In this document: in pieces, positions 1 to 64,000 of the stretch
Position numbering within the stretch: the first letter of the stretch is position 1
How the letters are laid out: the number at the start of each line of letters is the position of its first letter
NCBI RefSeq assembly: GCF_025699485.1
Contig: NZ_JANUXN010000002.1
Location: 434,001-498,000, forward strand
Length of the DNA stretch: 64,000 nucleotides
Source: Thauera carbonicopians
Lineage (GTDB): Bacteria > Pseudomonadota > Gammaproteobacteria > Burkholderiales > Rhodocyclaceae
Reading direction: 5' to 3'
Made by a program: the position numbers and the translations under genes
The notes under the pieces: generated by a model
What the model was told of the DNA's origin: nothing
The model's database searches: none
The model's input: only the letters and a program-made list of their open reading frames with translations

Positions 1-2345
1 TGTTCACCGGCTATGGCTACGTCATCGCCGAGGATCGCCTGTACCAGATGGAAATGGCGCGCCGTTCGGTCATCGGCACGGTCGCGGAGGTGCTCGGCGA
101 AGCCTACGTCAGCCATGACGTCTCCACTCGTTCGCTGTTCGATCCGCAGGACATTCAACGGCAGATCGATGCGCTTGGCGCCGATGACTTCGCCATCCTC
201 GACGGCTATGCCAGCGGCTTCAACCGGCGCATCGATGAAGTGCTTGCCGACAAGGCCCGGCTGCTGCCCAGGCAGTTCATCGATGCCGGCTTTGAGCCGA
301 CCAAATGGACTCCCTACGACGTGGCAATGCTCTACGTCGGCACCATGGTCAATCGCTATTCAGGCTCGTCGTCGGAAGTGTCGAACTACCAGGCATTGAG
401 CTCGCTGACGGGCAGCTACGGAGACAGTGCAGGGCGCGCGCTTTTCGACCAGATCTACTGGCTCGAGGACGAGCACGCGCCCACCACCGTGCCGCGCAAC
501 GAGGTGGTCGCCATGAAACGCGATGAAGCCGGGACGGCCGCGCAGCAGATCGCCGTTGCCGGCAACGCATCCGCGACGGACGAGAAGGCGTCGTCCTTGT
601 CCGGCCATCTTGCCCGCCTGCGCCCGCTGTCCGCCGACTGGAAGGGTATGGAGCTCGCCGGCGCGGTCGTCGGCGGTACCTGGCCGGATGCTCGCCCGAC
701 GACCAGCAACATGTGGATCATCGGCCCCGACAAGACCGACGACGGTTCCACCATGCTGCTCAATGGGCCGCAGTTCGGCTGGTTCAATCCGGGCTACGTG
801 TTTGCCGTCGGCCTGCACGGTGCCGGTTTCGACATCGTCGGCAACACGCCTTTCGCGCTGCCGGTCATCCTGTTCGGCACCAACGGCAAGATCAGCTGGG
901 GGGCGACCGCGGGTCCGCTCGACGTCAATGACATGTACCAGGAAACCCTGGTCCCCGGCGACAAGACCGCCTACCTGCACAATGGCACCGTGCAGCGGAT
1001 GAAAGCGAGGACCGAACTCATCAAGGTAAAGGGCAAACCGGACACGACAACGGAGGTGTATTCCACCGTGCACGGCTTCGTGACCAGTTTCGATCCCGGC
1101 AACAATACCGCCTACACCAAGAAATCGAGCTGGGCGGGCTTCGAGGTGCAGTCGCTGATCGCCTGGATCCGCTCCACCCAGGCCGGCAACTGGGAGGAGT
1201 TTCTCGATCAGGCGAGCAGGATGGCCCATACCATCAACTGGTACTACGCCGATGCGAAGGGCAACATCGGCTACGTTTCGCCGGGTTACCTGCCCAGGCG
1301 CCCGGCCAACCAGGACGTGCGCCTGCCGGCAAGCGGTGCCGGCGACATGGAGTGGCAAGGCTTCCAGCCGTTCAGCAGCAACCCGCAGGTCTTCAATCCG
1401 GCGCAAAAATATGTCGTCAACTGGAACAACCAGGCTGGCCCCGGCACGCTGACCGATTTCGGCAATTATTCGACCGTCGACCGGGTAAACGAATTGTCCA
1501 GCCGCATCGAGGCGAAGCCGAGGCTGAGCCGCCAGGACGTGCTGGACCTGAACAGGGCGGGCTCGTTCGCCGATCTCAATGCCCGCTATCTGCTTCCCGC
1601 GCTGATCGACGCCACCACCGATCTGCCCGCCGGTTCGATGGCGCGCATCGTGCGCGACCATCTCGCCGCCTGGAACTGGGAGAGCGCCGATGCGGACGAC
1701 GACGGCTACTACGATGATGCAGCGGCCACGCTGATGCGCAAGTGGGTGCCCGTGCTGCTCGAGCGCGTGCTCAAGGACGATCTGCCGGCCGACGTCTTTG
1801 CACGCTATGCGCCGGCGGGCTATCCGGCTGCGGGCAACCCCGGGAGCCCGCGCCCCGCAGCCGGCCTCAAGCTGGTCTACAACGCGATGCTTGGCGACGG
1901 AGCCGGCGTGCCGCAGACCGTCGATTTCTTCAACGGAGAGGCCCCGGCTGCGGTGCTGAAGGAAACCTTCCTTGCTGCGGTCGCTGCGCTCGAGGATCAG
2001 TTCGGCAGCAATCTCGCAGACTGGAAGACTCCGGTTGCGACCCATCTCTTCAGGCCGCAGAACTTCCTCGGCATCCCGCAGGCCGGCGCGGACGAGGGCA
2101 TTACCCTCGCACCGTTCATGAATCGCGGCACCGAGAACAACCTGGTGGTGTTCAAGGGCGGCAAGGCGGCGAGCCTGTGCACCGTGGCGCCTCCGGGCCA
2201 GAGCGGCTTTGTCGACCCGGATGGCGTCAGGTCTCCTCACTACGCCGATCAACTGGAGCTGTACAAGTCCTTCGGCTGCAAGGAGGAGCGTCTGAGCCGG
2301 GAAGCGGTACGCGCCGACGCCAGAAGCGTCAAGACGCTCGACTGA
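1..2345 (+). CDS. Penicillin acylase family protein (5' end outside window)
   Basis: N-terminal-nucleophile hydrolase of the penicillin G acylase / acyl-homoserine-lactone acylase superfamily, normally a periplasmic precursor that cleaves itself into alpha and beta chains. The frame is open from the first bases (YGYVIAEDRLYQMEMARR is typical of the alpha chain), so the start and signal peptide lie outside the window. The likely autoprocessing site is Ser-Asn-Met-Trp, with the nucleophile Ser codon at 705. A conserved NWNNQ stretch near 1420 matches the beta-chain Asn region. About 780 codons are visible, so the full protein is somewhat over the usual 750-850 residues. The substrate (beta-lactam side chain, acyl-homoserine lactone or another amide) cannot be read from sequence. 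It converges on the next gene. Confidence 0.9.
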   Translation, partial: FTGYGYVIAEDRLYQMEMARRSVIGTVAEVLGEAYVSHDVSTRSLFDPQDIQRQIDALGADDFAILDGYASGFNRRIDEVLADKARLLPRQFIDAGFEPTKWTPYDVAMLYVGTMVNRYSGSSSEVSNYQALSSLTGSYGDSAGRALFDQIYWLEDEHAPTTVPRNEVVAMKRDEAGTAAQQIAVAGNASATDEKASSLSGHLARLRPLSADWKGMELAGAVVGGTWPDARPTTSNMWIIGPDKTDDGSTMLLNGPQFGWFNPGYVFAVGLHGAGFDIVGNTPFALPVILFGTNGKISWGATAGPLDVNDMYQETLVPGDKTAYLHNGTVQRMKARTELIKVKGKPDTTTEVYSTVHGFVTSFDPGNNTAYTKKSSWAGFEVQSLIAWIRSTQAGNWEEFLDQASRMAHTINWYYADAKGNIGYVSPGYLPRRPANQDVRLPASGAGDMEWQGFQPFSSNPQVFNPAQKYVVNWNNQAGPGTLTDFGNYSTVDRVNELSSRIEAKPRLSRQDVLDLNRAGSFADLNARYLLPALIDATTDLPAGSMARIVRDHLAAWNWESADADDDGYYDDAAATLMRKWVPVLLERVLKDDLPADVFARYAPAGYPAAGNPGSPRPAAGLKLVYNAMLGDGAGVPQTVDFFNGEAPAAVLKETFLAAVAALEDQFGSNLADWKTPVATHLFRPQNFLGIPQAGADEGITLAPFMNRGTENNLVVFKGGKAASLCTVAPPGQSGFVDPDGVRSPHYADQLELYKSFGCKEERLSREAVRADARSVKTLD

Positions 2346-2408
2346 TTCCGCCGGCAACGGAGGGAAGGTATCGGCTATTACTTCTGGAGAGGAGGCGCCT
2401 GAGCCGCA

Positions 2409-3536
2409 TCAGCCGCCCACCGCAACGCCGAACAGGTGGCCGATGCCGTAGGTGATGCCGGCCGCGCCGAGGCCGATGGCCAGTTGGCGCAGGCCGGAGA
2501 ACAGCGGATGCTTGCCGGTGAAGACCGCGATCGCCGCGCCCAGCGCAAACAGGCCGGTGGCCGAGGCGAGCAGGCTGGCGAGCACGAGATAGTCGTCGCC
2601 GACCAGGAACATCGGCAGCGCCGGGATCAGCGCGCCGACGATGAACACCAGGAAGGACGACATCGCGGCGGCCGTCGGCGAGCCGCCGAGATCGTCCGGG
2701 TTGATGCCCAGTTCCTCGCGCACCAGGGTTTCCAGCGCCGAATCCTTGTCCTTGATCACCCGCTCGGCGATCTGGCGCGCTTCGTCGGCGCTGAAGCCTT
2801 TGGCCTGGTAGATCAGGGTCAGCTCTTCCTGCTCCTCGGCGGGGACTTCGGCCAGTTCCTCGGCCTCGCTGGCGATCTGCCTTTCCTGCAGTTCGCGTGC
2901 GCTCTGCACCGAGATCCATTCGCCCATCGCCATCGAACAGGCACCGGCCAGCATGCCGGCCAGCGCGGTGGCGAGCAGGGTCTGCACGCTGGCGGCCGAG
3001 CCGGCCACGCCCATCAGCAGGCAGAAGGTCGACACCAGCCCGTCGTTGGCACCGAGCACCATCGCCCGCAGGTTGTTGGCGGCGCCCGCGCCGTGGCGGC
3101 CTTCCAGGCGGGAATAGACCGCACCGTTCCAGCCACGGCTGGAACGGCTGGCCAGCAGCGACAGCATGCGCGCGTGCGAGCGTTCCTGCGCCGGCAGCGA
3201 AGTGCCCGCGGCTTCCTGCTGCCTGTCGTACATCGTGCGGTTGCGCGCCTCGTCGTCGGCCACCAGCGGCAGCACGCTCTGGGCGCCGAAGCGGCGGCTG
3301 GCCCAGATCAGCACCCGGGTGCGCCAGCCGAGGCCCTTGGGCAACTGGCCGCCCGCCTGCTCGATCCGCCGCCGCCAGAATTCCGCGTGGGTTTCCTCGA
3401 CCCGCGCCAGCCGCCGATAGACTTCGGCGATCTCCGGCTGGGGTTCGGCATCCGCCATCGCCCGATACAGGGCCGCGCTGTCGGTTTCGTCGCGGTAGTT
3501 GGCGATGAATCGCGCCACATCCTGTCTGCCTGCCAT
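2409..3536 (-). CDS. VIT1/CCC1 family metal transporter with N-terminal ferritin-like domain
   Basis: Predicted inner-membrane iron/manganese transporter, 375 aa. Residues 1 to about 140 form a ferritin/rubrerythrin-like four-helix domain with carboxylate ligands (YRDETDSAALYRAMA, then EETHAEFW, an ExxH pattern). The rest is the VIT1/CCC1 domain with its hallmark GANDGLVSTF at the first membrane helix and further hydrophobic segments to the C-terminus. I chose the ATG at 3536 because an AGGGAG ribosome site precedes it; an upstream in-frame ATG at 3725 would add 63 low-complexity residues. In the family the ferritin-like module is thought to bind or oxidise Fe(II) before transport; direction and substrate here are inferred. 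It stands alone, convergent with the acylase gene. Confidence 0.88.
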   Translation of the reverse strand: MAGRQDVARFIANYRDETDSAALYRAMADAEPQPEIAEVYRRLARVEETHAEFWRRRIEQAGGQLPKGLGWRTRVLIWASRRFGAQSVLPLVADDEARNRTMYDRQQEAAGTSLPAQERSHARMLSLLASRSSRGWNGAVYSRLEGRHGAGAANNLRAMVLGANDGLVSTFCLLMGVAGSAASVQTLLATALAGMLAGACSMAMGEWISVQSARELQERQIASEAEELAEVPAEEQEELTLIYQAKGFSADEARQIAERVIKDKDSALETLVREELGINPDDLGGSPTAAAMSSFLVFIVGALIPALPMFLVGDDYLVLASLLASATGLFALGAAIAVFTGKHPLFSGLRQLAIGLGAAGITYGIGHLFGVAVGG

Positions 3537-3740
3537 CGAAGAGGCCGCTCCCTTCAAGAATCCTGTCCGACATGATGCATCACCGCGGCGGCTCCGCGAA
3601 CCTGGTGTCGGCGGCCGCGCGCGCAGAGGGCGGCAGGGCAGGGCCGGCAGCACCGGCGCTGCCGCGGGTAGGGCCGTGATGGCAGAATGCTGGCTTCGCC
3701 CGCCGGGCATGCTCCATTCCGGCACTTTCCCTTTTTCTTC

Positions 3741-4673
3741 ATGTCATCGATCACCTCATCCCGTCCCGTCGCCATGCTCTGCCTGGCATCGAGCATGGCG
3801 CTCGTCGGCAGCTACGTCGCGCTGAGCAAGCCGCTGGCGGCGACTTTTCCGGTCCTGCTGCTGGCCTGGCTGCGCTTCGGCATCGGCGGGGTCGCGATGT
3901 TGGGCTGGCTGAAGCGCCCGGCGGACGAGGAACCGATGAGCGTCCAGACCCGCCGCCTGCTGTTCCTGGAATCCTTCCTCGGCAACTTCCTGTTCACCAT
4001 CTGCATGATCACCGGCGTCAGCCTGACCAACGCCCTGACTGCCGGCGTGGTGATGGCTTCGATCCCCGCCGTCATCGCGCTGATGAGCTGGGGTTTCCTG
4101 AAGGAGCGCATCGGCCTGCGCACCTGGCTGGCAATCGGCTGCGCGGTGCTGGGGATCGCCTTGCTGGCGGTGGCAGGGCACAGCGGCGAGGCGAACGCGG
4201 CAGTGAGCGATGAGGGCAGCGGCCGGGCTCTGCTGGGCAAAGTATTGCTGCTGGCGGCCGTGGTCTGTGAAGCCTCTTATGCAGTGATCGGCAAGAAGCT
4301 CACCGGCAAGCTCAGCGCCAAGCGCATCACTTCGCTGATCAATCTGTGGGGTTTCGTGCTGACGACGCCGTTCGGCCTCTATTTTGCGCTGGGCTTCGAC
4401 TTCGGTGCCGTCACGGCCGATGTCTGGGTGCTGCTGCTGTTCTACGCCCTGGCCGCCTGCATGTGGACGGTGTGGCTGTGGATGACCGGGCTGAAGACCA
4501 TTCCCGCCGCGCAGAGCGGTGTCTTCACCGTGATGCTGCCGATTTCCGCCGCCCTGGTCGGCGTGCTGGCGCTGGGTGAAACGCTCAACGCCACGCAGTT
4601 GCTTGCACTCGGCGTCGCCGTGCTGGGGATGCTGCTCGCCACGCTGCCGACGCGCTGGCTGCGGGTGAGGTGA
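3741..4673 (+). CDS. EamA/DMT family permease
   Basis: Ten-helix drug/metabolite transporter superfamily protein of 310 aa with two EamA halves. Hydrophobic segments run throughout. The first half contains the motif around NALTAGVVMASIPAVIALMSW and the second half an equivalent segment (SGVFTVMLPISAALVGVLALGE). The ATG at 3741 is preferred over an in-frame ATG 54 bases upstream because MSSITSS leads directly into the first helix. Family members export amino acids, metabolites or drugs; the substrate is unknown. The last 78 bases recur, 83 percent identical, at 6564-6641 downstream of dpaL, so a paralogue once lay there. The adjacent Lrp/ammonia-lyase pair hints at an amino-acid substrate, but this is inference. 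Confidence 0.9.
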   Translation: MSSITSSRPVAMLCLASSMALVGSYVALSKPLAATFPVLLLAWLRFGIGGVAMLGWLKRPADEEPMSVQTRRLLFLESFLGNFLFTICMITGVSLTNALTAGVVMASIPAVIALMSWGFLKERIGLRTWLAIGCAVLGIALLAVAGHSGEANAAVSDEGSGRALLGKVLLLAAVVCEASYAVIGKKLTGKLSAKRITSLINLWGFVLTTPFGLYFALGFDFGAVTADVWVLLLFYALAACMWTVWLWMTGLKTIPAAQSGVFTVMLPISAALVGVLALGETLNATQLLALGVAVLGMLLATLPTRWLRVR

Positions 4674-4714
4674 GCTGTCCGGCTAGCAGGCAGGCCTATA
4701 TTCAGTCGCGCACA

Positions 4715-5191
4715 TCATCCCGGCTCGTCGATCGGCACGCTCCCCCCTGTCTTCACCTGGTTCATTGAGACCAGGGTCTTGAAGCTCTTCACATTCTTGT
4801 TGTCCAGGAACAGGCGGCGGCTCAGCTCCACGTACTGCGCCATGTCGCGGACCAGAAAGATCAGCACGAAGTCGCATTCACCGGCCACGTAGTAGCACTG
4901 CTGGACCTGGGGGCAGTTCCGGAAGCTGTGCTGGATTTCATCCAGCAGGTCGGTGCGTTCGCTCTCGACCTTGACCTCCACGATGATGGTCAGCGGATAG
5001 CCGACCGCCTTGGGATTGACGTAGGCGGTGTAGCGTTCGATGACGCCGGCTTGTGCCAGCAATCTGAGCCGCCGGTTCACGGCAGCCGTCGACAGGTTTG
5101 CTCGATCTCCAAGCTCGCCCTGGGTGATGCGGGCGTTTTCCTGCAGTGCGGACAGCAATATCCGGTCGTAAGCGTCCAGTTCATGAGCCAT
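4715..5191 (-). CDS. Lrp/AsnC family transcriptional regulator
   Basis: 158 aa. The N-terminal winged helix-turn-helix (LDAYDRILLSALQENARI, then GELGDRANLSTAAVNRRL) is followed by an AsnC/RAM effector-binding domain (VEVKVES, then VAGECDFVLIFLVRD). It is transcribed divergently from the diaminopropionate ammonia-lyase gene across a 149-base AT-rich gap that holds a long inverted repeat, so it most likely controls that gene and itself. The effector is probably an amino acid, perhaps 2,3-diaminopropionate. The C-terminal tail (KTGGSVPIDEPG) carries no further domain. Confidence 0.93.
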   Translation of the reverse strand: MAHELDAYDRILLSALQENARITQGELGDRANLSTAAVNRRLRLLAQAGVIERYTAYVNPKAVGYPLTIIVEVKVESERTDLLDEIQHSFRNCPQVQQCYYVAGECDFVLIFLVRDMAQYVELSRRLFLDNKNVKSFKTLVSMNQVKTGGSVPIDEPG

Positions 5192-5255
5192 GTTGAATTT
5201 TTTTCCGCTAAACGAGGAAAGTTTGATCGTTTGAACGGATTTTATGCCTGTTTTT

Positions 5256-5293
5256 CATAAAAATATTTTTTATAGATGAATATTATTTTTATG
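5256..5293. promoter_or_regulatory. Inverted repeat, likely Lrp-type operator
   Basis: Two perfect 10-base arms, CATAAAAATA at 5256-5265 and TATTTTTATG at 5284-5293, are separated by 18 bases in a strikingly AT-rich gap inside a GC-rich genome. The site lies between the divergent Lrp-family gene and dpaL. Its position and symmetry suit an autoregulatory and activating site for the Lrp dimer or octamer. Binding is inferred. Confidence 0.6.
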
Positions 5294-5340
5294 GGCGTCG
5301 ATGCTTCGGCGCTCATCCGAATCGCCTCAGGAGACAAGCT

Positions 5341-6561
5341 ATGCTGATTGCTAATGAACGCGCCATCCGCGCGCCATATCCCGCCGACCTTCGCTCGATC
5401 ATGAACATCGAGCGCGCCCACGAAAGCCGCCAATGGCTGTCGCACTGGAACGAGATCGCACCTGCTGCGACGCCGCTCCATGACCTGCCTGAGCTGGCGG
5501 CGCAACTCAAGCTTGCGCGCTTCAGCGTCAAGGACGAGTCCGTGCGCTCGCCGCTGGGCAGCTTCAAGGCCCTGGGCGCACCCATCGCATTGGTGCGCCA
5601 GATTCTGCGCCTGCATCCCGGTTTCGAGCCGACAGCCGTGTTGAGCGGCCGCTACGCCGAGCAGTTGAAGGACTACACGGTGATCAGCGCGACCGACGGC
5701 AACCATGGCCGCGGTCTGGCTGCCGCTGCCCGTGATGCGGGCTGCCGCTGCGTGATCGTGCTGCACGCCAACGTGAGCATGGAACGCGAACAGGCCATTG
5801 CCGTTTATGGCGCGCAGATCGTGCGCATCACGGGCAATTACGACGAGTCGGTGGAAGAGGCTGCACGCCTGGCGGCTGCCAACGGCTGGCAGGTCGTGTC
5901 CGACACCTCGTACGAAGGCTACGAAGAGATTCCGCGTGACGTGATGCAGGGCTACGGCACGATCGCGGAAGAAATCGTCGAGCAGTCGGGTGCTCGCCCG
6001 GACGAGGCTGGCCCCTTCACGCATGTCTTTCTGCAAGGCGGCGTGGGCGGCATGGCTGCCGGGGTGGCGAGCTATTTCTGGGAGTTCCACGGTGTCCAGC
6101 GCCCCCGTTTCATCATCGTGGAGCCGGCCCAGGCGGACTGCCTGATACAGAGTGCGATCCAGGGCTGCGCGGCCAAGGCGACGGGTTCGGTGGATTCGGT
6201 GATGGCGGGCCTGGCCTGCGGAGATACTTCGCCGCTGGCCTGGAAGTTCCTGCAGCCCTGCGTCGACCACTTCATGACCATCGAGGACGGTCAGGCGGTC
6301 GAGGCCATGCGGGTGCTCGCCAAGGGCAGCCCGCGCGACATCCCCATCGTCGCCGGCGAGTCCGGTACGGCAGGCCTGGCGGCGCTCCAGCAACTACGGG
6401 CCGACCCGGCCTTGTCTGCCGAGGTCGGACTGGACGCCGATTCGCGGGTACTCGTCATCAATACCGAAGGGGCGACTGCGCCGAAGGTGTACGAGGAACT
6501 CGTCGGCGAGAGCGACCGCGCGGTGCTCGAGCGCCAGGCTGCGTGGTCTGCCGCCCGGTAA
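5341..6561 (+). CDS. dpaL: Diaminopropionate ammonia-lyase (PLP-dependent)
   Basis: Predicted cytosolic fold-type II PLP enzyme converting 2,3-diaminopropionate to pyruvate and ammonia. 406 aa, close to E. coli YgeX/DpaL. Features seen: the Schiff-base lysine at about residue 76 (SPLGSFKALGAP), the ATDGNHGRGLA substrate loop, the glycine-rich phosphate loop GGVGGMAAGV, and the family signature MAGLACGDTSPLAW followed by GESGTAGLAAL. The ATG at 5341 has AGGAG eight bases upstream; a second in-frame ATG lies at 5401. It is divergent from the Lrp-type regulator, and its stop codon abuts the remnant of a second DMT permease gene. Related ammonia-lyases of the threonine-synthase-like group are an alternative, but the motif set fits DpaL best. 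Confidence 0.88.
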   Translation: MLIANERAIRAPYPADLRSIMNIERAHESRQWLSHWNEIAPAATPLHDLPELAAQLKLARFSVKDESVRSPLGSFKALGAPIALVRQILRLHPGFEPTAVLSGRYAEQLKDYTVISATDGNHGRGLAAAARDAGCRCVIVLHANVSMEREQAIAVYGAQIVRITGNYDESVEEAARLAAANGWQVVSDTSYEGYEEIPRDVMQGYGTIAEEIVEQSGARPDEAGPFTHVFLQGGVGGMAAGVASYFWEFHGVQRPRFIIVEPAQADCLIQSAIQGCAAKATGSVDSVMAGLACGDTSPLAWKFLQPCVDHFMTIEDGQAVEAMRVLAKGSPRDIPIVAGESGTAGLAALQQLRADPALSAEVGLDADSRVLVINTEGATAPKVYEELVGESDRAVLERQAAWSAAR

Positions 6562-6563
6562 GC

Positions 6564-6641
6564 CAGTTGCTTGCGCTTGGCGTTGCCATACTGGGGACGC
6601 TGCTTGCCACGCTGCCGGCGCGTTGGCTGTGGGTACGATGA
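6564..6641 (+). pseudogene. 3' remnant of a second EamA/DMT permease gene
   Basis: These 26 codons (QLLALGVAILGTLLATLPAR and on to a TGA) match the last 26 codons of the permease gene at 4596-4673 at 65 of 78 bases and 21 of 25 residues. The similarity begins three bases after the dpaL stop and ends exactly at the stop codon. No start codon or upstream permease sequence remains, so it is a non-coding scar, either of a tandem duplication or of an insertion that replaced most of a paralogue with the lrp-dpaL pair. Confidence 0.85.
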
Positions 6642-6662
6642 TTGTTATTTTTAAAACAATAT

Positions 6663-6691
6663 TTGTGTTATTTAAAACGAAATCCTATACT
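6663..6691 (+). promoter_or_regulatory. Sigma-70-type promoter of the Xre-RES module
   Basis: TTGTGT at 6663-6668 and TATACT at 6686-6691 are spaced by 17 bases. They lie in AT-rich DNA with two near-identical direct repeats (TGTTATTTTTAAAAC from 6643 and TGTTATTTAAAAC from 6666) that overlap the -35 region. The repeats are plausible operator half-sites for the antitoxin; autoregulation is inferred from the family. Confidence 0.6.
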
Positions 6692-6726
6692 TGAGCCACT
6701 GAGCAATCACGCACAAGGAGTCAGGC

Positions 6727-7122
6727 ATGGGTGCCCTAGCCCAGCGCGAAGTGACCGCGTCACAAGACCGTGGTGCCCTGGCCAAGATGGTCATGGTCTT
6801 GTTCGACCACTGGAAGCTGAGCACTGAGGATCAGGCTGCACTGCTGGGTATCGCCGCCAGCAATCGCGCTGCCCTGTCGAACTATCGCAGCGGCAAACCG
6901 ATCGGCACCAGCCGCGACCAGTACGAGCGCGTGGGCCACTTGCTGGGTATCCACAAGAACCTGCGCCTGCTGTTCCCGCAGAACCGGGAATTGGCCTACC
7001 GCTGGATGAGCACCCGCAACAAGGCCTTTGACAATCTGACGCCCGTCGAGGTGATCAAGGAGTGGGGCTTTGCGGGCCTGCTGATGGTGCGCGGCTACCT
7101 GGACCGGGCCCGTGGTGTTTGA
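6727..7122 (+). CDS. Xre/MbcA/ParS-type antitoxin
   Basis: 131 aa antitoxin partner of the downstream RES toxin. The N-terminal half is a helix-turn-helix-like domain ([20 protein letters not shown], then the YRSGKPIG loop). The C-terminal half is the Xre-MbcA-ParS toxin-binding domain (DUF2384-like), with the characteristic [20 protein letters not shown] and a closing G-x-x-x-V-R-x-Y-L-D-x-A. AAGGAG at 6715-6720 precedes the ATG. It overlaps the toxin start by 11 bases, implying translational coupling, and probably represses its own promoter together with the toxin. Confidence 0.9.
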
Positions 7123-7828
7123 TCGACTCACGCTGGCCGACGTTCACCGGGACGTAGTCCGAAACATCGTGTCTCTGCGCCAGTCGCAGGATCTGTTCGA
7201 TGACCTGACGGACGATCCCGCCGAGTGGCTGCTGGCGCAGAAGGTGGAAGACGAAGTCAAGCCGCCGCCATACCGATCCGGCACGCCGGTCGTCGATCGC
7301 CCGTTCGAGGATGCCGAATGGTTCAACGCCATCATTTGGCCGTTCAAGCATTGGCAGTCCAGCCGGTTTTCCGATGGCAGCCACGGCGTCTGGTACGGAT
7401 CGGAGTCGGTCGAGACCACGGTCCATGAGTCCTCTTACCATTGGTACCGGGGTTTGCTCGGCGATGCAGGGTTTGAGCGGATGACGGTCATTGCCGAGCG
7501 CAAGGTGTATTCGGTGGCATGCGGCGCAGCCTTGCTGGACTTCCGCAAGGCTGTCGACGAACACCCGGATCTCTTGCATCCGTCGGACTATGGGTTTTGC
7601 CAGTCGGTGGGCGCGAGGATTCACCGGGAGGGACACCCCGGCCTTCTCACCCGATCGGTTCGCCGGCCTGCCGGAGAGAACGTGGCCATCTTCAATCCAG
7701 ACGTGCTTTCCAATCCCAGGCACAACTGCCTGTTGACCTATCGGCTGGAGGGCGGGCAGATCGTGGTCGAGAGGCAGCCTGGAGTAACGTGGATCACTTT
7801 GAACATGGGTTGTGCCAATGCCAGGTGA
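7112..7828 (+). CDS. RES-domain toxin
   Basis: 238 aa RES-family toxin. Characterised members of this family degrade or modify NAD+ (NAD+ phosphorylase or ADP-ribosyltransferase fold) and arrest growth. The family's Arg, Glu and Ser landmarks are visible as [22 protein letters not shown] and FNPDVLSNP. It is full length and uninterrupted, so the module could be active. Translation starts inside the antitoxin gene. The pair follows the permease remnant, as expected for a mobile addiction module at an insertion-prone site. Confidence 0.88.
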
Positions 7829-8103
7829 TGAGAAGCCCGGCGGCAAAGTGGTTTGATCCAGGCCGGAGCAGGCGTGTCCTGCGGCACACCTGTCCGCAGT
7901 GTGAACCGGGCGCATCCGCCGCATCGACCAATCCGCCACCCAGACCTGCAGCCGGGCTGGCCGCCAGGCCGGCAATAGCGCCACTGCGGCTACCGATCCA
8001 CCGTCCTGGAAGATGTATACGGCTTTGCGGATTTGAAGGTTGTCATGGCTGAGGCCGGACTGGGGAGCAATTCGGGTCGGGAGGCGAAAGATTCGTGGGA
8101 TGG
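7829..8103. other. Intergenic region without a recognised gene
   Basis: This 275-base gap lies between the convergent RES toxin gene and MFS transporter gene. Both strands have open frames extending through it, but I recognise no protein family, RNA gene, terminator hairpin or repeat. It may hold decayed accessory DNA next to the toxin-antitoxin module. Confidence 0.5.
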
Positions 8104-9291
8104 TCACGGATTCAGACTGATGGAAATCGCCATCACCAGCAGCGTCAACACCATGACCCCATAAGGCACGCCGGCATGCATGCCATACAGCAGACTGCCC
8201 AGTAGCGGCCCGACGATCATGCCCCAACCGTGCGCAGTCGCCACCGCGCCAGCGGCTGCGCCGTGCTCGCCTGGCTGCACGGCATCTGCAGCCAGGCCGG
8301 CGACAGACGGAAACACCCAGCCCATGCCGAAGGCGGCCACGAAGTAACCCAACCACAGCGCCTGGGCGCTCTGGGCCCAGGCCACACTGGCAAAGCCTGC
8401 TGCCGACAGCAGACCCCCTGCCACAATCCAGCGAGCAGCAGGCCACTTGATGACCCGCAGCAGCAGTTGCGACAGCGCCAGCGCAATACCTACGCCCGTG
8501 AGCGCCGTGCCCGCCGTCCGGCTGGCGGCAGCCGCGTCCAGCTGGAGACGGTCGAAGGCGAAAAACCCCACTGTCACCTGCGCCATGCCGACGCAAGTCA
8601 TCGCGACAAAGGCCACGATCATTGGCTGATGGAGGCGGCGGTCATGCAGCAGGGCCGGTGCGGCTTGTGCATCGGCACGGATTTCATAGCGCGGCAGCCA
8701 GCGCCACATCACGGCCAGCGCAGCGAAGGGCAGCAATGCCGATGCAGCAATGGACAGCACCAGCCCCTGCCCGACGACCAGCGCCGTCAGGCCTGGCCCT
8801 GCAATCAGGCCCAGTGCGTTGGCCGCGCCCAGGCCTGCGAGCAATCGCGTACGCTGCCCGGCAGGAGCATGGTCGGCAATCAGCGCTGCGCCGATGGCAG
8901 GAACAGCGGCGTAGAACAGGCCGGAGAGCGCACGCAGCGCGAGCAAGCCGCCAAAGGCCAGCGATACCGGCTGGTTCTGCTGCTCAAGCGTCCAGATGGC
9001 AAAGCTGCTCATCGCCAGATGGCTGACACAAAAGCCCCCCAGCGCCAACAGCAGAATGCGCCGTCGCCCGCGCCGGTCACTGCACACCCCCCAAAGGCGC
9101 GCGAACAGAGCCAGGCTCAGACCACCGGCTGTCATCACCGCTCCCGCTTGCCACGGAGCAAAGCCCAGCACACGAGCCATCGGGCCGAGCACGGCGACGA
9201 AGGACATCATCGCCAACGAGCAGGCGAATGCCTCGAACAGCAATGGGTGCATGTTCAGCGCATGCTCGCCTGGCTGCTGCATTTGCGTCAT
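8104..9291 (-). CDS. MFS transporter (siderophore cluster)
   Basis: Twelve-helix major facilitator of 395 aa with the motif A signature between helices 2 and 3 (GVCSDRRGRRR). It is the last gene of a minus-strand operon with a FecI-like sigma factor, FecR-like regulator, TonB-dependent receptor, a second MFS protein and a small unknown protein. Its ATG directly follows the stop codon of the preceding gene (TGAATG), so the two are probably translationally coupled. Export of a siderophore or its iron-free form is a reasonable guess from context; a drug-efflux role cannot be excluded. Confidence 0.85.
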   Translation of the reverse strand: MTQMQQPGEHALNMHPLLFEAFACSLAMMSFVAVLGPMARVLGFAPWQAGAVMTAGGLSLALFARLWGVCSDRRGRRRILLLALGGFCVSHLAMSSFAIWTLEQQNQPVSLAFGGLLALRALSGLFYAAVPAIGAALIADHAPAGQRTRLLAGLGAANALGLIAGPGLTALVVGQGLVLSIAASALLPFAALAVMWRWLPRYEIRADAQAAPALLHDRRLHQPMIVAFVAMTCVGMAQVTVGFFAFDRLQLDAAAASRTAGTALTGVGIALALSQLLLRVIKWPAARWIVAGGLLSAAGFASVAWAQSAQALWLGYFVAAFGMGWVFPSVAGLAADAVQPGEHGAAAGAVATAHGWGMIVGPLLGSLLYGMHAGVPYGVMVLTLLVMAISISLNP

Positions 9292-9723
9292 TCAAGCCGC
9301 CAGCAGGGCCTGCGCCTGCCGGCGCGCATCTTCCCGGTCATCCGCCAGTAGCAGCGGAAAGCCGTAGAGCTTCTGCACCGTGCGAAAGCGCCCGGCCAGC
9401 AGATCATGCAGCTCTTGCGTAGGCGCGACGTAGACATAGCCTTTGCAAAAGGCGCGCAGATCACCCTTGCGTTGCCTGATCCAGATGGTGGCGCGTTTTT
9501 CGTCCTCGTGCGGTTCGTCGTCATGGTCGTGGCTGGCCATGCTCCAGATCACCGCGAACGGCTGGCGCTGCGCCAGCAGCGCGTCGAGCGCGCCCAGCAC
9601 ACGGCCCACGCGGTCGGGCTCGTCCAACTCGGGGAAGCGGATATGCGCCACAGGCCATTCGCTGACATCAGCCAGTGCGGCATCGGGGCGGAGAGTGGAA
9701 AAATCGGGGATATTCATCATCAA
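9292..9723 (-). CDS. Unrecognised small protein in siderophore operon
   Basis: 143 aa, soluble, with no signal peptide or membrane segment. I do not recognise a family. Visible features are an acidic His-rich stretch (ASHDHDDEPHEDEKRATIW) around residues 63-82 that could bind metal, and a C-terminal half rich in aromatic and Leu residues (AFCKGYVYVAPTQELHDLLA). Three consecutive Met codons make the exact start uncertain; a GAGG precedes the first. It sits between two MFS genes of an iron-siderophore operon with zero spacing to the downstream one, which suggests a cytosolic accessory role in siderophore handling. That role is inference from context only. Confidence 0.75.
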   Translation of the reverse strand: MMMNIPDFSTLRPDAALADVSEWPVAHIRFPELDEPDRVGRVLGALDALLAQRQPFAVIWSMASHDHDDEPHEDEKRATIWIRQRKGDLRAFCKGYVYVAPTQELHDLLAGRFRTVQKLYGFPLLLADDREDARRQAQALLAA

Positions 9724-9736
9724 GGATCCTCATGTC

Positions 9737-10951
9737 TCATGTATTGCGCAGGCCGCGCAGCAGCCACGCCGACGAAAGCAGCAGCGCCGCAGCGCCCAGC
9801 CCGTAAAAAGCCTGCCAGCCCACCACGGCAACCAGCTTGCCCGTGCCCACCGTCGCCACCATGCCCGCCAGCCTCGTGCCGCAGAACATGACCGCGTAGC
9901 TGGTTGCGGCCTGGTCGCCTTCGGCCCAGCACAGCATCAGCGTGGCATAGACCACCATCAGTGCGCCGACAATGCCGGCCATGCCGACGGTGCCGGCAAT
10001 CGCCAGTGCGGGAATCCCGTAATGCCAGGCTGCCAGCAACAGACCGACGCAAAGCAGCGCGGAAGCTGCCAGCAACGCCAATGCGCTGCGATGGCCGACC
10101 GTGCGCACCATCGGTGCAACGACCAGCGACGCCACCAGCAAGGCCAGCGGTTGCAAGGTGCCGACCAGCCACGCGATGCGCTCCAGTGGCACGCCCAAGT
10201 CCACCAGCATCACGCGGTTGTGGGCGCTCAATGGAAAGATCACGCTGCCAGCCACGACCAGCATCGCCACGCGCCAGCGCAACTGCGGCTGGCGCAGGAT
10301 GCCGAACATGCGGCCAACGCCAGCGGTCTTCCTCTGATGGGCCGCGTGGGCCGCGCTATCCGCGTGCGTCAAGCCGAGCACTGGCGCCAGTGACAGCGAC
10401 AGAAAGGCGGCTACCGACAGAAACGTTGCCAGCCAGCCCAGGCTGCCCAATAGACCGACGAACACGCCGCCGCCGAGCATCGAGCCAAGTGCCAGCGCAG
10501 CGAGTTTCAGTGCCGCAGCAACCGGCTTCAGCGATTCGCCCGCCATCTCCACCGCCAGCGCATCCAGCGCCAGGTCCATCGTTGCCATCGCGATGGCAAC
10601 GCCCAGCCCCAGGCCGAACAGCAGCGCCAGCGGCGCGTCCTCCAGCAGGGCAACGGCCACCACGCCCGCCACGGCCACGGCCTGCGCCGCGACGATCCAG
10701 CCGATGCGGGGCGACAGCCAAGGCAGTCGAATGCGATCGACCAGCGGCGCCCATGCGAAGGACAACCCCAGCGGCAGGAACAAAACGTAGGTCAACGCGA
10801 GCTGATCCAGCGGCATGCCACGGGCGCGCAGCACGGGTGGCAGCCCGCCTTGCAGCAAACCCATCATCACGCCGAAGCCGGCATACAGCGCGCCCATCGC
10901 AAGCATCATCAGCAGTGCGCGCCGGCGATCATCCACCGCTTCACCAGCCAT
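9737..10951 (-). CDS. RhtX/FptX-like MFS siderophore permease
   Basis: 404 aa, twelve predicted helices, AmpG/RhtX/FptX-like MFS branch. Residues shared with that group include the loop ATMDLALDALAVEMAGE in the first half and the N-terminal GLLQGGLPPVLRARGMPLDQ. RhtX and FptX move ferric siderophores across the inner membrane without an ABC transporter, and no ABC importer is present in this cluster. The start codon overlaps the end of the receptor gene by 11 bases. Most likely role: uptake of the siderophore delivered by the adjacent outer-membrane receptor. Confidence 0.78.
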   Translation of the reverse strand: MAGEAVDDRRRALLMMLAMGALYAGFGVMMGLLQGGLPPVLRARGMPLDQLALTYVLFLPLGLSFAWAPLVDRIRLPWLSPRIGWIVAAQAVAVAGVVAVALLEDAPLALLFGLGLGVAIAMATMDLALDALAVEMAGESLKPVAAALKLAALALGSMLGGGVFVGLLGSLGWLATFLSVAAFLSLSLAPVLGLTHADSAAHAAHQRKTAGVGRMFGILRQPQLRWRVAMLVVAGSVIFPLSAHNRVMLVDLGVPLERIAWLVGTLQPLALLVASLVVAPMVRTVGHRSALALLAASALLCVGLLLAAWHYGIPALAIAGTVGMAGIVGALMVVYATLMLCWAEGDQAATSYAVMFCGTRLAGMVATVGTGKLVAVVGWQAFYGLGAAALLLSSAWLLRGLRNT

Positions 10952-13388
10952 ATTTCAGCGTCGCGAGGAAGGTGCGACCCTGGCCATAGTTGCAGAAGTT
11001 CGCTGCATTGCACGTGAAGTAGGCTTTGTCGAAGATGTTGCTCAGATTCAGTGCCAGCGTTGCGCTGCGCAGACCCGGGTTGATGCGACCCAACTCGTAG
11101 CGCAACATCGCGTCGGCCACGCCGTAGCCGGGAATCTTCTGCGTGTTGGCCGCATCCGCATACGCGGAGCCGGAGACGCGCACGCCGCCGCCCACGGTCA
11201 GCCCCGCCAGCGCGCCGCTCAATCGATAGTCCGCCCACAGCGATGCGGTGCCGTGAGCCACCGACACCGTGCGCTTGCCCAGATCCGTGCCGTTGCTGCG
11301 CGTGACCTTGGGGTTGATGGCTGCCAGCCCGCCGACGACATTCAGCCCTTTGACGGGACTGAAGCGCGCCTCGAACTCCAGCCCGCGCGAGGTGACTTCA
11401 CCCGTCTGCACGCGCGCATTGGGCAGCGAGGATCGAGGGTCGTTCGTGAGCACGTTCTGCTGCACCAGGTCGAACGCCGAAAGCGTGAAGAGCGCATCCG
11501 TGCCTTGCGGCTGGTACTTGAGGCCCACTTCATATTGCCGGCCCGTCGTCGGTTTGAACGGATCGCCATACGGATTGACCGTGACCGACGGGTCGAACGA
11601 AGTGGCGTAGCTTGCATATGGTGCAACGCCGTTGTCGAAGTTGTGCATCAGCGCGGCGCGCCAGGTGAACTTGCTGATGTTCTGGTCGGTGTGAGTGCTG
11701 GCCAGCCGGTTGTCGTTCTCGATGTTCACCCGGTCGAACCGGCTGCCCAGCGTCAGCCCCCAGCCGCCCCACTTGATCTGGTCTTGCACGTACAGACCGA
11801 TCAGGCGTTGCGTGCGATCCGGGCTGGTCGATGCCGCGGGCCGCATGATGGCCTGGCCGTAGTCGGGCGTCAGGATGTCCAGCGTCGGCGCAGCACCAAA
11901 ACCCTGGGTCTGCGTCCAGCGGTCGCGCTGCAAGTCCAGGCCGATCAGCAGCCTGTGCGCCAGCGGGCCTGTTTGCAGATCACCCTGCAAATGGGTGTCG
12001 ATGTTGACCGCGTTCATCTTCTCCCGCGACCACAGCGCGTAACGCGACAAAGTGCGGTAGTCCGCCTGCAGGCCCGATTGGCCAACTTGGCTCTGGTCCA
12101 AGTCCATGCGCCAGTAGCGCATGTTCTGCGTCAGTGACCAGCGTTCGTTGAAGCGATGCTTCAGCTCATAGCCGATGCTCGCCTGGGTGCGGTCGAACGC
12201 ATTGAAATCGGGCGAGCCGTCGAAGAAGTCGGGTGACAGCTTGCCGTATGGATTGGGCAGGATGGTGCCGCTTGACGGCAACGTGCCGTAGAAGCCACCG
12301 GTGGGATCGTGCTGGTACAGGCCGAACACGGTCAGCGAGGTGTCGGTATTGGGTTTGTAGGCGATCGATGGCGCGATGTAGAAACGCTCCTCTTCGGTCA
12401 TCTGCACCGATGTGTTCGCCTTGCGCGCCAGAGCGGTCAGGCGATAACTCAAGGTGCCATCCCCATCGAGCGCGCCGCCGCTGTCCCAGGTGATCTGCTT
12501 GTGTTGGTGGCTGCCCAGCGACACGCTCACCTCATGTAAAGACTCTTCCGTCGGGCGCTTGCTCACCAAGTTGACGATGCCGCCCAGCGGTGCCTGGCCA
12601 TACAGTAGCGAGGCCGGGCCTTTGAACACCTCCACACGTTCGACGCTGTGCGTGTCGATCTGCGGAATCAGGTATGACGCGCCGCGCGGCAGGCGCAGGC
12701 CATCGAGGTAATGGAAGGAGTCGAGCGCAAAGCCGATGCCGCGAAAGGCCATCTGATCGAAGCGCGAAATATTGCCGCGAATGTCCGCCGCCACGCCCGG
12801 CGTGTAGCGCAGCGCCTGCACTACCTGCTGTACGCCCTGGCTGTCCATCTGCTCACGCGTGACGATGTTGATCGACATGGGCGTCTCGATGATAGGCGTG
12901 TCCGTTTTCATCGCCGTCATGCTTCGCTTGGCGACATAGCCCAGCACTGGGCCGGTGGCCTGCTCCTGCATGGCTTGGGCCGTCACCGTCACGGCGGCCA
13001 GCGTCGCATCCCCTTTTCTCACCGGCGCCGGCCGCACGCTCAGCGTGCCGCTTTCGGTGACGATCAGTTCCAGCCCGGTGCCGGCAAGGGCCTGGCGGGC
13101 GGCGTTGGTGGGGCTGTAGCGGCCACGCACCGGGGCGGCGGTCTTGCCGGCGACCAGCGCCGGGTCGGCGGACAGGCGCTGGCCGCTGTCGCGGGCGATG
13201 CGGGCAAGAGTGTCGGCCAGCGGGGCGGCGGGAAGGTCCCAGGCGCGCTGGGCGGCGGCTTCGGCGGTGGTGGGGGCAGGTGCGGCGCTTTGGGCGGCGG
13301 CCGTCAGGCTGGCGAGGGCGAGCGATACGGCGATGGCGCAGTGCAGCGGACGGGGCCGGCGGGCGCTGGGGCGGTGCTTGCGGGTCAT
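10941..13388 (-). CDS. TonB-dependent siderophore receptor with signalling (STN) domain
   Basis: Outer-membrane ferric-siderophore receptor/transducer of about 815 aa. In order: signal peptide (to AAAQSAAP), STN domain (about residues 50-110, LADTLARIARDSGQRLSADP), a TonB-box-like stretch (LAAVTVTAQ), plug domain (TPIIETPMSINIVTREQM, VERVEVFKGPASLLYGQ) and a 22-strand barrel ending KYGW with a terminal aromatic residue. The STN domain implies signalling to the neighbouring FecR-like protein and FecI-like sigma factor. I chose the ATG at 13388 (GAGAAG upstream); an ATG at 13415 would add nine residues with no ribosome site. The siderophore is unknown. Confidence 0.93.
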   Translation of the reverse strand: MTRKHRPSARRPRPLHCAIAVSLALASLTAAAQSAAPAPTTAEAAAQRAWDLPAAPLADTLARIARDSGQRLSADPALVAGKTAAPVRGRYSPTNAARQALAGTGLELIVTESGTLSVRPAPVRKGDATLAAVTVTAQAMQEQATGPVLGYVAKRSMTAMKTDTPIIETPMSINIVTREQMDSQGVQQVVQALRYTPGVAADIRGNISRFDQMAFRGIGFALDSFHYLDGLRLPRGASYLIPQIDTHSVERVEVFKGPASLLYGQAPLGGIVNLVSKRPTEESLHEVSVSLGSHQHKQITWDSGGALDGDGTLSYRLTALARKANTSVQMTEEERFYIAPSIAYKPNTDTSLTVFGLYQHDPTGGFYGTLPSSGTILPNPYGKLSPDFFDGSPDFNAFDRTQASIGYELKHRFNERWSLTQNMRYWRMDLDQSQVGQSGLQADYRTLSRYALWSREKMNAVNIDTHLQGDLQTGPLAHRLLIGLDLQRDRWTQTQGFGAAPTLDILTPDYGQAIMRPAASTSPDRTQRLIGLYVQDQIKWGGWGLTLGSRFDRVNIENDNRLASTHTDQNISKFTWRAALMHNFDNGVAPYASYATSFDPSVTVNPYGDPFKPTTGRQYEVGLKYQPQGTDALFTLSAFDLVQQNVLTNDPRSSLPNARVQTGEVTSRGLEFEARFSPVKGLNVVGGLAAINPKVTRSNGTDLGKRTVSVAHGTASLWADYRLSGALAGLTVGGGVRVSGSAYADAANTQKIPGYGVADAMLRYELGRINPGLRSATLALNLSNIFDKAYFTCNAANFCNYGQGRTFLATLKYGW

Positions 13389-13436
13389 GGAGTCTTCTCG
13401 GCGGGTGTTGAACATGGGGCTGAACGCGCGGGTTCA

Positions 13437-13470
13437 GTAGTCATGTCCAACGAGGCCGGCGAAACCCCTC
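13437..13470 (-). promoter_or_regulatory. Candidate FecI-type ECF promoter of the receptor gene
   Basis: On the minus strand, GAGGGGTTTCGCC and a downstream GTTGGACATGACT lie in the 96-base gap between the fecR-like gene and the receptor gene. The GGGGTTT-spacer-GT pattern is like promoters read by iron-starvation ECF sigmas. The match is by eye only and may be chance. Confidence 0.25.
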
Positions 13471-13484
13471 ATGGAAATTCGAAG

Positions 13485-14468
13485 TTACTCGATTTTGCTG
13501 CGATGCTCGATCAGCGTAACCAGCGCCCCATAGCGCCGGATGGCGATGGGCTGGGTTTCGGCCAGCGACAGCAGCGCGGCGTCCGGGTCGTCGAGCGGGA
13601 AGACGCCGTACACGCGCAGCGCGGCGGCTTGCGGAGAGACGCGCAGGTAGCCGCGCTTGTAGGGGCGTAGCGCGTTGACGACTTCGCCCAGCGGCTGGTC
13701 GCGTACGTCGAGTTGGCCGCCGGCCCAGGCGGCGTGGGTGGCCGCGGAGGCGGCCAGGGGCTGGATGCGGGTGCCATCGAAGCGCGCCGTGCTGCCAGCG
13801 TCGAACACTTGTTGCGCGCCGCTGGCGGCGATGAGCTGTACGCGGTGTTCGAGCACGGCGAGTTCGCTGTGGGTGTCGAGTTGCCGCACGCTGAAGCGGG
13901 TGCCGAGGGCGCGGGCCTGGCCGTGCAGGGTCTGCACGACGAGCGGGCGGGCAGGGTCGGGGGCGGTATGGATGAGGATTTCACCCTTGCGCAGGTGCAG
14001 CAGGCGCATGGATGCGCTGTATTCCACGTCGACCGCGCTGCGGGCGTTGAGCACCAGGGTGCTGCCGTCGGCGAGCTGCACCTGCCGGCGTTCTCCGGTG
14101 GCGGTGTGCAGGTCCGCGACCAGGGTGCCGAGCGGATGCTGGCGGTTCAGCGCGTAGCCGCCGAGGCTCAGCAGGAGCAGGGCGGCGGCGCTGTTGCGCA
14201 AGGCCTTGCGGCGCTGGGGAGTGGTCAGTGCCATGCGGGCGGCGCGGCGTTGGCCGGGGAGATGGCTTTCCGCTTCGCGGAGGGTGGCGATGGGCTGGTG
14301 GAGCAGGCCGGAGATCGTCTGCCAGGCGTTGCGGTGGCGCGGGTCCGCATCCAGCCAGGCTTCGAAGGCGCTGCGGTCTTCGGCGGTGGCGCTGCCGGAG
14401 TCGAGCCGCAGCAGCCAGTCGATGGCGCGTTCGGCGATGGGGTCGAGCCGTCGGGCGGGGGTGTTCAT
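13485..14468 (-). CDS. FecR family anti-sigma / sigma regulator
   Basis: 327 aa inner-membrane regulator passing the receptor signal to the FecI-like sigma factor. The N-terminal cytosolic domain (AERAIDWLLRLDSG, then FEAWLDADPRHRNAW) is the FecR N-domain. One membrane helix lies near residues 95-113 (AALLLLSLGGYAL). The periplasmic FecR domain follows (ERRQVQLADGSTLVLNARSA, then GTRFSVRQL), ending in a short STN-like domain. Its ATG overlaps the sigma gene's stop (ATGA). An upstream in-frame extension within the sigma gene has no family similarity and is discarded. Confidence 0.93.
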   Translation of the reverse strand: MNTPARRLDPIAERAIDWLLRLDSGSATAEDRSAFEAWLDADPRHRNAWQTISGLLHQPIATLREAESHLPGQRRAARMALTTPQRRKALRNSAAALLLLSLGGYALNRQHPLGTLVADLHTATGERRQVQLADGSTLVLNARSAVDVEYSASMRLLHLRKGEILIHTAPDPARPLVVQTLHGQARALGTRFSVRQLDTHSELAVLEHRVQLIAASGAQQVFDAGSTARFDGTRIQPLAASAATHAAWAGGQLDVRDQPLGEVVNALRPYKRGYLRVSPQAAALRVYGVFPLDDPDAALLSLAETQPIAIRRYGALVTLIEHRSKIE

Positions 14469-15019
14469 GGGCGCGCGGAGGAGGGCGCTTCGATGATGCC
14501 GTCCGGCATGGCGTCGAGGCTGGCGAGGTAGCAGTGGGTGAAGGCCAGCTTGACGTCGCGCTCGATGGTGGCCACGGAAACGCCCAGGCTGCGAGCGATC
14601 TCCACGTGGGTCATGTCTTCCAGGCGGTTCATCAGGAAGGCCTTGCGGGCGCGCAGCGGCAGGCCGCCGAGCAGGCGGTCGAGGGTTTCGATGGCGTCGC
14701 GCACCAAGGCGTAGTCCTCGGCCGAGGGGGCATGGCTTTCCGGTTGTTGGGCCAGGGCTTCCAGCCAGGCATTTTCCAGGTTGCGGCGGCGCCAGAAGCT
14801 GTACAGCACGCGCTGCGCCAGGGTCATCAGGAAGGCGCGCGGTTCGTCGAGCCTGCCGAGTTCGTTCGCGCCGAGCACGCGCACGAAGGTGTCCTGCGCC
14901 AAGTCGGCGCCCTGGTGGGTGCAGCCGACCTTGCGGGAAAGCCAGCCCCGCAGCCATTGGTGGTGATCCCGGTAGAGCAGGTCGGCGGTTTGTCGCAGCG
15001 AGGGCGGCGGGGTGTGCAT
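14465..15019 (-). CDS. FecI-like ECF sigma factor
   Basis: 184 aa iron-starvation ECF sigma-70. Region 2 is visible as YRDHHQWLRGWLSRKVGC and DLAQDTFVRVL, and region 4 as LPLRARKAFLMNRLEDM, HVEIARSLGVSVATIERDV. The ATG at 15019 gives the usual family length; an upstream in-frame ATG adds 59 unrelated residues and would run through the Fur-like site. First gene of the operon sigma-fecR-receptor-MFS-small protein-MFS, so it should be repressed by Fur-iron and activated by the receptor signal. Confidence 0.93.
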   Translation of the reverse strand: MHTPPPSLRQTADLLYRDHHQWLRGWLSRKVGCTHQGADLAQDTFVRVLGANELGRLDEPRAFLMTLAQRVLYSFWRRRNLENAWLEALAQQPESHAPSAEDYALVRDAIETLDRLLGGLPLRARKAFLMNRLEDMTHVEIARSLGVSVATIERDVKLAFTHCYLASLDAMPDGIIEAPSSARP

Positions 15020-15052
15020 GAAGAGCGCGGAGGCGGGCGATATCGGGGTGAT

Positions 15053-15074
15053 GATATTAAGAATTGTTCTTATC
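15053..15074. promoter_or_regulatory. Fur-box-like palindrome upstream of the FecI-like gene
   Basis: TAAGAA-TTG-TTCTTA (15058-15072) is a perfect 6-3-6 palindrome, flanked by GAT on one side and ATC on the other. It lies 34 bases upstream of the sigma-factor start, where an iron-responsive Fur operator would be expected. The A/T-rich hexamers match the general form of Fur boxes. Confidence 0.65.
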
Positions 15075-15306
15075 AACAAGCTGGTCTGCCGTTCCGGATC
15101 TGGGCAATCGCATGAAGTCTGTACGCTTTTCTCCCTCCCTTCACACAAAAAACCGCGCAATCGCGCCGGCTTCTCCGGCCAATTATCGATCGACATTGCC
15201 GGGGAGAGGGTCGGGGAGAGGTGTTTTCGTGCCCAAAAAGGCGACAGCGGTATTCGTGCTCTGTGTTCCGGATGTGATGTCCGAATCGGCAGGTATCATC
15301 CCGCCC

Positions 15307-16041
15307 ATGCCCCGCCTGATCCTCCTGAACAAACCCTATGGCGTGCTGTGCCAGTTTTCCGGCGAACCCGGTCAGCCCACGCTGAAAGACCACGTACCGG
15401 TGCCCGGCGTCTATGCCGCCGGCCGGCTCGATGCCGACAGCGAAGGCTTGCTGCTGCTGACCGACGACGGCGCCTTGCAGCACCGCATCGCCGATCCGCG
15501 CCACAAGCAGCCCAAAACCTACTTGGTGCAGGTCGAGGGCGAGCCGGACGAGGCGGCACTGGCGCAACTGCGCGCCGGGCTGGATCTGGGCGATTTCCAT
15601 ACCCGGCCCTGCGAGGCGAGCCGGGTGGCCGAGCCGGAGTGGCTGTGGCCGCGCAACCCGCCGGTGCGCTTTCGCAAGACGGTACCGACCTCCTGGCTGG
15701 AGATCGTGCTGCGTGAAGGCAAGAATCGGCAGGTGCGGCGGATGACGGCGAAGATCGGTTTTCCGACTCTGCGGCTGATCCGCGTGGCGATCGGGCCGTG
15801 GCGGCTGGACGGCCTGCAGCCGGGAGAATGGCGGGAGGTGGAGGTGCCGGGTCTGCCCGCTGCGGATAAAGCGGGCAGGGCGGGCCGAACTGCTGGGAAG
15901 CCCGTTGTCAGCGGGCGTGCGAGGCCGGCCGGACGGGGTGGTGGAGCGATGCGCACGGCGGATGCGCGTTCCCGGCCCGACGCTGGCGCGGGTAAGATGC
16001 GTCGCGCTGACAAGGGTCCAGGCAAAGGAGCGAAGGGATGA
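15307..16041 (+). CDS. rluE: 23S rRNA pseudouridine synthase RluE-type
   Basis: RsuA/RluE-family pseudouridine synthase, 244 aa, expected to modify a uridine of 23S rRNA (position 2457 in E. coli). It lacks an S4 domain, as RluE does. The catalytic Asp is in [19 protein letters not shown], and the family motif [20 protein letters not shown] is present. The ATG at 15307 starts the typical [13 protein letters not shown]. The last 60 or so residues are a basic Gly/Ala/Arg/Lys tail longer than in E. coli, possibly RNA-binding. Its stop overlaps the next gene (ATGA). Confidence 0.92.
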
Positions 16042-16496
16042 TGCGGATGGCGGTTTTCGGGAAGGTTGCGCTGGCAGCCGGTATGGTTTTGTCGTCGGGC
16101 GCCGTGCTGGCGGACGTGGCGATGCCGCTGGCGGAACTGGGTGCCGGCATGTACCGGATCCAGGCCGAGGTCGCCCATACGCCGCAGACGCGCCAGCTCG
16201 GCCTGATGAACCGCAAGGCCATGCCGGTGCAGCACGGCATGGTGTTCGTGTTCACCCAGGACGCGACCCATTGCATGTGGATGAAGAACACGTATCTGCC
16301 GCTGTCGGTGGCCTTCATCGATGCGCAGGGCAGGATCATCAACATTGAGGACATGCAGCCGCACTCCGAGGACAATCATTGCGCTGCCGCCCCCGCGCGC
16401 TTTGCGCTGGAGATGAACCAGGGCTGGTTCCGCGAACGCGGCATCAAGCCCGGCGATGCCCTGCGCGGCTTCGACCGCCTGCCCTCGGGAAGCTGA
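16038..16496 (+). CDS. DUF192 family secreted protein
   Basis: 152 aa with an N-terminal signal peptide (to about residue 26, [12 protein letters not shown]) followed by a complete DUF192 domain: [24 protein letters not shown], then [18 protein letters not shown]. The family is small and compact, and its function is not established. It overlaps rluE by four bases and is probably co-transcribed with it. Confidence 0.9.
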
Positions 16497-16650
16497 TCCG
16501 GCCTTGATGTCCGTATCGGAAAGGGACGAATAGCGGCCCTTTACCGCCTTTTTTCGGCCGGCAGATCTTGCCGGCCGCGGCCGATAATCCGCACACGTCG
16601 CCTCGCGCCCGCGCCCTTTGCCGCGCGGCGGGGCGTACATGGAGCCGGCC

Positions 16651-17793
16651 GTGGCCGAAGAAAGCGATCTCGAAAAAACAGAAGCCCCCTCACCGCGACG
16701 GCTGGAACAGGCGCGCGAGGAAGGCCAGGTCCCGCAGTCGCGGGAGCTGTCGACTTTCTTCGTCACCATCACCGGCGTGCTGGCGCTGTGGCTGCTCGGC
16801 GGCTGGATGGCCGAGCGCATGCTGGCGGTGGTGCGCACCGGCTTTGCCTTCGAGCGCGAGACGGTGTTCGACGTCGCGCTGATGCTCGACGTGCTGCGCG
16901 GCCAGTTGAGCGGTGCGCTGCTGATGCTGATGCCGCTGTTCCTGACGCTGCTGATCGCCGCAGTGGCGGCGCCGATCGTGCTGGGCGGGTTGAACTTCGC
17001 GCCCAAGGCGCTGGGGCCGAATTTCGGCCGCATGAACCCGATCAAGGGCCTGGGGCGGATGTTCTCGGCGCACGGCCTGATGGAGATGGTGAAGGCGATC
17101 CTGAAGTCGCTGATCATCGGCGGCGTGGCGTCGATGGTGCTGTGGTCGAACAAGGACCACCTGCTCGACCTGATGGTGACGCCGATCGAGGCCGGCATGG
17201 CCGACTTCGCCGGCACGGTGATCTTCGCCGCAGTGCTGATCGCCGCCAGCCTCGGGCTGCTGGCGTTGATGGACGTGCCTTTCCAACTCTGGCAGTACCA
17301 TAAGAAATTGCGCATGAGCAAGGAAGAGGTCAAGCGCGAGAGCAAGGAACAGGAAGGCGACCCGCAGATCAAGGGCAGGGTCCGTGCGATGCAGCGCGAG
17401 ATGGCGCGCCGCCGCATGATGTCCGAAGTGCCCAATGCCGACGTCGTGGTGACCAACCCGACGCATTTCTCGGTGGCGCTGAAGTACGACGCCGAGCGCA
17501 TGGGCGCGCCGGTGGTGGTGGCCAAGGGCCGTGGCGAGCTGGCGCTGAAGATCCGCGAGATCGCCCGCGACAACGCGGTGCCACTGCTGGAGGTGCCGCC
17601 GCTGGCGCGTGCGCTGTACAAGCACTGCGAACTGGAGCAGGCGATTCCCGCCGCGCTGTACACCGCGGTGGCCGAGGTCATGGCCTACGTTTACCAGCTC
17701 GACGCCTGGATGAAGCAGGGCGGCCAGCAGCCCGAGGCGCCTGCCGACCTGCAGGTGCCCGAGGGCATGGACCCCGGCGCTGCCGAAGAATGA
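16651..17793 (+). CDS. flhB: Flagellar export switch protein FlhB
   Basis: Component of the flagellar type III export gate that switches substrate class from rod/hook to filament by self-cleavage. 380 aa. The N-terminal cytosolic start (AEESDLEKTEAPSPRRLEQA) is followed by four membrane helices and the cytosolic domain with the NPTH autocleavage site near residue 269. I chose the GTG at 16651: GGAG lies six bases upstream and the family begins MAEESDLEKTE. An ATG at 16639 adds four residues. First gene of flhB-flhA-flhF-flhG-fliA-motC-motD. Confidence 0.95.
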   Translation: MAEESDLEKTEAPSPRRLEQAREEGQVPQSRELSTFFVTITGVLALWLLGGWMAERMLAVVRTGFAFERETVFDVALMLDVLRGQLSGALLMLMPLFLTLLIAAVAAPIVLGGLNFAPKALGPNFGRMNPIKGLGRMFSAHGLMEMVKAILKSLIIGGVASMVLWSNKDHLLDLMVTPIEAGMADFAGTVIFAAVLIAASLGLLALMDVPFQLWQYHKKLRMSKEEVKRESKEQEGDPQIKGRVRAMQREMARRRMMSEVPNADVVVTNPTHFSVALKYDAERMGAPVVVAKGRGELALKIREIARDNAVPLLEVPPLARALYKHCELEQAIPAALYTAVAEVMAYVYQLDAWMKQGGQQPEAPADLQVPEGMDPGAAEE

Positions 17794-17816
17794 ACATCGA
17801 AACGAGTCACTGAGCG

Positions 17817-19922
17817 ATGGCCCTGAACACCACCCTGAACCTGCGCGCGTTGCTGACTCCGGCCAATCTGCGCCCGCTCGCAGCGCCGATCCTGATCATC
17901 ATGGTGCTGGCCATGATGGTGCTGCCGCTGCCGGTCTTTCTGCTCGACGTCTTCTTCACCTTCAACATCGCGATCTCGATCATGGTGATGCTGGTGGCGA
18001 TGTATTCGAGAAAGCCGCTGGACTTCTCGGTCTTTCCCACCGTGCTGCTGGTGACGACGCTGCTGCGGCTGTCGCTGAACGTGGCGTCGACGCGGATCGT
18101 GCTGCTCGAAGGCCATGGCGGGCCGGATGCGGCGGGCAAGGTCATCGAGGCCTTCAGCAGCTTCCTGGTCGGTGGCAACACCGCGGTCGGCATCGTCGTC
18201 TTCGTGATCCTCACGATCATCAACTTCGTCGTCATCACCAAGGGCGCCGGCCGCATCGCCGAAGTGTCGGCGCGCTTCACGCTGGATGCGATGCCCGGCA
18301 AGCAGATGGCGATCGACGCCGACCTCAACGCCGGCCTGATCGACGAGAAGACGGCCAAGGCCAGGCGCAAGGAGATCGCGCAGGAAGCGGACTTCTACGG
18401 TGCGATGGACGGTGCGTCCAAGTTCGTGCGCGGCGATGCCATCGCCGCCATCATCATCCTCGTCATCAACATCGTCGGCGGCCTGTTCGTCGGCGTCATG
18501 CAGCACGACATGGCGGTGGGCGACGCGGCCCACACCTACACCCTGCTGACCATCGGCGACGGCCTGGTGGCGCAGATTCCGGCGCTGATCATCTCGGTGG
18601 CGGCGGGTCTGGTGGTGTCGCGCGTCGGTGACGACGGCGACATCGGCGGCCTGGTGATCGGCCAGCTTTTCTCCAATCCACAGGTGATGACGCTGGCGGC
18701 CGGCATCATCGGCGTGCTCGGCCTGATTCCGGGCATGCCCAACCTCGTCTTCCTGCTGCTGGCCGGCGCGCTCGGCGGCCTGGCCTGGATGCGGCGCAAG
18801 CGCATCATCGAGGATGCCGCGGTCGCGGCAGCACCCGAGGCAGCGGCGGCGCAGGCGGCGATGCCGCAGCCTGAATCCCAGGAGGCGAGCTGGAACGACG
18901 TATCGCAGGTCGACGTGCTCGGCCTGGAAGTGGGCTACCGGCTGATTCCGATGGTCGACAAGGGCCAGGACGGCGAACTGTTGAAGCGCATCCGCGGCCT
19001 GCGCAAGAAGTTTGCGCAGGAAGTCGGCTTCCTGTCCTCGCCGGTGCATATCCGCGACAACCTGGAGCTCAAGCCCAACGCCTACCGCATCGCGCTGAAA
19101 GGCGTCGAAGTCGGTGCGGGCGAGGCCTATCCGGGGCAGTTGCTGGCGATCAACCCCGGCCACGTATCCGGTCCGGTCCAGGGGCGCGAAACGACCGACC
19201 CTGCCTTCGGCCTGCCGGCGTTCTGGATCGACTCGGGCACGCGCGAGCAGGCGCATGCGCTGGGCTACACCGTGGTCGATGCCAGCACCGTGGTCGCCAC
19301 CCACCTCAACCATGTCATCCTCAATCACGCCGCCGAACTGCTCGGCCGCCAGGAAACGCAGGCGCTGCTCGACCACGTCGGCAAGGATTCGCCCAAGCTC
19401 ATCGAGGACCTGGTGCCCAAGCTGCTGCCGGTCGGCACCGTGCAGCGCGTGCTGCAGAACCTGCTGGAAGAAGGCGTCAACATCCGCGACATGCGCAGCA
19501 TCATCGAGGTGCTGGCCGAGCAGGCCTCGCGCACGCAGGATCCGGTGCAGCTCACGCTCAAGGTGCGCGAGTCGCTGGGCCGCGCGATCATCCAGGGCCT
19601 GTTCCCCGGCAATGCCGAAGTCAATGTCATGGCGCTGGAGCCCGGCCTGGAACGCATCCTGATGCAGGCCATGAGCGCCGGCGGCGAGGGCGGCGCGATC
19701 GAGCCGGGCCTGGCCGATACGCTGCTGCGCCAGACCGCGCAGATCGCCCAGCGCCAGGAAGAAATCGGCCTGCCGCCGGTGCTGCTGGTGCCTTCGCAAC
19801 TGCGCATGCTGCTGTCGCGCTTCCTGCGCCGCGCCGTACCTTCGCTGAAGGTGATCTCCAACAGCGAAGTGCCCGAGTCCCGCACCATCCGCGTCACGGC
19901 GATGATCGGGCAGAACGGATGA
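17817..19922 (+). CDS. flhA: Flagellar export gate protein FlhA
   Basis: 701 aa major export-gate protein that uses the proton motive force and forms the nonameric cytosolic ring. The N-terminal half has eight predicted helices and the conserved FHIPEP-type region (LVVTTLLRLSLNVASTRIVL, then GGNTAVGIVVFVILTIINFV). The C-terminal cytosolic domain starts near residue 360 and contains the chaperone-substrate docking region. Full length, starting 23 bases after flhB. Confidence 0.97.
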   Translation: MALNTTLNLRALLTPANLRPLAAPILIIMVLAMMVLPLPVFLLDVFFTFNIAISIMVMLVAMYSRKPLDFSVFPTVLLVTTLLRLSLNVASTRIVLLEGHGGPDAAGKVIEAFSSFLVGGNTAVGIVVFVILTIINFVVITKGAGRIAEVSARFTLDAMPGKQMAIDADLNAGLIDEKTAKARRKEIAQEADFYGAMDGASKFVRGDAIAAIIILVINIVGGLFVGVMQHDMAVGDAAHTYTLLTIGDGLVAQIPALIISVAAGLVVSRVGDDGDIGGLVIGQLFSNPQVMTLAAGIIGVLGLIPGMPNLVFLLLAGALGGLAWMRRKRIIEDAAVAAAPEAAAAQAAMPQPESQEASWNDVSQVDVLGLEVGYRLIPMVDKGQDGELLKRIRGLRKKFAQEVGFLSSPVHIRDNLELKPNAYRIALKGVEVGAGEAYPGQLLAINPGHVSGPVQGRETTDPAFGLPAFWIDSGTREQAHALGYTVVDASTVVATHLNHVILNHAAELLGRQETQALLDHVGKDSPKLIEDLVPKLLPVGTVQRVLQNLLEEGVNIRDMRSIIEVLAEQASRTQDPVQLTLKVRESLGRAIIQGLFPGNAEVNVMALEPGLERILMQAMSAGGEGGAIEPGLADTLLRQTAQIAQRQEEIGLPPVLLVPSQLRMLLSRFLRRAVPSLKVISNSEVPESRTIRVTAMIGQNG

Positions 19923-19929
19923 GCGGCAT

Positions 19930-20013
19930 GATTGATGGGTTCCCCCTGTCCATGGCATCGACGCGGGATGGGTCGGGCCGCGTAGGTAGGGCCGAAGGCG
20001 AAACCCGTCAATC
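19930..20013. repeat. Long imperfect palindrome (REP-like) in the flhA-flhF gap
   Basis: GATTGATGGGTT (19930-19941) pairs with AACCCGTCAATC (20002-20013) at 11 of 12 positions. The 60 bases between include GGGTCGGGCC and GTAGGTAGGGCCGAAGGCG. The form resembles REP/RAYT-type intergenic palindromes of proteobacteria rather than an operator. It begins eight bases after the flhA stop. Confidence 0.6.
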
Positions 20014-20032
20014 ACGTTCTACCCAGAGCATC

Positions 20033-20060
20033 GAATAAGCGGGTGAAACGCGGTTTATTC
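20033..20060. repeat. Second inverted repeat next to the REP-like element
   Basis: GAATAA (20033-20038) and TTATTC (20055-20060) enclose GCGGGTGAAACGCGGT, which can fold further through GCG/CGC pairing. It lies 20 bases from the first palindrome and 77 bases upstream of flhF. It may be part of one composite repeat element or an independent regulatory site. Confidence 0.4.
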
Positions 20061-20137
20061 GGCCCAAGGAACGCGCGTACCGGCCGTGATAATCCTCCTC
20101 AAGCTGCGGCCAAAGTCCGGCTGCCTGGAGAAACGCC

Positions 20138-21562
20138 ATGAACGTCAAACGCTACTTTGCTCCCACTGCCCGTGAAGCGCTCCGCGAGCTGAAGGAAGAG
20201 CTCGGCCCCGATGCGATCGTGCTGTCGAACCGTGCCGTCGATGGTGGCGTGGAGATCCTGGCGCTGCCGGGCGAGGCCGTCGGCGCGCTGCAGGCGGCCC
20301 GGCGTACCGCCGCTGCGGAGAAGACGGCGGCTGCGGCAAAGCCTGCTGCGCGGGCGGCCGCGCCCGAGCCTTTCGCCCAGCCCGGCCCGCGCGCGCCCGC
20401 GCCCGAAGCGGCCGAGGACGATTTCCACGTCAGCCTGTCCGCACTGGCGGCGAATGCAGCGCGCAATGCGGCGCGTCCGGCCCCGGCAGCTCCTCCGCAG
20501 CCCGTCATCCGGCCGTTCTCGCCGCCGCGCATCGAGACGGCCGATTTCGCCATGCGCAGCCGGCCCGCGCCGGCATCCGCGCCCGTGCCGGCCGACGATT
20601 CCGGCAGTGCCCGCGTGCGCGAGCTGCAGGAAACCAATGCCCGGCTGATGGAAGAGCTGTCCGGCATCCGCGGCATGATCGAGCGCCAGCTCGCCGGCTT
20701 CGCTTGGGGCGAAACCCGGCGCCAGGCACCGGCCCGTGCGGCGCTGGTGGGCGAACTGCTCGAGGCCGGCTTTTCCGCCGCCACGGCGCGCAAGCTGGCC
20801 GAAGCCGTGCCCGAGGCGGCGAGCAGGGGCGAGGCGCGCGATGCGGCGAGCGCGATGCTCGACCGCATGATGCGCGCCCACGCCTCGGACGAGGACGTGA
20901 TCGACCAGGGCGGCGTGTTCGCGCTGGTCGGGCCGACCGGTGTCGGCAAGACCACCACGACGGCCAAGCTCGCCGCGCGCTGCGTGGTGCGCCACGGCGC
21001 CAGCCGGCTGGCGATGATCACCACCGACGGCTACCGCATCGGCGCGCAGGAGCAGTTGCGCATCTATGGCCGCATCCTGGGTGTGCCGGTGTTCTCGGTG
21101 CGCGATGCCGCGGACCTGCGCCAGACGCTGGCCGGCCTGCGCAACAAGCACATGGTGCTGATCGACACCATGGGCATGAGCCAGCGCGACCGCATGGTGG
21201 CCGAACAGGCGGTGATGCTGAGCGGCGCCGGCGACGTCCGCCGCCTGCTGCTGCTGAACGCCACCGCTCGCGGCGACACGCTGGACGACGTGGTGCGCGC
21301 TTATGCCGGGGACGATCTGGCGGGCTGCATCTTCACCAAGGTGGACGAGGCCGCCTCCCTGGCACCGGCACTCGACGTCGCCGTGCGCCACCGGCTCGGG
21401 ATCCGCTACCTGACCAACGGCCAGCGGGTGCCGGAAGACCTGCACCTGCCCAACCGGGCCTATCTGCTGCATCGCGCGCTGCGCGGGCAGGGCGCCGAAT
21501 CGCCCTGGCATCTGAACGGCGACGAGACGGGAATGATGCTGGCCGCAGCCGGAGGTGCCTGA
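20138..21562 (+). CDS. flhF: Flagellar placement GTPase FlhF
   Basis: SRP-type GTPase that sets polar flagellum position and number. 474 aa: basic N-terminal B domain beginning MNVKRYFAPTAREALRELKE, an Ala/Pro-rich linker (about 45-150), then the NG domain with G1 GPTGVGKTTTTAKLA (about residue 266), G3-like DTMGMSQRD (about 343) and G4 TKVDEA (about 400). It has all catalytic motifs. Its presence implies a polar flagellum. The partner ATPase encoded just downstream has lost its P-loop. Confidence 0.96.
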   Translation: MNVKRYFAPTAREALRELKEELGPDAIVLSNRAVDGGVEILALPGEAVGALQAARRTAAAEKTAAAAKPAARAAAPEPFAQPGPRAPAPEAAEDDFHVSLSALAANAARNAARPAPAAPPQPVIRPFSPPRIETADFAMRSRPAPASAPVPADDSGSARVRELQETNARLMEELSGIRGMIERQLAGFAWGETRRQAPARAALVGELLEAGFSAATARKLAEAVPEAASRGEARDAASAMLDRMMRAHASDEDVIDQGGVFALVGPTGVGKTTTTAKLAARCVVRHGASRLAMITTDGYRIGAQEQLRIYGRILGVPVFSVRDAADLRQTLAGLRNKHMVLIDTMGMSQRDRMVAEQAVMLSGAGDVRRLLLLNATARGDTLDDVVRAYAGDDLAGCIFTKVDEAASLAPALDVAVRHRLGIRYLTNGQRVPEDLHLPNRAYLLHRALRGQGAESPWHLNGDETGMMLAAAGGA

Positions 21563-21563
21563 G

Positions 21564-22355
21564 ATGATGGACCGCCGCGAAGACCAGGCGGCAGGGCTGA
21601 GGCGCCTGTTCCGCCGCGTGCCGCCCCAGGTACTGGCACTTTATGCCTGCGGCCGCCGCCGCGCGCACAATGCGGTGCTGGCGGCGCATCGCATCGCCGG
21701 CCACGCCGAGCGGGTGCTGATCCTGGACGAGGCCGAAGGCCAAGCCGGGCTGGGCGAAGTGCTGCGCCAGGCGCCCGGACCGGACCTGCTGCAACTGCTC
21801 GACGGCCGCAGCACGCTGGCCGACGTGCTGCAGCCCTCGCCGGGCCTGCTCGGCCGGGTGCCGGCGGTGGCCGCCGCGCTGGCGCTGCCCTTGCTGGACG
21901 ACGCACGCCGCGCCTGCCTGGTGGAGGCGCTGCGCATCCTGCACCGCCATGCCAGCTTCGTGCTGGTGCATGCCGACGGTGAAACGGCGGCCGACCCCTC
22001 TCCCTTCGTCGCTGCCGCTCCGCGCCGCCTGCTGGTGGTCGAGGCGAGCGCGAGCGGGGCCACCGAGGCCTATCGCACGATCAAGGCATTGGCCGCCGCC
22101 GGCGCGGGCTCCGCCCATGTCGCGGTCTGCCGGGCACGCGACCGCGACGATGCCGCGCGCTTCTTCGCCGGTCTGAGTGCCCTGGTCCGGCGCCACGTCG
22201 GCCTGCCGCTGGAATGGCTGGGCGAGGTCGAGCATGACGACCTGACTGCCACGCTGTCGCGCTTCGATGCCGCCGCGGCGACGCGTGCGGCCAGTGCCGC
22301 CTTCATGCGCAGCATCGAGGCGGCGGGCCGGGCGAAGTCCGTGCGGAATGCCTGA
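21564..22355 (+). CDS. flhG: Degenerate FlhG/FleN-like protein lacking the Walker A motif
   Basis: 263 aa, in the conserved slot between flhF and fliA where the MinD-like ATPase FlhG belongs. The fold order is still traceable (VLALYACGRRRAHNAVLAAH; VLILDEAEGQAGLGEVL; FVLVHADGETA; PRRLLVVEASASGATEAYRT). However, the GKGGVGKT-type P-loop is replaced by ACGRRRAHNAV, and the DTGAG switch II Asp site reads HADGE. It therefore probably cannot bind or hydrolyse ATP. GGAGG eight bases before the ATG at 21564 sets the start; the ATG at 21567 is an alternative. It may have become a scaffold or FlhF GTPase-activating protein only; that is inference. Confidence 0.75.
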   Translation: MMDRREDQAAGLRRLFRRVPPQVLALYACGRRRAHNAVLAAHRIAGHAERVLILDEAEGQAGLGEVLRQAPGPDLLQLLDGRSTLADVLQPSPGLLGRVPAVAAALALPLLDDARRACLVEALRILHRHASFVLVHADGETAADPSPFVAAAPRRLLVVEASASGATEAYRTIKALAAAGAGSAHVAVCRARDRDDAARFFAGLSALVRRHVGLPLEWLGEVEHDDLTATLSRFDAAAATRAASAAFMRSIEAAGRAKSVRNA

Positions 22356-22480
22356 TCATGGGAGGCGGTGTGATGTATCCCGCTGGTAATGCCTGTGACA
22401 GTGCGGGAGAATGCCGGCAATCCACTTCCCGTCCAGGTATGCCGGCCGGATCGCGCCGCAGGAAAATACAGGCCCAATGG

Positions 22481-23242
22481 ATGTACGACGCCCAAGGTAA
22501 TCTCGACAAGACCCATCTGGTTGAAGCTTATGCGCCGCTGGTCAAGCGCATCGCCTACCAGCTCATGGCCAGGCTGCCGGCCAGCGTCGAAGTCGACGAC
22601 CTGATCCAGAACGGCATGATGGGTCTGCTCGATGCCATCGGCCGCTACGAGGACGGTCTCGGCGCGCAATTCGAGACCTATGCCGTGCAGCGCATTCGCG
22701 GTGCCATGCTCGACGGCCTGCGCGAAGCCGACTGGCTGCCGCGCAGCCTGCGGCGCGACATGCGGCGTATCGAATCCGCCATCCACATGCTGGAGCAGGA
22801 ATACGGACGGACGCCGAGCGAAAGCGAACTGGCGGAATCGCTGGGTGTGCCGCTGGCCGAGTACCAGCACATGCTGCAGGAAGCGCGTGGCCACCAACTG
22901 GTGTATTTCGAGGACTTCGGCCACGACCAGGACGACGATTTCCTCGAACGCCATCTGGTGCAGCAGGATGCCAATCCGCTGGATCTGCTAGAGGACGCCG
23001 ACATGCGCCGGCGGCTGGTGTCGGCGATCGAGGTGCTGCCCGAGCGCGAGCAACTGGTGATGGCGCTTTATTACGACGAGGAGCTGAACCTGCGCGAGAT
23101 CGGCGCCGTGCTCGGCGTCACCGAGTCGCGGGTCTGCCAGCTCCACAGCCAGGCGGTGGCGCGGCTGCGCTCGTCGGTGTTCGGCGGCGACGCGCCGGCG
23201 ACCGCGCGGCGCGGCCGGCCGCCCAAGAAGCAGCAGAGCTGA
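22481..23242 (+). CDS. fliA: Flagellar sigma factor FliA (sigma-28)
   Basis: 253 aa RNA polymerase sigma factor for late flagellar and motility genes. Region 2 (LVKRIAYQLMARLPASVEVDD, then DLIQNGMMGLLDAI and TYAVQRIRGAMLDGLREADW), region 3 (TPSESELAESLGVPLAEY) and region 4 (LPEREQLVMALYYDEELNLR, then VLGVTESRVCQLHSQAV) are complete. The ATG at 22481 gives the family N-terminus MYDAQG; longer in-frame starts add unrelated residues. Its target promoter type is visible upstream of flgM, whose product inhibits it. Confidence 0.96.
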   Translation: MYDAQGNLDKTHLVEAYAPLVKRIAYQLMARLPASVEVDDLIQNGMMGLLDAIGRYEDGLGAQFETYAVQRIRGAMLDGLREADWLPRSLRRDMRRIESAIHMLEQEYGRTPSESELAESLGVPLAEYQHMLQEARGHQLVYFEDFGHDQDDDFLERHLVQQDANPLDLLEDADMRRRLVSAIEVLPEREQLVMALYYDEELNLREIGAVLGVTESRVCQLHSQAVARLRSSVFGGDAPATARRGRPPKKQQS

Positions 23243-23263
23243 TGACAAGGCCCGGACTGCGTC

Positions 23264-24004
23264 ATGGATAGGATCAGCGTCTTCGGCCTCGTGCTGGGGT
23301 TTGCCGCGATCGTCGGCGGGCAGGTGCTCGAAGGCGGGCATGTGTCCTCGCTGCTGCAGCCGACGGCCTTCTTCATCGTCATCGGCGGCACGCTGGGCGC
23401 GGTGATGCTGCAGAGCCCGCTGCGCACCTTCGTCGACGGCGTGCGCATGGCGCGCTGGGTGTTCGTGCCGCCGGTGACCAACCCGTCGCGCATGATCGAC
23501 CAGGTTGCCGGCTGGAGCCAGATTGCACGCAAGGACGGCCTGCTGGTGCTCGAGAACCATATCGGCAGCCTGCCGGACCCGTTCATGCGCAAGGGCCTGC
23601 AGCTGCTGGTCGATGGCGTCGATCCGGTGCGCCTGCGCGAAGTGCTCGAAGTCGAGATCGACGCCTGGGAAGCCCGGATGCGGCAATCGACCAGGATCTG
23701 GGAAGCGGCCGGAGGTTATGCGCCCACCATCGGCATCCTCGGTGCGGTGATGGGGCTGATCCACGTCATGGAGAATCTGTCCGATCCGTCGCGGCTGGGG
23801 GCGGGCATCGCCGTCGCCTTCGTCGCCACTATCTACGGCGTGGGCTTCGCCAATCTGGTGTTCCTGCCGATCGCCAAGAAGCTGTCGGCGCAGATCGGCG
23901 TGCTGGTGACGCAGCGCGAGATGTTCGTCGATGGCATCGTCGGCATCGCCAACGGCGAGAACCCGCGCATCATCGCCAGCCGCATGCAGGGCTACGTGGT
24001 CTAG
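23264..24004 (+). CDS. motC: Flagellar motor stator protein MotC (MotA/PomA family)
   Basis: 246 aa, four-helix proton-channel subunit of the stator. Conserved features: FFIVIGGTLGAVMLQSP at helix 2, the cytosolic loop with RKDGLLVLE and charged residues, and the proline-bearing helix 3 (GYAPTIGILGAVMGLIHVM). Directly followed by motD, as in the Pseudomonas fliA-che-motCD cluster, but here no che genes intervene. Confidence 0.94.
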   Translation: MDRISVFGLVLGFAAIVGGQVLEGGHVSSLLQPTAFFIVIGGTLGAVMLQSPLRTFVDGVRMARWVFVPPVTNPSRMIDQVAGWSQIARKDGLLVLENHIGSLPDPFMRKGLQLLVDGVDPVRLREVLEVEIDAWEARMRQSTRIWEAAGGYAPTIGILGAVMGLIHVMENLSDPSRLGAGIAVAFVATIYGVGFANLVFLPIAKKLSAQIGVLVTQREMFVDGIVGIANGENPRIIASRMQGYVV

Positions 24005-24013
24005 CCGCAGGCC

Positions 24014-24901
24014 ATGGCGCGCAGACGCAGGCAGGCGGAAGAACACGACAACCACGAGCGCTGGCTCGTGTCCTACGCCGACTTCATCACGCTGCTGTTC
24101 GCCTTCTTCGTCGTGATGTATTCGCTGTCCTCGATCAACGAGGGCAAGTACCGCGTCGTGTCGGACTCGATCGTCCAGGCTTTCCGCAATCTCAGCATCA
24201 CCGAGCGGGGCGAGCAGTTCATCGTGCCGCCGGTGGCGATGGCGCCGGTCGTGCGCCCCGCGCCGCCGGCGAGTTCGGACCTGCAGGAAGCCAGCGAAGC
24301 CCGCCGAAAACAGACCACCGCGCAGATGCGCGGCATGGCCGAGGAGATCCGCCGCGCGCTGGGCGGGCTGTCGAAGACCGGCGAAGTCAATGTGTCCGAC
24401 GGCGCTTTCGGCATCAGCATCGACATCAATGCCGCGCTGCTGTTCGCGTCGGGCGATGCGGCCCTGAGCGCGCCTGCAGTTGAGGCGCTGCGTGCGGTGG
24501 CACAGGTGCTGACGGCCTCGATCTTCCCGATCACCATCGAAGGCCACACCGACAGCGCGCCGATCGCCTCCGCGCGCTTCCCGTCGAACTGGGAGCTGTC
24601 GGCAGTGCGGGCTTCGAGCGTGGCGCGCCTGTTCGTCGACAGTGGCGTGCTGCCCGGCCGTCTGAGCGTCGCCGGCTATGCCGACCAGCGCCCGGTGGCG
24701 GACAACGCCAGCGAAGAGGGCAGGGGCCGCAACCGCCGCGTCACGATCCTGCTGGAAGCGCGCGACGTCGAACCGACGCCGGTCGGGCCGACGCGCATGT
24801 CGCCCGACGACCCCATCCGCTCGATCCTGCCGGGAGAGGTCGATACCGGGGCTGCTGCTGCGTCGGCGGGTGCCGCTGCGGAAGCTGCCCCCGCCGATTA
24901 A
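24014..24901 (+). CDS. motD: Flagellar motor stator protein MotD (MotB family)
   Basis: 295 aa peptidoglycan-anchored stator subunit. A short basic N-terminus leads into one membrane helix (SYADFITLLFAFFVVMYSLS) carrying the proton-binding Asp23. The periplasmic OmpA-like domain (ITIEGHTDSAPI, NWELSAVRASSVARLF, then NRRVTILLE) anchors to peptidoglycan. The C-terminal 35 residues are Ala-rich and divergent. Nine bases after motC; converges on parC with a six-base gap. Confidence 0.94.
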   Translation: MARRRRQAEEHDNHERWLVSYADFITLLFAFFVVMYSLSSINEGKYRVVSDSIVQAFRNLSITERGEQFIVPPVAMAPVVRPAPPASSDLQEASEARRKQTTAQMRGMAEEIRRALGGLSKTGEVNVSDGAFGISIDINAALLFASGDAALSAPAVEALRAVAQVLTASIFPITIEGHTDSAPIASARFPSNWELSAVRASSVARLFVDSGVLPGRLSVAGYADQRPVADNASEEGRGRNRRVTILLEARDVEPTPVGPTRMSPDDPIRSILPGEVDTGAAAASAGAAAEAAPAD

Positions 24902-24907
24902 GACTTC

Positions 24908-27337
24908 TCAGCGCATCTTTTCCGGCTTCACCTTCGGCGTCAGCGGCGCGCCCTTGCGCGCACGGCGGTGGCGCAGCGGTTCGCGCTGGGCGGGCTTCAG
25001 TTCGATGGTGACGGCCTTGCCGCCGCGGCCGGTGCCTTCGACTGCCAGTACCGCATCGTCAGCCGGCACTGCAACCGCGGCCAATGCTTCGCCTTCGTCC
25101 AGCGCCATCACGATCACGCCGCGGCCGCCGCTCTGCTGCTTCATCTCAGGGCGGGGGAAGACCAGCAGGCGGCCGTTTTCCGACGCTGCGGCGATCCAGT
25201 CGCCGTATGCCTTGGCCGGTGTCAGCACCTTTTCGCCCTTTTCGAGGCTCATGAAGGCCTTGCCGGCACGCTGGCGGCTGGTGGCGTCGCCGACGCTGCA
25301 CAGGAAGCCGTAGCCACCGCTGTTGGCGAACAGCCAGACCGTGTCCGGTGCGTCGCTGACGACCTGCGCCAGTTTGCCGCCGTCCTGGAATTCGACCAGG
25401 GTGGTGATCGGTACGCCATCGCCGCGGCCGCCGGGCAGGTCGGACACCTTGACCGTGTAGGCGCGGCCGTTGCTGTCGATGACGATCAGCGGCCAGGTGC
25501 TGCGCGTCTCGATCACGACGAAGCCGAAGTCGCCGGCCTTGTAGCCGATGCCGGCGGGGTCGATGCCGTGGCCCTGGCGCGAGCGCACCCAGCCGTTCTT
25601 CGACACGATGACGGTGACGGGCTCGTCGGGCACCGAGATCTCGGCCGGCGCTACGGCGGCGACGGCTTCGACCAGGGTGCGGCGGTCGTCGCCGTATTTC
25701 TTCGCGTCGGCCTGGATTTCCTTCAGGATCAGGCGGGTCATCGCCGCGCGGCTGTCGAGGATGTGCTGCAGGCCGTCGCGCTCGTCGCGCAGTTCGGCCA
25801 GCTCCTTCTCGATCTTGAAGCCTTCCAGGCGCGCGAGCTGGCGCAGGCGGATTTCCAGGATGTCCTCGGCCTGGATTTCGGACAGGCCGAAGGCGGAGAT
25901 CAGCGCCGGCTTGGGTTCGTCCGACTCGCGGATCACGCGGATCACTTCCTCGATGTGCAGGAAGGCGATCATGCGACCTTCGAGGATGTGGATGCGGCGG
26001 TCGACTTCGTCCAGGCGGTGGCGGGTGCGGCGTTCGACGGTGACGTAGCGGAAGTCGATCCATTCCTGCAGGATCTGCACCAGGTTCTTCTGCTGCGGCC
26101 GGCCATCGCGGCCGATCATCGTCATGTTGACCGAGGCCGAGGTCTCCAGGCTGGTATGGGCCAGCAGCACCGCCATGAACTCGTCGCGGTTCTGGCGGCT
26201 GGACTTGGGCTCCAGCACGATGCGCACCGGCGCCTTGTCGCTGGACTCGTCGCGCACGGTGTCGAGTACGCCGAGCACGAGCTGCTTGAGGTTTTTCTGT
26301 TCCTGCGTGACGTCCTTCTTGCCGGCGCGCGGCTGCGGATTGGTCAGGGTCTCGATCTCGGACAGCACCTGCGCGGCCGACACGCCGTGCGGCAGCTCCT
26401 CGACGATCACCCGCCACTGGTTGCGGGCCAGCTCCTCGATCTTCCAGCGTGCGCGCAGGCGCAGGCTGCCGCGACCGGAAGCGTAGGCGTCGCGGATCGC
26501 CTCGGGCGAGGAAATCAGTTGGCCGCCGCCGGGGAAATCGGGGCCGGGGATGATGCCGAGCACCTCGTCGAGCGTCGCTTCCGGGTTGCGGATCAGGTGG
26601 CAGGCGGCGTCGGCCACTTCGCGCAGGTTGTGCGGCGGGATTTCGGTCGCCATGCCGACGGCGATGCCGGAGGCGCCGTTGAGCAGCACGAAGGGCAGGC
26701 GGGCCGGCAGCAGCTTCGGCTCCTCGAAGGCACCGTCGTAGTTGGGGACGAAATCCACCGTGCCGCGGTCGATCTCGGACAGCAGCAGCTCGGCGATCGG
26801 CGTCAGGCGGCATTCGGTGTAGCGCATCGCCGCGGCGGAGTCGCCGTCGCGCGAACCGAAGTTGCCCTGGCCGTCGACCAGCGGATAACGCAGCGAGAAA
26901 TCCTGCGCCACCCGCACCATCGCATCGTAGACGCTGCTGTCGCCGTGCGGGTGGTACTTGCCGATCACGTCGCCGACCACGCGCGCCGACTTCACGTGCT
27001 TGGAGCCGGGCGACAGCCGCATCTCGTTCATCGCGTACAGGATGCGGCGCTGCACCGGCTTCAGGCCGTCCTCCACCTGCGGCAGCGCGCGCGACTTCAC
27101 CACGCTCATGGCGTAGGCGAGGTAGGCGCGCTCGGCATAGCGGTCGAGCGCCAGTGTGCCGTCGTCCTCTTCTGCCGGTTCTGGCGCGGCGGGCGGGGCA
27201 GGGGGGGGCGTCAGGCCGGCACCGGCAGGTGCGTCAACCGGCGGCAAAGCTGCGGGAGTATCGGGCTTGGCTGTTGCTGCATTGGCGTCGGCAGACGGTT
27301 CAGGGGTGCCGAACAGGTCGGAAGTGTCGTTGCTCAT
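24908..27337 (-). CDS. parC: DNA topoisomerase IV subunit A
   Basis: 809 aa DNA-cleavage subunit of topoisomerase IV (chromosome decatenation). An Ala/Pro-rich extension of about 60 residues precedes the core ([19 protein letters not shown]). Catalytic Tyr173 lies in AAMRYTE. The quinolone-determining region reads [11 protein letters not shown]: the serine equivalent to E. coli Ser80 is kept, and the Glu84 position is Asp. The C-terminal half is the beta-pinwheel. It is convergent with motD and separated from parE by the dmeRF and vapBC genes. Confidence 0.97.
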
Positions 27338-27545
27338 CGATCCAGGCGGCCCCGGATGCCGGGGCGCTGATGCTGCGAAAAGGGGGCGATCTTACCCCGA
27401 GCGCGTGACTGGATGCGAATCGCCGGGCAGGTTTGGCGGGAATTCGGATTTCGGGGCACAGGACATCGACGAGGCCGAACGGGCAAGGAGTCGTGGCCTG
27501 GACACATGAGACGTTCGCCCGTCTGGCGGCAGGAGCCTGTGTTCT

Positions 27546-27568
27546 GTAGTATAGCCCCCTATGCTATA
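27546..27568. promoter_or_regulatory. RcnR/CsoR-type operator upstream of dmeR
   Basis: TATAGC (27550-27555) and GCTATA (27563-27568) form a perfect inverted repeat around a C-tract (CCCCC at 27555-27559). A/T half-sites flanking a G/C tract are the hallmark of operators for RcnR/FrmR/DmeR-class proteins. It lies 18 bases upstream of the dmeR ATG and overlaps the probable core promoter. Confidence 0.75.
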
Positions 27569-27586
27569 TTTCAGCCGGAGCCGGTC

Positions 27587-27859
27587 ATGTCGCACACCAT
27601 CCGCCAGAAGGAAAAACTGATCGCCCGCATCCGGCGGATCAAGGGGCAGCTCGATGGCGTCGAGCGGGCGCTGGAGGCGGAGGCCTCGTGCGGTGAAGTC
27701 CTGCGGCAACTTGCATCGGCGCGCGGTGCGCTGACCGGGCTGACTGCGGAAGTGATGGAAGGCCACCTGCAGGAGCACGTCATCGAGCCGGCGAGCGAGG
27801 ATGAACGCCGCGTGGGCGGACAGGAAATGATCGACGTCATCCGGACCTACCTGAAATGA
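27587..27859 (+). CDS. dmeR: Ni/Co-responsive repressor DmeR (RcnR/CsoR family)
   Basis: 90 aa all-helical metalloregulator that binds DNA when metal-free and releases it on Ni(II) or Co(II). His3, Cys35, His60 and His64 are all present at the same positions as the RcnR ligand set, which distinguishes it from copper CsoR and from formaldehyde-sensing FrmR. The ATG at 27587 is required to place His3; longer in-frame starts are discarded. It overlaps dmeF by four bases (ATGA) and has a palindromic C-tract operator immediately upstream. Confidence 0.92.
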   Translation: MSHTIRQKEKLIARIRRIKGQLDGVERALEAEASCGEVLRQLASARGALTGLTAEVMEGHLQEHVIEPASEDERRVGGQEMIDVIRTYLK

Positions 27860-28845
27860 ACGCACATCCGAATGCGGCTGCAGCGCCGGTGGGCGATTTC
27901 CAGCCGTCCCATGAGCACGTCTTCCTTGGCCATGACCATCATCGCAATGAACGCCGGGTGTGGCTGGTGATCGCGCTGACGGCCGTCATGATGGTGGCGG
28001 AGATCGTGGCCGGGACCATTTATGGCTCGATGGCCCTGGTCGCCGATGGCTGGCACATGTCTACGCATGCCGGCGCCTTGCTGATCACCGCGCTGGCTTA
28101 TTCCTACGCCAGGCGCCATGCGCGCGATGCCCGCTTCACTTTCGGCACCGGCAAGCTGGGCGACCTTGCCGGCTTCGCCAGCGCGGTGGTGCTGGCCCTG
28201 GTTGCGCTGCTGGTCGGCTGGGAGAGTCTGTCGCGGCTAGCCGATCCGGTTCCCATCAGCTTCAATCAGGCGATCCTGGTCGCGGTGCTGGGCCTGATCG
28301 TCAATCTGGTGTCGGCCTGGCTACTCAAGGACGACCACACGCATCATCACCATCACGGACATGGCCATGCTCACCACCATGACGACGGGCATGGCCATCA
28401 CCACCACGGCCATACGCCCGACAACAATCTGCGCGCGGCCTACATGCACGTGCTGGCCGATGCGCTGACCTCGGTGCTGGCCATCGTCGCGCTGCTGCTC
28501 GGCCGCAGCTACGGCTGGCTGTGGGCCGATCCGCTGATGGGCGTGGTCGGTGCGCTGGTCATCGGCCGCTGGTCATGGGGTCTGATCCGCGACGCGGGCA
28601 GCGTGTTGCTGGATGCGGTTCCCGAAGGGGAAGAGGTGCGCGAGGAGATTAGGGAAGCGCTTGCGCCCACCGGCGACAGGATCACCGACATCCACGTCTG
28701 GCAGGTCGGGCCAGGGCATTTCGCGGCGATCGTCTCGCTTGCCTCGGTGGCGCCGAAGGACGTGCAGGCCTACAAGGCGATGCTTGCCCATATCCATGAG
28801 TTGTCCCACGTGACGCTCGAAACGGAGCGTCTGCCGGCTGTGTGA
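27856..28845 (+). CDS. dmeF: CDF family Ni/Co efflux transporter DmeF
   Basis: 329 aa inner-membrane cation diffusion facilitator exporting divalent cobalt/nickel (possibly Zn/Cd) in exchange for protons. Six helices; the metal-site motifs on helices 2 and 5 are visible (VADGWHMSTHAGALL and YMHVLADALTSV, HxxxD type). A long His-rich loop between helices 4 and 5 (DDHTHHHHHGHGHAHHHDDG and on) has more than 20 histidines. The C-terminal cytosolic domain reads ITDIHVWQVGPGH. Co-transcribed with the sensor gene dmeR. Confidence 0.94.
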   Translation: MNAHPNAAAAPVGDFQPSHEHVFLGHDHHRNERRVWLVIALTAVMMVAEIVAGTIYGSMALVADGWHMSTHAGALLITALAYSYARRHARDARFTFGTGKLGDLAGFASAVVLALVALLVGWESLSRLADPVPISFNQAILVAVLGLIVNLVSAWLLKDDHTHHHHHGHGHAHHHDDGHGHHHHGHTPDNNLRAAYMHVLADALTSVLAIVALLLGRSYGWLWADPLMGVVGALVIGRWSWGLIRDAGSVLLDAVPEGEEVREEIREALAPTGDRITDIHVWQVGPGHFAAIVSLASVAPKDVQAYKAMLAHIHELSHVTLETERLPAV

Positions 28846-28889
28846 TTTCGCCGGCCGAAAAGCATCGGGCTTTGCGGGCAGTCTGGCAG

Positions 28890-29333
28890 TCAGGATGATG
28901 AGGCAGGCCACGGTGCTGCTGGCTCATGCAGCAGCGGTTCGGCCCAGTTCTCGGTCACGAGTCCGCCGACGCGGGCGAATTCGCGGGTGTTGTCGGTGAT
29001 CAGGATGCAGTCCAGCGCGAGGGCGTGGGCGGCGATCTGGGTGTCGAGCGGGCCGATGGGTGCGCCGCTGCGTTCGAGTTCGGCGCGCAGCGCGGCGTAT
29101 TTCCAGACCGCTGCTTCGTCGAAAGGGGCGATGTCGAGCGGCAGCAGGAAGCTTTCCAGGGCGGTGCGGTTGCGCGTGGAACCGCTCTTGGCGACGCCAT
29201 AGGCCAGTTCGCAGGCGGTGACGACGGAGATGCCGATGTCGCCGACCGCGTGGGCCTCGAAGCGGTGGCGGACGTGGGCAGGGCGGTGGTTGATGAGGTA
29301 GATGCAGATGTTGGTATCGAGCATGTACCTCAT
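28890..29333 (-). CDS. vapC: VapC-type PIN-domain toxin
   Basis: 147 aa endoribonuclease toxin of the VapBC type II system. Four acidic PIN residues are visible: MLDTN, TACELAYG, GPLDTQIAAHA and LITDN. The start ATG overlaps the antitoxin stop (ATGA). The last 15 residues (EPAAPWPASSS) extend past the usual domain end. Complete, so possibly active. It lies between parC and parE with dmeRF. Confidence 0.93.
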   Translation of the reverse strand: MRYMLDTNICIYLINHRPAHVRHRFEAHAVGDIGISVVTACELAYGVAKSGSTRNRTALESFLLPLDIAPFDEAAVWKYAALRAELERSGAPIGPLDTQIAAHALALDCILITDNTREFARVGGLVTENWAEPLLHEPAAPWPASSS

Positions 29334-29560
29334 GGTGCGATCGCCTCGCGTTGCTGTTGCTCCGGCTGCTCGCGCACCAGTTCGAAGCCGGGCTCGAATT
29401 GGTCGAGCGCGTCGAACAGGGTGCGCCAGCCGTGGCGCGGCAGCAGCACGACGGCGTCGCCGACGCGCTTGATCATCACTTCATCGCCGTCGAAACGGTA
29501 TTCCTTGGGCAGGCGAACGGCCTGGCTGCGGCCGTTGATGAAGAGCTTGGCGGTGTCCAT
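29330..29560 (-). CDS. vapB: VapB-type antitoxin
   Basis: 76 aa antitoxin with an N-terminal AbrB/SpoVT-like swapped-hairpin DNA-binding domain (TAKLFINGRSQAVRLPKEYR, FDGDEVMIKRVGD) and a C-terminal tail (WRTLFDALDQFEPGFELV) that should wrap around VapC. First gene of vapBC. Upstream on the minus strand a TATACT -10 lies within GGTATATACTCATGATATCC (29585-29604), an imperfect palindrome likely bound by VapBC. Confidence 0.92.
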   Translation of the reverse strand: MDTAKLFINGRSQAVRLPKEYRFDGDEVMIKRVGDAVVLLPRHGWRTLFDALDQFEPGFELVREQPEQQQREAIAP

Positions 29561-29649
29561 GGTCTTTTTCCTGTCGGAGTCTGATGGATATCATGAGTAT
29601 ATACCATCGATCCGGGCAGGCAAGATTCGCCTCCGGGCGGAGGCGGGAT

Positions 29650-31638
<1,989 letters not shown>

Positions 31639-31705
31639 GCTGCGGGCCCGTTCGGTTTCACGAAGGGCGCAAGGATAGCAGAGCCCGATACTGGATGAAT
31701 GTTCA

Positions 31706-31775
31706 GGCGCGCGGTAGCAGGCGCGTGGTAACAGGCGCGCGGCAGCGGGTGTGTGGTAAGGGGCGCGAGGTATCA
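31706..31775. repeat. Five tandem 14-bp degenerate repeats
   Basis: Units GGCGCGCGGTAGCA, GGCGCGTGGTAACA, GGCGCGCGGCAGCG, GGTGTGTGGTAAGG and GGCGCGAGGTATCA follow each other without gaps from 31706 to 31775. The last unit contains the flgN stop codon (complement of TCA at 31773-31775). The array lies between the 5' end of parE and the 3' end of flgN, at the edge of the flagellar locus. Confidence 0.8.
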
Positions 31776-32258
31776 GGCGCTGCCGAGGATGCGGCCGCCG
31801 CCGGTGGGTTTGGCGAGGCCGTCGGCGTCGTAGAGCTGCGGGTGGTTGGCGGCGGACAGCAGCACCGTCAGTGCGGCCTGGTTGCCGGACATGCGTTCGA
31901 GGATGAGCTGGCCGTTCAGCGCGTTGCGGTCGCGCGCCTGGCGCGCCCGGGCGATGACTTCGTCCCAGCGTGCGAGCACGCGCGGCAGATTTGCGCAGAC
32001 CTTGCGGATGGCGGCGTCGGAGACGCCATGGCCCATGCGCACCAGCAGCCGCGTGCGTTCGTCATGCAGGTGCTGGAGCTGGCGGTAGCGCTCGTTCTTC
32101 TCGTTGGCGATGTTTATCAGCGCGTCGGTATTGCCCTGCACGAGCTGGCCTTCCTCGCGGTCGAGGATGGCGAGGAATTCGCCGAGCTGCATCGATTCGG
32201 CCTCGATCAGCAGGGCGAGGCGCTGCTGATCGGCGGAAGGGGGGGCGGGCTGGTTCAT
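31773..32258 (-). CDS. flgN: Flagellar export chaperone FlgN
   Basis: 161 aa helical, acidic protein, the chaperone for hook-filament junction proteins FlgK and FlgL. Coiled-coil character (AILDREEGQLVQGNTDALIN, EKNERYRQLQHLHDERTRLL) and position after flgM identify it. AAGGA before the ATG at 32258 sets the start; an ATG eight codons upstream lacks a site. FlgK/FlgL are encoded 9 kb away. Its stop codon is inside the 14-bp repeat array. Confidence 0.88.
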   Translation of the reverse strand: MNQPAPPSADQQRLALLIEAESMQLGEFLAILDREEGQLVQGNTDALINIANEKNERYRQLQHLHDERTRLLVRMGHGVSDAAIRKVCANLPRVLARWDEVIARARQARDRNALNGQLILERMSGNQAALTVLLSAANHPQLYDADGLAKPTGGGRILGSA

Positions 32259-32319
32259 CGTGTCCTTCGCGGGTCGGTGCATGCGGAGCCGAATCTTACC
32301 GCCGTTGCCGTCCGATGGT

Positions 32320-32616
32320 TCAGCCGCGCGACTCGAGCATGTCCCGGACGCTGGCGATCAGGCCGTCGGCGATGCGGTTGGCGTCGATCTTGAAGCGGCC
32401 TTCCGAGATTGCCTGGCGGATTTCATCCACGCGCTTCTGATCGATTTCAGGCGATTCGGAAATCGCGCTTTCCGCCTTCTTCATCAGCGTGGCCAGCGGG
32501 GAAAGCTGCACGCTGTCGCCGCCGGACTGGACCGGGGTATTGCTGCGCTGCGCAGGCGTGCGGGCATCCTGCACCTGCGACGGGACATAGGCCTTGCCCG
32601 TGCTCTCGATTTTCAT
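32320..32616 (-). CDS. flgM: Anti-sigma-28 factor FlgM
   Basis: 98 aa inhibitor of FliA, exported through the completed hook to release sigma-28. The conserved C-terminal half reads VQLSPLATLMKKAESAI and RVDEIRQAISEGRFKIDANRIADGLI, matching the FliA-binding helices. The N-terminus (MKIESTGKAYVPSQ) is disordered. A canonical sigma-28 promoter lies 34 bases upstream, giving feedback control by FliA. Second in the flgA-flgM-flgN order on the minus strand. Confidence 0.95.
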   Translation of the reverse strand: MKIESTGKAYVPSQVQDARTPAQRSNTPVQSGGDSVQLSPLATLMKKAESAISESPEIDQKRVDEIRQAISEGRFKIDANRIADGLIASVRDMLESRG

Positions 32617-32649
32617 GATGTTCTCCGGAAACGCATCGACACGAATGGG

Positions 32650-32676
32650 TAATCGGCAGCGTTTCGTGAAACTTTA
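32650..32676 (-). promoter_or_regulatory. Sigma-28 (FliA) promoter of flgM-flgN
   Basis: On the minus strand TAAAGTTT, an 11-base spacer and GCCGATTA match the enterobacterial and betaproteobacterial FliA consensus (TAAAGTTT-N11-GCCGATAA) at 15 of 16 positions. It lies 34-60 bases upstream of the flgM ATG, in the gap between flgA and flgM. Confidence 0.93.
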
Positions 32677-32713
32677 GTGATTTATTTCACGCCTTGCCAC
32701 AAGCGCTTGTGAC

Positions 32714-33457
32714 CTAGAAGTCGACATCGACCGTGCCATCCGGCCGCACCAGGCCTTGCACGATCTGGCCGTTGCCGAGCCGGATGCGGATACGTTCGCC
32801 GGCGGCGGCGGCGTTCAGGGCCTGGCCTTCGCCCGACACCGTGAAGCCGGGGCCGCGTGTCGTCACCAGCACCGTCTGCCCACGGCGCACGGCGTCGGCC
32901 TGGCGCAGGCTGCCCGCGCGCAGCGGCGCACCTGCCGCCTGCGCGAAGCGGGTGACATGGCCGACGGCCTGTTCGGGCGCGGACAGCACGTTGTCGGGTA
33001 GGGCGCTGAGTTCGCCTTCACGGACTTCGACGTCGGCTTCGCGGATCACTTCGGCCGAGCGCAACGCGCGGGTGGTGACGAGATAGGGGCCGAAGACCTG
33101 CACCGTGGCCTGCGCCCATGCCGTCCAGGCGGTGGGGGCGTCGCAGCGGACGCCGACGGTGATCTGTCCCCAGGCGCGGGTGCCGGGCTGGAGGAAAGCT
33201 TCGAGCGCCGCGCAGGGCGGCAACTGGTTGGCCGGATCGAAGGCGCGTACGTTGATCCGGACTTCGCCGGGCTGCCCCAGGGTTTCCCGTTCCAGCAGGC
33301 TGCGTACCGCTGCCTCGACGGCCTCGGGCGACTGTCGGGCGGCGGCGGGGGAAGGGCTGAGGGGCGCGAGCAGGGCCAGTGACAGCAGGCCTGCGCGAAG
33401 GAAACGGGACGGGTTGATGGTGCGGAGAGCGGCCGGGCCGGAGAGCGGGCGATTCAT
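32714..33457 (-). CDS. flgA: Flagellar P-ring assembly chaperone FlgA
   Basis: 247 aa periplasmic chaperone needed for assembly of the FlgI P-ring. Signal peptide (FLRAGLLSLALLAPLSPSPA, cleavage after ARA-type site near residue 40) then the SAF domain with VTTRALRSAEVIREADVEV and the C-terminal GERIRIRLGNGQIVQGLVRP. The ATG at 33457 is chosen as the one directly in front of the signal peptide; a longer in-frame start adds 58 residues. Divergent from flgB. Confidence 0.94.
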   Translation of the reverse strand: MNRPLSGPAALRTINPSRFLRAGLLSLALLAPLSPSPAAARQSPEAVEAAVRSLLERETLGQPGEVRINVRAFDPANQLPPCAALEAFLQPGTRAWGQITVGVRCDAPTAWTAWAQATVQVFGPYLVTTRALRSAEVIREADVEVREGELSALPDNVLSAPEQAVGHVTRFAQAAGAPLRAGSLRQADAVRRGQTVLVTTRGPGFTVSGEGQALNAAAAGERIRIRLGNGQIVQGLVRPDGTVDVDF

Positions 33458-33625
33458 GGGCGGATTGCAGCATGCCTCCGGCGTGGAGGCAAGTTGGCGG
33501 CAGGGGCGGTGGCCGGCAAAGAGTCCACGGCAGGTTTTGCCGGCGGGGCCGGCAAGCGGCAGATTTGGGCGGTTTTCTACCGCCTTATCGGGCGAGGGCG
33601 GCTCCGAGGCGGGGCTTACCATCGC

Positions 33626-33640
33626 TGGCATGAAAGCTGC
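33626..33640 (+). promoter_or_regulatory. Sigma-54 promoter of flgBCDEF
   Basis: TGGCATG-AAAG-CTGC has the invariant GG (33627-33628) and GC (33639-33640) ten bases apart, close to the TGGCACG-N4-TTGC consensus. It lies about 70 bases upstream of the flgB ATG. FleR, encoded in this locus, is the likely activator. Confidence 0.75.
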
Positions 33641-33708
33641 GTATTCCTTGGCCGACGATGTCGCGTCCCCGCCGGGGGACGTACCGGCCGCATTCGAGAG
33701 GTAAGGCG

Positions 33709-34125
33709 ATGAAGACCCTGCTGGACAACCAGATGCGCTTCCACCAGGTGGCGCTCAATCTCCAGGCCCACCGCCAGGAATTGCTGGCGTCGAACATCGC
33801 CAACGCCGACACGCCGCACTACAAGGCGCGCGACATCGATTTCCGCGCCGCGCTCGACAATGCGCTGGGCAAGGCGCCGGGCGGCGGTCTGGGCGGCGTC
33901 GCGCTCGATACCACGCACCAGGGTCATATCGCCGGCGGCGCGGCGCTCGGGGCCGATGCCTTCTCCAAATACCGCACCGAGCTGCAGTCCGCGGTCGACG
34001 GCAACACCGTCAACATGGACGTCGAGCGTGCAGCCTTCGCCGAGAACGCGCTGCGTTACGAGGCGAGCCTGACCTTCATCAACGGCATGCTGCGCTCGAT
34101 GAACACCGCGCTCACCGGCCAGTAA
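33709..34125 (+). CDS. flgB: Flagellar basal-body rod protein FlgB
   Basis: 138 aa proximal rod protein. N-terminal helix and rod signature (QVALNLQAHRQELLASNIANADTPHYKARD) and C-terminal helix (AFAENALRYEASLTFINGML) are complete. AAGG precedes the ATG at 33709; an in-frame ATG 17 codons earlier would lie in the promoter leader. First gene of flgBCDEF, downstream of a sigma-54 element. Confidence 0.96.
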   Translation: MKTLLDNQMRFHQVALNLQAHRQELLASNIANADTPHYKARDIDFRAALDNALGKAPGGGLGGVALDTTHQGHIAGGAALGADAFSKYRTELQSAVDGNTVNMDVERAAFAENALRYEASLTFINGMLRSMNTALTGQ

Positions 34126-34136
34126 GGAATTCCATC

Positions 34137-34541
34137 ATGAGCATGCTCAACGTCTTCCAGATCGCCGGCTCGGCGCTCAACGCGCAGTCGCTGCGGCTCA
34201 ACACCACCGCCTCCAACCTCGCCAACGCCGACAGCGTCACCACCGAGACCGGCGAGCCTTACCGCGCCAAGCAGGTCGTCTTTGCCGCCCGGCAGATGGC
34301 CGGGCCGGCGGCGGTCGGCGTGCAGGTGACGCAGATCGTCGACAGCGCTGCGCCGATGCGGATGGTGTACGAGCCGAACAACCCGGCGGCCAATGCCGAC
34401 GGCTACGTTGAAATGCCCAATGTGAACGTGGCCGAGGAGATGGTGAACATGATCTCGGCCTCGCGCTCCTACCAGAACAACGCCGAGATCATGAACACGG
34501 CACGGACATTGCTACAGCGTACCTTGCAGATCGGACAGTGA
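34137..34541 (+). CDS. flgC: Flagellar basal-body rod protein FlgC
   Basis: 134 aa proximal rod protein with the N-terminal signature (NTTASNLANADSVTTETGEP) and the C-terminal DUF1078-type helix (VNVAEEMVNMISASRSYQNN). Standard length. Eleven bases after flgB and followed by flgD in the usual order. Confidence 0.97.
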   Translation: MSMLNVFQIAGSALNAQSLRLNTTASNLANADSVTTETGEPYRAKQVVFAARQMAGPAAVGVQVTQIVDSAAPMRMVYEPNNPAANADGYVEMPNVNVAEEMVNMISASRSYQNNAEIMNTARTLLQRTLQIGQ

Positions 34542-34579
34542 GCGCTGTCCGGCAAATGATGCCGTAGCAGGAGAGATTC

Positions 34580-35248
34580 ATGAGCACCGTCTCGAACGAT
34601 GTGACAATGGAAAACGTGCTGTCCAAGCTGGCACGCAGCGAACCCGTGCAGAAGGCGGAAGAGGACATGCAGGGGCGTTTCCTGAAGCTGCTGACCACCC
34701 AGCTTCGCAACCAGGACCCGATGAACCCGATGGAAAACGCCGAGCTGACCTCCCAGCTCGCGCAGATGAGCACGGTCGACGGCATCGAGCGGCTCAACAA
34801 GATGGTCCAGTCCTTCTTCGATTCGCAGGCCTCGGCCGAGGGCATCAACGCCGCGGCCCTGATCGGGCGCGGCGTGCTGGTGGAAGGCCAGCAGATGGTG
34901 TTGACGGAAGCGGGCGGCATCGGTGGTTTCGAGATCGACGGGCCGGCCGACCGCGTGACGCTGACGGTGACCGACAGCTCGGGCCTGCCGGTCAAGCAGA
35001 TGGTGTTCGACAGCATCGAGGCCGGCAGCCACAACTTCATCTGGGACGGTACCGCGGAAGACGGTTCGCGTGCCGCCGACGGCGTCTACACCCTGTCGTT
35101 GTCCGCGACTCTCGGCGACGAGAAGGTGCAGGGGCGCACGCTGCAGTTCGGGCCGGTGACCAGCGTCGTGCGCGGTCCCAGGGGCGCCGACCTGCAGGTG
35201 GGCGACCTCGGTCTGTTCAAGCTCGACGACATCAAGCAGATTCTCTGA
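34580..35248 (+). CDS. flgD: Flagellar hook capping protein FlgD
   Basis: 222 aa hook-cap scaffold that guides FlgE polymerisation and is discarded. The N-terminal export and capping part (FLKLLTTQLRNQDPMNPMEN, then ELTSQLAQMSTVDGIERLN) is followed by the FlgD Ig/tudor-like core (ESIEAGSHNFIWDGT-type repeat, here FDSIEAGSHNFIWDGTAEDG). Complete. Confidence 0.97.
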   Translation: MSTVSNDVTMENVLSKLARSEPVQKAEEDMQGRFLKLLTTQLRNQDPMNPMENAELTSQLAQMSTVDGIERLNKMVQSFFDSQASAEGINAAALIGRGVLVEGQQMVLTEAGGIGGFEIDGPADRVTLTVTDSSGLPVKQMVFDSIEAGSHNFIWDGTAEDGSRAADGVYTLSLSATLGDEKVQGRTLQFGPVTSVVRGPRGADLQVGDLGLFKLDDIKQIL

Positions 35249-35263
35249 TCCGGAGCAGCGATC

Positions 35264-36583
35264 ATGGCATTCCAGCAAGGCCTCAGCGGCCTGAGTTCTT
35301 CCTCCAAGGCGCTCGACGTCATTTCCAACAACGTTGCCAACGCCAGCACCGTGGGCTTCAAGAATTCCGGCACGGTATTCGCGGACGCCTATGCCTCGTC
35401 GCTGACCGGCGCGGTGTCGAAAATCCAGATCGGCATCGGCAGCGCGGTGCAGGCGGTGCGCCAGGCCTTCACCCAGGGCAACGTCACCACCACCAGCAAC
35501 CCGCTGGACATGGCGATCAACGGCAACGGCTTCTTCGAGATCGAACTGCAGAACGGCGGCTACGCGCTGACCCGCAACGGCCAGTTCGACATCAACAAGC
35601 AGGGCTACATCATCACCGCGCTGGGCGACAGGCTGATGGGCTACCAGACGGTCGATCCGGTGTCGGGCGATGTCGCGGCGCCGGCGACTTCCTCGGTGGA
35701 CAGCTTCCGTCCGCTGATCGTGCCCGCGTCGGGCATCGGCGCCGTGCAAACGACGGAAATGAGCCTGAACCTGAATCTGAGCGCGGATGCGGAAACGATC
35801 GACGGTGCCGCGATGCCGCTCGATCCGAGCGACCCCCTGACCTATACCTATTCCACCGGAATAAAGATCTTCGACACCCTGGGCAAGGAACACACCTTGT
35901 CCTTCTATTTCGCCCGACGCACCGACGTCGTCGATACCACGACGACGCCGCCCAGCTACAGCGAGTGGGATGTCTACACCGTCGTCGACAACGATCCGGG
36001 CTCGCTCACCCACAACTCCACGCTCGGCTTCGACGGCCTGGGCCGGATCGCCGAGGTCACGCCGCATGCGACGGCGGCCGTCACGCCGCCGGCCAATGGC
36101 TCGGTGTTCAGTGCCCTGCTCGGCACGGATGCGGTCAACCCGAGCGAGGCCACGCTGGCGATGAACTCGATCACGCAGTTCGGCGGCGAATCCAAGCCGC
36201 GTGAACTGCTGCAGAACGGCGCCGCGCCGGGCGAGATCGCCGGTCTGGCGATCAGCCGCAACGGCGTCATCCAGGCGCGCTACACCAACGGCGTTTCCAA
36301 GGACATCGGCATCGTCAATCTGACCACCGTACGCAACAACAACGGCTTGTCGCCCATCGGTAACAACTACTGGGTCGAGACGCCCGAGTCCGGCGGTTTC
36401 GCGCGCGGCACGCCGGGCAATGGCATGAACGGTGTCATCTCCGCCGGCCAGGTCGAGGAATCCAACGTCGACCTCACCCAGGAACTGGTGCAGATGATCA
36501 TCCAGCAGCGCAACTACCAGGCCAACGCCCAGTCGATCCGCACGCAGGACCAGATCCTGCAGACGCTGGTCAACCTGCGCTGA
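35264..36583 (+). CDS. flgE: Flagellar hook protein FlgE
   Basis: 439 aa hook subunit. N-terminal rod-like signature (GLSSSSKALDVISNNVANAS, TVGFKNSGTVFADAYAS), central FlgE D2 domain and C-terminal helix (ESNVDLTQELVQMIIQQRNY, then QTLVNLR). A little longer than the E. coli protein (402), with the extra length in the surface-exposed middle. Sixteen bases after flgD. Confidence 0.97.
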   Translation: MAFQQGLSGLSSSSKALDVISNNVANASTVGFKNSGTVFADAYASSLTGAVSKIQIGIGSAVQAVRQAFTQGNVTTTSNPLDMAINGNGFFEIELQNGGYALTRNGQFDINKQGYIITALGDRLMGYQTVDPVSGDVAAPATSSVDSFRPLIVPASGIGAVQTTEMSLNLNLSADAETIDGAAMPLDPSDPLTYTYSTGIKIFDTLGKEHTLSFYFARRTDVVDTTTTPPSYSEWDVYTVVDNDPGSLTHNSTLGFDGLGRIAEVTPHATAAVTPPANGSVFSALLGTDAVNPSEATLAMNSITQFGGESKPRELLQNGAAPGEIAGLAISRNGVIQARYTNGVSKDIGIVNLTTVRNNNGLSPIGNNYWVETPESGGFARGTPGNGMNGVISAGQVEESNVDLTQELVQMIIQQRNYQANAQSIRTQDQILQTLVNLR

Positions 36584-36630
36584 TGAGGGCAGGGCGTCGT
36601 TCCGGGTTTGCAGGATAGGGAGAACAGAAC

Positions 36631-37365
36631 ATGGATCGGGTGATCTACACCGCGATGACCGGCGCCACCGGCACGATGAACCAGCAGGCGGCGGTGTCGA
36701 ACAACATCGCCAACGCCTCGTCCACCGGCTTTCGCGCGCAGATGCACAAGCTGCGCGGAGTGGAAATCCAGACCGAGGCCTTCCGCAGCCGCTCGTTCGC
36801 GGTCGATGCCAGCATCGCCAACGACTTCACTCCGGGGCCGATCCAATACACCGGGCGGCCCTACGACGTGGCGGTGGAGGGCAAGGGTTGGCTGGCCGTG
36901 CGGCTGCCCGACGGCAGCGAAGCCTATACCCGCAACGGCAGCCTGGCGCTGAGTCCGGCCGGCATCCTGCAGACCCGCGAGGGCCTGCCGGTGATCGGCG
37001 ACGGCGGGCCGATCGCGCTGCCGCCCGACACCGAGATCGTCATCGGCCGCGACGGCTCGGTGTCGTCGATCGATCCGAACGGCAACATCGTCAATGTCGT
37101 CGCCCAGCTCAAGCTGGTGAATCCGCCCGAAGCCGAGCTGGTGCGCGGCGACGACGGCCTGTTCCGGCTCGCCGGCGGCACGCCCGCGCCGGCCGACGAG
37201 AACGTGCAGGTCGCCGGCGGCTATCTGGAAGGCAGCAACGTCAATGTCGCCGACCAGATGGTGCAGATGATCTCGCTCGCCCGCCAGTTCGAGATGCAGG
37301 TGCGCATGCTGCAGACCGCCGAAGCCAACGACCGTGCTGCGGCGCAGGTGCTGGGGGCGCGTTGA
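36631..37365 (+). CDS. flgF: Flagellar rod protein FlgF
   Basis: 244 aa proximal rod protein. It opens MDRVIYTAMTGATGTMNQQA with the AVSNNIANASSTGFRAQ signature and ends in a conserved helix (GSNVNVADQMVQMISLARQF). Last gene of the first rod/hook unit: a 181-base gap with its own sigma-54 element separates it from flgG. Confidence 0.96.
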   Translation: MDRVIYTAMTGATGTMNQQAAVSNNIANASSTGFRAQMHKLRGVEIQTEAFRSRSFAVDASIANDFTPGPIQYTGRPYDVAVEGKGWLAVRLPDGSEAYTRNGSLALSPAGILQTREGLPVIGDGGPIALPPDTEIVIGRDGSVSSIDPNGNIVNVVAQLKLVNPPEAELVRGDDGLFRLAGGTPAPADENVQVAGGYLEGSNVNVADQMVQMISLARQFEMQVRMLQTAEANDRAAAQVLGAR

Positions 37366-37408
37366 GATTGCGGCCGCTGCTCCGCGGCAGCCGCGCCTCG
37401 TACGGAAT

Positions 37409-37423
37409 TAGCACGGTTTTTGC
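37409..37423 (+). promoter_or_regulatory. Sigma-54-like promoter of flgGHIJ
   Basis: TAGCACG-GTTT-TTGC matches the sigma-54 consensus except that the first G of the -24 GG is A. Spacing is exact. It sits in the unusually long flgF-flgG gap, about 125 bases upstream of flgG, implying that flgG and following genes have their own promoter. Confidence 0.6.
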
Positions 37424-37546
37424 GTTGTTTATCGCGGGATGGCCGGGGCCGGCAAAGGCCTAGACTGATCCCATGCACGAACGGCAATCGCCGCCGCGTG
37501 CCGGCAAAGCCTGCCGGCACGGCAATGCAGAACAGAGGACTTCATC

Positions 37547-38329
37547 ATGATCCGCTCCCTGTGGACCGCCCGCACCGGGCTCGATGCCCAGCAGACTTCG
37601 CTGGACGTGATCTCCAACAATCTGGCCAACGTATCGACCAACGGCTACAAGCGCCAGCGCGCCGTGTTCGAGGACTTGCTGTACCAGACGATGCGCCAGC
37701 CGGGCGCACAGACCACGCAGCAGACGCAGGTCTCCAGCGGCCTGCAGATAGGCACCGGTGTGCGTCCGGTGGCCACCGAGCGCATCTTCACCCAGGGCAG
37801 CCCACAGCAGACCGGCGGCTCGCTGGACCTGGCGATCCAGGGCAACGGCTTCCTGCAGATCGCGATGCCCGACGGCACCACCGCCTATACCCGCGACGGT
37901 GCGCTGCAGCTCGACAACCAGGGCAACGTCATCACCGCCAGCGGCTATCCGCTGCTCGACGCCATCCAGATTCCGGCCGACGCCACGCAGATCTCCATCG
38001 GCAAGGACGGCACGGTCACGGTCAAGCTGCCGAACCAGGTCGAGATGCAGCCGGTCGGCCAGATCCAGGTGGCGACTTTCATCAACCCGGGCGGCCTGCA
38101 GAGCATGGGCGAGAACCTGTTCTACGAGACGGCGTCGAGCGGCGAGGCCACGCCGACCGAGCCGGGCACCAATGGCGCGGGCGTCATCAACCAGGGCTAC
38201 GTCGAGAATTCGAACGTCAACGTCGCCGAGGAACTCGTCAGCATGATCGTCACGCAGCGCGCCTACGAGCTGAATTCGCGCGCCATCTCCACGTCCGACC
38301 AGATGCTGGGCCGGCTCACCCAGCTGTGA
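37547..38329 (+). CDS. flgG: Flagellar distal rod protein FlgG
   Basis: 260 aa, the drive-shaft distal rod protein. N-terminal signature ([35 protein letters not shown]), the conserved central [20 protein letters not shown] and the C-terminal helix ([20 protein letters not shown]). Exactly the family length. Heads flgGHIJ behind its own sigma-54-like site. Confidence 0.97.
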
Positions 38330-38333
38330 GCGC

Positions 38334-39017
38334 ATGGCCATGAAACTGCTGTCTGCATCCTGGCTTGCCGTCGCGGTGGCGCTGCTGTCGGGCTGTGCCG
38401 CCATCGAAACCGTGCCGCCGACCGCCGTGCATCAGCCGATGAGCGTGCGCCCGGACGGCCAGGCTCCGGCGCCCGCCGCGAACGGCGCCATCTACCAGGC
38501 GGCGCTGGCGCGCCCGCTGTTCGAGGACAGGCGCGCGCGCCACGTCGGCGACATCATCACGATCAACCTGGTCGAGCGCAACACCGCGACCAAGAGCGCC
38601 AACACCAGCGCGACGCGCAGCTCCGAAATGACGGGCGGCATCACCGCCTCGTCGCGCCTGCCGCTGGGCGGGCTCAATGGACTGAACGTCGAGGCCGGCG
38701 TCGACTCCGGCTTCAACGGCGCAGGCTCCGCCCGTGCCAACAACGCCTTCAACGGCACGATCACGGTCACGGTCATCGATGTCTACGCGAACGGCAACCT
38801 GCTGGTGTCGGGCGAGAAGATGCTGGCCATCAATCAGGGCAACGAATTCATCCGCTTCTCGGGCGTGGTCGATCCCAACACCGTTACATCGACCAATACG
38901 GTGCAGTCGATCCAGGTCGCCGATGCGCGCATCGAATACCGCGGTACCGGCGTCATCGACCAGTCCAACACCATGGGCTGGCTGCAGCGCTTCTTCCTCG
39001 CCATCCTGCCTTTCTGA
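38334..39017 (+). CDS. flgH: Flagellar L-ring lipoprotein FlgH
   Basis: 227 aa outer-membrane L-ring protein. Lipoprotein signal with lipobox LLSGC (Cys at about residue 22). Mature part contains [40 protein letters not shown] and the [18 protein letters not shown] region typical of FlgH. Start at 38334 or the second ATG at 38340; four bases after flgG either way suggests coupling. Confidence 0.97.
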
Positions 39018-39029
39018 ACGGGGCCAGAC

Positions 39030-40157
39030 ATGAATGCCTTCCGAACCCTGCTGACGCGCGCGCTGGTGGTGGCCGTGGCGGCCGGCATCTTCTTCGTGTC
39101 GGCGGCCGAGGCCGCGCCCGAGCGCATCAAGGACCTGGCCACCATCGCCGGCGTGCGCGAGAACCAGCTCGTCGGCTACGGTCTGGTGGTCGGCCTCGAC
39201 GGCAGCGGCGACCAGACCACGCAGACGCCCTTCACCAAGCAGAGCATCGTCAACATGCTGGGCAACATGGGCGTCACCGTGCCGCAGGGCACCAACATGC
39301 AGTTGAAGAACGTCGCCGCGGTGATGGTGACGGCCAGTCTGCCGCCCTTCGCCCGGCCCGGCCAGGCGATCGATGTCACCGTGTCGTCGATCGGCAACGC
39401 CAAGAGTCTGCGCGGCGGCACGCTGGTGATGACGCCGCTGAAGGGCGCGGACGGCCAGGTGTATGCGGTGGCCCAGGGCAATCTCGCCGTCGGCGGCGCG
39501 GGCGGCGCGGCGGGCGGCGCGGCGCAGACCATCAACCATCTGGCGGCCGGGCGGATTCCCGGCGGCGCCACGGTGGAGCGCGGCGTGGCCGCGGCGGTCG
39601 GGCAGGGCGAGTTCGTCATGGTCGAGCTCAATGAAGCCGATTTCCACACCGCCGGCAAGGTGGTCGATGCCATCAACGCGATCGCGCCGGGCTCGGCCTA
39701 CGCTCTGGACGGCCGCAGCATCCAGGTCACGGCGCCGCAGGACGTGTCGCGCCGCGTGGCCTTCCTCGGCCGGATCGAGAATCTGAGGGTGGCACCGGGC
39801 GAGCAGATCGCCAAGGTCATCGTCAATTCGCGCACCGGCTCGGTGGTCATGAACCAGCGCGTGACGCTGCAGAACGTGGCGGTGTCGCACGGCAACCTTA
39901 CCGTCACCGTCGACAGCCAGACTGAAGTCAGCCAGCCGGCGCCGTTCTCGCGCGGCGAGACGGTGGCGGCGCAGAACCAGGGCCGGGTGGATATCCAGCA
40001 GGACGGCGGCAGCATCCACAACGTGCGTGCCGGCGGAAACCTGGCCGATGTGGTCAAGGCGCTCAACGCATTGGGCGCCAAACCGATGGATCTGGTCAGT
40101 ATCCTGCAGGCGATGAAGGCGGCCGGCGCGCTGCGCGCCGAGCTGGAAATCATCTGA
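39030..40157 (+). CDS. flgI: Flagellar P-ring protein FlgI
   Basis: 375 aa periplasmic P-ring subunit. Signal peptide to about residue 27 ([12 protein letters not shown]) followed by the invariant [39 protein letters not shown] and [20 protein letters not shown]. Full family length. Its assembly needs FlgA, encoded at the left end of this flg group. Confidence 0.98.
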
Positions 40158-40166
40158 GGACGGGCC

Positions 40167-41213
40167 ATGAACGCCGGCGTCCAGCTCAACGCCCTCGATC
40201 CCAACTCGCTTGGCGAGCTGCAGCGGCTCGCCCGCACCGAAGGCCGCTCGAATGAAGCCCTGCGCGCGGCCTCGAAGCAGTTCGAGGCCTTGTTCATGCA
40301 GATGATGCTGAAATCGATGCGCGACGCCACGCCGCAGAACAGCCTGCTCGACAGCGACCAGACCCGCATGTACCAGAGTCTGCTCGACCAGCAGATGGCA
40401 CTGAACCTGTCGCAGGGGCGCGGCACCGGCCTCGCCGATACGCTGTTCCGCCAGCTCGGCGGCAAGGACGAAGGCGCAGCGGGCGCGGATGCCCTGGCTG
40501 CGCTCACACAGGCCGGGCAGGCGGAGCAGGGCGGCAAGGATAGCTTTTCGCTTGCCGGCGTGGTTCGCGGCGCGGCAATATCTGCCGTCGCGCGGCGCGC
40601 GGTGCCGATTCAGGCCCGTGCCGAGGCTGCTGCGCCGGCTGCCTCCGGCGATGCCAAGGCGGCCGGCGGCGCCGTGCTCGAAGCCGGCTTCAGGGAGGCG
40701 ATCCAGCGCGTGCGCGAGCTTGGCGGCGCGGTGTCGGACAAGGTCCGCGGCTTCGTCGCCGAGGTGTGGCCACATGCCGTCGAAGCCAGCAAGCGTACCG
40801 GCATTCCGCCGGCCTTCATGGTGGCGCAGGCGGCGCTGGAAACGGGCTGGGGCGAGAAGCAGTTGCGCCATGCCGATGGCAGTCCCAGCCACAACCTGTT
40901 CAATATCAAGGCCGGCTCGGCCTGGCGCGGTCGGACCGTCGACCGCGAGGTCACCGAATACGCCGACGGCCGCCCCTATGCCGAGGCGGCACGTTTCCGC
41001 TCGTATTCGTCCTATGCCGAATCCTTCCGCGACTATGTCAGCCTGATGGCGCGCAGCCCGCGCTACGCCGGGGTGCTGGGCCAGACCGACGCCGCCGGCT
41101 TCGCCCGCAGCCTGCAGGACGCCGGCTATGCGACCGATCCGCAGTACGCCGACAAGCTCACCCGCATCATCGGCGGCACCACGCTGCGCAGTGCACTGGC
41201 GGGCATTGGCTGA
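40167..41213 (+). CDS. flgJ: Flagellar rod assembly protein/muramidase FlgJ
   Basis: 348 aa two-domain protein. N-terminal rod cap (ASKQFEALFMQMMLKSMRDA, then RMYQSLLDQQMALNLSQGRG), a variable linker (about 115-185), and a C-terminal peptidoglycan hydrolase domain of the glucosaminidase family that opens the cell wall for the rod. The catalytic Glu is in VAQAALETGWGEKQL; SHNLFNIKAG and YAESFRDYVSLM follow. Dual-domain FlgJ is typical of beta- and gammaproteobacteria. Confidence 0.97.
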   Translation: MNAGVQLNALDPNSLGELQRLARTEGRSNEALRAASKQFEALFMQMMLKSMRDATPQNSLLDSDQTRMYQSLLDQQMALNLSQGRGTGLADTLFRQLGGKDEGAAGADALAALTQAGQAEQGGKDSFSLAGVVRGAAISAVARRAVPIQARAEAAAPAASGDAKAAGGAVLEAGFREAIQRVRELGGAVSDKVRGFVAEVWPHAVEASKRTGIPPAFMVAQAALETGWGEKQLRHADGSPSHNLFNIKAGSAWRGRTVDREVTEYADGRPYAEAARFRSYSSYAESFRDYVSLMARSPRYAGVLGQTDAAGFARSLQDAGYATDPQYADKLTRIIGGTTLRSALAGIG

Positions 41214-41255
41214 ACCTGCCGCTCCGGGTGGCCGCATGAATTGCCGGTTTTGGGG

Positions 41256-41270
41256 TGGCATCCTTCTTGC
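41256..41270 (+). promoter_or_regulatory. Sigma-54 promoter of flgKL
   Basis: TGGCATC-CTTC-TTGC followed by T is a near-perfect -24/-12 element with correct GG/GC spacing, ending 39 bases upstream of the flgK ATG. In enteric bacteria flgKL is read by sigma-28, so a sigma-54 element here places the junction proteins in the middle class. Confidence 0.85.
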
Positions 41271-41309
41271 TGAATCCTTTCCAGGCAATCGCGGATCAGG
41301 AAGACCATC

Positions 41310-43349
41310 ATGGCTGGCATGCTGAACATCGGAATGACGGGCCTCAATGCGGCACAGGCCCAGCTCAATACCACCAGTCACAACATCACCAACGCAGGGA
41401 CCACCGGCTACCACCGGCAAACGGTGGGGCAGAGCGCGCTGCAGCCCTTGTTCACCGGAGCGGGCTTTTTCGGCCAGGGCACCCAGGTGTCCTCGGTGAC
41501 GCGCAGCTACGACCGCTTCCTGGAAGGGCAGATCCTGCAGGCCGACAACCGCCGCTCGCAATATGCGGCCTACGGCGCGCAGGTCGGCCAGATCAACAAC
41601 CTGCTGGCCGATCGCACCACCGGCTTGTCACCGGCAATGGAGGGCTTTTTTGCCGGCGTGCAGGAAGTCGCTTCCAACCCGACCAGCGTGGCGGCGCGCC
41701 AGGCGCTGATTTCCAATGCCCAGTCGCTGGCGTCGCGCTTCCAGTCGCTGAATGCCCGGCTGGAAGAAATCCGCGACGGCGTCGAAGGCAGCATCGTGCA
41801 GACGGTCGAGTCGATCAACACGTATGCGCAGGCGATCGCGGACATGAACCAGCGCATCGTCGTCGCTCAGGCGGGCGGAGCCGGCACGCCGGCCAACGAC
41901 CTGCTGGACCAGCGCGACCAGCTGCTGGCCGAACTGAACAAGCTGGTGAAGATCACCGTCGTCGAGGAAACCGATGGCGCGCAGGCGAACGGTTCGGTGT
42001 CGGTGTTCATCGGCTCCGGGCAGTCGCTGGTGCTGCGCGGTACGGTATCGACCTTCGAAGTCGTGCCCAGCGCCAACGATCCGACACGCGGCGCGATCTC
42101 GATGGTGGCGCCGGGCGGCAACCGCATGGAACTGGCGGAATCGCTGCTGACGGGTGGAACGCTCGGCGGGCTGCTGGAGTTCCGCCGCGTGTCGCTCGAT
42201 GCCGCACAGAACGAACTGGGTCTGATCGCGCTGGGCATCACCGAAACCGTCAATGCCCAGCACAAGCTCGGCATCGACCTGGAAGGGGTCTTCGGCAAGG
42301 ACTTCTTCAAGCCGATCACGCCCACGATCGTGCCGGCCACGGCGGGCGTCAGCGCCGGCATCACCGATGTGAGCGCGGTGCGGGCCAGGGATTACCGCGT
42401 CGCCATCGACAGCGACGGTGGTGCGCTCAGGCTGTTTGCCGGCAACGAGGAACTGGCTTCCCTGAGCCTGCCGGCCGCCGGGCCGCTGACGCTGGACGGC
42501 GGCGGTCTGTCGGTCACGATTCCGGACGCGGCCAGCGTGCCGGCCAAGGGGCTGCTGATCCAGCCGACGCGCAACGCCGCGCGCGACATTTCCGTGGCCA
42601 TTTCCGATCCGCGCGAAATCGCCGCCGGCGGACCGATGTCGGTGACCGCGCCGCTGACCAATCAGGGCACGGGCAAGCTGGCCAATATCGATGTCCGCAG
42701 CAACGCCGGCATGGACGCTTCGGGTGACGGCAAGCCGGATTTCGCCGCCTTCTCGGCCAGCTTCAGCGGCACCAGCCTGTCGGTGCCGGCCGGCTACACG
42801 ATCGAGCGCCTGCGGCAGGACAGCGCGAGCGGACAGTGGCTGACGGATACAGGCTACCCGAGCGGCGGCACCGGCACGACCTTCGACCCGGCCACGGATT
42901 CGTCCGGTGCGCGCTTCCGCGTCACCGGCCCGGGTGGGTATGAGTTCGACTTCGAGTTCAGCGGCACGCCCGAGGCTGGCGACGCTTTCGCCTTCGCGCC
43001 GAACGCCGCCGGCGTCGCCGACAACCGCAATGCGGTCGCGCTCGGTGCGCTGCAGACGTCCAAGACCCTGCTGGCCGATGCCAGCGGGCGGCCGACCGCC
43101 ACGTTCCAGTCCGTCTATGCCCAGACCGTGACCACCGTCGGCAACAAGACGCGCGAAGCCCAGGTCAACGAAGCCGCGCAGCAGGCGCTGGTGACACAGG
43201 CCACCTCGGCGCGCGACAGCGTTTCGGGCGTCAATCTGGACGAGGAAGCAGCCAATCTGATCCGCTTCCAGCTTGCCTACCAGGCCTCGGCCCGCGTCAT
43301 GACCGTGGCGCAGCGGCTGTTCGACGAACTCATCGCCATCGGCCGCTGA
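41310..43349 (+). CDS. flgK: Flagellar hook-filament junction protein FlgK (HAP1)
   Basis: 679 aa junction protein. Conserved ends: MLNIGMTGLNAAQAQLNTTS, HNITNAGTTGYHRQTV at the N-terminus and GVNLDEEAANLIRFQLAYQA at the C-terminus. It is well over 100 residues longer than the E. coli protein (547), with extra variable beta-rich sequence from about 340 to 560, likely surface-exposed. Chaperoned by FlgN. Driven by a sigma-54 element 39 bases upstream. Confidence 0.96.
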   Translation: MAGMLNIGMTGLNAAQAQLNTTSHNITNAGTTGYHRQTVGQSALQPLFTGAGFFGQGTQVSSVTRSYDRFLEGQILQADNRRSQYAAYGAQVGQINNLLADRTTGLSPAMEGFFAGVQEVASNPTSVAARQALISNAQSLASRFQSLNARLEEIRDGVEGSIVQTVESINTYAQAIADMNQRIVVAQAGGAGTPANDLLDQRDQLLAELNKLVKITVVEETDGAQANGSVSVFIGSGQSLVLRGTVSTFEVVPSANDPTRGAISMVAPGGNRMELAESLLTGGTLGGLLEFRRVSLDAAQNELGLIALGITETVNAQHKLGIDLEGVFGKDFFKPITPTIVPATAGVSAGITDVSAVRARDYRVAIDSDGGALRLFAGNEELASLSLPAAGPLTLDGGGLSVTIPDAASVPAKGLLIQPTRNAARDISVAISDPREIAAGGPMSVTAPLTNQGTGKLANIDVRSNAGMDASGDGKPDFAAFSASFSGTSLSVPAGYTIERLRQDSASGQWLTDTGYPSGGTGTTFDPATDSSGARFRVTGPGGYEFDFEFSGTPEAGDAFAFAPNAAGVADNRNAVALGALQTSKTLLADASGRPTATFQSVYAQTVTTVGNKTREAQVNEAAQQALVTQATSARDSVSGVNLDEEAANLIRFQLAYQASARVMTVAQRLFDELIAIGR

Positions 43350-43372
43350 GCCGGAAACATCGGGAGAGCATC

Positions 43373-44575
43373 ATGCGCATTTCGTCCAACATGATCTACG
43401 ACCGTGGCGTGGCCTCGATCCAGCAGCAATGGTCGAACATCCTGCAGACCTCGCAGCAGGTGGCCACCGGCCGCCGCGTGCTGACGCCGGCCGACGACCC
43501 GATCGCTTCGGCCCGCGCACTCGAAATCGGCCAGACCCAGGCGGTCAACAAGCAGTTCTCGGTGAACATCGGCTACGCCGACGATGCGATGAAGCTGCTG
43601 GAAGCGCGCCTGGATGGGGCCGGTGAAATCCTGCACTACGTGCGCACGCGCGCCGTGCAGGCCGGCAACGGCGACAGCACGATGAAGCCGGAAGACCTGC
43701 GTGCGCTGGCGGTCGACATGAAGGCGCAGTTCGAAGCCATGCTGGCGCTGGCCAACAGCCAGGACGGCATGGGCGAGTACATCTTCGGCGGCTATCGTTC
43801 GCAGGCGCAGCCGTTCAACGGCAACCTGTCCGGCGTCAGCTATGCCGGGGACCAGGGCGAGCGCAGCATCCAGGTGTCGGCCTCGCGCTACATGCCGATC
43901 AGCCTGCCGGGCTCGGACGTGTTCGACCGTACGCTGACGCTCGACACCAACACGATCAAGATCCACGGCGCGATCGACAACAAGGGCAGCGCGGCGCCCG
44001 CCCTGAGCGCAGTCGACCCGGCGGCGGTGAACCAGGCGTCGCGCTATCAGCTTCGCTTCGATGAGGCGACCGGCGAATACAGCGTCACGCGCCTCGGCCA
44101 GGATGGCAACGAAGTGCCGCCGGCGACCACGCTGACGCCGCCGAGTGCCACCATCGACGGCCTGACGCTGTCCCTGCCGACGGCCGACGTGGCCGACGGC
44201 GACGCCTTCGAAATCTACGTGCCGTCGACCAGCATGCTCAACAACATGGCCATGTTCGCCGCCGCGCTGGAAAAGCAGAACGGCGTGTCGGGCATGACCG
44301 GAGCGGTTGCGTTCGCGCTGGAAACCTTCGATGCCAGCCAGGAAAGCATCCTGAAGGCGCGCGCCCAGATCGGTTCGCAACTGACCGAAACCGAGGCGCT
44401 GGCCAATCTCGGCAGCGATTTGAACATCCAGTACGCCGCCACGCTGTCCGACCTGATGGACGTCGATTACGTCGATGCGATCTCGCGCCTGACCCAGCAG
44501 CAGACTTACCTGCAGGCGGCGCAGATGTCCTTCATGCGGGTGTCCGGCCTGTCACTGTTCAACTACCTCAACTGA
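43373..44575 (+). CDS. flgL: Flagellar hook-filament junction protein FlgL (HAP3)
   Basis: 400 aa flagellin-like junction protein. N-terminal MRISSNMIYDRGVASIQQQW and GRRVLTPADDPIASARALEI, and C-terminal flagellin-type helix (VDYVDAISRLTQQQTYLQAA, ending SGLSLFNYLN). About 80 residues longer than in E. coli, with the insertion in the central variable domain. Twenty-three bases after flgK. No flagellin gene is in the window. Confidence 0.96.
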   Translation: MRISSNMIYDRGVASIQQQWSNILQTSQQVATGRRVLTPADDPIASARALEIGQTQAVNKQFSVNIGYADDAMKLLEARLDGAGEILHYVRTRAVQAGNGDSTMKPEDLRALAVDMKAQFEAMLALANSQDGMGEYIFGGYRSQAQPFNGNLSGVSYAGDQGERSIQVSASRYMPISLPGSDVFDRTLTLDTNTIKIHGAIDNKGSAAPALSAVDPAAVNQASRYQLRFDEATGEYSVTRLGQDGNEVPPATTLTPPSATIDGLTLSLPTADVADGDAFEIYVPSTSMLNNMAMFAAALEKQNGVSGMTGAVAFALETFDASQESILKARAQIGSQLTETEALANLGSDLNIQYAATLSDLMDVDYVDAISRLTQQQTYLQAAQMSFMRVSGLSLFNYLN

Positions 44576-44583
44576 GTGCCGCC

Positions 44584-45117
44584 ATGCCTGCCCGTTCCGC
44601 TCTGGCCCTCACTGCCGCCGCTGCGGCCGTGTTCGTCCTTGCCGGCTGCACCTCGGCGCCCAGAACCTCGGCGCCCGAACAGGCATCGGCTCCGTCCTCC
44701 GACCTGGAGCGAGCCCGGGCGTGGGTCGGAGATCAGGGGGCCCCGGTGGCGGCGATCGCCGGCGGGTTGCTGATGCTGAGCGACCTGAAGATGCTGAAGG
44801 TCGAGTACCTGGCCGGCGCCCTGGTGGCTTTTGCGATCTACGATCCGCTGGCGCCGACATGGCGGATCGACGTGCGCGAATCGGGTGCCGGTCGCGTGCG
44901 GATGGCGCTGCGCATGAAGTCGCTGATCACCGGTGGCGACGGCGAGGCGCGCCAGGTGTTCCTGCGCAATGCGCGCGAGATGGTCGAGGCGGGCGGCTTC
45001 GCCGGCTACGAGATCGTGCATTACGAGGAAGGCGTCGAATCGACGCGGCCGTTCGCGCACCGCTACGCCAATGCCGAGATCCGGCTGCTGAGATCGCAGA
45101 TCTTTCCCGCGCTCTGA
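44584..45117 (+). CDS. Small lipoprotein of unknown function after flgL
   Basis: 177 aa, unrecognised. The signal peptide ends in a lipobox (VFVLAGCTSAP, Cys at residue 22), so it should be lipid-anchored. The next 30 residues are Ser/Ala/Pro-rich, then a hydrophobic stretch (VAAIAGGLLMLSDLKMLKVE, YLAGALVAFAIYDP) and a C-terminal domain with charged alternation (VRMALRMKSLITGGDGEARQ, then RYANAEIRLLRSQIFPAL). It starts nine bases after the flgL stop on the same strand and converges on fliR, so it is probably co-expressed with flgKL. A role in sheath, polar anchoring or outer-membrane passage is possible but unproven. Confidence 0.8.
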   Translation: MPARSALALTAAAAAVFVLAGCTSAPRTSAPEQASAPSSDLERARAWVGDQGAPVAAIAGGLLMLSDLKMLKVEYLAGALVAFAIYDPLAPTWRIDVRESGAGRVRMALRMKSLITGGDGEARQVFLRNAREMVEAGGFAGYEIVHYEEGVESTRPFAHRYANAEIRLLRSQIFPAL

Positions 45118-45131
45118 GCCGGGTGCGGGGA

Positions 45132-45941
45132 TCAGCGCGGTGGCGCGGCCGCCGGCAGCGGAGCGAGCAGTTCGAGCATGAGGCCGATTTCGTCGAAGCC
45201 GCGTTCGAACAGGCTTTGCAGCACCGGCGCGAAGTTGGTCATGAACAGCAGCACGCCGACGAAGCCGGCGGTGAGCGTGACCGGAAAGCCGACGGCGAAC
45301 AGGTTGAGCTGCGGCGCCGCGCGCGTCAGCACGCCGAGCGAGATGTTGGCCACCAGCAGGATGCCGAGCACCGGCAGCGACAGCAGCAGGCCGGTGGCGA
45401 AGACGGCGGCACCGGCGCGGGCGATGTAGCCCCAGCCCTGGGCCCGCACGACTTCGGCGCCGACCGGCAGCCATTCGAAGCTGCGCACCAGTACCTCGAC
45501 CATCAGCAGGTGGCCGTTGACGGCGAGGAACAGCAGCGTGGCGACCAGGCTGAGGAAGTCGGACAGCACCGCGGTCTGGCCGCCGGCGTCGGGGTCGAAG
45601 AAGATGGCGAAGGACAGGCCCATCTGCATGCCGATCAGCGCACCCGCGGTATCCACCGCGGCGAACACCAGCCGCATCATGAAACCCACGGCGACGCCGA
45701 TAAAGATCTGCTGGCCGAAGATCGCCAGCCCGATGCCCGAGTTCGGCGCGACCTCGGGCATCGGCGGCATCGCCGGCAGCAGCGCGATGCCGATGGCCAG
45801 GCCGGCGGCGAGGCGGACGCGGGCCGGCATGCCGCGGTTGGAGAAGATCGGTGCGGTGGCGAACAGGCCGAGCAGCCGTGCCAGCGGGAAAGCCGCGGCG
45901 GCGAGCCAGGCATCGAGCTGGGCGGCCGTTACGCTGAGCAT
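45132..45941 (-). CDS. fliR: Flagellar export gate protein FliR
   Basis: 269 aa inner-membrane export-gate subunit with six predicted helices. Conserved pieces: LARLLGLFATAPIFSNRGMP, the GFMMRLVFAAVDTAGALIGM and MGLSFAIFFDPDAGGQTAVL loops, and the C-terminal GLMLELLAPL. Last gene of the minus-strand fliFGHIJKLMNOPQR series. Confidence 0.96.
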   Translation of the reverse strand: MLSVTAAQLDAWLAAAAFPLARLLGLFATAPIFSNRGMPARVRLAAGLAIGIALLPAMPPMPEVAPNSGIGLAIFGQQIFIGVAVGFMMRLVFAAVDTAGALIGMQMGLSFAIFFDPDAGGQTAVLSDFLSLVATLLFLAVNGHLLMVEVLVRSFEWLPVGAEVVRAQGWGYIARAGAAVFATGLLLSLPVLGILLVANISLGVLTRAAPQLNLFAVGFPVTLTAGFVGVLLFMTNFAPVLQSLFERGFDEIGLMLELLAPLPAAAPPR

Positions 45942-45963
45942 CGGGCGGGGCCGGCTTGCGGCT

Positions 45964-46233
45964 TCAGCCGATCATCGCCGGGATGGATTCGAACAGCTGG
46001 CGCATGAAGTCGGTCAGCAGCGTGATCATCCACGGCCCGGCCAGCACCAGGGTGACGAAGATGGCGACGAGCTTGGGCACGAAGGTCAGCGTCATCTCGT
46101 TGATCTGGGTCGCGGCCTGGAAGATGCTGATGATCAGGCCGGTGACGAGCGCGGCGAGGAACAGCGGCGCCGACACCATCAGGGTGACTTCGACGGCCTG
46201 GCGGCCGAGTTCGATGACGGTGGTGGGGGTCAT
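45964..46233 (-). CDS. fliQ: Flagellar export gate protein FliQ
   Basis: 89 aa, two-helix export-gate subunit. It contains the family's VTLMVSAPLFLAALVTGLII and FQAATQINEMTLTFVPKLVA. Exact family length. Lies between fliP and fliR with short gaps. Confidence 0.97.
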   Translation of the reverse strand: MTPTTVIELGRQAVEVTLMVSAPLFLAALVTGLIISIFQAATQINEMTLTFVPKLVAIFVTLVLAGPWMITLLTDFMRQLFESIPAMIG

Positions 46234-46258
46234 GACCGGTTTCTCCCGCTTGTTTGCA

Positions 46259-47056
46259 TCAGACCGCGAAGCTCTGCACCAGCGAGCCGATCAGCAGCGT
46301 CCAGCCGTCGACCAGCACGAACAGCATGATCTTGAACGGCAGCGACACGATCACCGGCGACATCATCATCATGCCCATCGACATCAGCACCGAGGCGACC
46401 ACCATGTCGATGATGATGAAGGGGATGAAGACGATGAAGCCGATCTGGAAGGCGGTCTTGATCTCCGAGGTGACGAAGGCCGGGATGATCACGCGCATCG
46501 GCAGGTCTTCGGCTTTTTCCACCGGCGGCACCTTGGCCAGGCCGGCGAACAGGCCGAGATCGGGCTCGCGCACCTGTGCCAGCATGAAGGTACGCATCGG
46601 CACCGAGGCGCGCTGCAGGGCTTCGTCGAACTGGATCTGGCCTTCCGACATCGGCAGGTAGGCTTCGGCGTAGACCCGCTCGGCGACCGGCGCCATGACG
46701 AAGAAGCTCAGGAACAGCGCCAGGCCCAGCAGGACCTGGTTGGGCGGCGCGGTCTGAGTGCCCATCGCCTGGCGCAGCAGCGAGAGCACGATGATGATGC
46801 GGGTGAAGCTGGTCATCATCAGCACCATTGCGGGGATGAAGCTCAGCAGCGTCATCAGCAGCAACGTCTGGATGGTCAGGCTGTAGGTGGTGCCGCCGTC
46901 CGTCGCGGTGGTGCTGGTGACGGCGGGCAGGGCCTGGGCCTGGGCCTGTGCGGGCAGCGGCAGGCCGGCAAGTACCAGCAGCAGCGTCAGCACTGCAGCC
47001 AGCGACAGCGCCGGTGCCAGGCGCGTGCGCAGCAGTGACGAGCACTCAGTGTGCAT
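46259..47056 (-). CDS. fliP: Flagellar export gate protein FliP
   Basis: 265 aa pore-forming export-gate subunit with a cleavable signal peptide (ends near PLPAQAQAQ) and four helices. Signature regions: [60 protein letters not shown] and the Met-rich [14 protein letters not shown] gasket loop. Start overlaps the end of fliO by 11 bases. Confidence 0.97.
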
Positions 47057-47531
47057 CGCTGCGCTCCGCCGCTTGCCGCTCTGCCGTCTGCCGCTTCATG
47101 GCCTGTCCCAGCCAGGCCGAGAAATTCCGCGCCGAGCCGGATGACGATGGATGCGCGTTTTGCCGTGCTGCGAGCGGCAGTTCCTCGGCCTTCATTTCGT
47201 GCAGCCGGGTGACGCTGCCCGGCGCCACGCCGAGCACCAGCAGTTGCTCGCCGAGGCGCACCAGCACCACGCGCTCGCGCGGCCCGACAGGGGCGGCGCC
47301 CAGCACTTCGATCGCGGCGGCGGCGCTGCCGCGCGGCGCGGCGAGGCGACGGATCAGCCACAGGCTGGCGAGCAGCAGGGCGATGACCACGGCCAGGCCG
47401 CCCAGCATCTGGAACAGGCTGCCGGCCAGCTCGGTGGGGGCGCTGCCTGCGACCGGCGCCTGCGCCAGTGCATCGGCTGCAAGGGCGGTCAGCGGGAGCG
47501 GCAGAAGACGTAGGACGGTGAATCGATGCAC
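47046..47531 (-). CDS. fliO: Flagellar assembly protein FliO
   Basis: 161 aa. An N-terminal signal-like segment, one membrane helix ([20 protein letters not shown]) and a cytosolic domain ([32 protein letters not shown]). It is the scaffold for FliP complex formation in the export gate. The C-terminal tail is low-complexity and charged ([16 protein letters not shown]). Confidence 0.92.
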
Positions 47532-47544
47532 GGTGTTGCGACGT

Positions 47545-48018
47545 TCAGTGGCGGATCTTGCGCATGCGCTCGGCCGGACTGATGATGTCCGTCAGGCGGA
47601 TGCCGAACTTGTCATTGACGACGACGACTTCGCCTTGCGCGATCAGCGTGCCGTTGACCAGCACGTCCATCGGCTCGCCGGCGAGGCCGTCGAGTTCGAC
47701 CACCGAGCCGTGGGCGAGCTGCAGCAGGTTGCGGATCGTCAGCTTGGTGCGCCCCAGCTCCACGGTGATCTGCACCGGGATGTCGAGGATCATGTCGAAA
47801 TCGTTGAGCGAGCCCTTGCCGGGGCTGCCGGCGCCGAAATCCTCGAAGATCTGGCTGGCCGGACGGGCCTGGTAGGGCGAGTCCGCCATCGCCGCGGCGG
47901 CGAGTTCGGCGGCGACGCGGTCGGCCTCGCTGTCGCCGGACTGGCTGGCTTCGGTTGCGGCCTGTTCCTGCATCGCGGCGGCCCAATCGTCGTCGGTAAT
48001 CTGGTTGTCGTCAGCCAT
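47545..48018 (-). CDS. fliN: Flagellar switch protein FliN
   Basis: 157 aa C-ring component. The N-terminal half is an acidic, Ala-rich extension (about 1-75); the C-terminal SpoA domain contains IPVQITVELGRTKLTIRNLL, QLAHGSVVELDGLAGEPMDV and GEVVVVNDKFGIRLTDIIS. Overlaps fliM by eight bases. Confidence 0.97.
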   Translation of the reverse strand: MADDNQITDDDWAAAMQEQAATEASQSGDSEADRVAAELAAAAMADSPYQARPASQIFEDFGAGSPGKGSLNDFDMILDIPVQITVELGRTKLTIRNLLQLAHGSVVELDGLAGEPMDVLVNGTLIAQGEVVVVNDKFGIRLTDIISPAERMRKIRH

Positions 48019-49021
48019 TCTGGCCTCCAGCTAACAAGGGTGAAGGCTCTTCTTCCTGTGCGAGGAAGCGCTCCACCCGGATGGCGTATTGCCCGTTCTT
48101 GGTGCCCTGCCTGCATTCGAACACCGGCACGCCGTCGATCTCGGCCTGCAGCAGTTCCGGCACGTTCAGCGGAATCACGTCGCCGACCCGCATGTCGACG
48201 ATGTCGCGCAGCGTGACGCGCGCGCTGCCGAGATTGCAGTGCAGCTCGACATCGGCCGAGCGCAGTTGGTGTGACAGCAGCTTGATCCAGCGCCGGTCCG
48301 AGGTGATGTGGTCGCTCTGCATCGTCGAATACAGCAGGTCGCGGATCGGCTCCAGCATCGAATACGGGAAGCAGACGTGCATCTCGGCCTGGGCGCCGCC
48401 GATCTCCAGCGAGAAGGTCGTCGAGATGACGATCTCGGAAGGGGTGGCGATGTTGGCGAACTGCGAGTTCATCTCCGAGCGCACGTACTCGAACTCGAGC
48501 TTGAACACCGGCGCCCAGGCTTTGGCGTATTCGGTGAACACCACTTCGAGCATGCCGTGGATGATGCGCTGCTCGGTCGGCGTGAAGTCGCGGCCTTCGA
48601 CGCGGGTGTGGAAGCGGCCGTCGCCGCCGAACATGTTGTCGACGACGAGGAAGACCAGGTTGGGGTCGAACACCACCAGCCCGGTGCCGCGCATCGGCTT
48701 GGCCGTGACCAGGTTGAGGTTGGTCGGCACCACCAGGTTGCGCACGAACTCGGCGTATTTTTGCACCTTGATCGGGCCGACCGATACTTCGGTGTTGCGA
48801 TGCACGTAGTTGAAGAAGCCGATGCGCAGGTAGCGCGCGAAGCGCTCGTTGATCAGCTCCATCGTGGGCATGCGCCCACGCACGATGCGCTCCTGGGTGC
48901 CCAGGTTGTAGGGGCGCACGCCCTCGGCCGCGTGTTCCTCGACTTCGGGCTCGTCGGATTCTCCGGTCACGCCCCGCAGCAGGGCGTCGACTTCTTCCTG
49001 GGAGAGAAAATCCGATGACAT
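48011..49021 (-). CDS. fliM: Flagellar switch protein FliM
   Basis: 336 aa C-ring switch protein that binds phosphorylated CheY. The N-terminal CheY-binding peptide is seen as SQEEVDALLRG, then the middle domain (GTQERIVRGRMPTMELINER, FARYLRIGFFNYV) and the C-terminal SpoA domain (VTLRDIVDMRVGDVIPLNVP). The intact CheY-binding peptide shows chemotaxis control is expected, although no che genes are in the window. Confidence 0.97.
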   Translation of the reverse strand: MSSDFLSQEEVDALLRGVTGESDEPEVEEHAAEGVRPYNLGTQERIVRGRMPTMELINERFARYLRIGFFNYVHRNTEVSVGPIKVQKYAEFVRNLVVPTNLNLVTAKPMRGTGLVVFDPNLVFLVVDNMFGGDGRFHTRVEGRDFTPTEQRIIHGMLEVVFTEYAKAWAPVFKLEFEYVRSEMNSQFANIATPSEIVISTTFSLEIGGAQAEMHVCFPYSMLEPIRDLLYSTMQSDHITSDRRWIKLLSHQLRSADVELHCNLGSARVTLRDIVDMRVGDVIPLNVPELLQAEIDGVPVFECRQGTKNGQYAIRVERFLAQEEEPSPLLAGGQNG

Positions 49022-49035
49022 GGCGTTCGCGTCCG

Positions 49036-49608
49036 CTACTGGATGATGAAGGAGTTGAACAGTACGGCCTGGATCGGGCCGCTCGAGGTCGTGCGGCCGC
49101 GGGCGTCCGTCTGCACCGGGAAGCCGATCGCGGCGTTGGCCTCGTCGACGATGGAGGCGGCCAGCAGTTCTCGGCCTTCGGTGGTGAATAGTTCGGACGG
49201 CAGCCGGCTCGACAGCAGCAGGTTGATGCGGTGCCGGATCTCGGGCATGTAGCCCTTGAGACCTTCGCCGGTCTTGGCGTCGGCGACACGCAGCACGATC
49301 ACGGCCTGCAGGTAATGGTCGCCCTCGTCGCGGCGCAGGTTGACGGTGAAGGGGTCCAGCGGTACGAAAATGGGAGGCTTGGACAGATCCACCGGCGGCA
49401 GCGCTGCGGGTTGGGCAGCGGCGGCTGCCGGCGCGGAGGCGCCGTCATCGCCGCCGCCCTTGTTCTTCAGCAGCAGCAGCGCGCCGACGCCGCCCGCGAC
49501 GATGATCAGCAGCACCAGCAGCACGATGACGATGATGATGAGCAGCTTGCTCTTGCCCTTGGGGGCTGCTTCTCCGCCCGCCTCCGGTTTGGTTGGCGCC
49601 TTGGCCAT
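49036..49608 (-). CDS. fliL: Flagellar basal-body associated protein FliL
   Basis: 190 aa single-pass membrane protein that surrounds and supports the stators. One N-terminal helix (LLIIIVIVLLVLLIIVAGGV) and a periplasmic stomatin-like domain (PFTVNLRRDEGDHYLQAVIV, HRINLLLSSRLPSELFT, VLFNSFIIQ). AGGAG six bases before the ATG at 49608 sets the start, eight codons inside a longer frame. Confidence 0.95.
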   Translation of the reverse strand: MAKAPTKPEAGGEAAPKGKSKLLIIIVIVLLVLLIIVAGGVGALLLLKNKGGGDDGASAPAAAAAQPAALPPVDLSKPPIFVPLDPFTVNLRRDEGDHYLQAVIVLRVADAKTGEGLKGYMPEIRHRINLLLSSRLPSELFTTEGRELLAASIVDEANAAIGFPVQTDARGRTTSSGPIQAVLFNSFIIQ

Positions 49609-49701
49609 GCGAATCTCCTGATATCTTGCCAAAATTATCGCGGAAGATCGCGCGCCGCGAAGCGTGGAAAAGTGGGGCAGAGCGGCCCCAATTCAAGCGC
49701 T

Positions 49702-50961
49702 TCAGACGAAGGTGTCGACCATTCCGTCGTGTTGTTGCAGCCATGATGCGGGTTGGCCGCCGTCGGCCGCATCCGCGATCGTTCCGTTGCTGCCCGTTTG
49801 CCGGCCCTGCCTGCCACCGTCACTCCCAGCGCCACGGTCTTCCGAGGTGCTGACATCGGCCTGTCCCAGGCTGATGCCGGATTGCTGAAGTATCTCCCGC
49901 AAGCGCGGCAGCGCCTGCTCGAGTGCGTCACGCGCAGCCTGACTGGAGGCGACGAACTGCGCCGTGGTCTGGTCGCCGTTGAGCGAAATCGACACTTCGA
50001 GCTTGCCGATGTTGGGCGGCGTCAGCACCAGCTCGGCCTTGCTCTCCGCGCGGCCGATCATCCATCGCACCTGGTTGCCCACGTCCTCGGCCCAGGCTTG
50101 CCGGTTTGCCGGGGTGTGCACGGGCAGTTGCGGCGTCGGCGCCTGGGCAGGGGCGTGGCGCAGCACGCCGAGCAGATTGGTGCCGTGATGTCCGCCCGCG
50201 GCCTGGCCGGGCTGCCGGGCCGCGATGTCTTCGTCCCCCGCCTTCAGGCTTGGGGTCGTGCCTGCCGTCTTGTCGGCAATGACTGTCGCGAGCGGCACTC
50301 GTCCCTGTGCCGCCTGGCCGGCGTCGGTGCCGGCATCGGCCGGTTTCGGGCTGCCTTTCGATGGCAGGCCGGCATTCTGCAGCGCTTTGCCGGCGCCGTC
50401 ATCCGTGGCCGGTTCGGCGTCGGCTTCGCCGTCGTTCGCCATGCCGGCCTGCAGGGCGGCAATCGCTGCCGGCAGGCCGGCAAGCGCGGCCGCATCGGTG
50501 GATGTATCTGCCGACGCCTCGGCCGCTGCCGCCTGGCCGTTCCGTGAGATGTCGGTATGTTCGTCCGTGGTTTCGCTGCCCTTGGCAGCCTCGGTCGGCT
50601 GCGCAGCGTTTTCGGCGGGGCGGGATTCGCCGGATTCGGCAGAGCGGGCCGCCGGGTCGGCGGGCTGTGTCCGGCCGCGTTCCGGTTCGCGCGTGCTGGT
50701 GCGCTGCGGGCCGCGTTCGGCCTCGCGCGGCTGTGCCGGAGCGTTGTTGGCATGCGCGGGCTGGGCCGATGGGGCGCGCGAATCGCGCAACTGGTTCTGC
50801 AGCGTGCGGGAGAAGGACGGCGATTGGGAAGGTGTCTGGGAAGGCGATTGCTGGCTGCCGGGGCCGATCAGCCCGGCAAGCGTCGCCGGGTCGGACCACT
50901 TGCGAGCGGAATGGCCTTGCAGGCTCTGGGCCAGGCTGGGGGAAGAAAGGGTTGCGGACAT
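49702..50961 (-). CDS. fliK: Flagellar hook-length control protein FliK
   Basis: 419 aa molecular ruler and substrate-switch protein. The N-terminal two thirds are Ala/Pro/Glu-rich and disordered (ruler). The C-terminal Flg_hook domain (about 285-370) includes VRWMIGRAESKAELVLTPPN, IGKLEVSISLNGDQTTAQFV and ALPRLREILQQSGISL. A Gly-rich tail follows. Preceded on its strand by a clear sigma-54 element; its target FlhB is encoded 33 kb away. Confidence 0.93.
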   Translation of the reverse strand: MSATLSSPSLAQSLQGHSARKWSDPATLAGLIGPGSQQSPSQTPSQSPSFSRTLQNQLRDSRAPSAQPAHANNAPAQPREAERGPQRTSTREPERGRTQPADPAARSAESGESRPAENAAQPTEAAKGSETTDEHTDISRNGQAAAAEASADTSTDAAALAGLPAAIAALQAGMANDGEADAEPATDDGAGKALQNAGLPSKGSPKPADAGTDAGQAAQGRVPLATVIADKTAGTTPSLKAGDEDIAARQPGQAAGGHHGTNLLGVLRHAPAQAPTPQLPVHTPANRQAWAEDVGNQVRWMIGRAESKAELVLTPPNIGKLEVSISLNGDQTTAQFVASSQAARDALEQALPRLREILQQSGISLGQADVSTSEDRGAGSDGGRQGRQTGSNGTIADAADGGQPASWLQQHDGMVDTFV

Positions 50962-51001
50962 GGTCTGGCGCCTCTGGAACAGGATGAGCAGGGCTTTCTA
51001 T

Positions 51002-51016
51002 GCAAGAGCCGTGCCA
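51002..51016 (-). promoter_or_regulatory. Sigma-54 promoter of fliK and downstream genes
   Basis: On the minus strand TGGCACG-GCTC-TTGC followed by AT is an exact match to the sigma-54 consensus, 41 bases upstream of the fliK ATG and downstream of fliJ. It implies that fliKLMNOPQR can be transcribed separately from fliFGHIJ. Confidence 0.88.
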
Positions 51017-51037
51017 TGCCGGCGGGCTGCCGGACGA

Positions 51038-51502
51038 TCAGTCGTGGGTGCCGCCGTCGCCGTCCAGACGGGCTCGGCCGAGGCGTGCGGCGTGCTCGTC
51101 GGCCATCTTCTGCTCCTGGCGGGCCTCGACGCGGGCCAGGCTCGCCTGGTGGCGCTGCGACAAGGTGTCGAAAGCCTTGAGCTTGTTGCGCTGGGCGAGC
51201 CAGTGTTGCTGTCCCTGCGCCGTCAACTGCTGTGACTGTTCCGTCAGCTTGCGCTGCGCGAGGATGGCTTCATCCAGGCGGGCGATGAAAGCGCCATAGT
51301 TGCGCCAGGCGTCCGGACTGAGGCCTTCGCGCGCGGCTTCGACGAAGCGGTCGTTGTACTCGCGCCGGTAGTCCTCGAGCATCTGCAGCTTCTGCGCCAC
51401 GTCGCGCTCGGCCGCCAGCAGTTCGCCCAACTGGCGGGCGGCTTCGTCGGTGCGGGTCTGGGCGAGATCGAGCAGGGGCTGGAGGTGGAAGCGGGGACTC
51501 AT
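51038..51502 (-). CDS. fliJ: Flagellar export chaperone FliJ
   Basis: 154 aa coiled-coil protein resembling the gamma subunit of F1-ATPase, linking the FliI hexamer to FlhA. Heptad-rich (LLDLAQTRTDEAARQLGELL, AERDVAQKLQMLEDYRREYN, LAQRKLTEQSQQLTAQGQQH). 119 bases downstream of fliI; order fliI-fliJ-fliK as usual. Confidence 0.93.
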   Translation of the reverse strand: MSPRFHLQPLLDLAQTRTDEAARQLGELLAAERDVAQKLQMLEDYRREYNDRFVEAAREGLSPDAWRNYGAFIARLDEAILAQRKLTEQSQQLTAQGQQHWLAQRNKLKAFDTLSQRHQASLARVEARQEQKMADEHAARLGRARLDGDGGTHD

Positions 51503-51621
51503 GGGGTTGGCAGCGCGTCGTTCGCGTGCCCCGGCAACGGAGAGGTGGGCGCCGGCAGTCTAATCGTCATATGCCGCAGGCGTGCCACGCATTCGGCAAC
51601 TGCCTGTGGAAAATGTCACGC

Positions 51622-53019
51622 TCAGGCGGAAAATACCTGTGCCAGCTTCTGCAGGGCGCCGTCGTAGGACTCGCGCTCGTTGATGCCCTGCTGCAGGAAG
51701 GCTTCGAGCCTGGGGTAGAGCTGCACCGCCGTGTCCAGCACCGGGTCGCCGCCCGGCTGGTAGGCGCCGACCGCGATCAGGTCGCGCGAACGCTGGTAGC
51801 GTGAGAAGAACTGCTTGAACTGGCGCACGACGGCGAAATGATCGTCGCCGACCAGGCCATGCATTGCGCGCGAGATCGACTGTTCGATGTCGATCGCGGG
51901 ATAGTGGCCCTGGTCGGCGAGGCTGCGCGACAGCACGAAGTGGCCGTCGAGGATGGCACGGGCGGAGTCGGCGATCGGGTCCTGTTGGTCGTCGCCTTCG
52001 GCCAGCACGGTGTAGAAGGCGGTGATCGAGCCGCCGCCTTCGGGGCCGTTGCCGGCGCGCTCGACCAGCGCCGGCAGGCGGGCGAACACGCTCGGCGGGT
52101 AGCCGCGGGTGACCGGCGGTTCGCCGATCGCCAGGGCGATCTCGCGCTGCGCCATTGCGTAGCGCGTCAGCGAGTCCATGATCAGCAGCACCTGCTTGCC
52201 CTGGTCGCGGAAGTATTCCGCCACCGTGGTTGCGTAGGCCGCGCCCTGCATCCGCATCAGCGGGCTGGTGTCGGCCGGCGCGGCCACCACCACCGAGCGT
52301 GCCAGGCCTTCCGGGCCGAGACTCTGGTCGATGAATTCCTTGACTTCGCGGCCCCGTTCGCCGATCAGGCCGACGACGATGACGTCCGCCGAGGTGTAGC
52401 GCGCCATCATGCCGATCAGCACCGACTTGCCGACACCGGAGCCGGCGAACAGGCCCAGGCGCTGGCCGCGGCCGACGGTCAGCAGGGCGTTGATCGCACG
52501 GATGCCGACGTCCAGCGGCTGCTGGATCGGTGCGCGCGACAGCGGGTTGATCGCGCGTCCCTGCAGCGAGCGCGTTTCCTGTGTGGCGAGCGGCCCGGCG
52601 CCGTCGAGCGGCCGGCCGGCGCCATCGACGACGCGGCCGAGCAGGGCGTTGCCCACCGGCAGGTGCTTGGCGCGGTCGGCGGCGCGGCGGCGCGGACCGA
52701 TGCGCTTGCCCGGCACCAGCCGCGGCACGCCCACTTCCATCGGCAGCACGCGGGCGCCGGGTGCCAGGCCGAAGACGTCGTCGGTCGGCATCATGAACAG
52801 CTTTTCGCCGCTGAAGCCGACGACTTCGGCTTCGACCGAGCCGCCGCCCGGGATCAGGATTCGGCAGCCGGAACCCAGCGGCAGCTTGAGCCCGGCCGCT
52901 TCCATGACGAGGCCGTTGATGCGGGTGAGCCGGCCCGAGATCTCGAAGGCACTGGTGTCCCTGACCAGCCGGCGGCCGTCGGCGAGGAAGTCGCGCCACA
53001 GTTCGCCGCCGTGCTTCAT
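51622..53019 (-). CDS. fliI: Flagellar export ATPase FliI
   Basis: 465 aa F1-beta-like ATPase of the flagellar type III export apparatus. Walker A is [15 protein letters not shown]; Walker B region [18 protein letters not shown]; the [16 protein letters not shown] catalytic-Glu stretch follows the P-loop. N-terminal [12 protein letters not shown] barrel is intact. The ATG at 53019 overlaps the fliH stop (ATGA); a longer in-frame start lies within fliH and is discarded. Confidence 0.97.
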
Positions 53020-53804
53020 GCGGCAGAGTCCGGTGTGCCGGTTGCCGGCCGATCCGGGTCGGCGGCGGAGAAGCGCATGTGTTCGCGCCCGAGCGATTCG
53101 AGCACGCGCCGCCAGCGGGTCTCCAGCGTGGCGTCGAGCTGCGCGCCCTGGGTGTCGATGCGGCACTCGCCGCGCTGCAGGTCGAAATCTTCCTGCAGGC
53201 GGTGGCCGGCTTGCGCGAGCTGTTCGCCCAGGTTCTCGCGTACCAGCGCCAGGTCGTCAGGATGCAGCCGGATCTGCGCATTTCCCTGCGGCAACTGCTG
53301 CAGTGCGCTGCGGATGGTGTCGAGCACGGTCTCGGGGTGGAGGTGCAGGGTGTGGTGGACCATCTGCCGGGCGAGTTCGATGGCGAGCGCCATCAACTCC
53401 TCGGCGACTTCGCGGTCGATTTCGGCCAGCGACTGCTCGAGCCGCTCGGCCAGCGCCAGCACGCGCGCGGCTTCGGCTTCGGTCTTCGCCTTGCCTTCCT
53501 CGTAGGCCTTGCGTTCGCCTTCGGCCATGCCCGCCGCCAGCCCGGCTTCGTGGCCTTCGCGCCAGCCTTCCTCGCGCGCGGCATTGCGGATTTCCTCGTG
53601 CATGCGCTCGATTTCCTCCGCCGTGGGCAGCTTCAGATCGGGCGGCAGGCTGTAGGCGGGCTCAGGCGTGTCGGGAAGGGTTTCGGGTTCGGCCGGGGCA
53701 ACGGCATCGGCGCCTGCCGGGAGAGGGGCCGCCTCCCGCGCGTCGAAATCCTCCGGCGTCCAGCGCCGGTAGGCGCCCACGGCCTGGTGGCGGGAAATGC
53801 TCAC
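53016..53804 (-). CDS. fliH: Flagellar export regulator FliH
   Basis: 262 aa negative regulator and stator of FliI. Conserved N-terminal Trp motif region ([10 protein letters not shown]) for C-ring docking, an Ala/Glu-rich coiled coil with a GxxxG-like run ([20 protein letters not shown]) and a C-terminal domain similar to F1 delta ([15 protein letters not shown]-type; here [20 protein letters not shown]). Overlaps fliI by four bases. Confidence 0.94.
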
Positions 53805-53828
53805 GAAGCGCTCCTGGATCCCGGCAGC

Positions 53829-54830
53829 TTAGACGAAGCCATCGTCGCCTCCCTTGCCCGCCATCATGACCTGGCCTTCCTCCGCCAGGCGGCGGACGAT
53901 CTTGAGGATTTCCTTCTGTTCGGCCTCGACTTCGGACAGCCGGACCGGGCCGCGGGATTCGAGATCCTCGCGCAGCATCTCGGCCGCACGGCTCGACATG
54001 TTCTTGAAGATCTTCTCGCGCAGTTCCGGCTGCGCGCCCTTGAGGGCGACGATGAGCGAATCGGACTGGACTTCGCGCAGCACGGTCTGGATGCCGCGGT
54101 CGTCGATGTCGAGCAGATTCTCGAACACGAACATCTCGTCGAGGATCTTCTGCGCCAGCTCGGGATCGTATTCGCGCACGTTGTCGATGATGCTGGTCTC
54201 GTACGTCGAGCCGACGAAGTTGAGGATCTCCGCGGCATGATGCACGCCGCCCATCGAGGCCTTCTTGACCGTCGATGCGCCGGCCAGCATGCGCGTCAGC
54301 GAATCGTTCAGTTCGCGCAGCGCGGCAGGCTGCACACCGTCGAGCGTGGCGATGCGCAGTACCACGTCGTTGCGCAGGCGTTCGTTGAAATGGGTGAGGA
54401 TCTCGCCGGCCTGGTCGAATTCGAGGTGGACCAGGATGGTGGCGATGATCTGCGGATGCTCGTTCTTGATCAGGTCGGCGGCGGTGCCGGCGTCCATCCA
54501 CTTCAGGCTTTCGATGCCGGCGGTGTCCGAACCCTGGATCATGCGCGCGAGCAGGTGGCTGGCACGCTCGTCGCCCAGCGCCTTGGTCAGCATCAGGCGC
54601 AGTTGCTCCTCGTCGGATTCGATCAGCGCGCCCTTGGCGAAATGCTCGATCATCTCGTCCAGCAGCGGTTCGACCTTGCTGCGCGACTGCGGCGGCATGC
54701 TCGCCATCTTCATGCCGAGACGCTGCACTTCGCGCGGGCCGAGGTGCTTCAGCACTTCGGCCGCTTCGTCGGCACCGAGCGTCATCAGCAGCAGCGCGGA
54801 CTTTTCCAGGCCTTCTTCGGGTGTCGTCAC
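53829..54830 (-). CDS. fliG: Flagellar rotor switch protein FliG
   Basis: 333 aa rotor protein generating torque against the stators. N-terminal FliF-binding domain (GLEKSALLLMTLGADEAAEV), middle domain with the EHPQ motif (IKNEHPQIIATILVHL) and C-terminal torque domain (MFVFENLLDIDDRGIQTVLR) with alternating charges. I chose a GTG start at 54830, with GGAGG nine bases upstream and a GTGA overlap with the fliF stop. The ATG at 54860 would overlap fliF by 34 bases. Confidence 0.96.
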   Translation of the reverse strand: MTTPEEGLEKSALLLMTLGADEAAEVLKHLGPREVQRLGMKMASMPPQSRSKVEPLLDEMIEHFAKGALIESDEEQLRLMLTKALGDERASHLLARMIQGSDTAGIESLKWMDAGTAADLIKNEHPQIIATILVHLEFDQAGEILTHFNERLRNDVVLRIATLDGVQPAALRELNDSLTRMLAGASTVKKASMGGVHHAAEILNFVGSTYETSIIDNVREYDPELAQKILDEMFVFENLLDIDDRGIQTVLREVQSDSLIVALKGAQPELREKIFKNMSSRAAEMLREDLESRGPVRLSEVEAEQKEILKIVRRLAEEGQVMMAGKGGDDGFV

Positions 54831-56560
54831 TTGCGGCCCTCCTCGGTCACGCCCAGCCATTCCTTGATTAGGTTGGCGACGGTCTTGGGATCGTCGCGGG
54901 CCAGCTCGCGGGCGCGGGCGAGGCGGCTTTCGTAGCTGTCGGCTTCATCTCCGCCCGACAGCGACACGACCACGCCGTCCTCGTCTTCGTCGCCGGCTTC
55001 GCCGCCCAGGCCCGGTTCGCCCTGAGCGTCCTTGGCCGGCTTTTCCTTCGGCGGGATCACCGTGCGCAGCAGCGGGCGCAGCACGCCGAAGTAGGCGAGC
55101 AGGATCGCGATCAGGATCAGCAGCCAGTTCAGCCCTTCGCGGCCGAGCTCGACCATTTCCGGATCCTTCCACAGCGGCGGCGCGGCGTCGTCCGGGTCGC
55201 GGGCGAAGGCGTTGTTGGCGACGTTGATCGAATCGCCCCGGTCGGCGTTGTAGCCGACGGCTTCGCGCACGACGTTGGTGATGCGGGCGATTTCCTCGTC
55301 GGTCAGCGGCACCCGGGTCGGCTTGCCTTCCGGGCCGGGAACGGTGCGATTGTTGACCACCACCGCCACCGACAGGCGCTTGATCTGGCCGACCGCCTGC
55401 TTGATGTGCTGGATGCTGCGGTCGACTTCGTAGTTGAGCACCGCACTGCGGTTGCTGCTGATCACGCCCTGCGAGCCTTGCTGGCCTGCGCCGACCGGCG
55501 GCACGCTGAGCGGCGCGGTGGCCGGCACCGGCGGCTGGTTGGTGAGCGCGCCGGGAATGCCTTGCGGCCCCTGCTGCGGGTTGATGGTCTCGGTGGTCTG
55601 CTGGCTGCGGATCGCCTGATCGGGCGAAGGATTGGGCTTGTAGGTCTCGGCGGTCTGCTCGACCTGGTTGAAATCGACGGCGGCGGTGACCTGGGCGCGG
55701 AAGTTGTCCTTGCCGAACAGCGGCACCAGGATGTTGTCGATGCGCTCGATCAGGCCTTCCTCGACCATGCGCACGTACTGCAACTGGTTGGCGTTGAGGC
55801 CGGCGCGCATCAGCGGGTCGGCCCGTTCGGTCAGCAGCTTGCCGCTCTGGTCGATGATCTTGACGCCTTCGGCGGTCATGCGCGGCACGCTGGACGACAC
55901 CAGGTGCACGATGCCGGCGACCTGGTTCTCGTCCAGGATGCGTCCCGGGCGCAGGTTCACCATCACCGACGCGGTCGGCTTCTGGTCGTCGCGCAGGAAG
56001 GCGGTCTGCTTGGGCATCGCCAGGTGCACGCGGGCGCTGTCGACCGCCGAGATCGACTGCACGGTGCGCGACAGCTCGCCTTCGAGCGCGCGCTGGTAAT
56101 TGACCTGTTCGTTGAACTGCGAGATGCCCAGCTTCTGGCCGTCCATCAGTTCGAAGCCGGCCAGCCCGCCCTTGGGCAGGCCGGCTGCGGCCAGGCGCAG
56201 GCGGGTTTCGTGCACCTGCGCGCTGGGCACCAGGATCGCATTGCCGGTGGCCGACATCCGGTAGGGCACGTTCTGCTGCTGCAGCGTGGCGATGACCTGG
56301 CCGCCGTCGCGCTCGTCGAGGTTGGAGTACAGCACCGCGTAGTCGGGCGGGCGGTTCCACATCAGCAGGGCTGCGATCAGCGCGATCGTCAGCGCGAGCG
56401 CGGCGGCAGCGGCGATCTTCTGCTGCTGCGTCAGCGCCTTGACGTTCTGTAGCGCCTGCTGCAGGCGAGTAGGTTCGGCGGCGGGTTCGCCGCCAGCGGG
56501 TATGCCCCCGGCGGGTATGCCTCCAATGGGCATCTCGGCAGTGTTCTCGGCAGCGGCCAT
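54827..56560 (-). CDS. fliF: Flagellar MS-ring protein FliF
   Basis: 577 aa MS-ring subunit anchoring the basal body in the inner membrane. First helix near 45-63 (AAALALTIALIAALLMW), periplasmic ring-building domains (YAVLYSNLDERDGGQVIATL, VQSISAVDSARVHLAMPKQT), second helix near 485-500 (LNWLLILIAILLAYFGVL) and a C-terminal FliG-binding tail (ELARDDPKTVANLIKEWLG). The N-terminus carries a short Gly/Pro repeat (GGIPAGGIPAGG). First gene of the long minus-strand fli series. Confidence 0.97.
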   Translation of the reverse strand: MAAAENTAEMPIGGIPAGGIPAGGEPAAEPTRLQQALQNVKALTQQQKIAAAAALALTIALIAALLMWNRPPDYAVLYSNLDERDGGQVIATLQQQNVPYRMSATGNAILVPSAQVHETRLRLAAAGLPKGGLAGFELMDGQKLGISQFNEQVNYQRALEGELSRTVQSISAVDSARVHLAMPKQTAFLRDDQKPTASVMVNLRPGRILDENQVAGIVHLVSSSVPRMTAEGVKIIDQSGKLLTERADPLMRAGLNANQLQYVRMVEEGLIERIDNILVPLFGKDNFRAQVTAAVDFNQVEQTAETYKPNPSPDQAIRSQQTTETINPQQGPQGIPGALTNQPPVPATAPLSVPPVGAGQQGSQGVISSNRSAVLNYEVDRSIQHIKQAVGQIKRLSVAVVVNNRTVPGPEGKPTRVPLTDEEIARITNVVREAVGYNADRGDSINVANNAFARDPDDAAPPLWKDPEMVELGREGLNWLLILIAILLAYFGVLRPLLRTVIPPKEKPAKDAQGEPGLGGEAGDEDEDGVVVSLSGGDEADSYESRLARARELARDDPKTVANLIKEWLGVTEEGRK

Positions 56561-56654
56561 GATGGCAGTCCACTTTTTCGGATGGACGCATTGTCACGCG
56601 GCCCTGGCAAGGGTGGTCATGCGAATAGCGGCATTTTTTGCCGCCTGTTTGCCG

Positions 56655-56669
56655 GCTAAGATAGTGCCC
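56655..56669 (-). promoter_or_regulatory. Candidate sigma-54 promoter of fliF
   Basis: On the minus strand GGGCACT-ATCT-TAGC keeps the GG/GC spacing of the sigma-54 element, with three mismatches to TGGCACG-N4-TTGC. It lies about 95 bases upstream of fliF, immediately before the divergent fleS start. Confidence 0.45.
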
Positions 56670-56672
56670 ACC

Positions 56673-57938
56673 ATGATTAGAGTGCAGGGCGTGAATACGG
56701 AACCCAGCCATTCTTCTGCCGGAGCGGCGGCTGCCGGACTGCAGGCCGCCGGAACGCCGGCAGCCGGATCGCCGGCCGCCCCTCTCGACGCGGCGCAGCT
56801 GGCCGAGGCGTTTGCGCTGTTCAACCGCGCCTCCGAGGAACTGTCGACCGCCTACAACGCGCTGCAGGCGCAGGTCGGGCAGCTGACCGAGCGGCTGTCG
56901 GTGCTGATGGGCGCGCTGCCGGCAGCGGTGGTCGTCGTCGATCGCGCGGGCCTCGTCGTCCAGGTCAATCGTGCGGCCGAGGCCTTGTTCGGCGGCGCGC
57001 TGGTCGGCACCGCTTGGCGTGCCGCGTGGGCGCGCCTGCAGGCCACCGAGACGCCGGGCGAGTTCAGCTTCGCTGCGCCGGGCGAGGGCGGCAGTGCTGA
57101 CGAGCCGCGGCGGCTGTCGCTGTCCGAATCCGCGCTCGAATCGGGCGATGAGCGGATCGTGCTGCTGCACGACATCACCGAAACCCACCGCATGCGCCTC
57201 GCTTCCGAGCGCAACGAACGGCTCGCGGCGATGGGCGAGATGGTCGCCGGCCTGGCGCACCAGCTGCGCACGCCGCTGGCTGCCGCGCTGCTCTACACCG
57301 GCAACCTGCGCCAGCCCGAGCTCGACGCTGCGCAGCGCAGCCACGTCGCCGACCGCGCGCTGGAGCGCCTGCGCTACCTGGAACGCCTGATCCGCGACAT
57401 GCTGTTGTTCGCCCGCGGCGACAGCCTGGGGCGGCAGCGCTTCCACGTCTGCGAGCTCGCAGCGGAACTTGCCCATACGCTGGAGCCGCTGGCGAAGGCG
57501 AAGCAGATCGAGTTCGACGCACACTGCGGCTGCGGCGACACCGAACTCCTTGGTGACCGCAAGGCACTGGGCGGCGCGTTGACGAATCTGCTCGAAAACG
57601 CCATCCAGGCCAGCGAGGCGGGCGGCTGCGTGCGCTTCGAAGTCGCAAACGTGCCGGCCGCCGACAGCGGCCTGGGCGTGGCCGCGGTGCGTTTCGCCGT
57701 CAGCGACGAAGGCCGGGGCATTCCGGCCGAGCTGCAGGAGCGCCTGTTCGAGCCTTTCTTCACCACGCGCGCCGAAGGCACCGGCCTCGGCCTCGCCATC
57801 GCGCGCGGCGTGGCGCGCGGCCACGGCGGCGACATTCTGCTGCGTTCGGCGCCCGGCCAGGGTTCCACCTTCATCCTCAGTCTGCCGATGTCGCTCGAGC
57901 TGCCGGCAGACACGACTTCTTCGCCGTCACCGCCATGA
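56673..57938 (+). CDS. fleS: Flagellar two-component sensor kinase FleS
   Basis: 421 aa cytosolic histidine kinase of the FleS/FlrB type, partner of FleR. No membrane segments. Ala/Gly-rich N-terminus, coiled coil (NRASEELSTAYNALQAQVGQ), PAS domain (about 85-165), H-box GEMVAGLAHQLRTPLAAALL, then N box (LTNLLENAIQASEA), G1 (DEGRGIP) and G2 (GTGLGLAI). An ATG at 56673 and a GTG at 56691 are both possible starts; neither has a strong ribosome site. Overlaps fleR by four bases (ATGA). Confidence 0.92.
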   Translation: MIRVQGVNTEPSHSSAGAAAAGLQAAGTPAAGSPAAPLDAAQLAEAFALFNRASEELSTAYNALQAQVGQLTERLSVLMGALPAAVVVVDRAGLVVQVNRAAEALFGGALVGTAWRAAWARLQATETPGEFSFAAPGEGGSADEPRRLSLSESALESGDERIVLLHDITETHRMRLASERNERLAAMGEMVAGLAHQLRTPLAAALLYTGNLRQPELDAAQRSHVADRALERLRYLERLIRDMLLFARGDSLGRQRFHVCELAAELAHTLEPLAKAKQIEFDAHCGCGDTELLGDRKALGGALTNLLENAIQASEAGGCVRFEVANVPAADSGLGVAAVRFAVSDEGRGIPAELQERLFEPFFTTRAEGTGLGLAIARGVARGHGGDILLRSAPGQGSTFILSLPMSLELPADTTSSPSPP

Positions 57939-59377
57939 TCGAACACCTGAACATTCTCGTCGTCGAGGACGATGCCGCGCTGCGCGACGCCGTGTGCTTC
58001 ACGCTGGAGATGGCCCGCCACGGCGTCACCGGCGTCGATGGCGGACCGGCGGCGCTGGCCGAACTCGAACGCCAGCGCTTCAACCTCGTCGTCACCGACC
58101 TGCGCATGCAGCCGATGGACGGCCTCGAACTGCTGCACGAGATCCGCCTGCGCCAGCCGCAGCTGCCGGTGCTGCTGATGACCGCCTACGGCGACGTCGA
58201 CAAGGCGGTGGCGGCGATGCGCGGCGGCGCCTGCGATTTCCTGATGAAACCCTTCGAACCCGAAGTGCTGCTGGAGAACGTGCGGCGCTACGCGGCGCTG
58301 CCGCCCGCCGCCGAGGACACCGTCGCCGAAGACCCCCATACCTGCAATCTGCTGGCACTGGCCGCGCGCGTGGCCGAGACCGACGCCACGGTGCTGCTGT
58401 CGGGCGAGTCCGGCACCGGCAAGGAAGTCTTCGCGCGCTACATCCACAGCCATTCGCCGCGATGCAGCGGCCCCTTCATCGCGATCAACTGCGCGGCGAT
58501 TCCCGAGAACCTGCTCGAAGCCACGCTGTTCGGCTACGAGAAAGGTGCTTTCACCGGCGCGCAGGCTGCGCAGCCGGGCAAGTTCGAGCAGGCCCAGGGT
58601 GGCACCATCCTGCTCGACGAAATCTCCGAAATGCCGCTCGGCCTGCAGGCCAAGCTGCTGCGGGTGCTGCAGGAGCGCGAAGTCGAACGCGTCGGCGGCA
58701 AGAAGCCGGTGGCGCTCGACATCCGGGTGCTGGCCACCAGCAACCGTGACATGCAGAAGGAAATCGCCGCGGGCCGTTTCCGCGAGGATTTGTACTACCG
58801 GCTCAACGTGTTTCCGATCGCGATTCCCGCGCTGCGCGAGCGGCCGGGCGACATCGTGCCGCTGGCACGCCATTTCCTCGGCCAGCACGCTGCGCGGCTC
58901 AAGCGCCAGGCCCGTCTGGCGACCGAGGCCGAGAGCCTGCTGCCCAGCTACGGCTGGCCGGGCAACGTGCGGGAACTGGAGAACACCTTGCAGCGCGCAC
59001 TGATCCTGACGCCCGGTGACACCGTCGGCGTCGAGACGCTGCGCCTGTGCCTGCCGCACTGGGACGGCGCCGTAGCGGCGCCGGCGGTGCAGATCGCTCC
59101 GGCGGCAGATTTTGCCGCAGTGCCGAGCAAGGCGCCTGCCGCGCCGGCGGCAATGTTTGCCGCCAGCCAGCCGTTGCCGCCGCAGACCGGGGCCGTCGCC
59201 GCAGCAGCCCAGGCCACCCGCCCGGCGAACATGAAGGATCTCGAACGCGAGCACATCCTCGGCACGCTGCGCGAACTGGGCGGATCGCGCAAGAAAACCG
59301 TCGAAAAGCTGGGGATTTCGGAACGAACCTTGCGTTACAAGCTGCAACAGTACCGCGACGAAGGCTACGACGTCTAG
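57935..59377 (+). CDS. fleR: Sigma-54-dependent flagellar response regulator FleR
   Basis: 480 aa NtrC-family activator. Receiver domain (NILVVEDDAALRD; phospho-Asp in VVTDLRM; Lys in LMKPFEPE), AAA+ domain with Walker A GESGTGKE, the sigma-54-contact loop GAFTGAQ and Walker B GGTILLDEISEM, then an Ala/Pro-rich linker and a Fis-type HTH (RKKTVEKLGISERTLRYKLQ). Should activate the sigma-54 promoters seen before flgB, flgG, flgK, fliK and fliE. The usual upstream master regulator gene (FleQ/FlrA) is absent from the window. Confidence 0.95.
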   Translation: MIEHLNILVVEDDAALRDAVCFTLEMARHGVTGVDGGPAALAELERQRFNLVVTDLRMQPMDGLELLHEIRLRQPQLPVLLMTAYGDVDKAVAAMRGGACDFLMKPFEPEVLLENVRRYAALPPAAEDTVAEDPHTCNLLALAARVAETDATVLLSGESGTGKEVFARYIHSHSPRCSGPFIAINCAAIPENLLEATLFGYEKGAFTGAQAAQPGKFEQAQGGTILLDEISEMPLGLQAKLLRVLQEREVERVGGKKPVALDIRVLATSNRDMQKEIAAGRFREDLYYRLNVFPIAIPALRERPGDIVPLARHFLGQHAARLKRQARLATEAESLLPSYGWPGNVRELENTLQRALILTPGDTVGVETLRLCLPHWDGAVAAPAVQIAPAADFAAVPSKAPAAPAAMFAASQPLPPQTGAVAAAAQATRPANMKDLEREHILGTLRELGGSRKKTVEKLGISERTLRYKLQQYRDEGYDV

Positions 59378-59400
59378 CCGGCGGGCGGACTCGACAGCGG

Positions 59401-59415
59401 TGGCACGGGCTTTGC
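59401..59415 (+). promoter_or_regulatory. Sigma-54 promoter of fliE
   Basis: TGGCACG-GGCT-TTGC followed by T is an exact consensus sigma-54 element, 24 bases after the fleR stop and 105 bases before the fliE ATG. It gives fliE its own promoter, separate from fleSR. Confidence 0.9.
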
Positions 59416-59519
59416 TCTGCTAGACTGACGTCAACAGCGACACAAAGAGCGATACAGGCCGGGGAACCGAAGATCGGCAGACAGATCACAAGGCCGAAGA
59501 CCTGGACCGGAGAGCAAGC

Positions 59520-59843
59520 ATGGACACCCGTGGAATCGACCAGATGTTGAGCGAACTGCGCTCGGTATCCCAGGCTGCACAGAACAAGCCTGTGGAGCCG
59601 GCTGGGCCCGTGGCGGGCGGCGCCAACTTCGCCGATGTGCTCGACAACGCCCTCAAGGACGTCAGCGCGGCCCAGTCCGAAGCGCGCCAGATGGCGCAGG
59701 AATTTTCCGCCGGCGACCCCAACGTCAATCTCCAAGACGTGATGGTCAATCTGCAGAAGGCCAACCTGTCCTTCCAGCAGATGGTGCAGGTGCGCAACCG
59801 GCTGGTCACCGCGTACCAGGACATCATGAACATGCCTGTTTGA
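59520..59843 (+). CDS. fliE: Flagellar hook-basal body protein FliE
   Basis: 107 aa rod-MS ring adaptor. C-terminal two thirds carry the family signature (FADVLDNALKDVSAAQSEAR, VNLQDVMVNLQKANLSFQQM, VQVRNRLVTAYQDIMNMPV). It follows fleSR on the plus strand, whereas fliF-fliJ, which usually follow fliE in one operon, lie divergently on the other strand. Confidence 0.96.
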   Translation: MDTRGIDQMLSELRSVSQAAQNKPVEPAGPVAGGANFADVLDNALKDVSAAQSEARQMAQEFSAGDPNVNLQDVMVNLQKANLSFQQMVQVRNRLVTAYQDIMNMPV

Positions 59844-59909
59844 GGGGGCTCCAGAATCTGCCGGTGGGCCGGCAGCTTGCGGCGAAAGCCAGGCCCATCG
59901 GTATCCCGG

Positions 59910-59938
59910 ACGGCGGTACGTTTCGTGCCGCCGTTTTT
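59910..59938 (+). terminator. Rho-independent terminator downstream of fliE
   Basis: The stem CGGCGGTACG / CGTGCCGCCG, with one G-T pair and a TTT loop, is followed by GTTTTT. It lies 67 bases after the fliE stop. A second perfect hairpin (CTGCCGG-TGGG-CCGGCAG) precedes it near 59860. It closes the flagellar locus. Confidence 0.85.
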
Positions 59939-60042
59939 CGTTGGGGCTGTACAGGCGTTCCGGACGCTGCTTGTCCTGACCGCTCTATGCGAAGAACCCT
60001 CAAAAGCACGCCTCATGGTTTGATCACCGAGTTCCAGGAAAC

Positions 60043-60576
60043 ATGCGCTTCATCGTTGTCGGCACAAGCGGATCGGGGAAGACCACCTTCGCCAATGCCT
60101 TGTCGAAGGCCATGAGCTGCCCATGCATCGAGCTCGATCGGCTCTATTGGGGGCCGAGCTGGGTTGCCGTGCCACCTGAAGAGTTCAAGCGCGCCGTGTG
60201 TGAGGCCACCACGGGTGAGCGTTGGGTGGCCGACGGAAACTACAGCGCAGTACGTGAACTGTTGTGGTCGCGTGCCACGCACGTCGTCTGGCTCAACTTC
60301 GGCCGCGCTACAGTGTTCTCACGGGTGTTCTGGCGCACGCTAAGCCGTGGCATCAGGCGCACGGAGCTGTTCAACGGCAATCGTGAGTCACTGCGCATGG
60401 CTTTCCTGTCCAGGGAGTCGGTACTGCTTTGGTCATTCACGACCTTCTCCAGGAACAGAATCAAATTTTCGGCGCTTCGTGACGATCCCGGGTTTTCTCA
60501 TCTGCAATGGATGGAGATCACCGAGCCTGCTCGCGTCAACGCGGTGATTCGGTCCCTGTCCCGTGCGGAAGATTGA
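60043..60576 (+). CDS. P-loop adenylate-kinase-like protein (FlaR/topology-modulation type)
   Basis: 177 aa nucleotide-binding protein. Walker A GTSGSGKTTFANALS at residues 7-21; CIELDRLYWGPSW and WVADGNYSAVRELLWSRATH fit the AAA_17/18 group annotated as adenylate kinase or 'DNA topology modulation protein FlaR'. The C-terminal half holds the basic lid (SRGIRRTELFNGNRESLR). Biochemical activity of this branch is poorly defined. A stand-alone gene after the flagellar terminator; the Fla-type name does not imply a motility role here. Confidence 0.8.
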   Translation: MRFIVVGTSGSGKTTFANALSKAMSCPCIELDRLYWGPSWVAVPPEEFKRAVCEATTGERWVADGNYSAVRELLWSRATHVVWLNFGRATVFSRVFWRTLSRGIRRTELFNGNRESLRMAFLSRESVLLWSFTTFSRNRIKFSALRDDPGFSHLQWMEITEPARVNAVIRSLSRAED

Positions 60577-60676
60577 TCGACTGCTTCCACATGCTTGGCC
60601 TTCCCGATGCCGCGGAAACAGACCAGGAATCCTGACGGTGTGAAAGTGCCCCGTGTGTTTCGTTATTCGATGAGGG

Positions 60677-61789
60677 ATGCAAATGGTCGGACAGACAGCA
60701 GACGCAGCGCCGGCGTTGAAGGAAATATTCGACGAACAGTGCATTCAGCACTTCGCGGACGAGGCCGGGCAGGTTTCTTCGGCATTCGACCGGCAATCTT
60801 TCCTTGCCTGCTTCGGCGACCTCGATCAACTCTCCCTGATGGCCCGTGTGAAGCGCGTGGCAGAAGGCCTGCATGTAGCACTGCCCGGAGATTTCCGTTC
60901 GAATGTCGCAAAGCTACGCGAGCTGGCACCGCGTCTGAACAACAGGTTCATCACCCTGGTTCTGCCCGAATACGTCGCGTTTTATGGAGCGGACGATTTC
61001 GAGACGTCGATGGACGTGCTCAAGTTTTTCACGAACTTCGGAAGCTCGGAGTTTGCGGTGCGCCACTTTCTGCGGCGCGATCTCCCGCGCACGCTCAAGG
61101 TCATGGAGGCGTGGGCTCGCGATGACAACGAGCATGTGCGCCGCCTGGCCAGCGAAGGCAGTCGGCCGCGCTTGCCGTGGTCGTTCCAGATCAAGCCGCT
61201 GATGCTCGACCCGTCACCGCTCGTGCCGATACTCGATGCTCTCAAGGACGACCCAAGCCTCTATGTTCGGCGGTCGGTTGCCAACAATCTGAACGACATC
61301 GCCAAGGACAATCCCGTTTGGGCGCTCGATCGCATCGAGCGCTGGCCGCTTGGCGATGCCGGCACCGCATGGATCGCAAAGCACGCGCTGCGGAGTCTGA
61401 TCAAGAAAGGGGAACCCCGTGCTCTGGCAGTGATCGGCGCAGGTGGTGCGCCGCAGGTAAAGCTCACGGACTTGGGTCTCTCACCGCCGGTAATCGAGCT
61501 GGGGCAATCGATCGAACTCGAGTTCGTGCTGTCCTCGACGACGAACGAGACGCAGCGCCTGGTGGTCGATTACGCAATCCATTACGTGAAGAAATCGGGG
61601 AGCGTCGCGCCCAAGGTCTTCAAGCTGAAGGTCCTGGAGTTGACCGGGAATGCCGTCGAGCGGGTCCGCAAGCGGCAGACCATCGCAAACTTCACGACCC
61701 GGGTTCATTATCCAGGCCATCATGCAATGGAGATCCTGGTCAACGGCCAGGTGCTCGGGCGAACGTCTTTCGAGCTGCTGCCGGGCTAA
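60677..61789 (+). CDS. AlkC-type DNA alkylation repair glycosylase
   Basis: 370 aa HEAT-like-repeat DNA glycosylase of the AlkC/AlkD superfamily, which excises N3- and N7-alkylpurines without base flipping. The HEAT-like part (about 1-255) includes the hallmark RRLASEGSRPRLPWSFQI and DPSLYVRRSVANNLNDIAKD. The last 100 residues (SIELEFVLSSTTNETQRLVV onwards) look like the Ig-like C-terminal domain that marks AlkC rather than AlkD. Start at 60677 or at the ATG two codons later. Confidence 0.85.
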   Translation: MQMVGQTADAAPALKEIFDEQCIQHFADEAGQVSSAFDRQSFLACFGDLDQLSLMARVKRVAEGLHVALPGDFRSNVAKLRELAPRLNNRFITLVLPEYVAFYGADDFETSMDVLKFFTNFGSSEFAVRHFLRRDLPRTLKVMEAWARDDNEHVRRLASEGSRPRLPWSFQIKPLMLDPSPLVPILDALKDDPSLYVRRSVANNLNDIAKDNPVWALDRIERWPLGDAGTAWIAKHALRSLIKKGEPRALAVIGAGGAPQVKLTDLGLSPPVIELGQSIELEFVLSSTTNETQRLVVDYAIHYVKKSGSVAPKVFKLKVLELTGNAVERVRKRQTIANFTTRVHYPGHHAMEILVNGQVLGRTSFELLPG

Positions 61790-61863
61790 GGGCGGTCATC
61801 AGTTTCCCCGCTGGAGTCGTCCAAGCGTGCGGAAGCAGGTGTTCCGGACTGTGCTCAGGGAGT

Positions 61864-62169
61864 TCAATCCTCCGGCACGTAGATCATCCGCCCGTCGTCG
61901 AGTCGGTAGGTGATGCCCGCGCGCGAGCCTTGTCCCTCGCCCATTTCGCCGCTGGATTCGTAGCGCGTCAGTTCCTGGCCCTCCTTGATGGTGATGCGCA
62001 TGTCGGCGTCGCCCGGATTCTCGACCACCACCACCCGGTTCTGGGTGAAGGGGTTGAGCGGGTTCTGGGCAATGACCACCATCAGCGTGCCGATGATGAC
62101 GAGGAACAGGTCGATCAGGTTGACGACCGACAGCATCGGGTCGTTGTCGTCTTCGTCGAGGAAGCGCAT
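61864..62169 (-). CDS. DUF2149 membrane protein (HmuU/ExbD-like partner)
   Basis: 101 aa. Short acidic cytosolic N-terminus (MRFLDEDDNDPML), one membrane helix (VNLIDLFLVIIGTLMVVIAQ) with an Asp at its start, and a small periplasmic domain (NPGDADMRITIKEGQELTRY). The layout is that of ExbD/TolR/MotB-like subunits, in which a helix-borne Asp takes part in proton conduction. The ATG overlaps the ExbB-like gene stop (TGATG). A much longer in-frame extension upstream is antisense or shadow sequence and is discarded. Third in the CobN-like/ExbB-like/DUF2149 order. Confidence 0.85.
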   Translation of the reverse strand: MRFLDEDDNDPMLSVVNLIDLFLVIIGTLMVVIAQNPLNPFTQNRVVVVENPGDADMRITIKEGQELTRYESSGEMGEGQGSRAGITYRLDDGRMIYVPED

Positions 62170-62672
62170 CAGCCTAGTGCCTCCCGTTGTCGTTCCAGTT
62201 CGCGCAGGTCCTGCAGCAGCCAGCGCCGGCGGATGCTGAGGATGAAGAAGCAGATGCTGGCGGCCAGCAGCGCCAGGATCACTGCGGAAAAGGCCGCCAC
62301 CATGTTGCGGCCCACCTCCGCCGCATTGCCGCTGCCCAGCGCCAGCAGCGCCGGGCCCATCGGGATCATGGTGGCGATCAGGCCGAGCATCGGTGCGGTG
62401 CGCGAGACGATGCGCAGCCATTCCAGCCGCTTCATGATCCACAGTTCCAGGTCGTCGCTGGCCATCGGCGCCTGTCCGGTCGTGCCTTGCCGGGCGTGGA
62501 TGAACAGTGCTTTCGGGTGGGTGTTGCTGTTGCGCTGCCAGGCTTCGACGGCAAAGGCGCCGAGCATCACCAGCGCGTAGGCCAGGGCGATGCCGATCAG
62601 CAGCATCACCGGCGCGAGGAAGAGGCGCGAGACGTCGTAGAGCAGGGTTTCGATTGCGGCAAATGCGGTCAT
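62169..62672 (-). CDS. MotA/TolQ/ExbB proton channel family protein
   Basis: 167 aa ExbB/TolQ-like membrane protein with three predicted helices (FLAPVMLLIGIALAYALVML; AAFSAVILALLAASICFFIL) and the family pattern VSRTAPMLGLIATMIPMGPA. GAGGA before the ATG at 62672; the upstream CobN-like gene stops six bases earlier. Shorter than TolQ (230) but similar to HmuT-type partners. Probably forms a proton-driven complex with the DUF2149 protein and the membrane-anchored chelatase. Confidence 0.88.
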   Translation of the reverse strand: MTAFAAIETLLYDVSRLFLAPVMLLIGIALAYALVMLGAFAVEAWQRNSNTHPKALFIHARQGTTGQAPMASDDLELWIMKRLEWLRIVSRTAPMLGLIATMIPMGPALLALGSGNAAEVGRNMVAAFSAVILALLAASICFFILSIRRRWLLQDLRELERQREALG

Positions 62673-62678
62673 GTTTCC

Positions 62679-64000
62679 TCAGGGAAGGGTTTCGTTCTTG
62701 CGGGTGTCGATGAGCTGCCGCAGCGCGCCGGCGCAGATCAGCAGCAGCATCAGGGCCAGCACCCAGTGCTGGCGCGAGTCGTGCTGCGGGGGTGGTTCGA
62801 CCGGTTCCAGCACCTGGCCTTGCACGCTTTCGGGTGCTGCTTCGGCGCTCTCCGGGACGGGCTGTTCGGCAGCAGTGGCTGAGGCTGTATCCGGGGCAGG
62901 CGTGGCGCTCAAGCCAAAGCCCTGGGCCATATCGGTCTGGGCCATGTCGGCCTGGGCCATGTCCGGCCGAGCCATCTCGGCGATGAAGCGCCGGGTCTTC
63001 GCGGCACCGGTGTTCACGTCGAACTGCTGCTCGAGTTCCTGCCAGCGCCGGGCCAGCGCCCGCCTTGTGTCTTCGGATGCGTTCCAGTAGCCCTTGCGGA
63101 TCGCCTCGGCCATGCGTTCCAGCATCTGCGCCTGGGCGGTCGGGTTGTGCTGCTCGAACCATTGACGCGTGCCGAGTCCGCGGCTGTCCGTCACATAGGT
63201 GTCGAACATCGCCTGCCACTGGTCGTCGCGCACGGTGGACGCATCCATCGCCTGCCAGCCGAACAGGTTGTTGGTGGCGTTCAGTACCTGCAGCGTGCCG
63301 GCGTAGCCTTCGTGCTGCATCGCTGCGATCCACTGCGGATTGAGATAGCGTGTCCGCAGCTCGTCGGCGAGGAAGCGGGACAGCCCGGCGGTGCGCACCT
63401 CGCTGCTGCGCAGGTCGGAAATCAGCAACTGGGGCGCACTGCCGTCCAGGTGCCGGATGGCCGCCGACAGTCCGCCGAGGAACTCGAAGGGATGGTCGGT
63501 GGAGAGCACGCCGTGCAGGTTCGACGAGCGCGACATCACCGCGAGCTGGGTGCCGCGCAATTGTTCGGCGAGCAGATTGCCTTGCGCCGCCACCGTACCC
63601 CAGCCCTGGCTGCCGTAGGCGTGGCGGCTGCTGGAGAGGAATTGCTCGGCCAGTGCGGCATCGTCGTCCCATTCGGTCGATGCCAGCGCCAGGTGCGGCA
63701 CGCCGGTGCCGTATTCACCCGGGGCATTGCCGAAGATACGGTAGCGGGCAGCCGCGATGGCCTCGTCGGCGCTCATGCCCTGTTGGTGCAGCGCGGCGGC
63801 GATGCGGCGGTTGTTGGCGGCGATCGGATTGTCGACTTCGTCCAGTTCAGCCAGGCGGGTCAGGGCGTCGTCGAGCAGGCGCATGAAGCCGTCGAACTGG
63901 TCGCGATAGACGCCGGTGACCTGCACCACCACGTCGCTGCGCGGCCGGCCCAGTTCCGCGGCGGGAATGATCTCCAGCGCGGTGACGCGGCCGCCGGCAT
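62679..64000 (-). CDS. CobN-like chelatase subunit with C-terminal membrane anchor (5' end outside window)
   Basis: C-terminal 440 or so residues of a CobN/BchH-superfamily chelatase large subunit. The frame is open to the window end. Visible family motifs: RVTALEIIPAAELGRPRSDV, then VVQVTGVYRDQFDGFMRLLD, YGTGVPHLALASTEWDDD and MSRSSNLHGVLSTDHPFEFL. After the chelatase domain comes a Pro/Glu-rich spacer with three DMAQ repeats, then one membrane helix (HWVLALMLLLICAGALRQLI) and a short cytosolic end. Cobalamin-synthesis CobN lacks this anchor. Followed by ExbB-like and DUF2149 genes, as for HmuS of Bacteroidetes haem-uptake operons. Confidence 0.88.
   Translation of the reverse strand, partial: AGGRVTALEIIPAAELGRPRSDVVVQVTGVYRDQFDGFMRLLDDALTRLAELDEVDNPIAANNRRIAAALHQQGMSADEAIAAARYRIFGNAPGEYGTGVPHLALASTEWDDDAALAEQFLSSSRHAYGSQGWGTVAAQGNLLAEQLRGTQLAVMSRSSNLHGVLSTDHPFEFLGGLSAAIRHLDGSAPQLLISDLRSSEVRTAGLSRFLADELRTRYLNPQWIAAMQHEGYAGTLQVLNATNNLFGWQAMDASTVRDDQWQAMFDTYVTDSRGLGTRQWFEQHNPTAQAQMLERMAEAIRKGYWNASEDTRRALARRWQELEQQFDVNTGAAKTRRFIAEMARPDMAQADMAQTDMAQGFGLSATPAPDTASATAAEQPVPESAEAAPESVQGQVLEPVEPPPQHDSRQHWVLALMLLLICAGALRQLIDTRKNETLP
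62922..62966 (-). repeat. Three in-frame 15-bp tandem repeats in the CobN-like gene
   Basis: Units CTGGGCCATATCGGT, CTGGGCCATGTCGGC and CTGGGCCATGTCCGG follow each other on the plus strand and encode the DMAQ-based five-residue repeat in the linker between the chelatase domain and the membrane helix. Being in frame, slippage would change linker length without breaking the gene. Confidence 0.8.

Follow-up and report, generated by a model that had tools for sequence, protein, structure and literature searches.

The biosynthetic chelatases CobN and BchH/ChlH work with AAA+ partners. The hmu operons of Bacteroidota encode HmuS, an exported class I chelatase with a membrane anchor that serves gut bacteria as a haem de-chelatase, removing the iron from haem, and place it together with ExbB-like and DUF2149 partners (the HmuS/HmuU/HmuV set) and a TonB receptor. 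The residue His-538 of HmuS is essential for its activity (PMC12583661), and Met-79, a haem ligand, belongs to a site that the HmuS authors connect with reduction. The BtuS family (name from Rodionov 2003, as cited in PMC6460266) is likewise described as CobN-like, and its members are non-biosynthetic, exported and membrane-attached CobN homologues; the excerpt of that study deals with haem in B. fragilis and makes no tie to zinc. In Pseudomonas aeruginosa, the genes PA1922–PA1925 are annotated, in this order, as a TonB receptor, a CobN-like protein, an 'ExbD' proton channel family protein and a DUF2149 protein. According to the excerpts of the reports, the four genes are under Zur control, are up 147-, 122-, 45- and 56-fold in a znuA mutant, and have a promoter that is shifted by Zur (PMC4542158, PMC8531726, PMC9431628).

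Here we describe a locus of Thauera carbonicopians that carries these four annotations in identical order. The window, that is, the whole stretch of 64,000 nucleotides that was analysed, holds the end of this locus.

Gene organisation

The features of the locus are collected in Table 1. The gene order is zur, palindrome, zigA, rpmJ2, TonB receptor, CobN-like, ExbB-like and DUF2149, and the operon begins beyond the window, approximately 8 kb upstream of the point at which it ends. The CobN-like gene, with its stop at 62679, extends past the window to 66632 on the window scale and encodes a product of 1317 aa. Its stop is followed after six bases by the ExbB-like gene, and the ExbB-like stop and the DUF2149 gene share one base. 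The sequence-only reading had proposed a trio of a CobN-like protein with a C-terminal helix, an ExbB-like protein and a DUF2149 protein; this was confirmed, with all three genes on the minus strand. The TonB-dependent receptor guessed to lie beyond the window was found directly upstream of the CobN-like gene.

Table 1. Features of the locus in window numbering. Positions above 64000 lie outside the window on the same contig, with the numbering continued.
Feature	Position	Strand	Profile score
DUF2149 protein, 101 aa	61864..62169	(-)	PF09919 97.1 bits (cut-off 27.1)
ExbB/TolQ/MotA-like protein, 167 aa	62169..62672	(-)	PF01618 31.9 bits (cut-off 22.9)
CobN/HmuS-like protein, C-terminal third in window	62679..64000	(-)	PF02514 978 bits (cut-off 24.5)
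His1047–Glu1050 codons (equivalents of HmuS His-1209 and Glu-1212), within LSTDHPFEFLGG	63483..63494	(-)
TonB receptor	66630-68617
rpmJ2 (type-B L36)	68667-68816		92 bits (cut-off 70)
zigA	68930-70144		ZigA model 697 bits (cut-off 600)
Zur-type palindrome	70220-70237
zur	70318-70713

The order of receptor, CobN-like, ExbB-like and DUF2149 genes is kept in 72 of the 80 named relatives retained in the sample, and thus the arrangement of the three genes is not due to chance. A second look at the loci without a recognised receptor showed that one of them (L098) carries a receptor of another type. Compared with PA1922–PA1925, the Thauera run additionally holds zur, zigA and rpmJ2. The gene set and the Pseudomonas and Stutzerimonas relatives point to kinship with PA1923.

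Placement and topology of the CobN-like protein

The CobN-like protein shares with biosynthetic CobN (TIGR02257) and BchH/ChlH the fold and the invariant histidine of an HFG(T/A)HG-type motif, whereas those proteins lie on the other side of the tree. With the TIGR02257 model it scores 518.5 bits, under the cut-off of 822, while the CobN encoded on contig 10 of the same genome reaches 1607.7 bits. It passes NF004644, an NCBIfam model named cobaltochelatase CobN (1688 bits over a cut-off of 1248), and so does a second paralogue on contig 16 (1576.4 bits). The tree places the protein outside biosynthetic CobN, in keeping with the earlier proposal of a non-biosynthetic homologue, and HmuS and the CobN-like clade are not sisters. 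Among solved proteins, HmuS (9d26, 3.1e-120) matches the sequence of the CobN-like protein best, and the same holds for the contig-16 paralogue; by fold, CobN of M. tuberculosis is as near to the CobN-like protein as HmuS is.

Within approximately 9 kb upstream of the CobN-like gene, no cobS, cobT or other gene of cobalamin synthesis was identified. The COG0523 gene in this region reaches 143 bits of the 332 demanded by the CobW model, and passes the ZigA model (Table 1). A B12 riboswitch was not found at the locus; the sole hit accompanies the true cobN on contig 10. A biosynthetic cobaltochelatase was ruled out by the TIGR02257 score, the locus, the tree and the anchor. A magnesium chelatase was likewise rejected (TIGR02025 546.3 bits, under the cut-off of 829), and no bch gene was recognised at the locus.

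The hydrophobic C-terminal helix has a best 17-residue Kyte–Doolittle mean of 2.18. It does not vanish in close relatives, as it is present in 75 of the 78 full-length proteins among them, versus 0/21 biosynthetic CobN. At its N-terminus, encoded outside the window, the protein carries a signal peptide as well. By a strict rule, a signal-peptide-like start was seen in 62 of the 78 full-length relatives and in none of five biosynthetic controls. A looser rule (70/78) was not used, since the genome's own biosynthetic CobN passes it too (1.68 versus 1.6). The CobN-like protein is thus predicted to be exported and anchored in the membrane at its C-terminus.

Predicted zinc-type control

The Zur-type palindrome upstream of the operon is a perfect 18 bp palindrome. 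Across the 4.5-Mb genome it is unique at up to three mismatches, except for one overlapping match. Zur-type sites (at least 13/18) were found upstream in 57/80 named relatives (shuffle mean 0.8, maximum 3), a count that does not stand for 80 independent events, as all zinc-type rows form one clade. At 32 loci of the other type (f-type) no such site was found, although in half of these no receptor was recognised, and the search may thus have missed the true promoter; the count was also zero for the 16 f-type loci at which a receptor was found. A scan of nine neighbours of f-type loci gave no hint of their metal. ZigA-like genes lie near 12 of the 80 named relatives' loci versus 0/32 f-type loci. 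Clustering of the neighbours, in which antisense frames are mixed, placed ZigA-like genes in 14/81 loci and a family that we read from its sequence as DksA-like in four; these were the zinc-related recurrent neighbours seen. Other recurrent neighbours, judged by eye, include SDR, LysR and ABC types with no evident tie to zinc.

The genome also has ZnuA. It counts against our reading that the znuA locus does not carry the palindrome of the operon (best match 11/18) and that another Fur-family gene adjoins it. Zinc control of the operon is well supported by the neighbouring genes and the Zur-type sites: the three genes would form the tail of a predicted Zur-regulated zinc-starvation operon, which is most likely turned on at zinc shortage. 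A 2022 review, in the part cited here, states that within Pseudomonas the Zur control of PA1922 seems to be restricted to P. aeruginosa, with 150 bp upstream searched. The predicted Zur-type sites of 14 or 15/18 at Stutzerimonas and Halopseudomonas loci argue otherwise.

Active site and haem site compared with HmuS

An alignment of 82 rows was compared with HmuS; T. linaloolentis is represented in it by two rows (L059 and L072), and rows under 1100 aa are left out. The equivalent of HmuS His-538 is His546 (HLGTHG), kept in 82/82 rows and common to the whole superfamily. The equivalents of His-1209 and Glu-1212 are His1047 and Glu1050, each kept in 81/82 rows, with L123 as the exception for the histidine. 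The central cavity thus retains the two histidines and the glutamate of the HmuS active site. The equivalents of Glu-577 and Ser-1199 are each kept in all 82 rows, and that of His-254 in 78/82, versus 0/29 f-type rows. The literal motif LSLDHxxEFMGG is absent from the CobN-like protein, with LSTDHPFEFLGG in its place.

A histidine at the 1209 position is found in 0/28 biosynthetic CobN, which mostly have Asp or Ala there, and in 1/29 f-type rows; it is also missing from the contig-16 paralogue. It is present in 8 of 13 BchH rows (one row being a misread frame), so it is not unique to de-chelatases. This position bears on the possibility that the operon salvages cobalt at zinc starvation, moving it out of (or into) an imported corrinoid to replace zinc in enzymes. 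A cobaltochelatase does occur in the superfamily, and excerpts report that cobalt relieves zinc starvation of P. aeruginosa (PMC13083405) and that a Zur-controlled cobalt–pyochelin importer is known (PMC11481552). Yet biosynthetic CobN, the corrin enzyme, never has a histidine at this second active-site position, and the same genome encodes the true CobN elsewhere, together with a B12 riboswitch. We regard cobalt salvage as improbable.

At the position of the haem ligand Met-79, 80/82 rows have proline; the head-domain columns are less sure here, as Aureibacter HmuS also aligned without Met-79. The Met-rich insertion of HmuS is missing: residues 719–773 align to HmuS 711–933. Between the two active-site histidines there are 501 residues with seven Met; the corresponding spans of two HmuS proteins comprise 567 residues (20 Met) and 751 residues (21 Met). 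The insertion varies, and the B. finegoldii HmuS is 104 residues shorter than the B. theta numbering. The operon holds neither hmuY nor hmuT; both are ruled out by the gap of only six bases between the CobN-like and ExbB-like genes and by rpmJ2 and zigA, which precede the receptor.

A histidine between the FRAP and NPNL boxes is a mark of haem receptors. Among 75 zinc-type receptors looked at, 59 have both boxes and 57 of these lack the histidine. Three Bacteroidota receptors and the genome's own contig-16 receptor do not fit the pattern, so this result carries no weight in our reading.

The sequence-only reading had tied the trio to haem or cobalamin. A HmuS-type haem de-chelatase in a betaproteobacterium would agree with HmuS as the closest solved relative by sequence, with the same partners as in hmu operons, and with the shared His/Glu pair and His-254. 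The control is of zinc type and not of iron type, however, the neighbours belong to zinc starvation, and Met-79, the Met-rich insertion, HmuY and HmuT are all missing. Haem is thus an unlikely substrate, and the tie to haem or cobalamin was not supported. As HmuS and the CobN-like clade sit on separate branches, the residues that they share may have arisen by convergence.

Putative motor partners

Thr101 of the ExbB-like protein is kept in 116/117 rows. The DUF2149 protein has Asp20 inside its single predicted helix; the position is Asp in 104/105 aligned rows and Glu in Runella. The Runella locus lies on a plasmid among hyp genes and is a possible nickel case. The DUF2149 protein matches PF09919 and no ExbD/TolR family in Pfam, and its fold model (pLDDT 62.4) was too weak to search. 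By analogy, from the in-membrane Asp and the gene position, it may be an ExbD/TolR-like partner. The earlier proposal of an inner-membrane system coupled to a proton-motive-force-driven motor stands by homology as a putative one.

These partners could also serve free-metal import, with the receptor taking up ionic zinc (or cobalt), the ExbB-like and DUF2149 proteins energising it, and the CobN-like protein acting as a metal-binding relay that a cobalt system has left behind. The printed reading of PA1922–PA1925 is similar. Review excerpts call these genes a suspected importer of non-chelated zinc (PMC10393844, PMC8456098), a preprint excerpt guesses at a former cobalt system (PMC11761036), and cobalt is reported in excerpts to be able to replace zinc (PMC11481552, PMC13083405). 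Such a role would leave a 1300-residue chelatase with a nearly invariant macrocycle cavity without a job, and the only candidate within the operon for a third, TonB-like motor partner is the anchored CobN-like protein itself. Free-metal import is possible, but we consider it doubtful.

Proposed mechanism

Our best reading, at a probability of roughly one half, is a periplasmic HmuS-like de-chelatase of a Zur operon that has been retooled for a redox-inert metal and strips zinc from an imported chelate. Under zinc shortage, Zur would release the operon. The receptor would bring a metal chelate into the periplasm, most likely a Zn-tetrapyrrole such as zinc porphyrin, although another chelate may be the substrate. 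The anchored HmuS-like protein would hold the chelate between His546 and His1047 and free Zn(II), which could then be taken up by an inner-membrane importer, possibly with ZnuA. Removal of zinc is the inferred chemistry. As Zn(II) is redox-inert, a reduction step would not be required, and this fits the loss of the Met-79 ligand. The redox argument fits only by half, as His-254, the other haem ligand of HmuS, is kept in 78/82 rows. The ExbB-like and DUF2149 proteins would form a proton-driven motor that acts on the chelatase through its C-terminal helix and replaces the ATP-driven AAA+ subunits of cytoplasmic chelatases. We count against the de-chelatase reading that B. fragilis mutated in both btuS1 and btuS2 was still able to convert haem to protoporphyrin, as given in the excerpt of that study (PMC6460266).

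The sequence cannot tell the direction of the reaction, and chelatases of the superfamily insert metals in biosynthesis. The protein might thus load zinc on a tetrapyrrole carrier in the making of a zincophore. The coupling with an outer-membrane receptor in 72/80 relatives points inward instead, and no exporter family was noticed among the recurrent neighbours, which were judged by eye and without profiles. Zinc insertion is therefore very unlikely.

Zinc removal by the anchored protein suggests, more tentatively, a wider picture. The operon may encode an undescribed zinc-scavenging machine, a periplasmic de-chelatase driven by protons through ExbB/DUF2149 that takes Zn(II) from imported tetrapyrroles. 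The same chassis might serve for iron (Hmu), zinc and perhaps nickel, with the metal set by the regulator, the receptor and a few residues. A literature search found no paper that joins the Zur operon with HmuS. The Zur-controlled gene set of P. aeruginosa, found in full in 72/80 named relatives here, would gain a concrete candidate for its enzyme activity, and Zn-bearing tetrapyrroles would join the candidate sources of zinc for bacteria. A further prediction of the reading is a class I chelatase able to run on a proton motor instead of ATP.

Operon Organization

The three genes that the sequence-only reading described at the window's end, encoding a CobN-like, an ExbB-like and a DUF2149 protein, are confirmed as described. 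The window spans positions 434001–498000 of contig 22 (512,743 bases), and on reading the contig further we found the TonB-dependent receptor that had been guessed to lie just past it. Past zur lie frames for a malate synthase and an MFS protein, on the opposite strand, and a ModE-type regulator. Among solved proteins, 7dh7 and E. coli Zur (4mtd) come closest to the zur product, whose score is under the NCBIfam Zur cut-off (82.7 vs 167). The same locus is present in T. linaloolentis 47Lol.

Features of the operon (window numbering, continued past 64000) and of related loci
Feature	Position	Remarks
HEAT-repeat/DNA_alkylation-type protein	60677–61789 (+)	370 aa; PF08713 23.1 bits; converges with the operon
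CobN-like, ExbB-like and DUF2149 genes	61864–64000	part in the window
DMAQ repeat	62922–62963	three-fold; linker from CobN body to C-terminal helix
CobN-like gene	extends to 66632	
TonB-dependent receptor	66630–68617	stop overlaps CobN start
rpmJ2	68667–68816	type-B L36; NCBIfam 92 vs cut-off 70
zigA	68930–70144	NCBIfam 697 vs cut-off 600
Palindrome	70220–70237	
zur	70318–70713	
Second anchored CobN-like module, own genome (L006)	7954–17740 (G000 contig 16, 40953–50739)	receptor, CobN-like, second receptor-like gene, bPH-domain protein, ExbB-like, DUF2149
Runella slithyformis plasmid pRUNSL01 (L152)	1–12315	CobN-like/ExbB/DUF2149, TonB receptor, urease accessory protein
ZnuA locus, own genome (L218)	G000 contig 43, 121500–129500	ZnuA gene (PF01297 294 bits); transporter-like frames (by eye)

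When short stretches of the CobN-like protein were used to scan the species-genome collection, 121 relatives were confirmed; we retained the best 80 (zinc type, L071–L150), which are thus near relatives only. Among these 80 of 121, the CobN–ExbB–DUF2149 order is kept in 77 and a receptor lies upstream as well in 72. Four of the other eight (L085, L133, L138, L146) are cut by contig ends; the rest (L098, L099, L130, L145) have no upstream receptor by likeness to our own. In L098, from Bosea, the frame before CobN encodes a different type of receptor (PF00593 116.5 bits), whose family is present in five loci by neighbour clustering. Locus L145, from a MAG named for the cyanobacterium Kaiparowitsia implicata, closely resembles L098 in gene order, lengths and protein ends, so its contig is probably contamination.

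In the scan, the window protein matches that of Telmatospirillum, an alphaproteobacterium, at 76 %, that of T. linaloolentis at 75 % and that of a Rhodocyclaceae MAG at 77 % (L071, L072 and L084). Four other genomes of the genus have a DUF2149 match, and the zinc type occurs in one (G295) only. With Telmatospirillum as near as the other two and the zinc type in only one of those four genomes, horizontal transfer is likely.

Predicted Zinc Control

The site upstream of the operon, GTTATGTTATAACATAAC, is a perfect palindrome. At up to three mismatches it occurs nowhere else in the genome except as one overlapping shifted match, and a control pattern gave no matches in the same scan. Within 500 bases before the operon and 150 inside it, at least 13 of 18 bases match in 57 of the best 80 of 121 relatives and at least 14 in 50, against means of 0.8 and 0.0 loci for 50 dinucleotide shuffles; these loci are one kind, and the counts are not 80 independent facts. 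Five of the 23 misses have a site of at least 15 within 4.5 kb, L084 has one of 14 and L149 one of 13. The comparison set (f-type, n=32) held the DUF2149-bearing relatives from two genome searches and our own second paralogue. No site was found in any of the 32 in the same search region. An upstream receptor was located in only 16; elsewhere the stretch before CobN was used, which may not be the promoter. Scanning whole loci gave two f-type matches of at least 13 (L031, 14; L037, 13), both at least 6 kb from the operon start, and matches of at least 14 in 61 of the best 80 zinc-type loci. We conclude, with a probability of about 93 %, that the window genes belong to a zinc-starvation operon.

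The operon carries the same four annotations as P. aeruginosa PA1922–PA1925 (PMC9431628), which excerpts of the literature place under Zur control (PMC4542158, PMC8531726) and for which they suggest import of free zinc (PMC10393844, PMC8456098) or descent from a cobalt system (PMC11761036). It also has its CobN-like, ExbB-like and DUF2149 genes in common with the hmu operons, as excerpted (PMC10434189) and as read here in B. finegoldii and Aureibacter plasmids. Among the open-licence matches listed, taken mostly as titles and abstract openings, no paper connects this Zur-controlled operon to HmuS or suggests that zinc is de-chelated.

The ZnuA locus elsewhere in the genome adjoins a separate Fur-family gene and lacks the contig-22 palindrome (best 11/18), so this Thauera may have two zinc regulators. 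A Fur-box-like site (14/19; permuted control 11) lies upstream of the first receptor of the contig-16 module. The Runella set lies amid hypF, hypC, hypD and hypE and includes a urease accessory protein; it is thus possibly a nickel version of the same chassis.

Fold, Phylogeny and Predicted Location

The closest solved protein by sequence is HmuS (9d26, 3.1e-120), followed by CobN and ChlH. For the contig-16 paralogue, too, HmuS comes first (3.5e-133), so this top match alone does not mark the zinc type. The Telmatospirillum protein, 78 % identical to our own in the tree alignment, was modelled (pLDDT 83.7, pTM 0.83); the model matches CobN 7c6o (TM 0.79) and HmuS 9d26 (0.77) about equally and ChlH less well (0.68), so fold cannot pick between CobN and HmuS. 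A quick tree (66 rows, LG+G4, rooted on CobN and BchH) separates CobN and BchH from 53 anchored-type rows comprising zinc type, f-type and HmuS (99*). Grouping with biosynthetic CobN had been named as a refuter; the window protein falls on the opposite side. The zinc type is a single clade (100*), and HmuS is not its sister. The f-type row nearest to the zinc type, L034, is also the sole f-type with His at position 1209.

Our protein has a signal-peptide-like start, read from sequence, and a terminal helix. By simple hydropathy rules this helix, whose absence from close relatives would have counted against the earlier reading, is kept in 75/78 full-length relatives and occurs in 0/21 biosynthetic CobN. 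The strict signal-start rule is passed by our protein and 62/78 relatives, and by none of five biosynthetic controls (four CobN, one BchH); a looser rule passes 70/78 but also our own biosynthetic CobN. Because of these two features the protein is predicted to be exported and membrane-anchored.

Active Site and Proposed Mechanism

In HmuS, as excerpted (PMC12583661), His-538 is essential and faced by His-1209 and Glu-1212, a second haem is held by Met-79 and His-254, a Met-rich insertion may feed haem, and NADH is required. We aligned 119 proteins, among them 82 zinc-type and 29 f-type rows. His-538, Glu-577 and Ser-1199 are invariant in the zinc type (82/82 each); His-1209 and Glu-1212 are each kept in 81/82 and His-254 in 78/82, and Pro replaces Met-79 in 80/82. 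The f-type has Asp at 1209 in 28/29 and His at 254 in 0/29; the contig-16 protein has Asp and Val, respectively. In added rows, His at 1209 is found in 0/28 biosynthetic CobN and in 8/13 BchH, one of the 13 being a misread frame. The zinc type and HmuS thus have active-site residues in common that are absent from the contig-16 paralogue.

Cytoplasmic class I chelatases have a CobN/ChlH subunit driven by AAA+ ATPases, and the periplasm is without ATP. An ExbB-like channel and a one-helix partner with an in-membrane acidic residue bring the proton-motive force to a periplasmic protein, which TonB and TolA receive via their own membrane helix. The in-membrane Asp of DUF2149 is present in 104 of 105 rows. 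In an ExbB-like/DUF2149 motor, we infer, the role of the TonB/TolA helix would fall to the CobN-like protein's C-terminal helix. That the substrate is a tetrapyrrole and that a proton motor drives the protein are less likely than not to be both true.

Release of Zn(II) needs no reduction. Loss of Met-79 would fit zinc, as a redox-linked ligand of HmuS would be dispensable for Zn(II); the retained His-254 speaks against a neat loss-of-reduction picture. The HmuS authors, in the excerpt, connect the Met-79/His-254 site with reduction (PMC12583661). We give even odds that the protein de-chelates a zinc chelate in the periplasm in the manner of HmuS.
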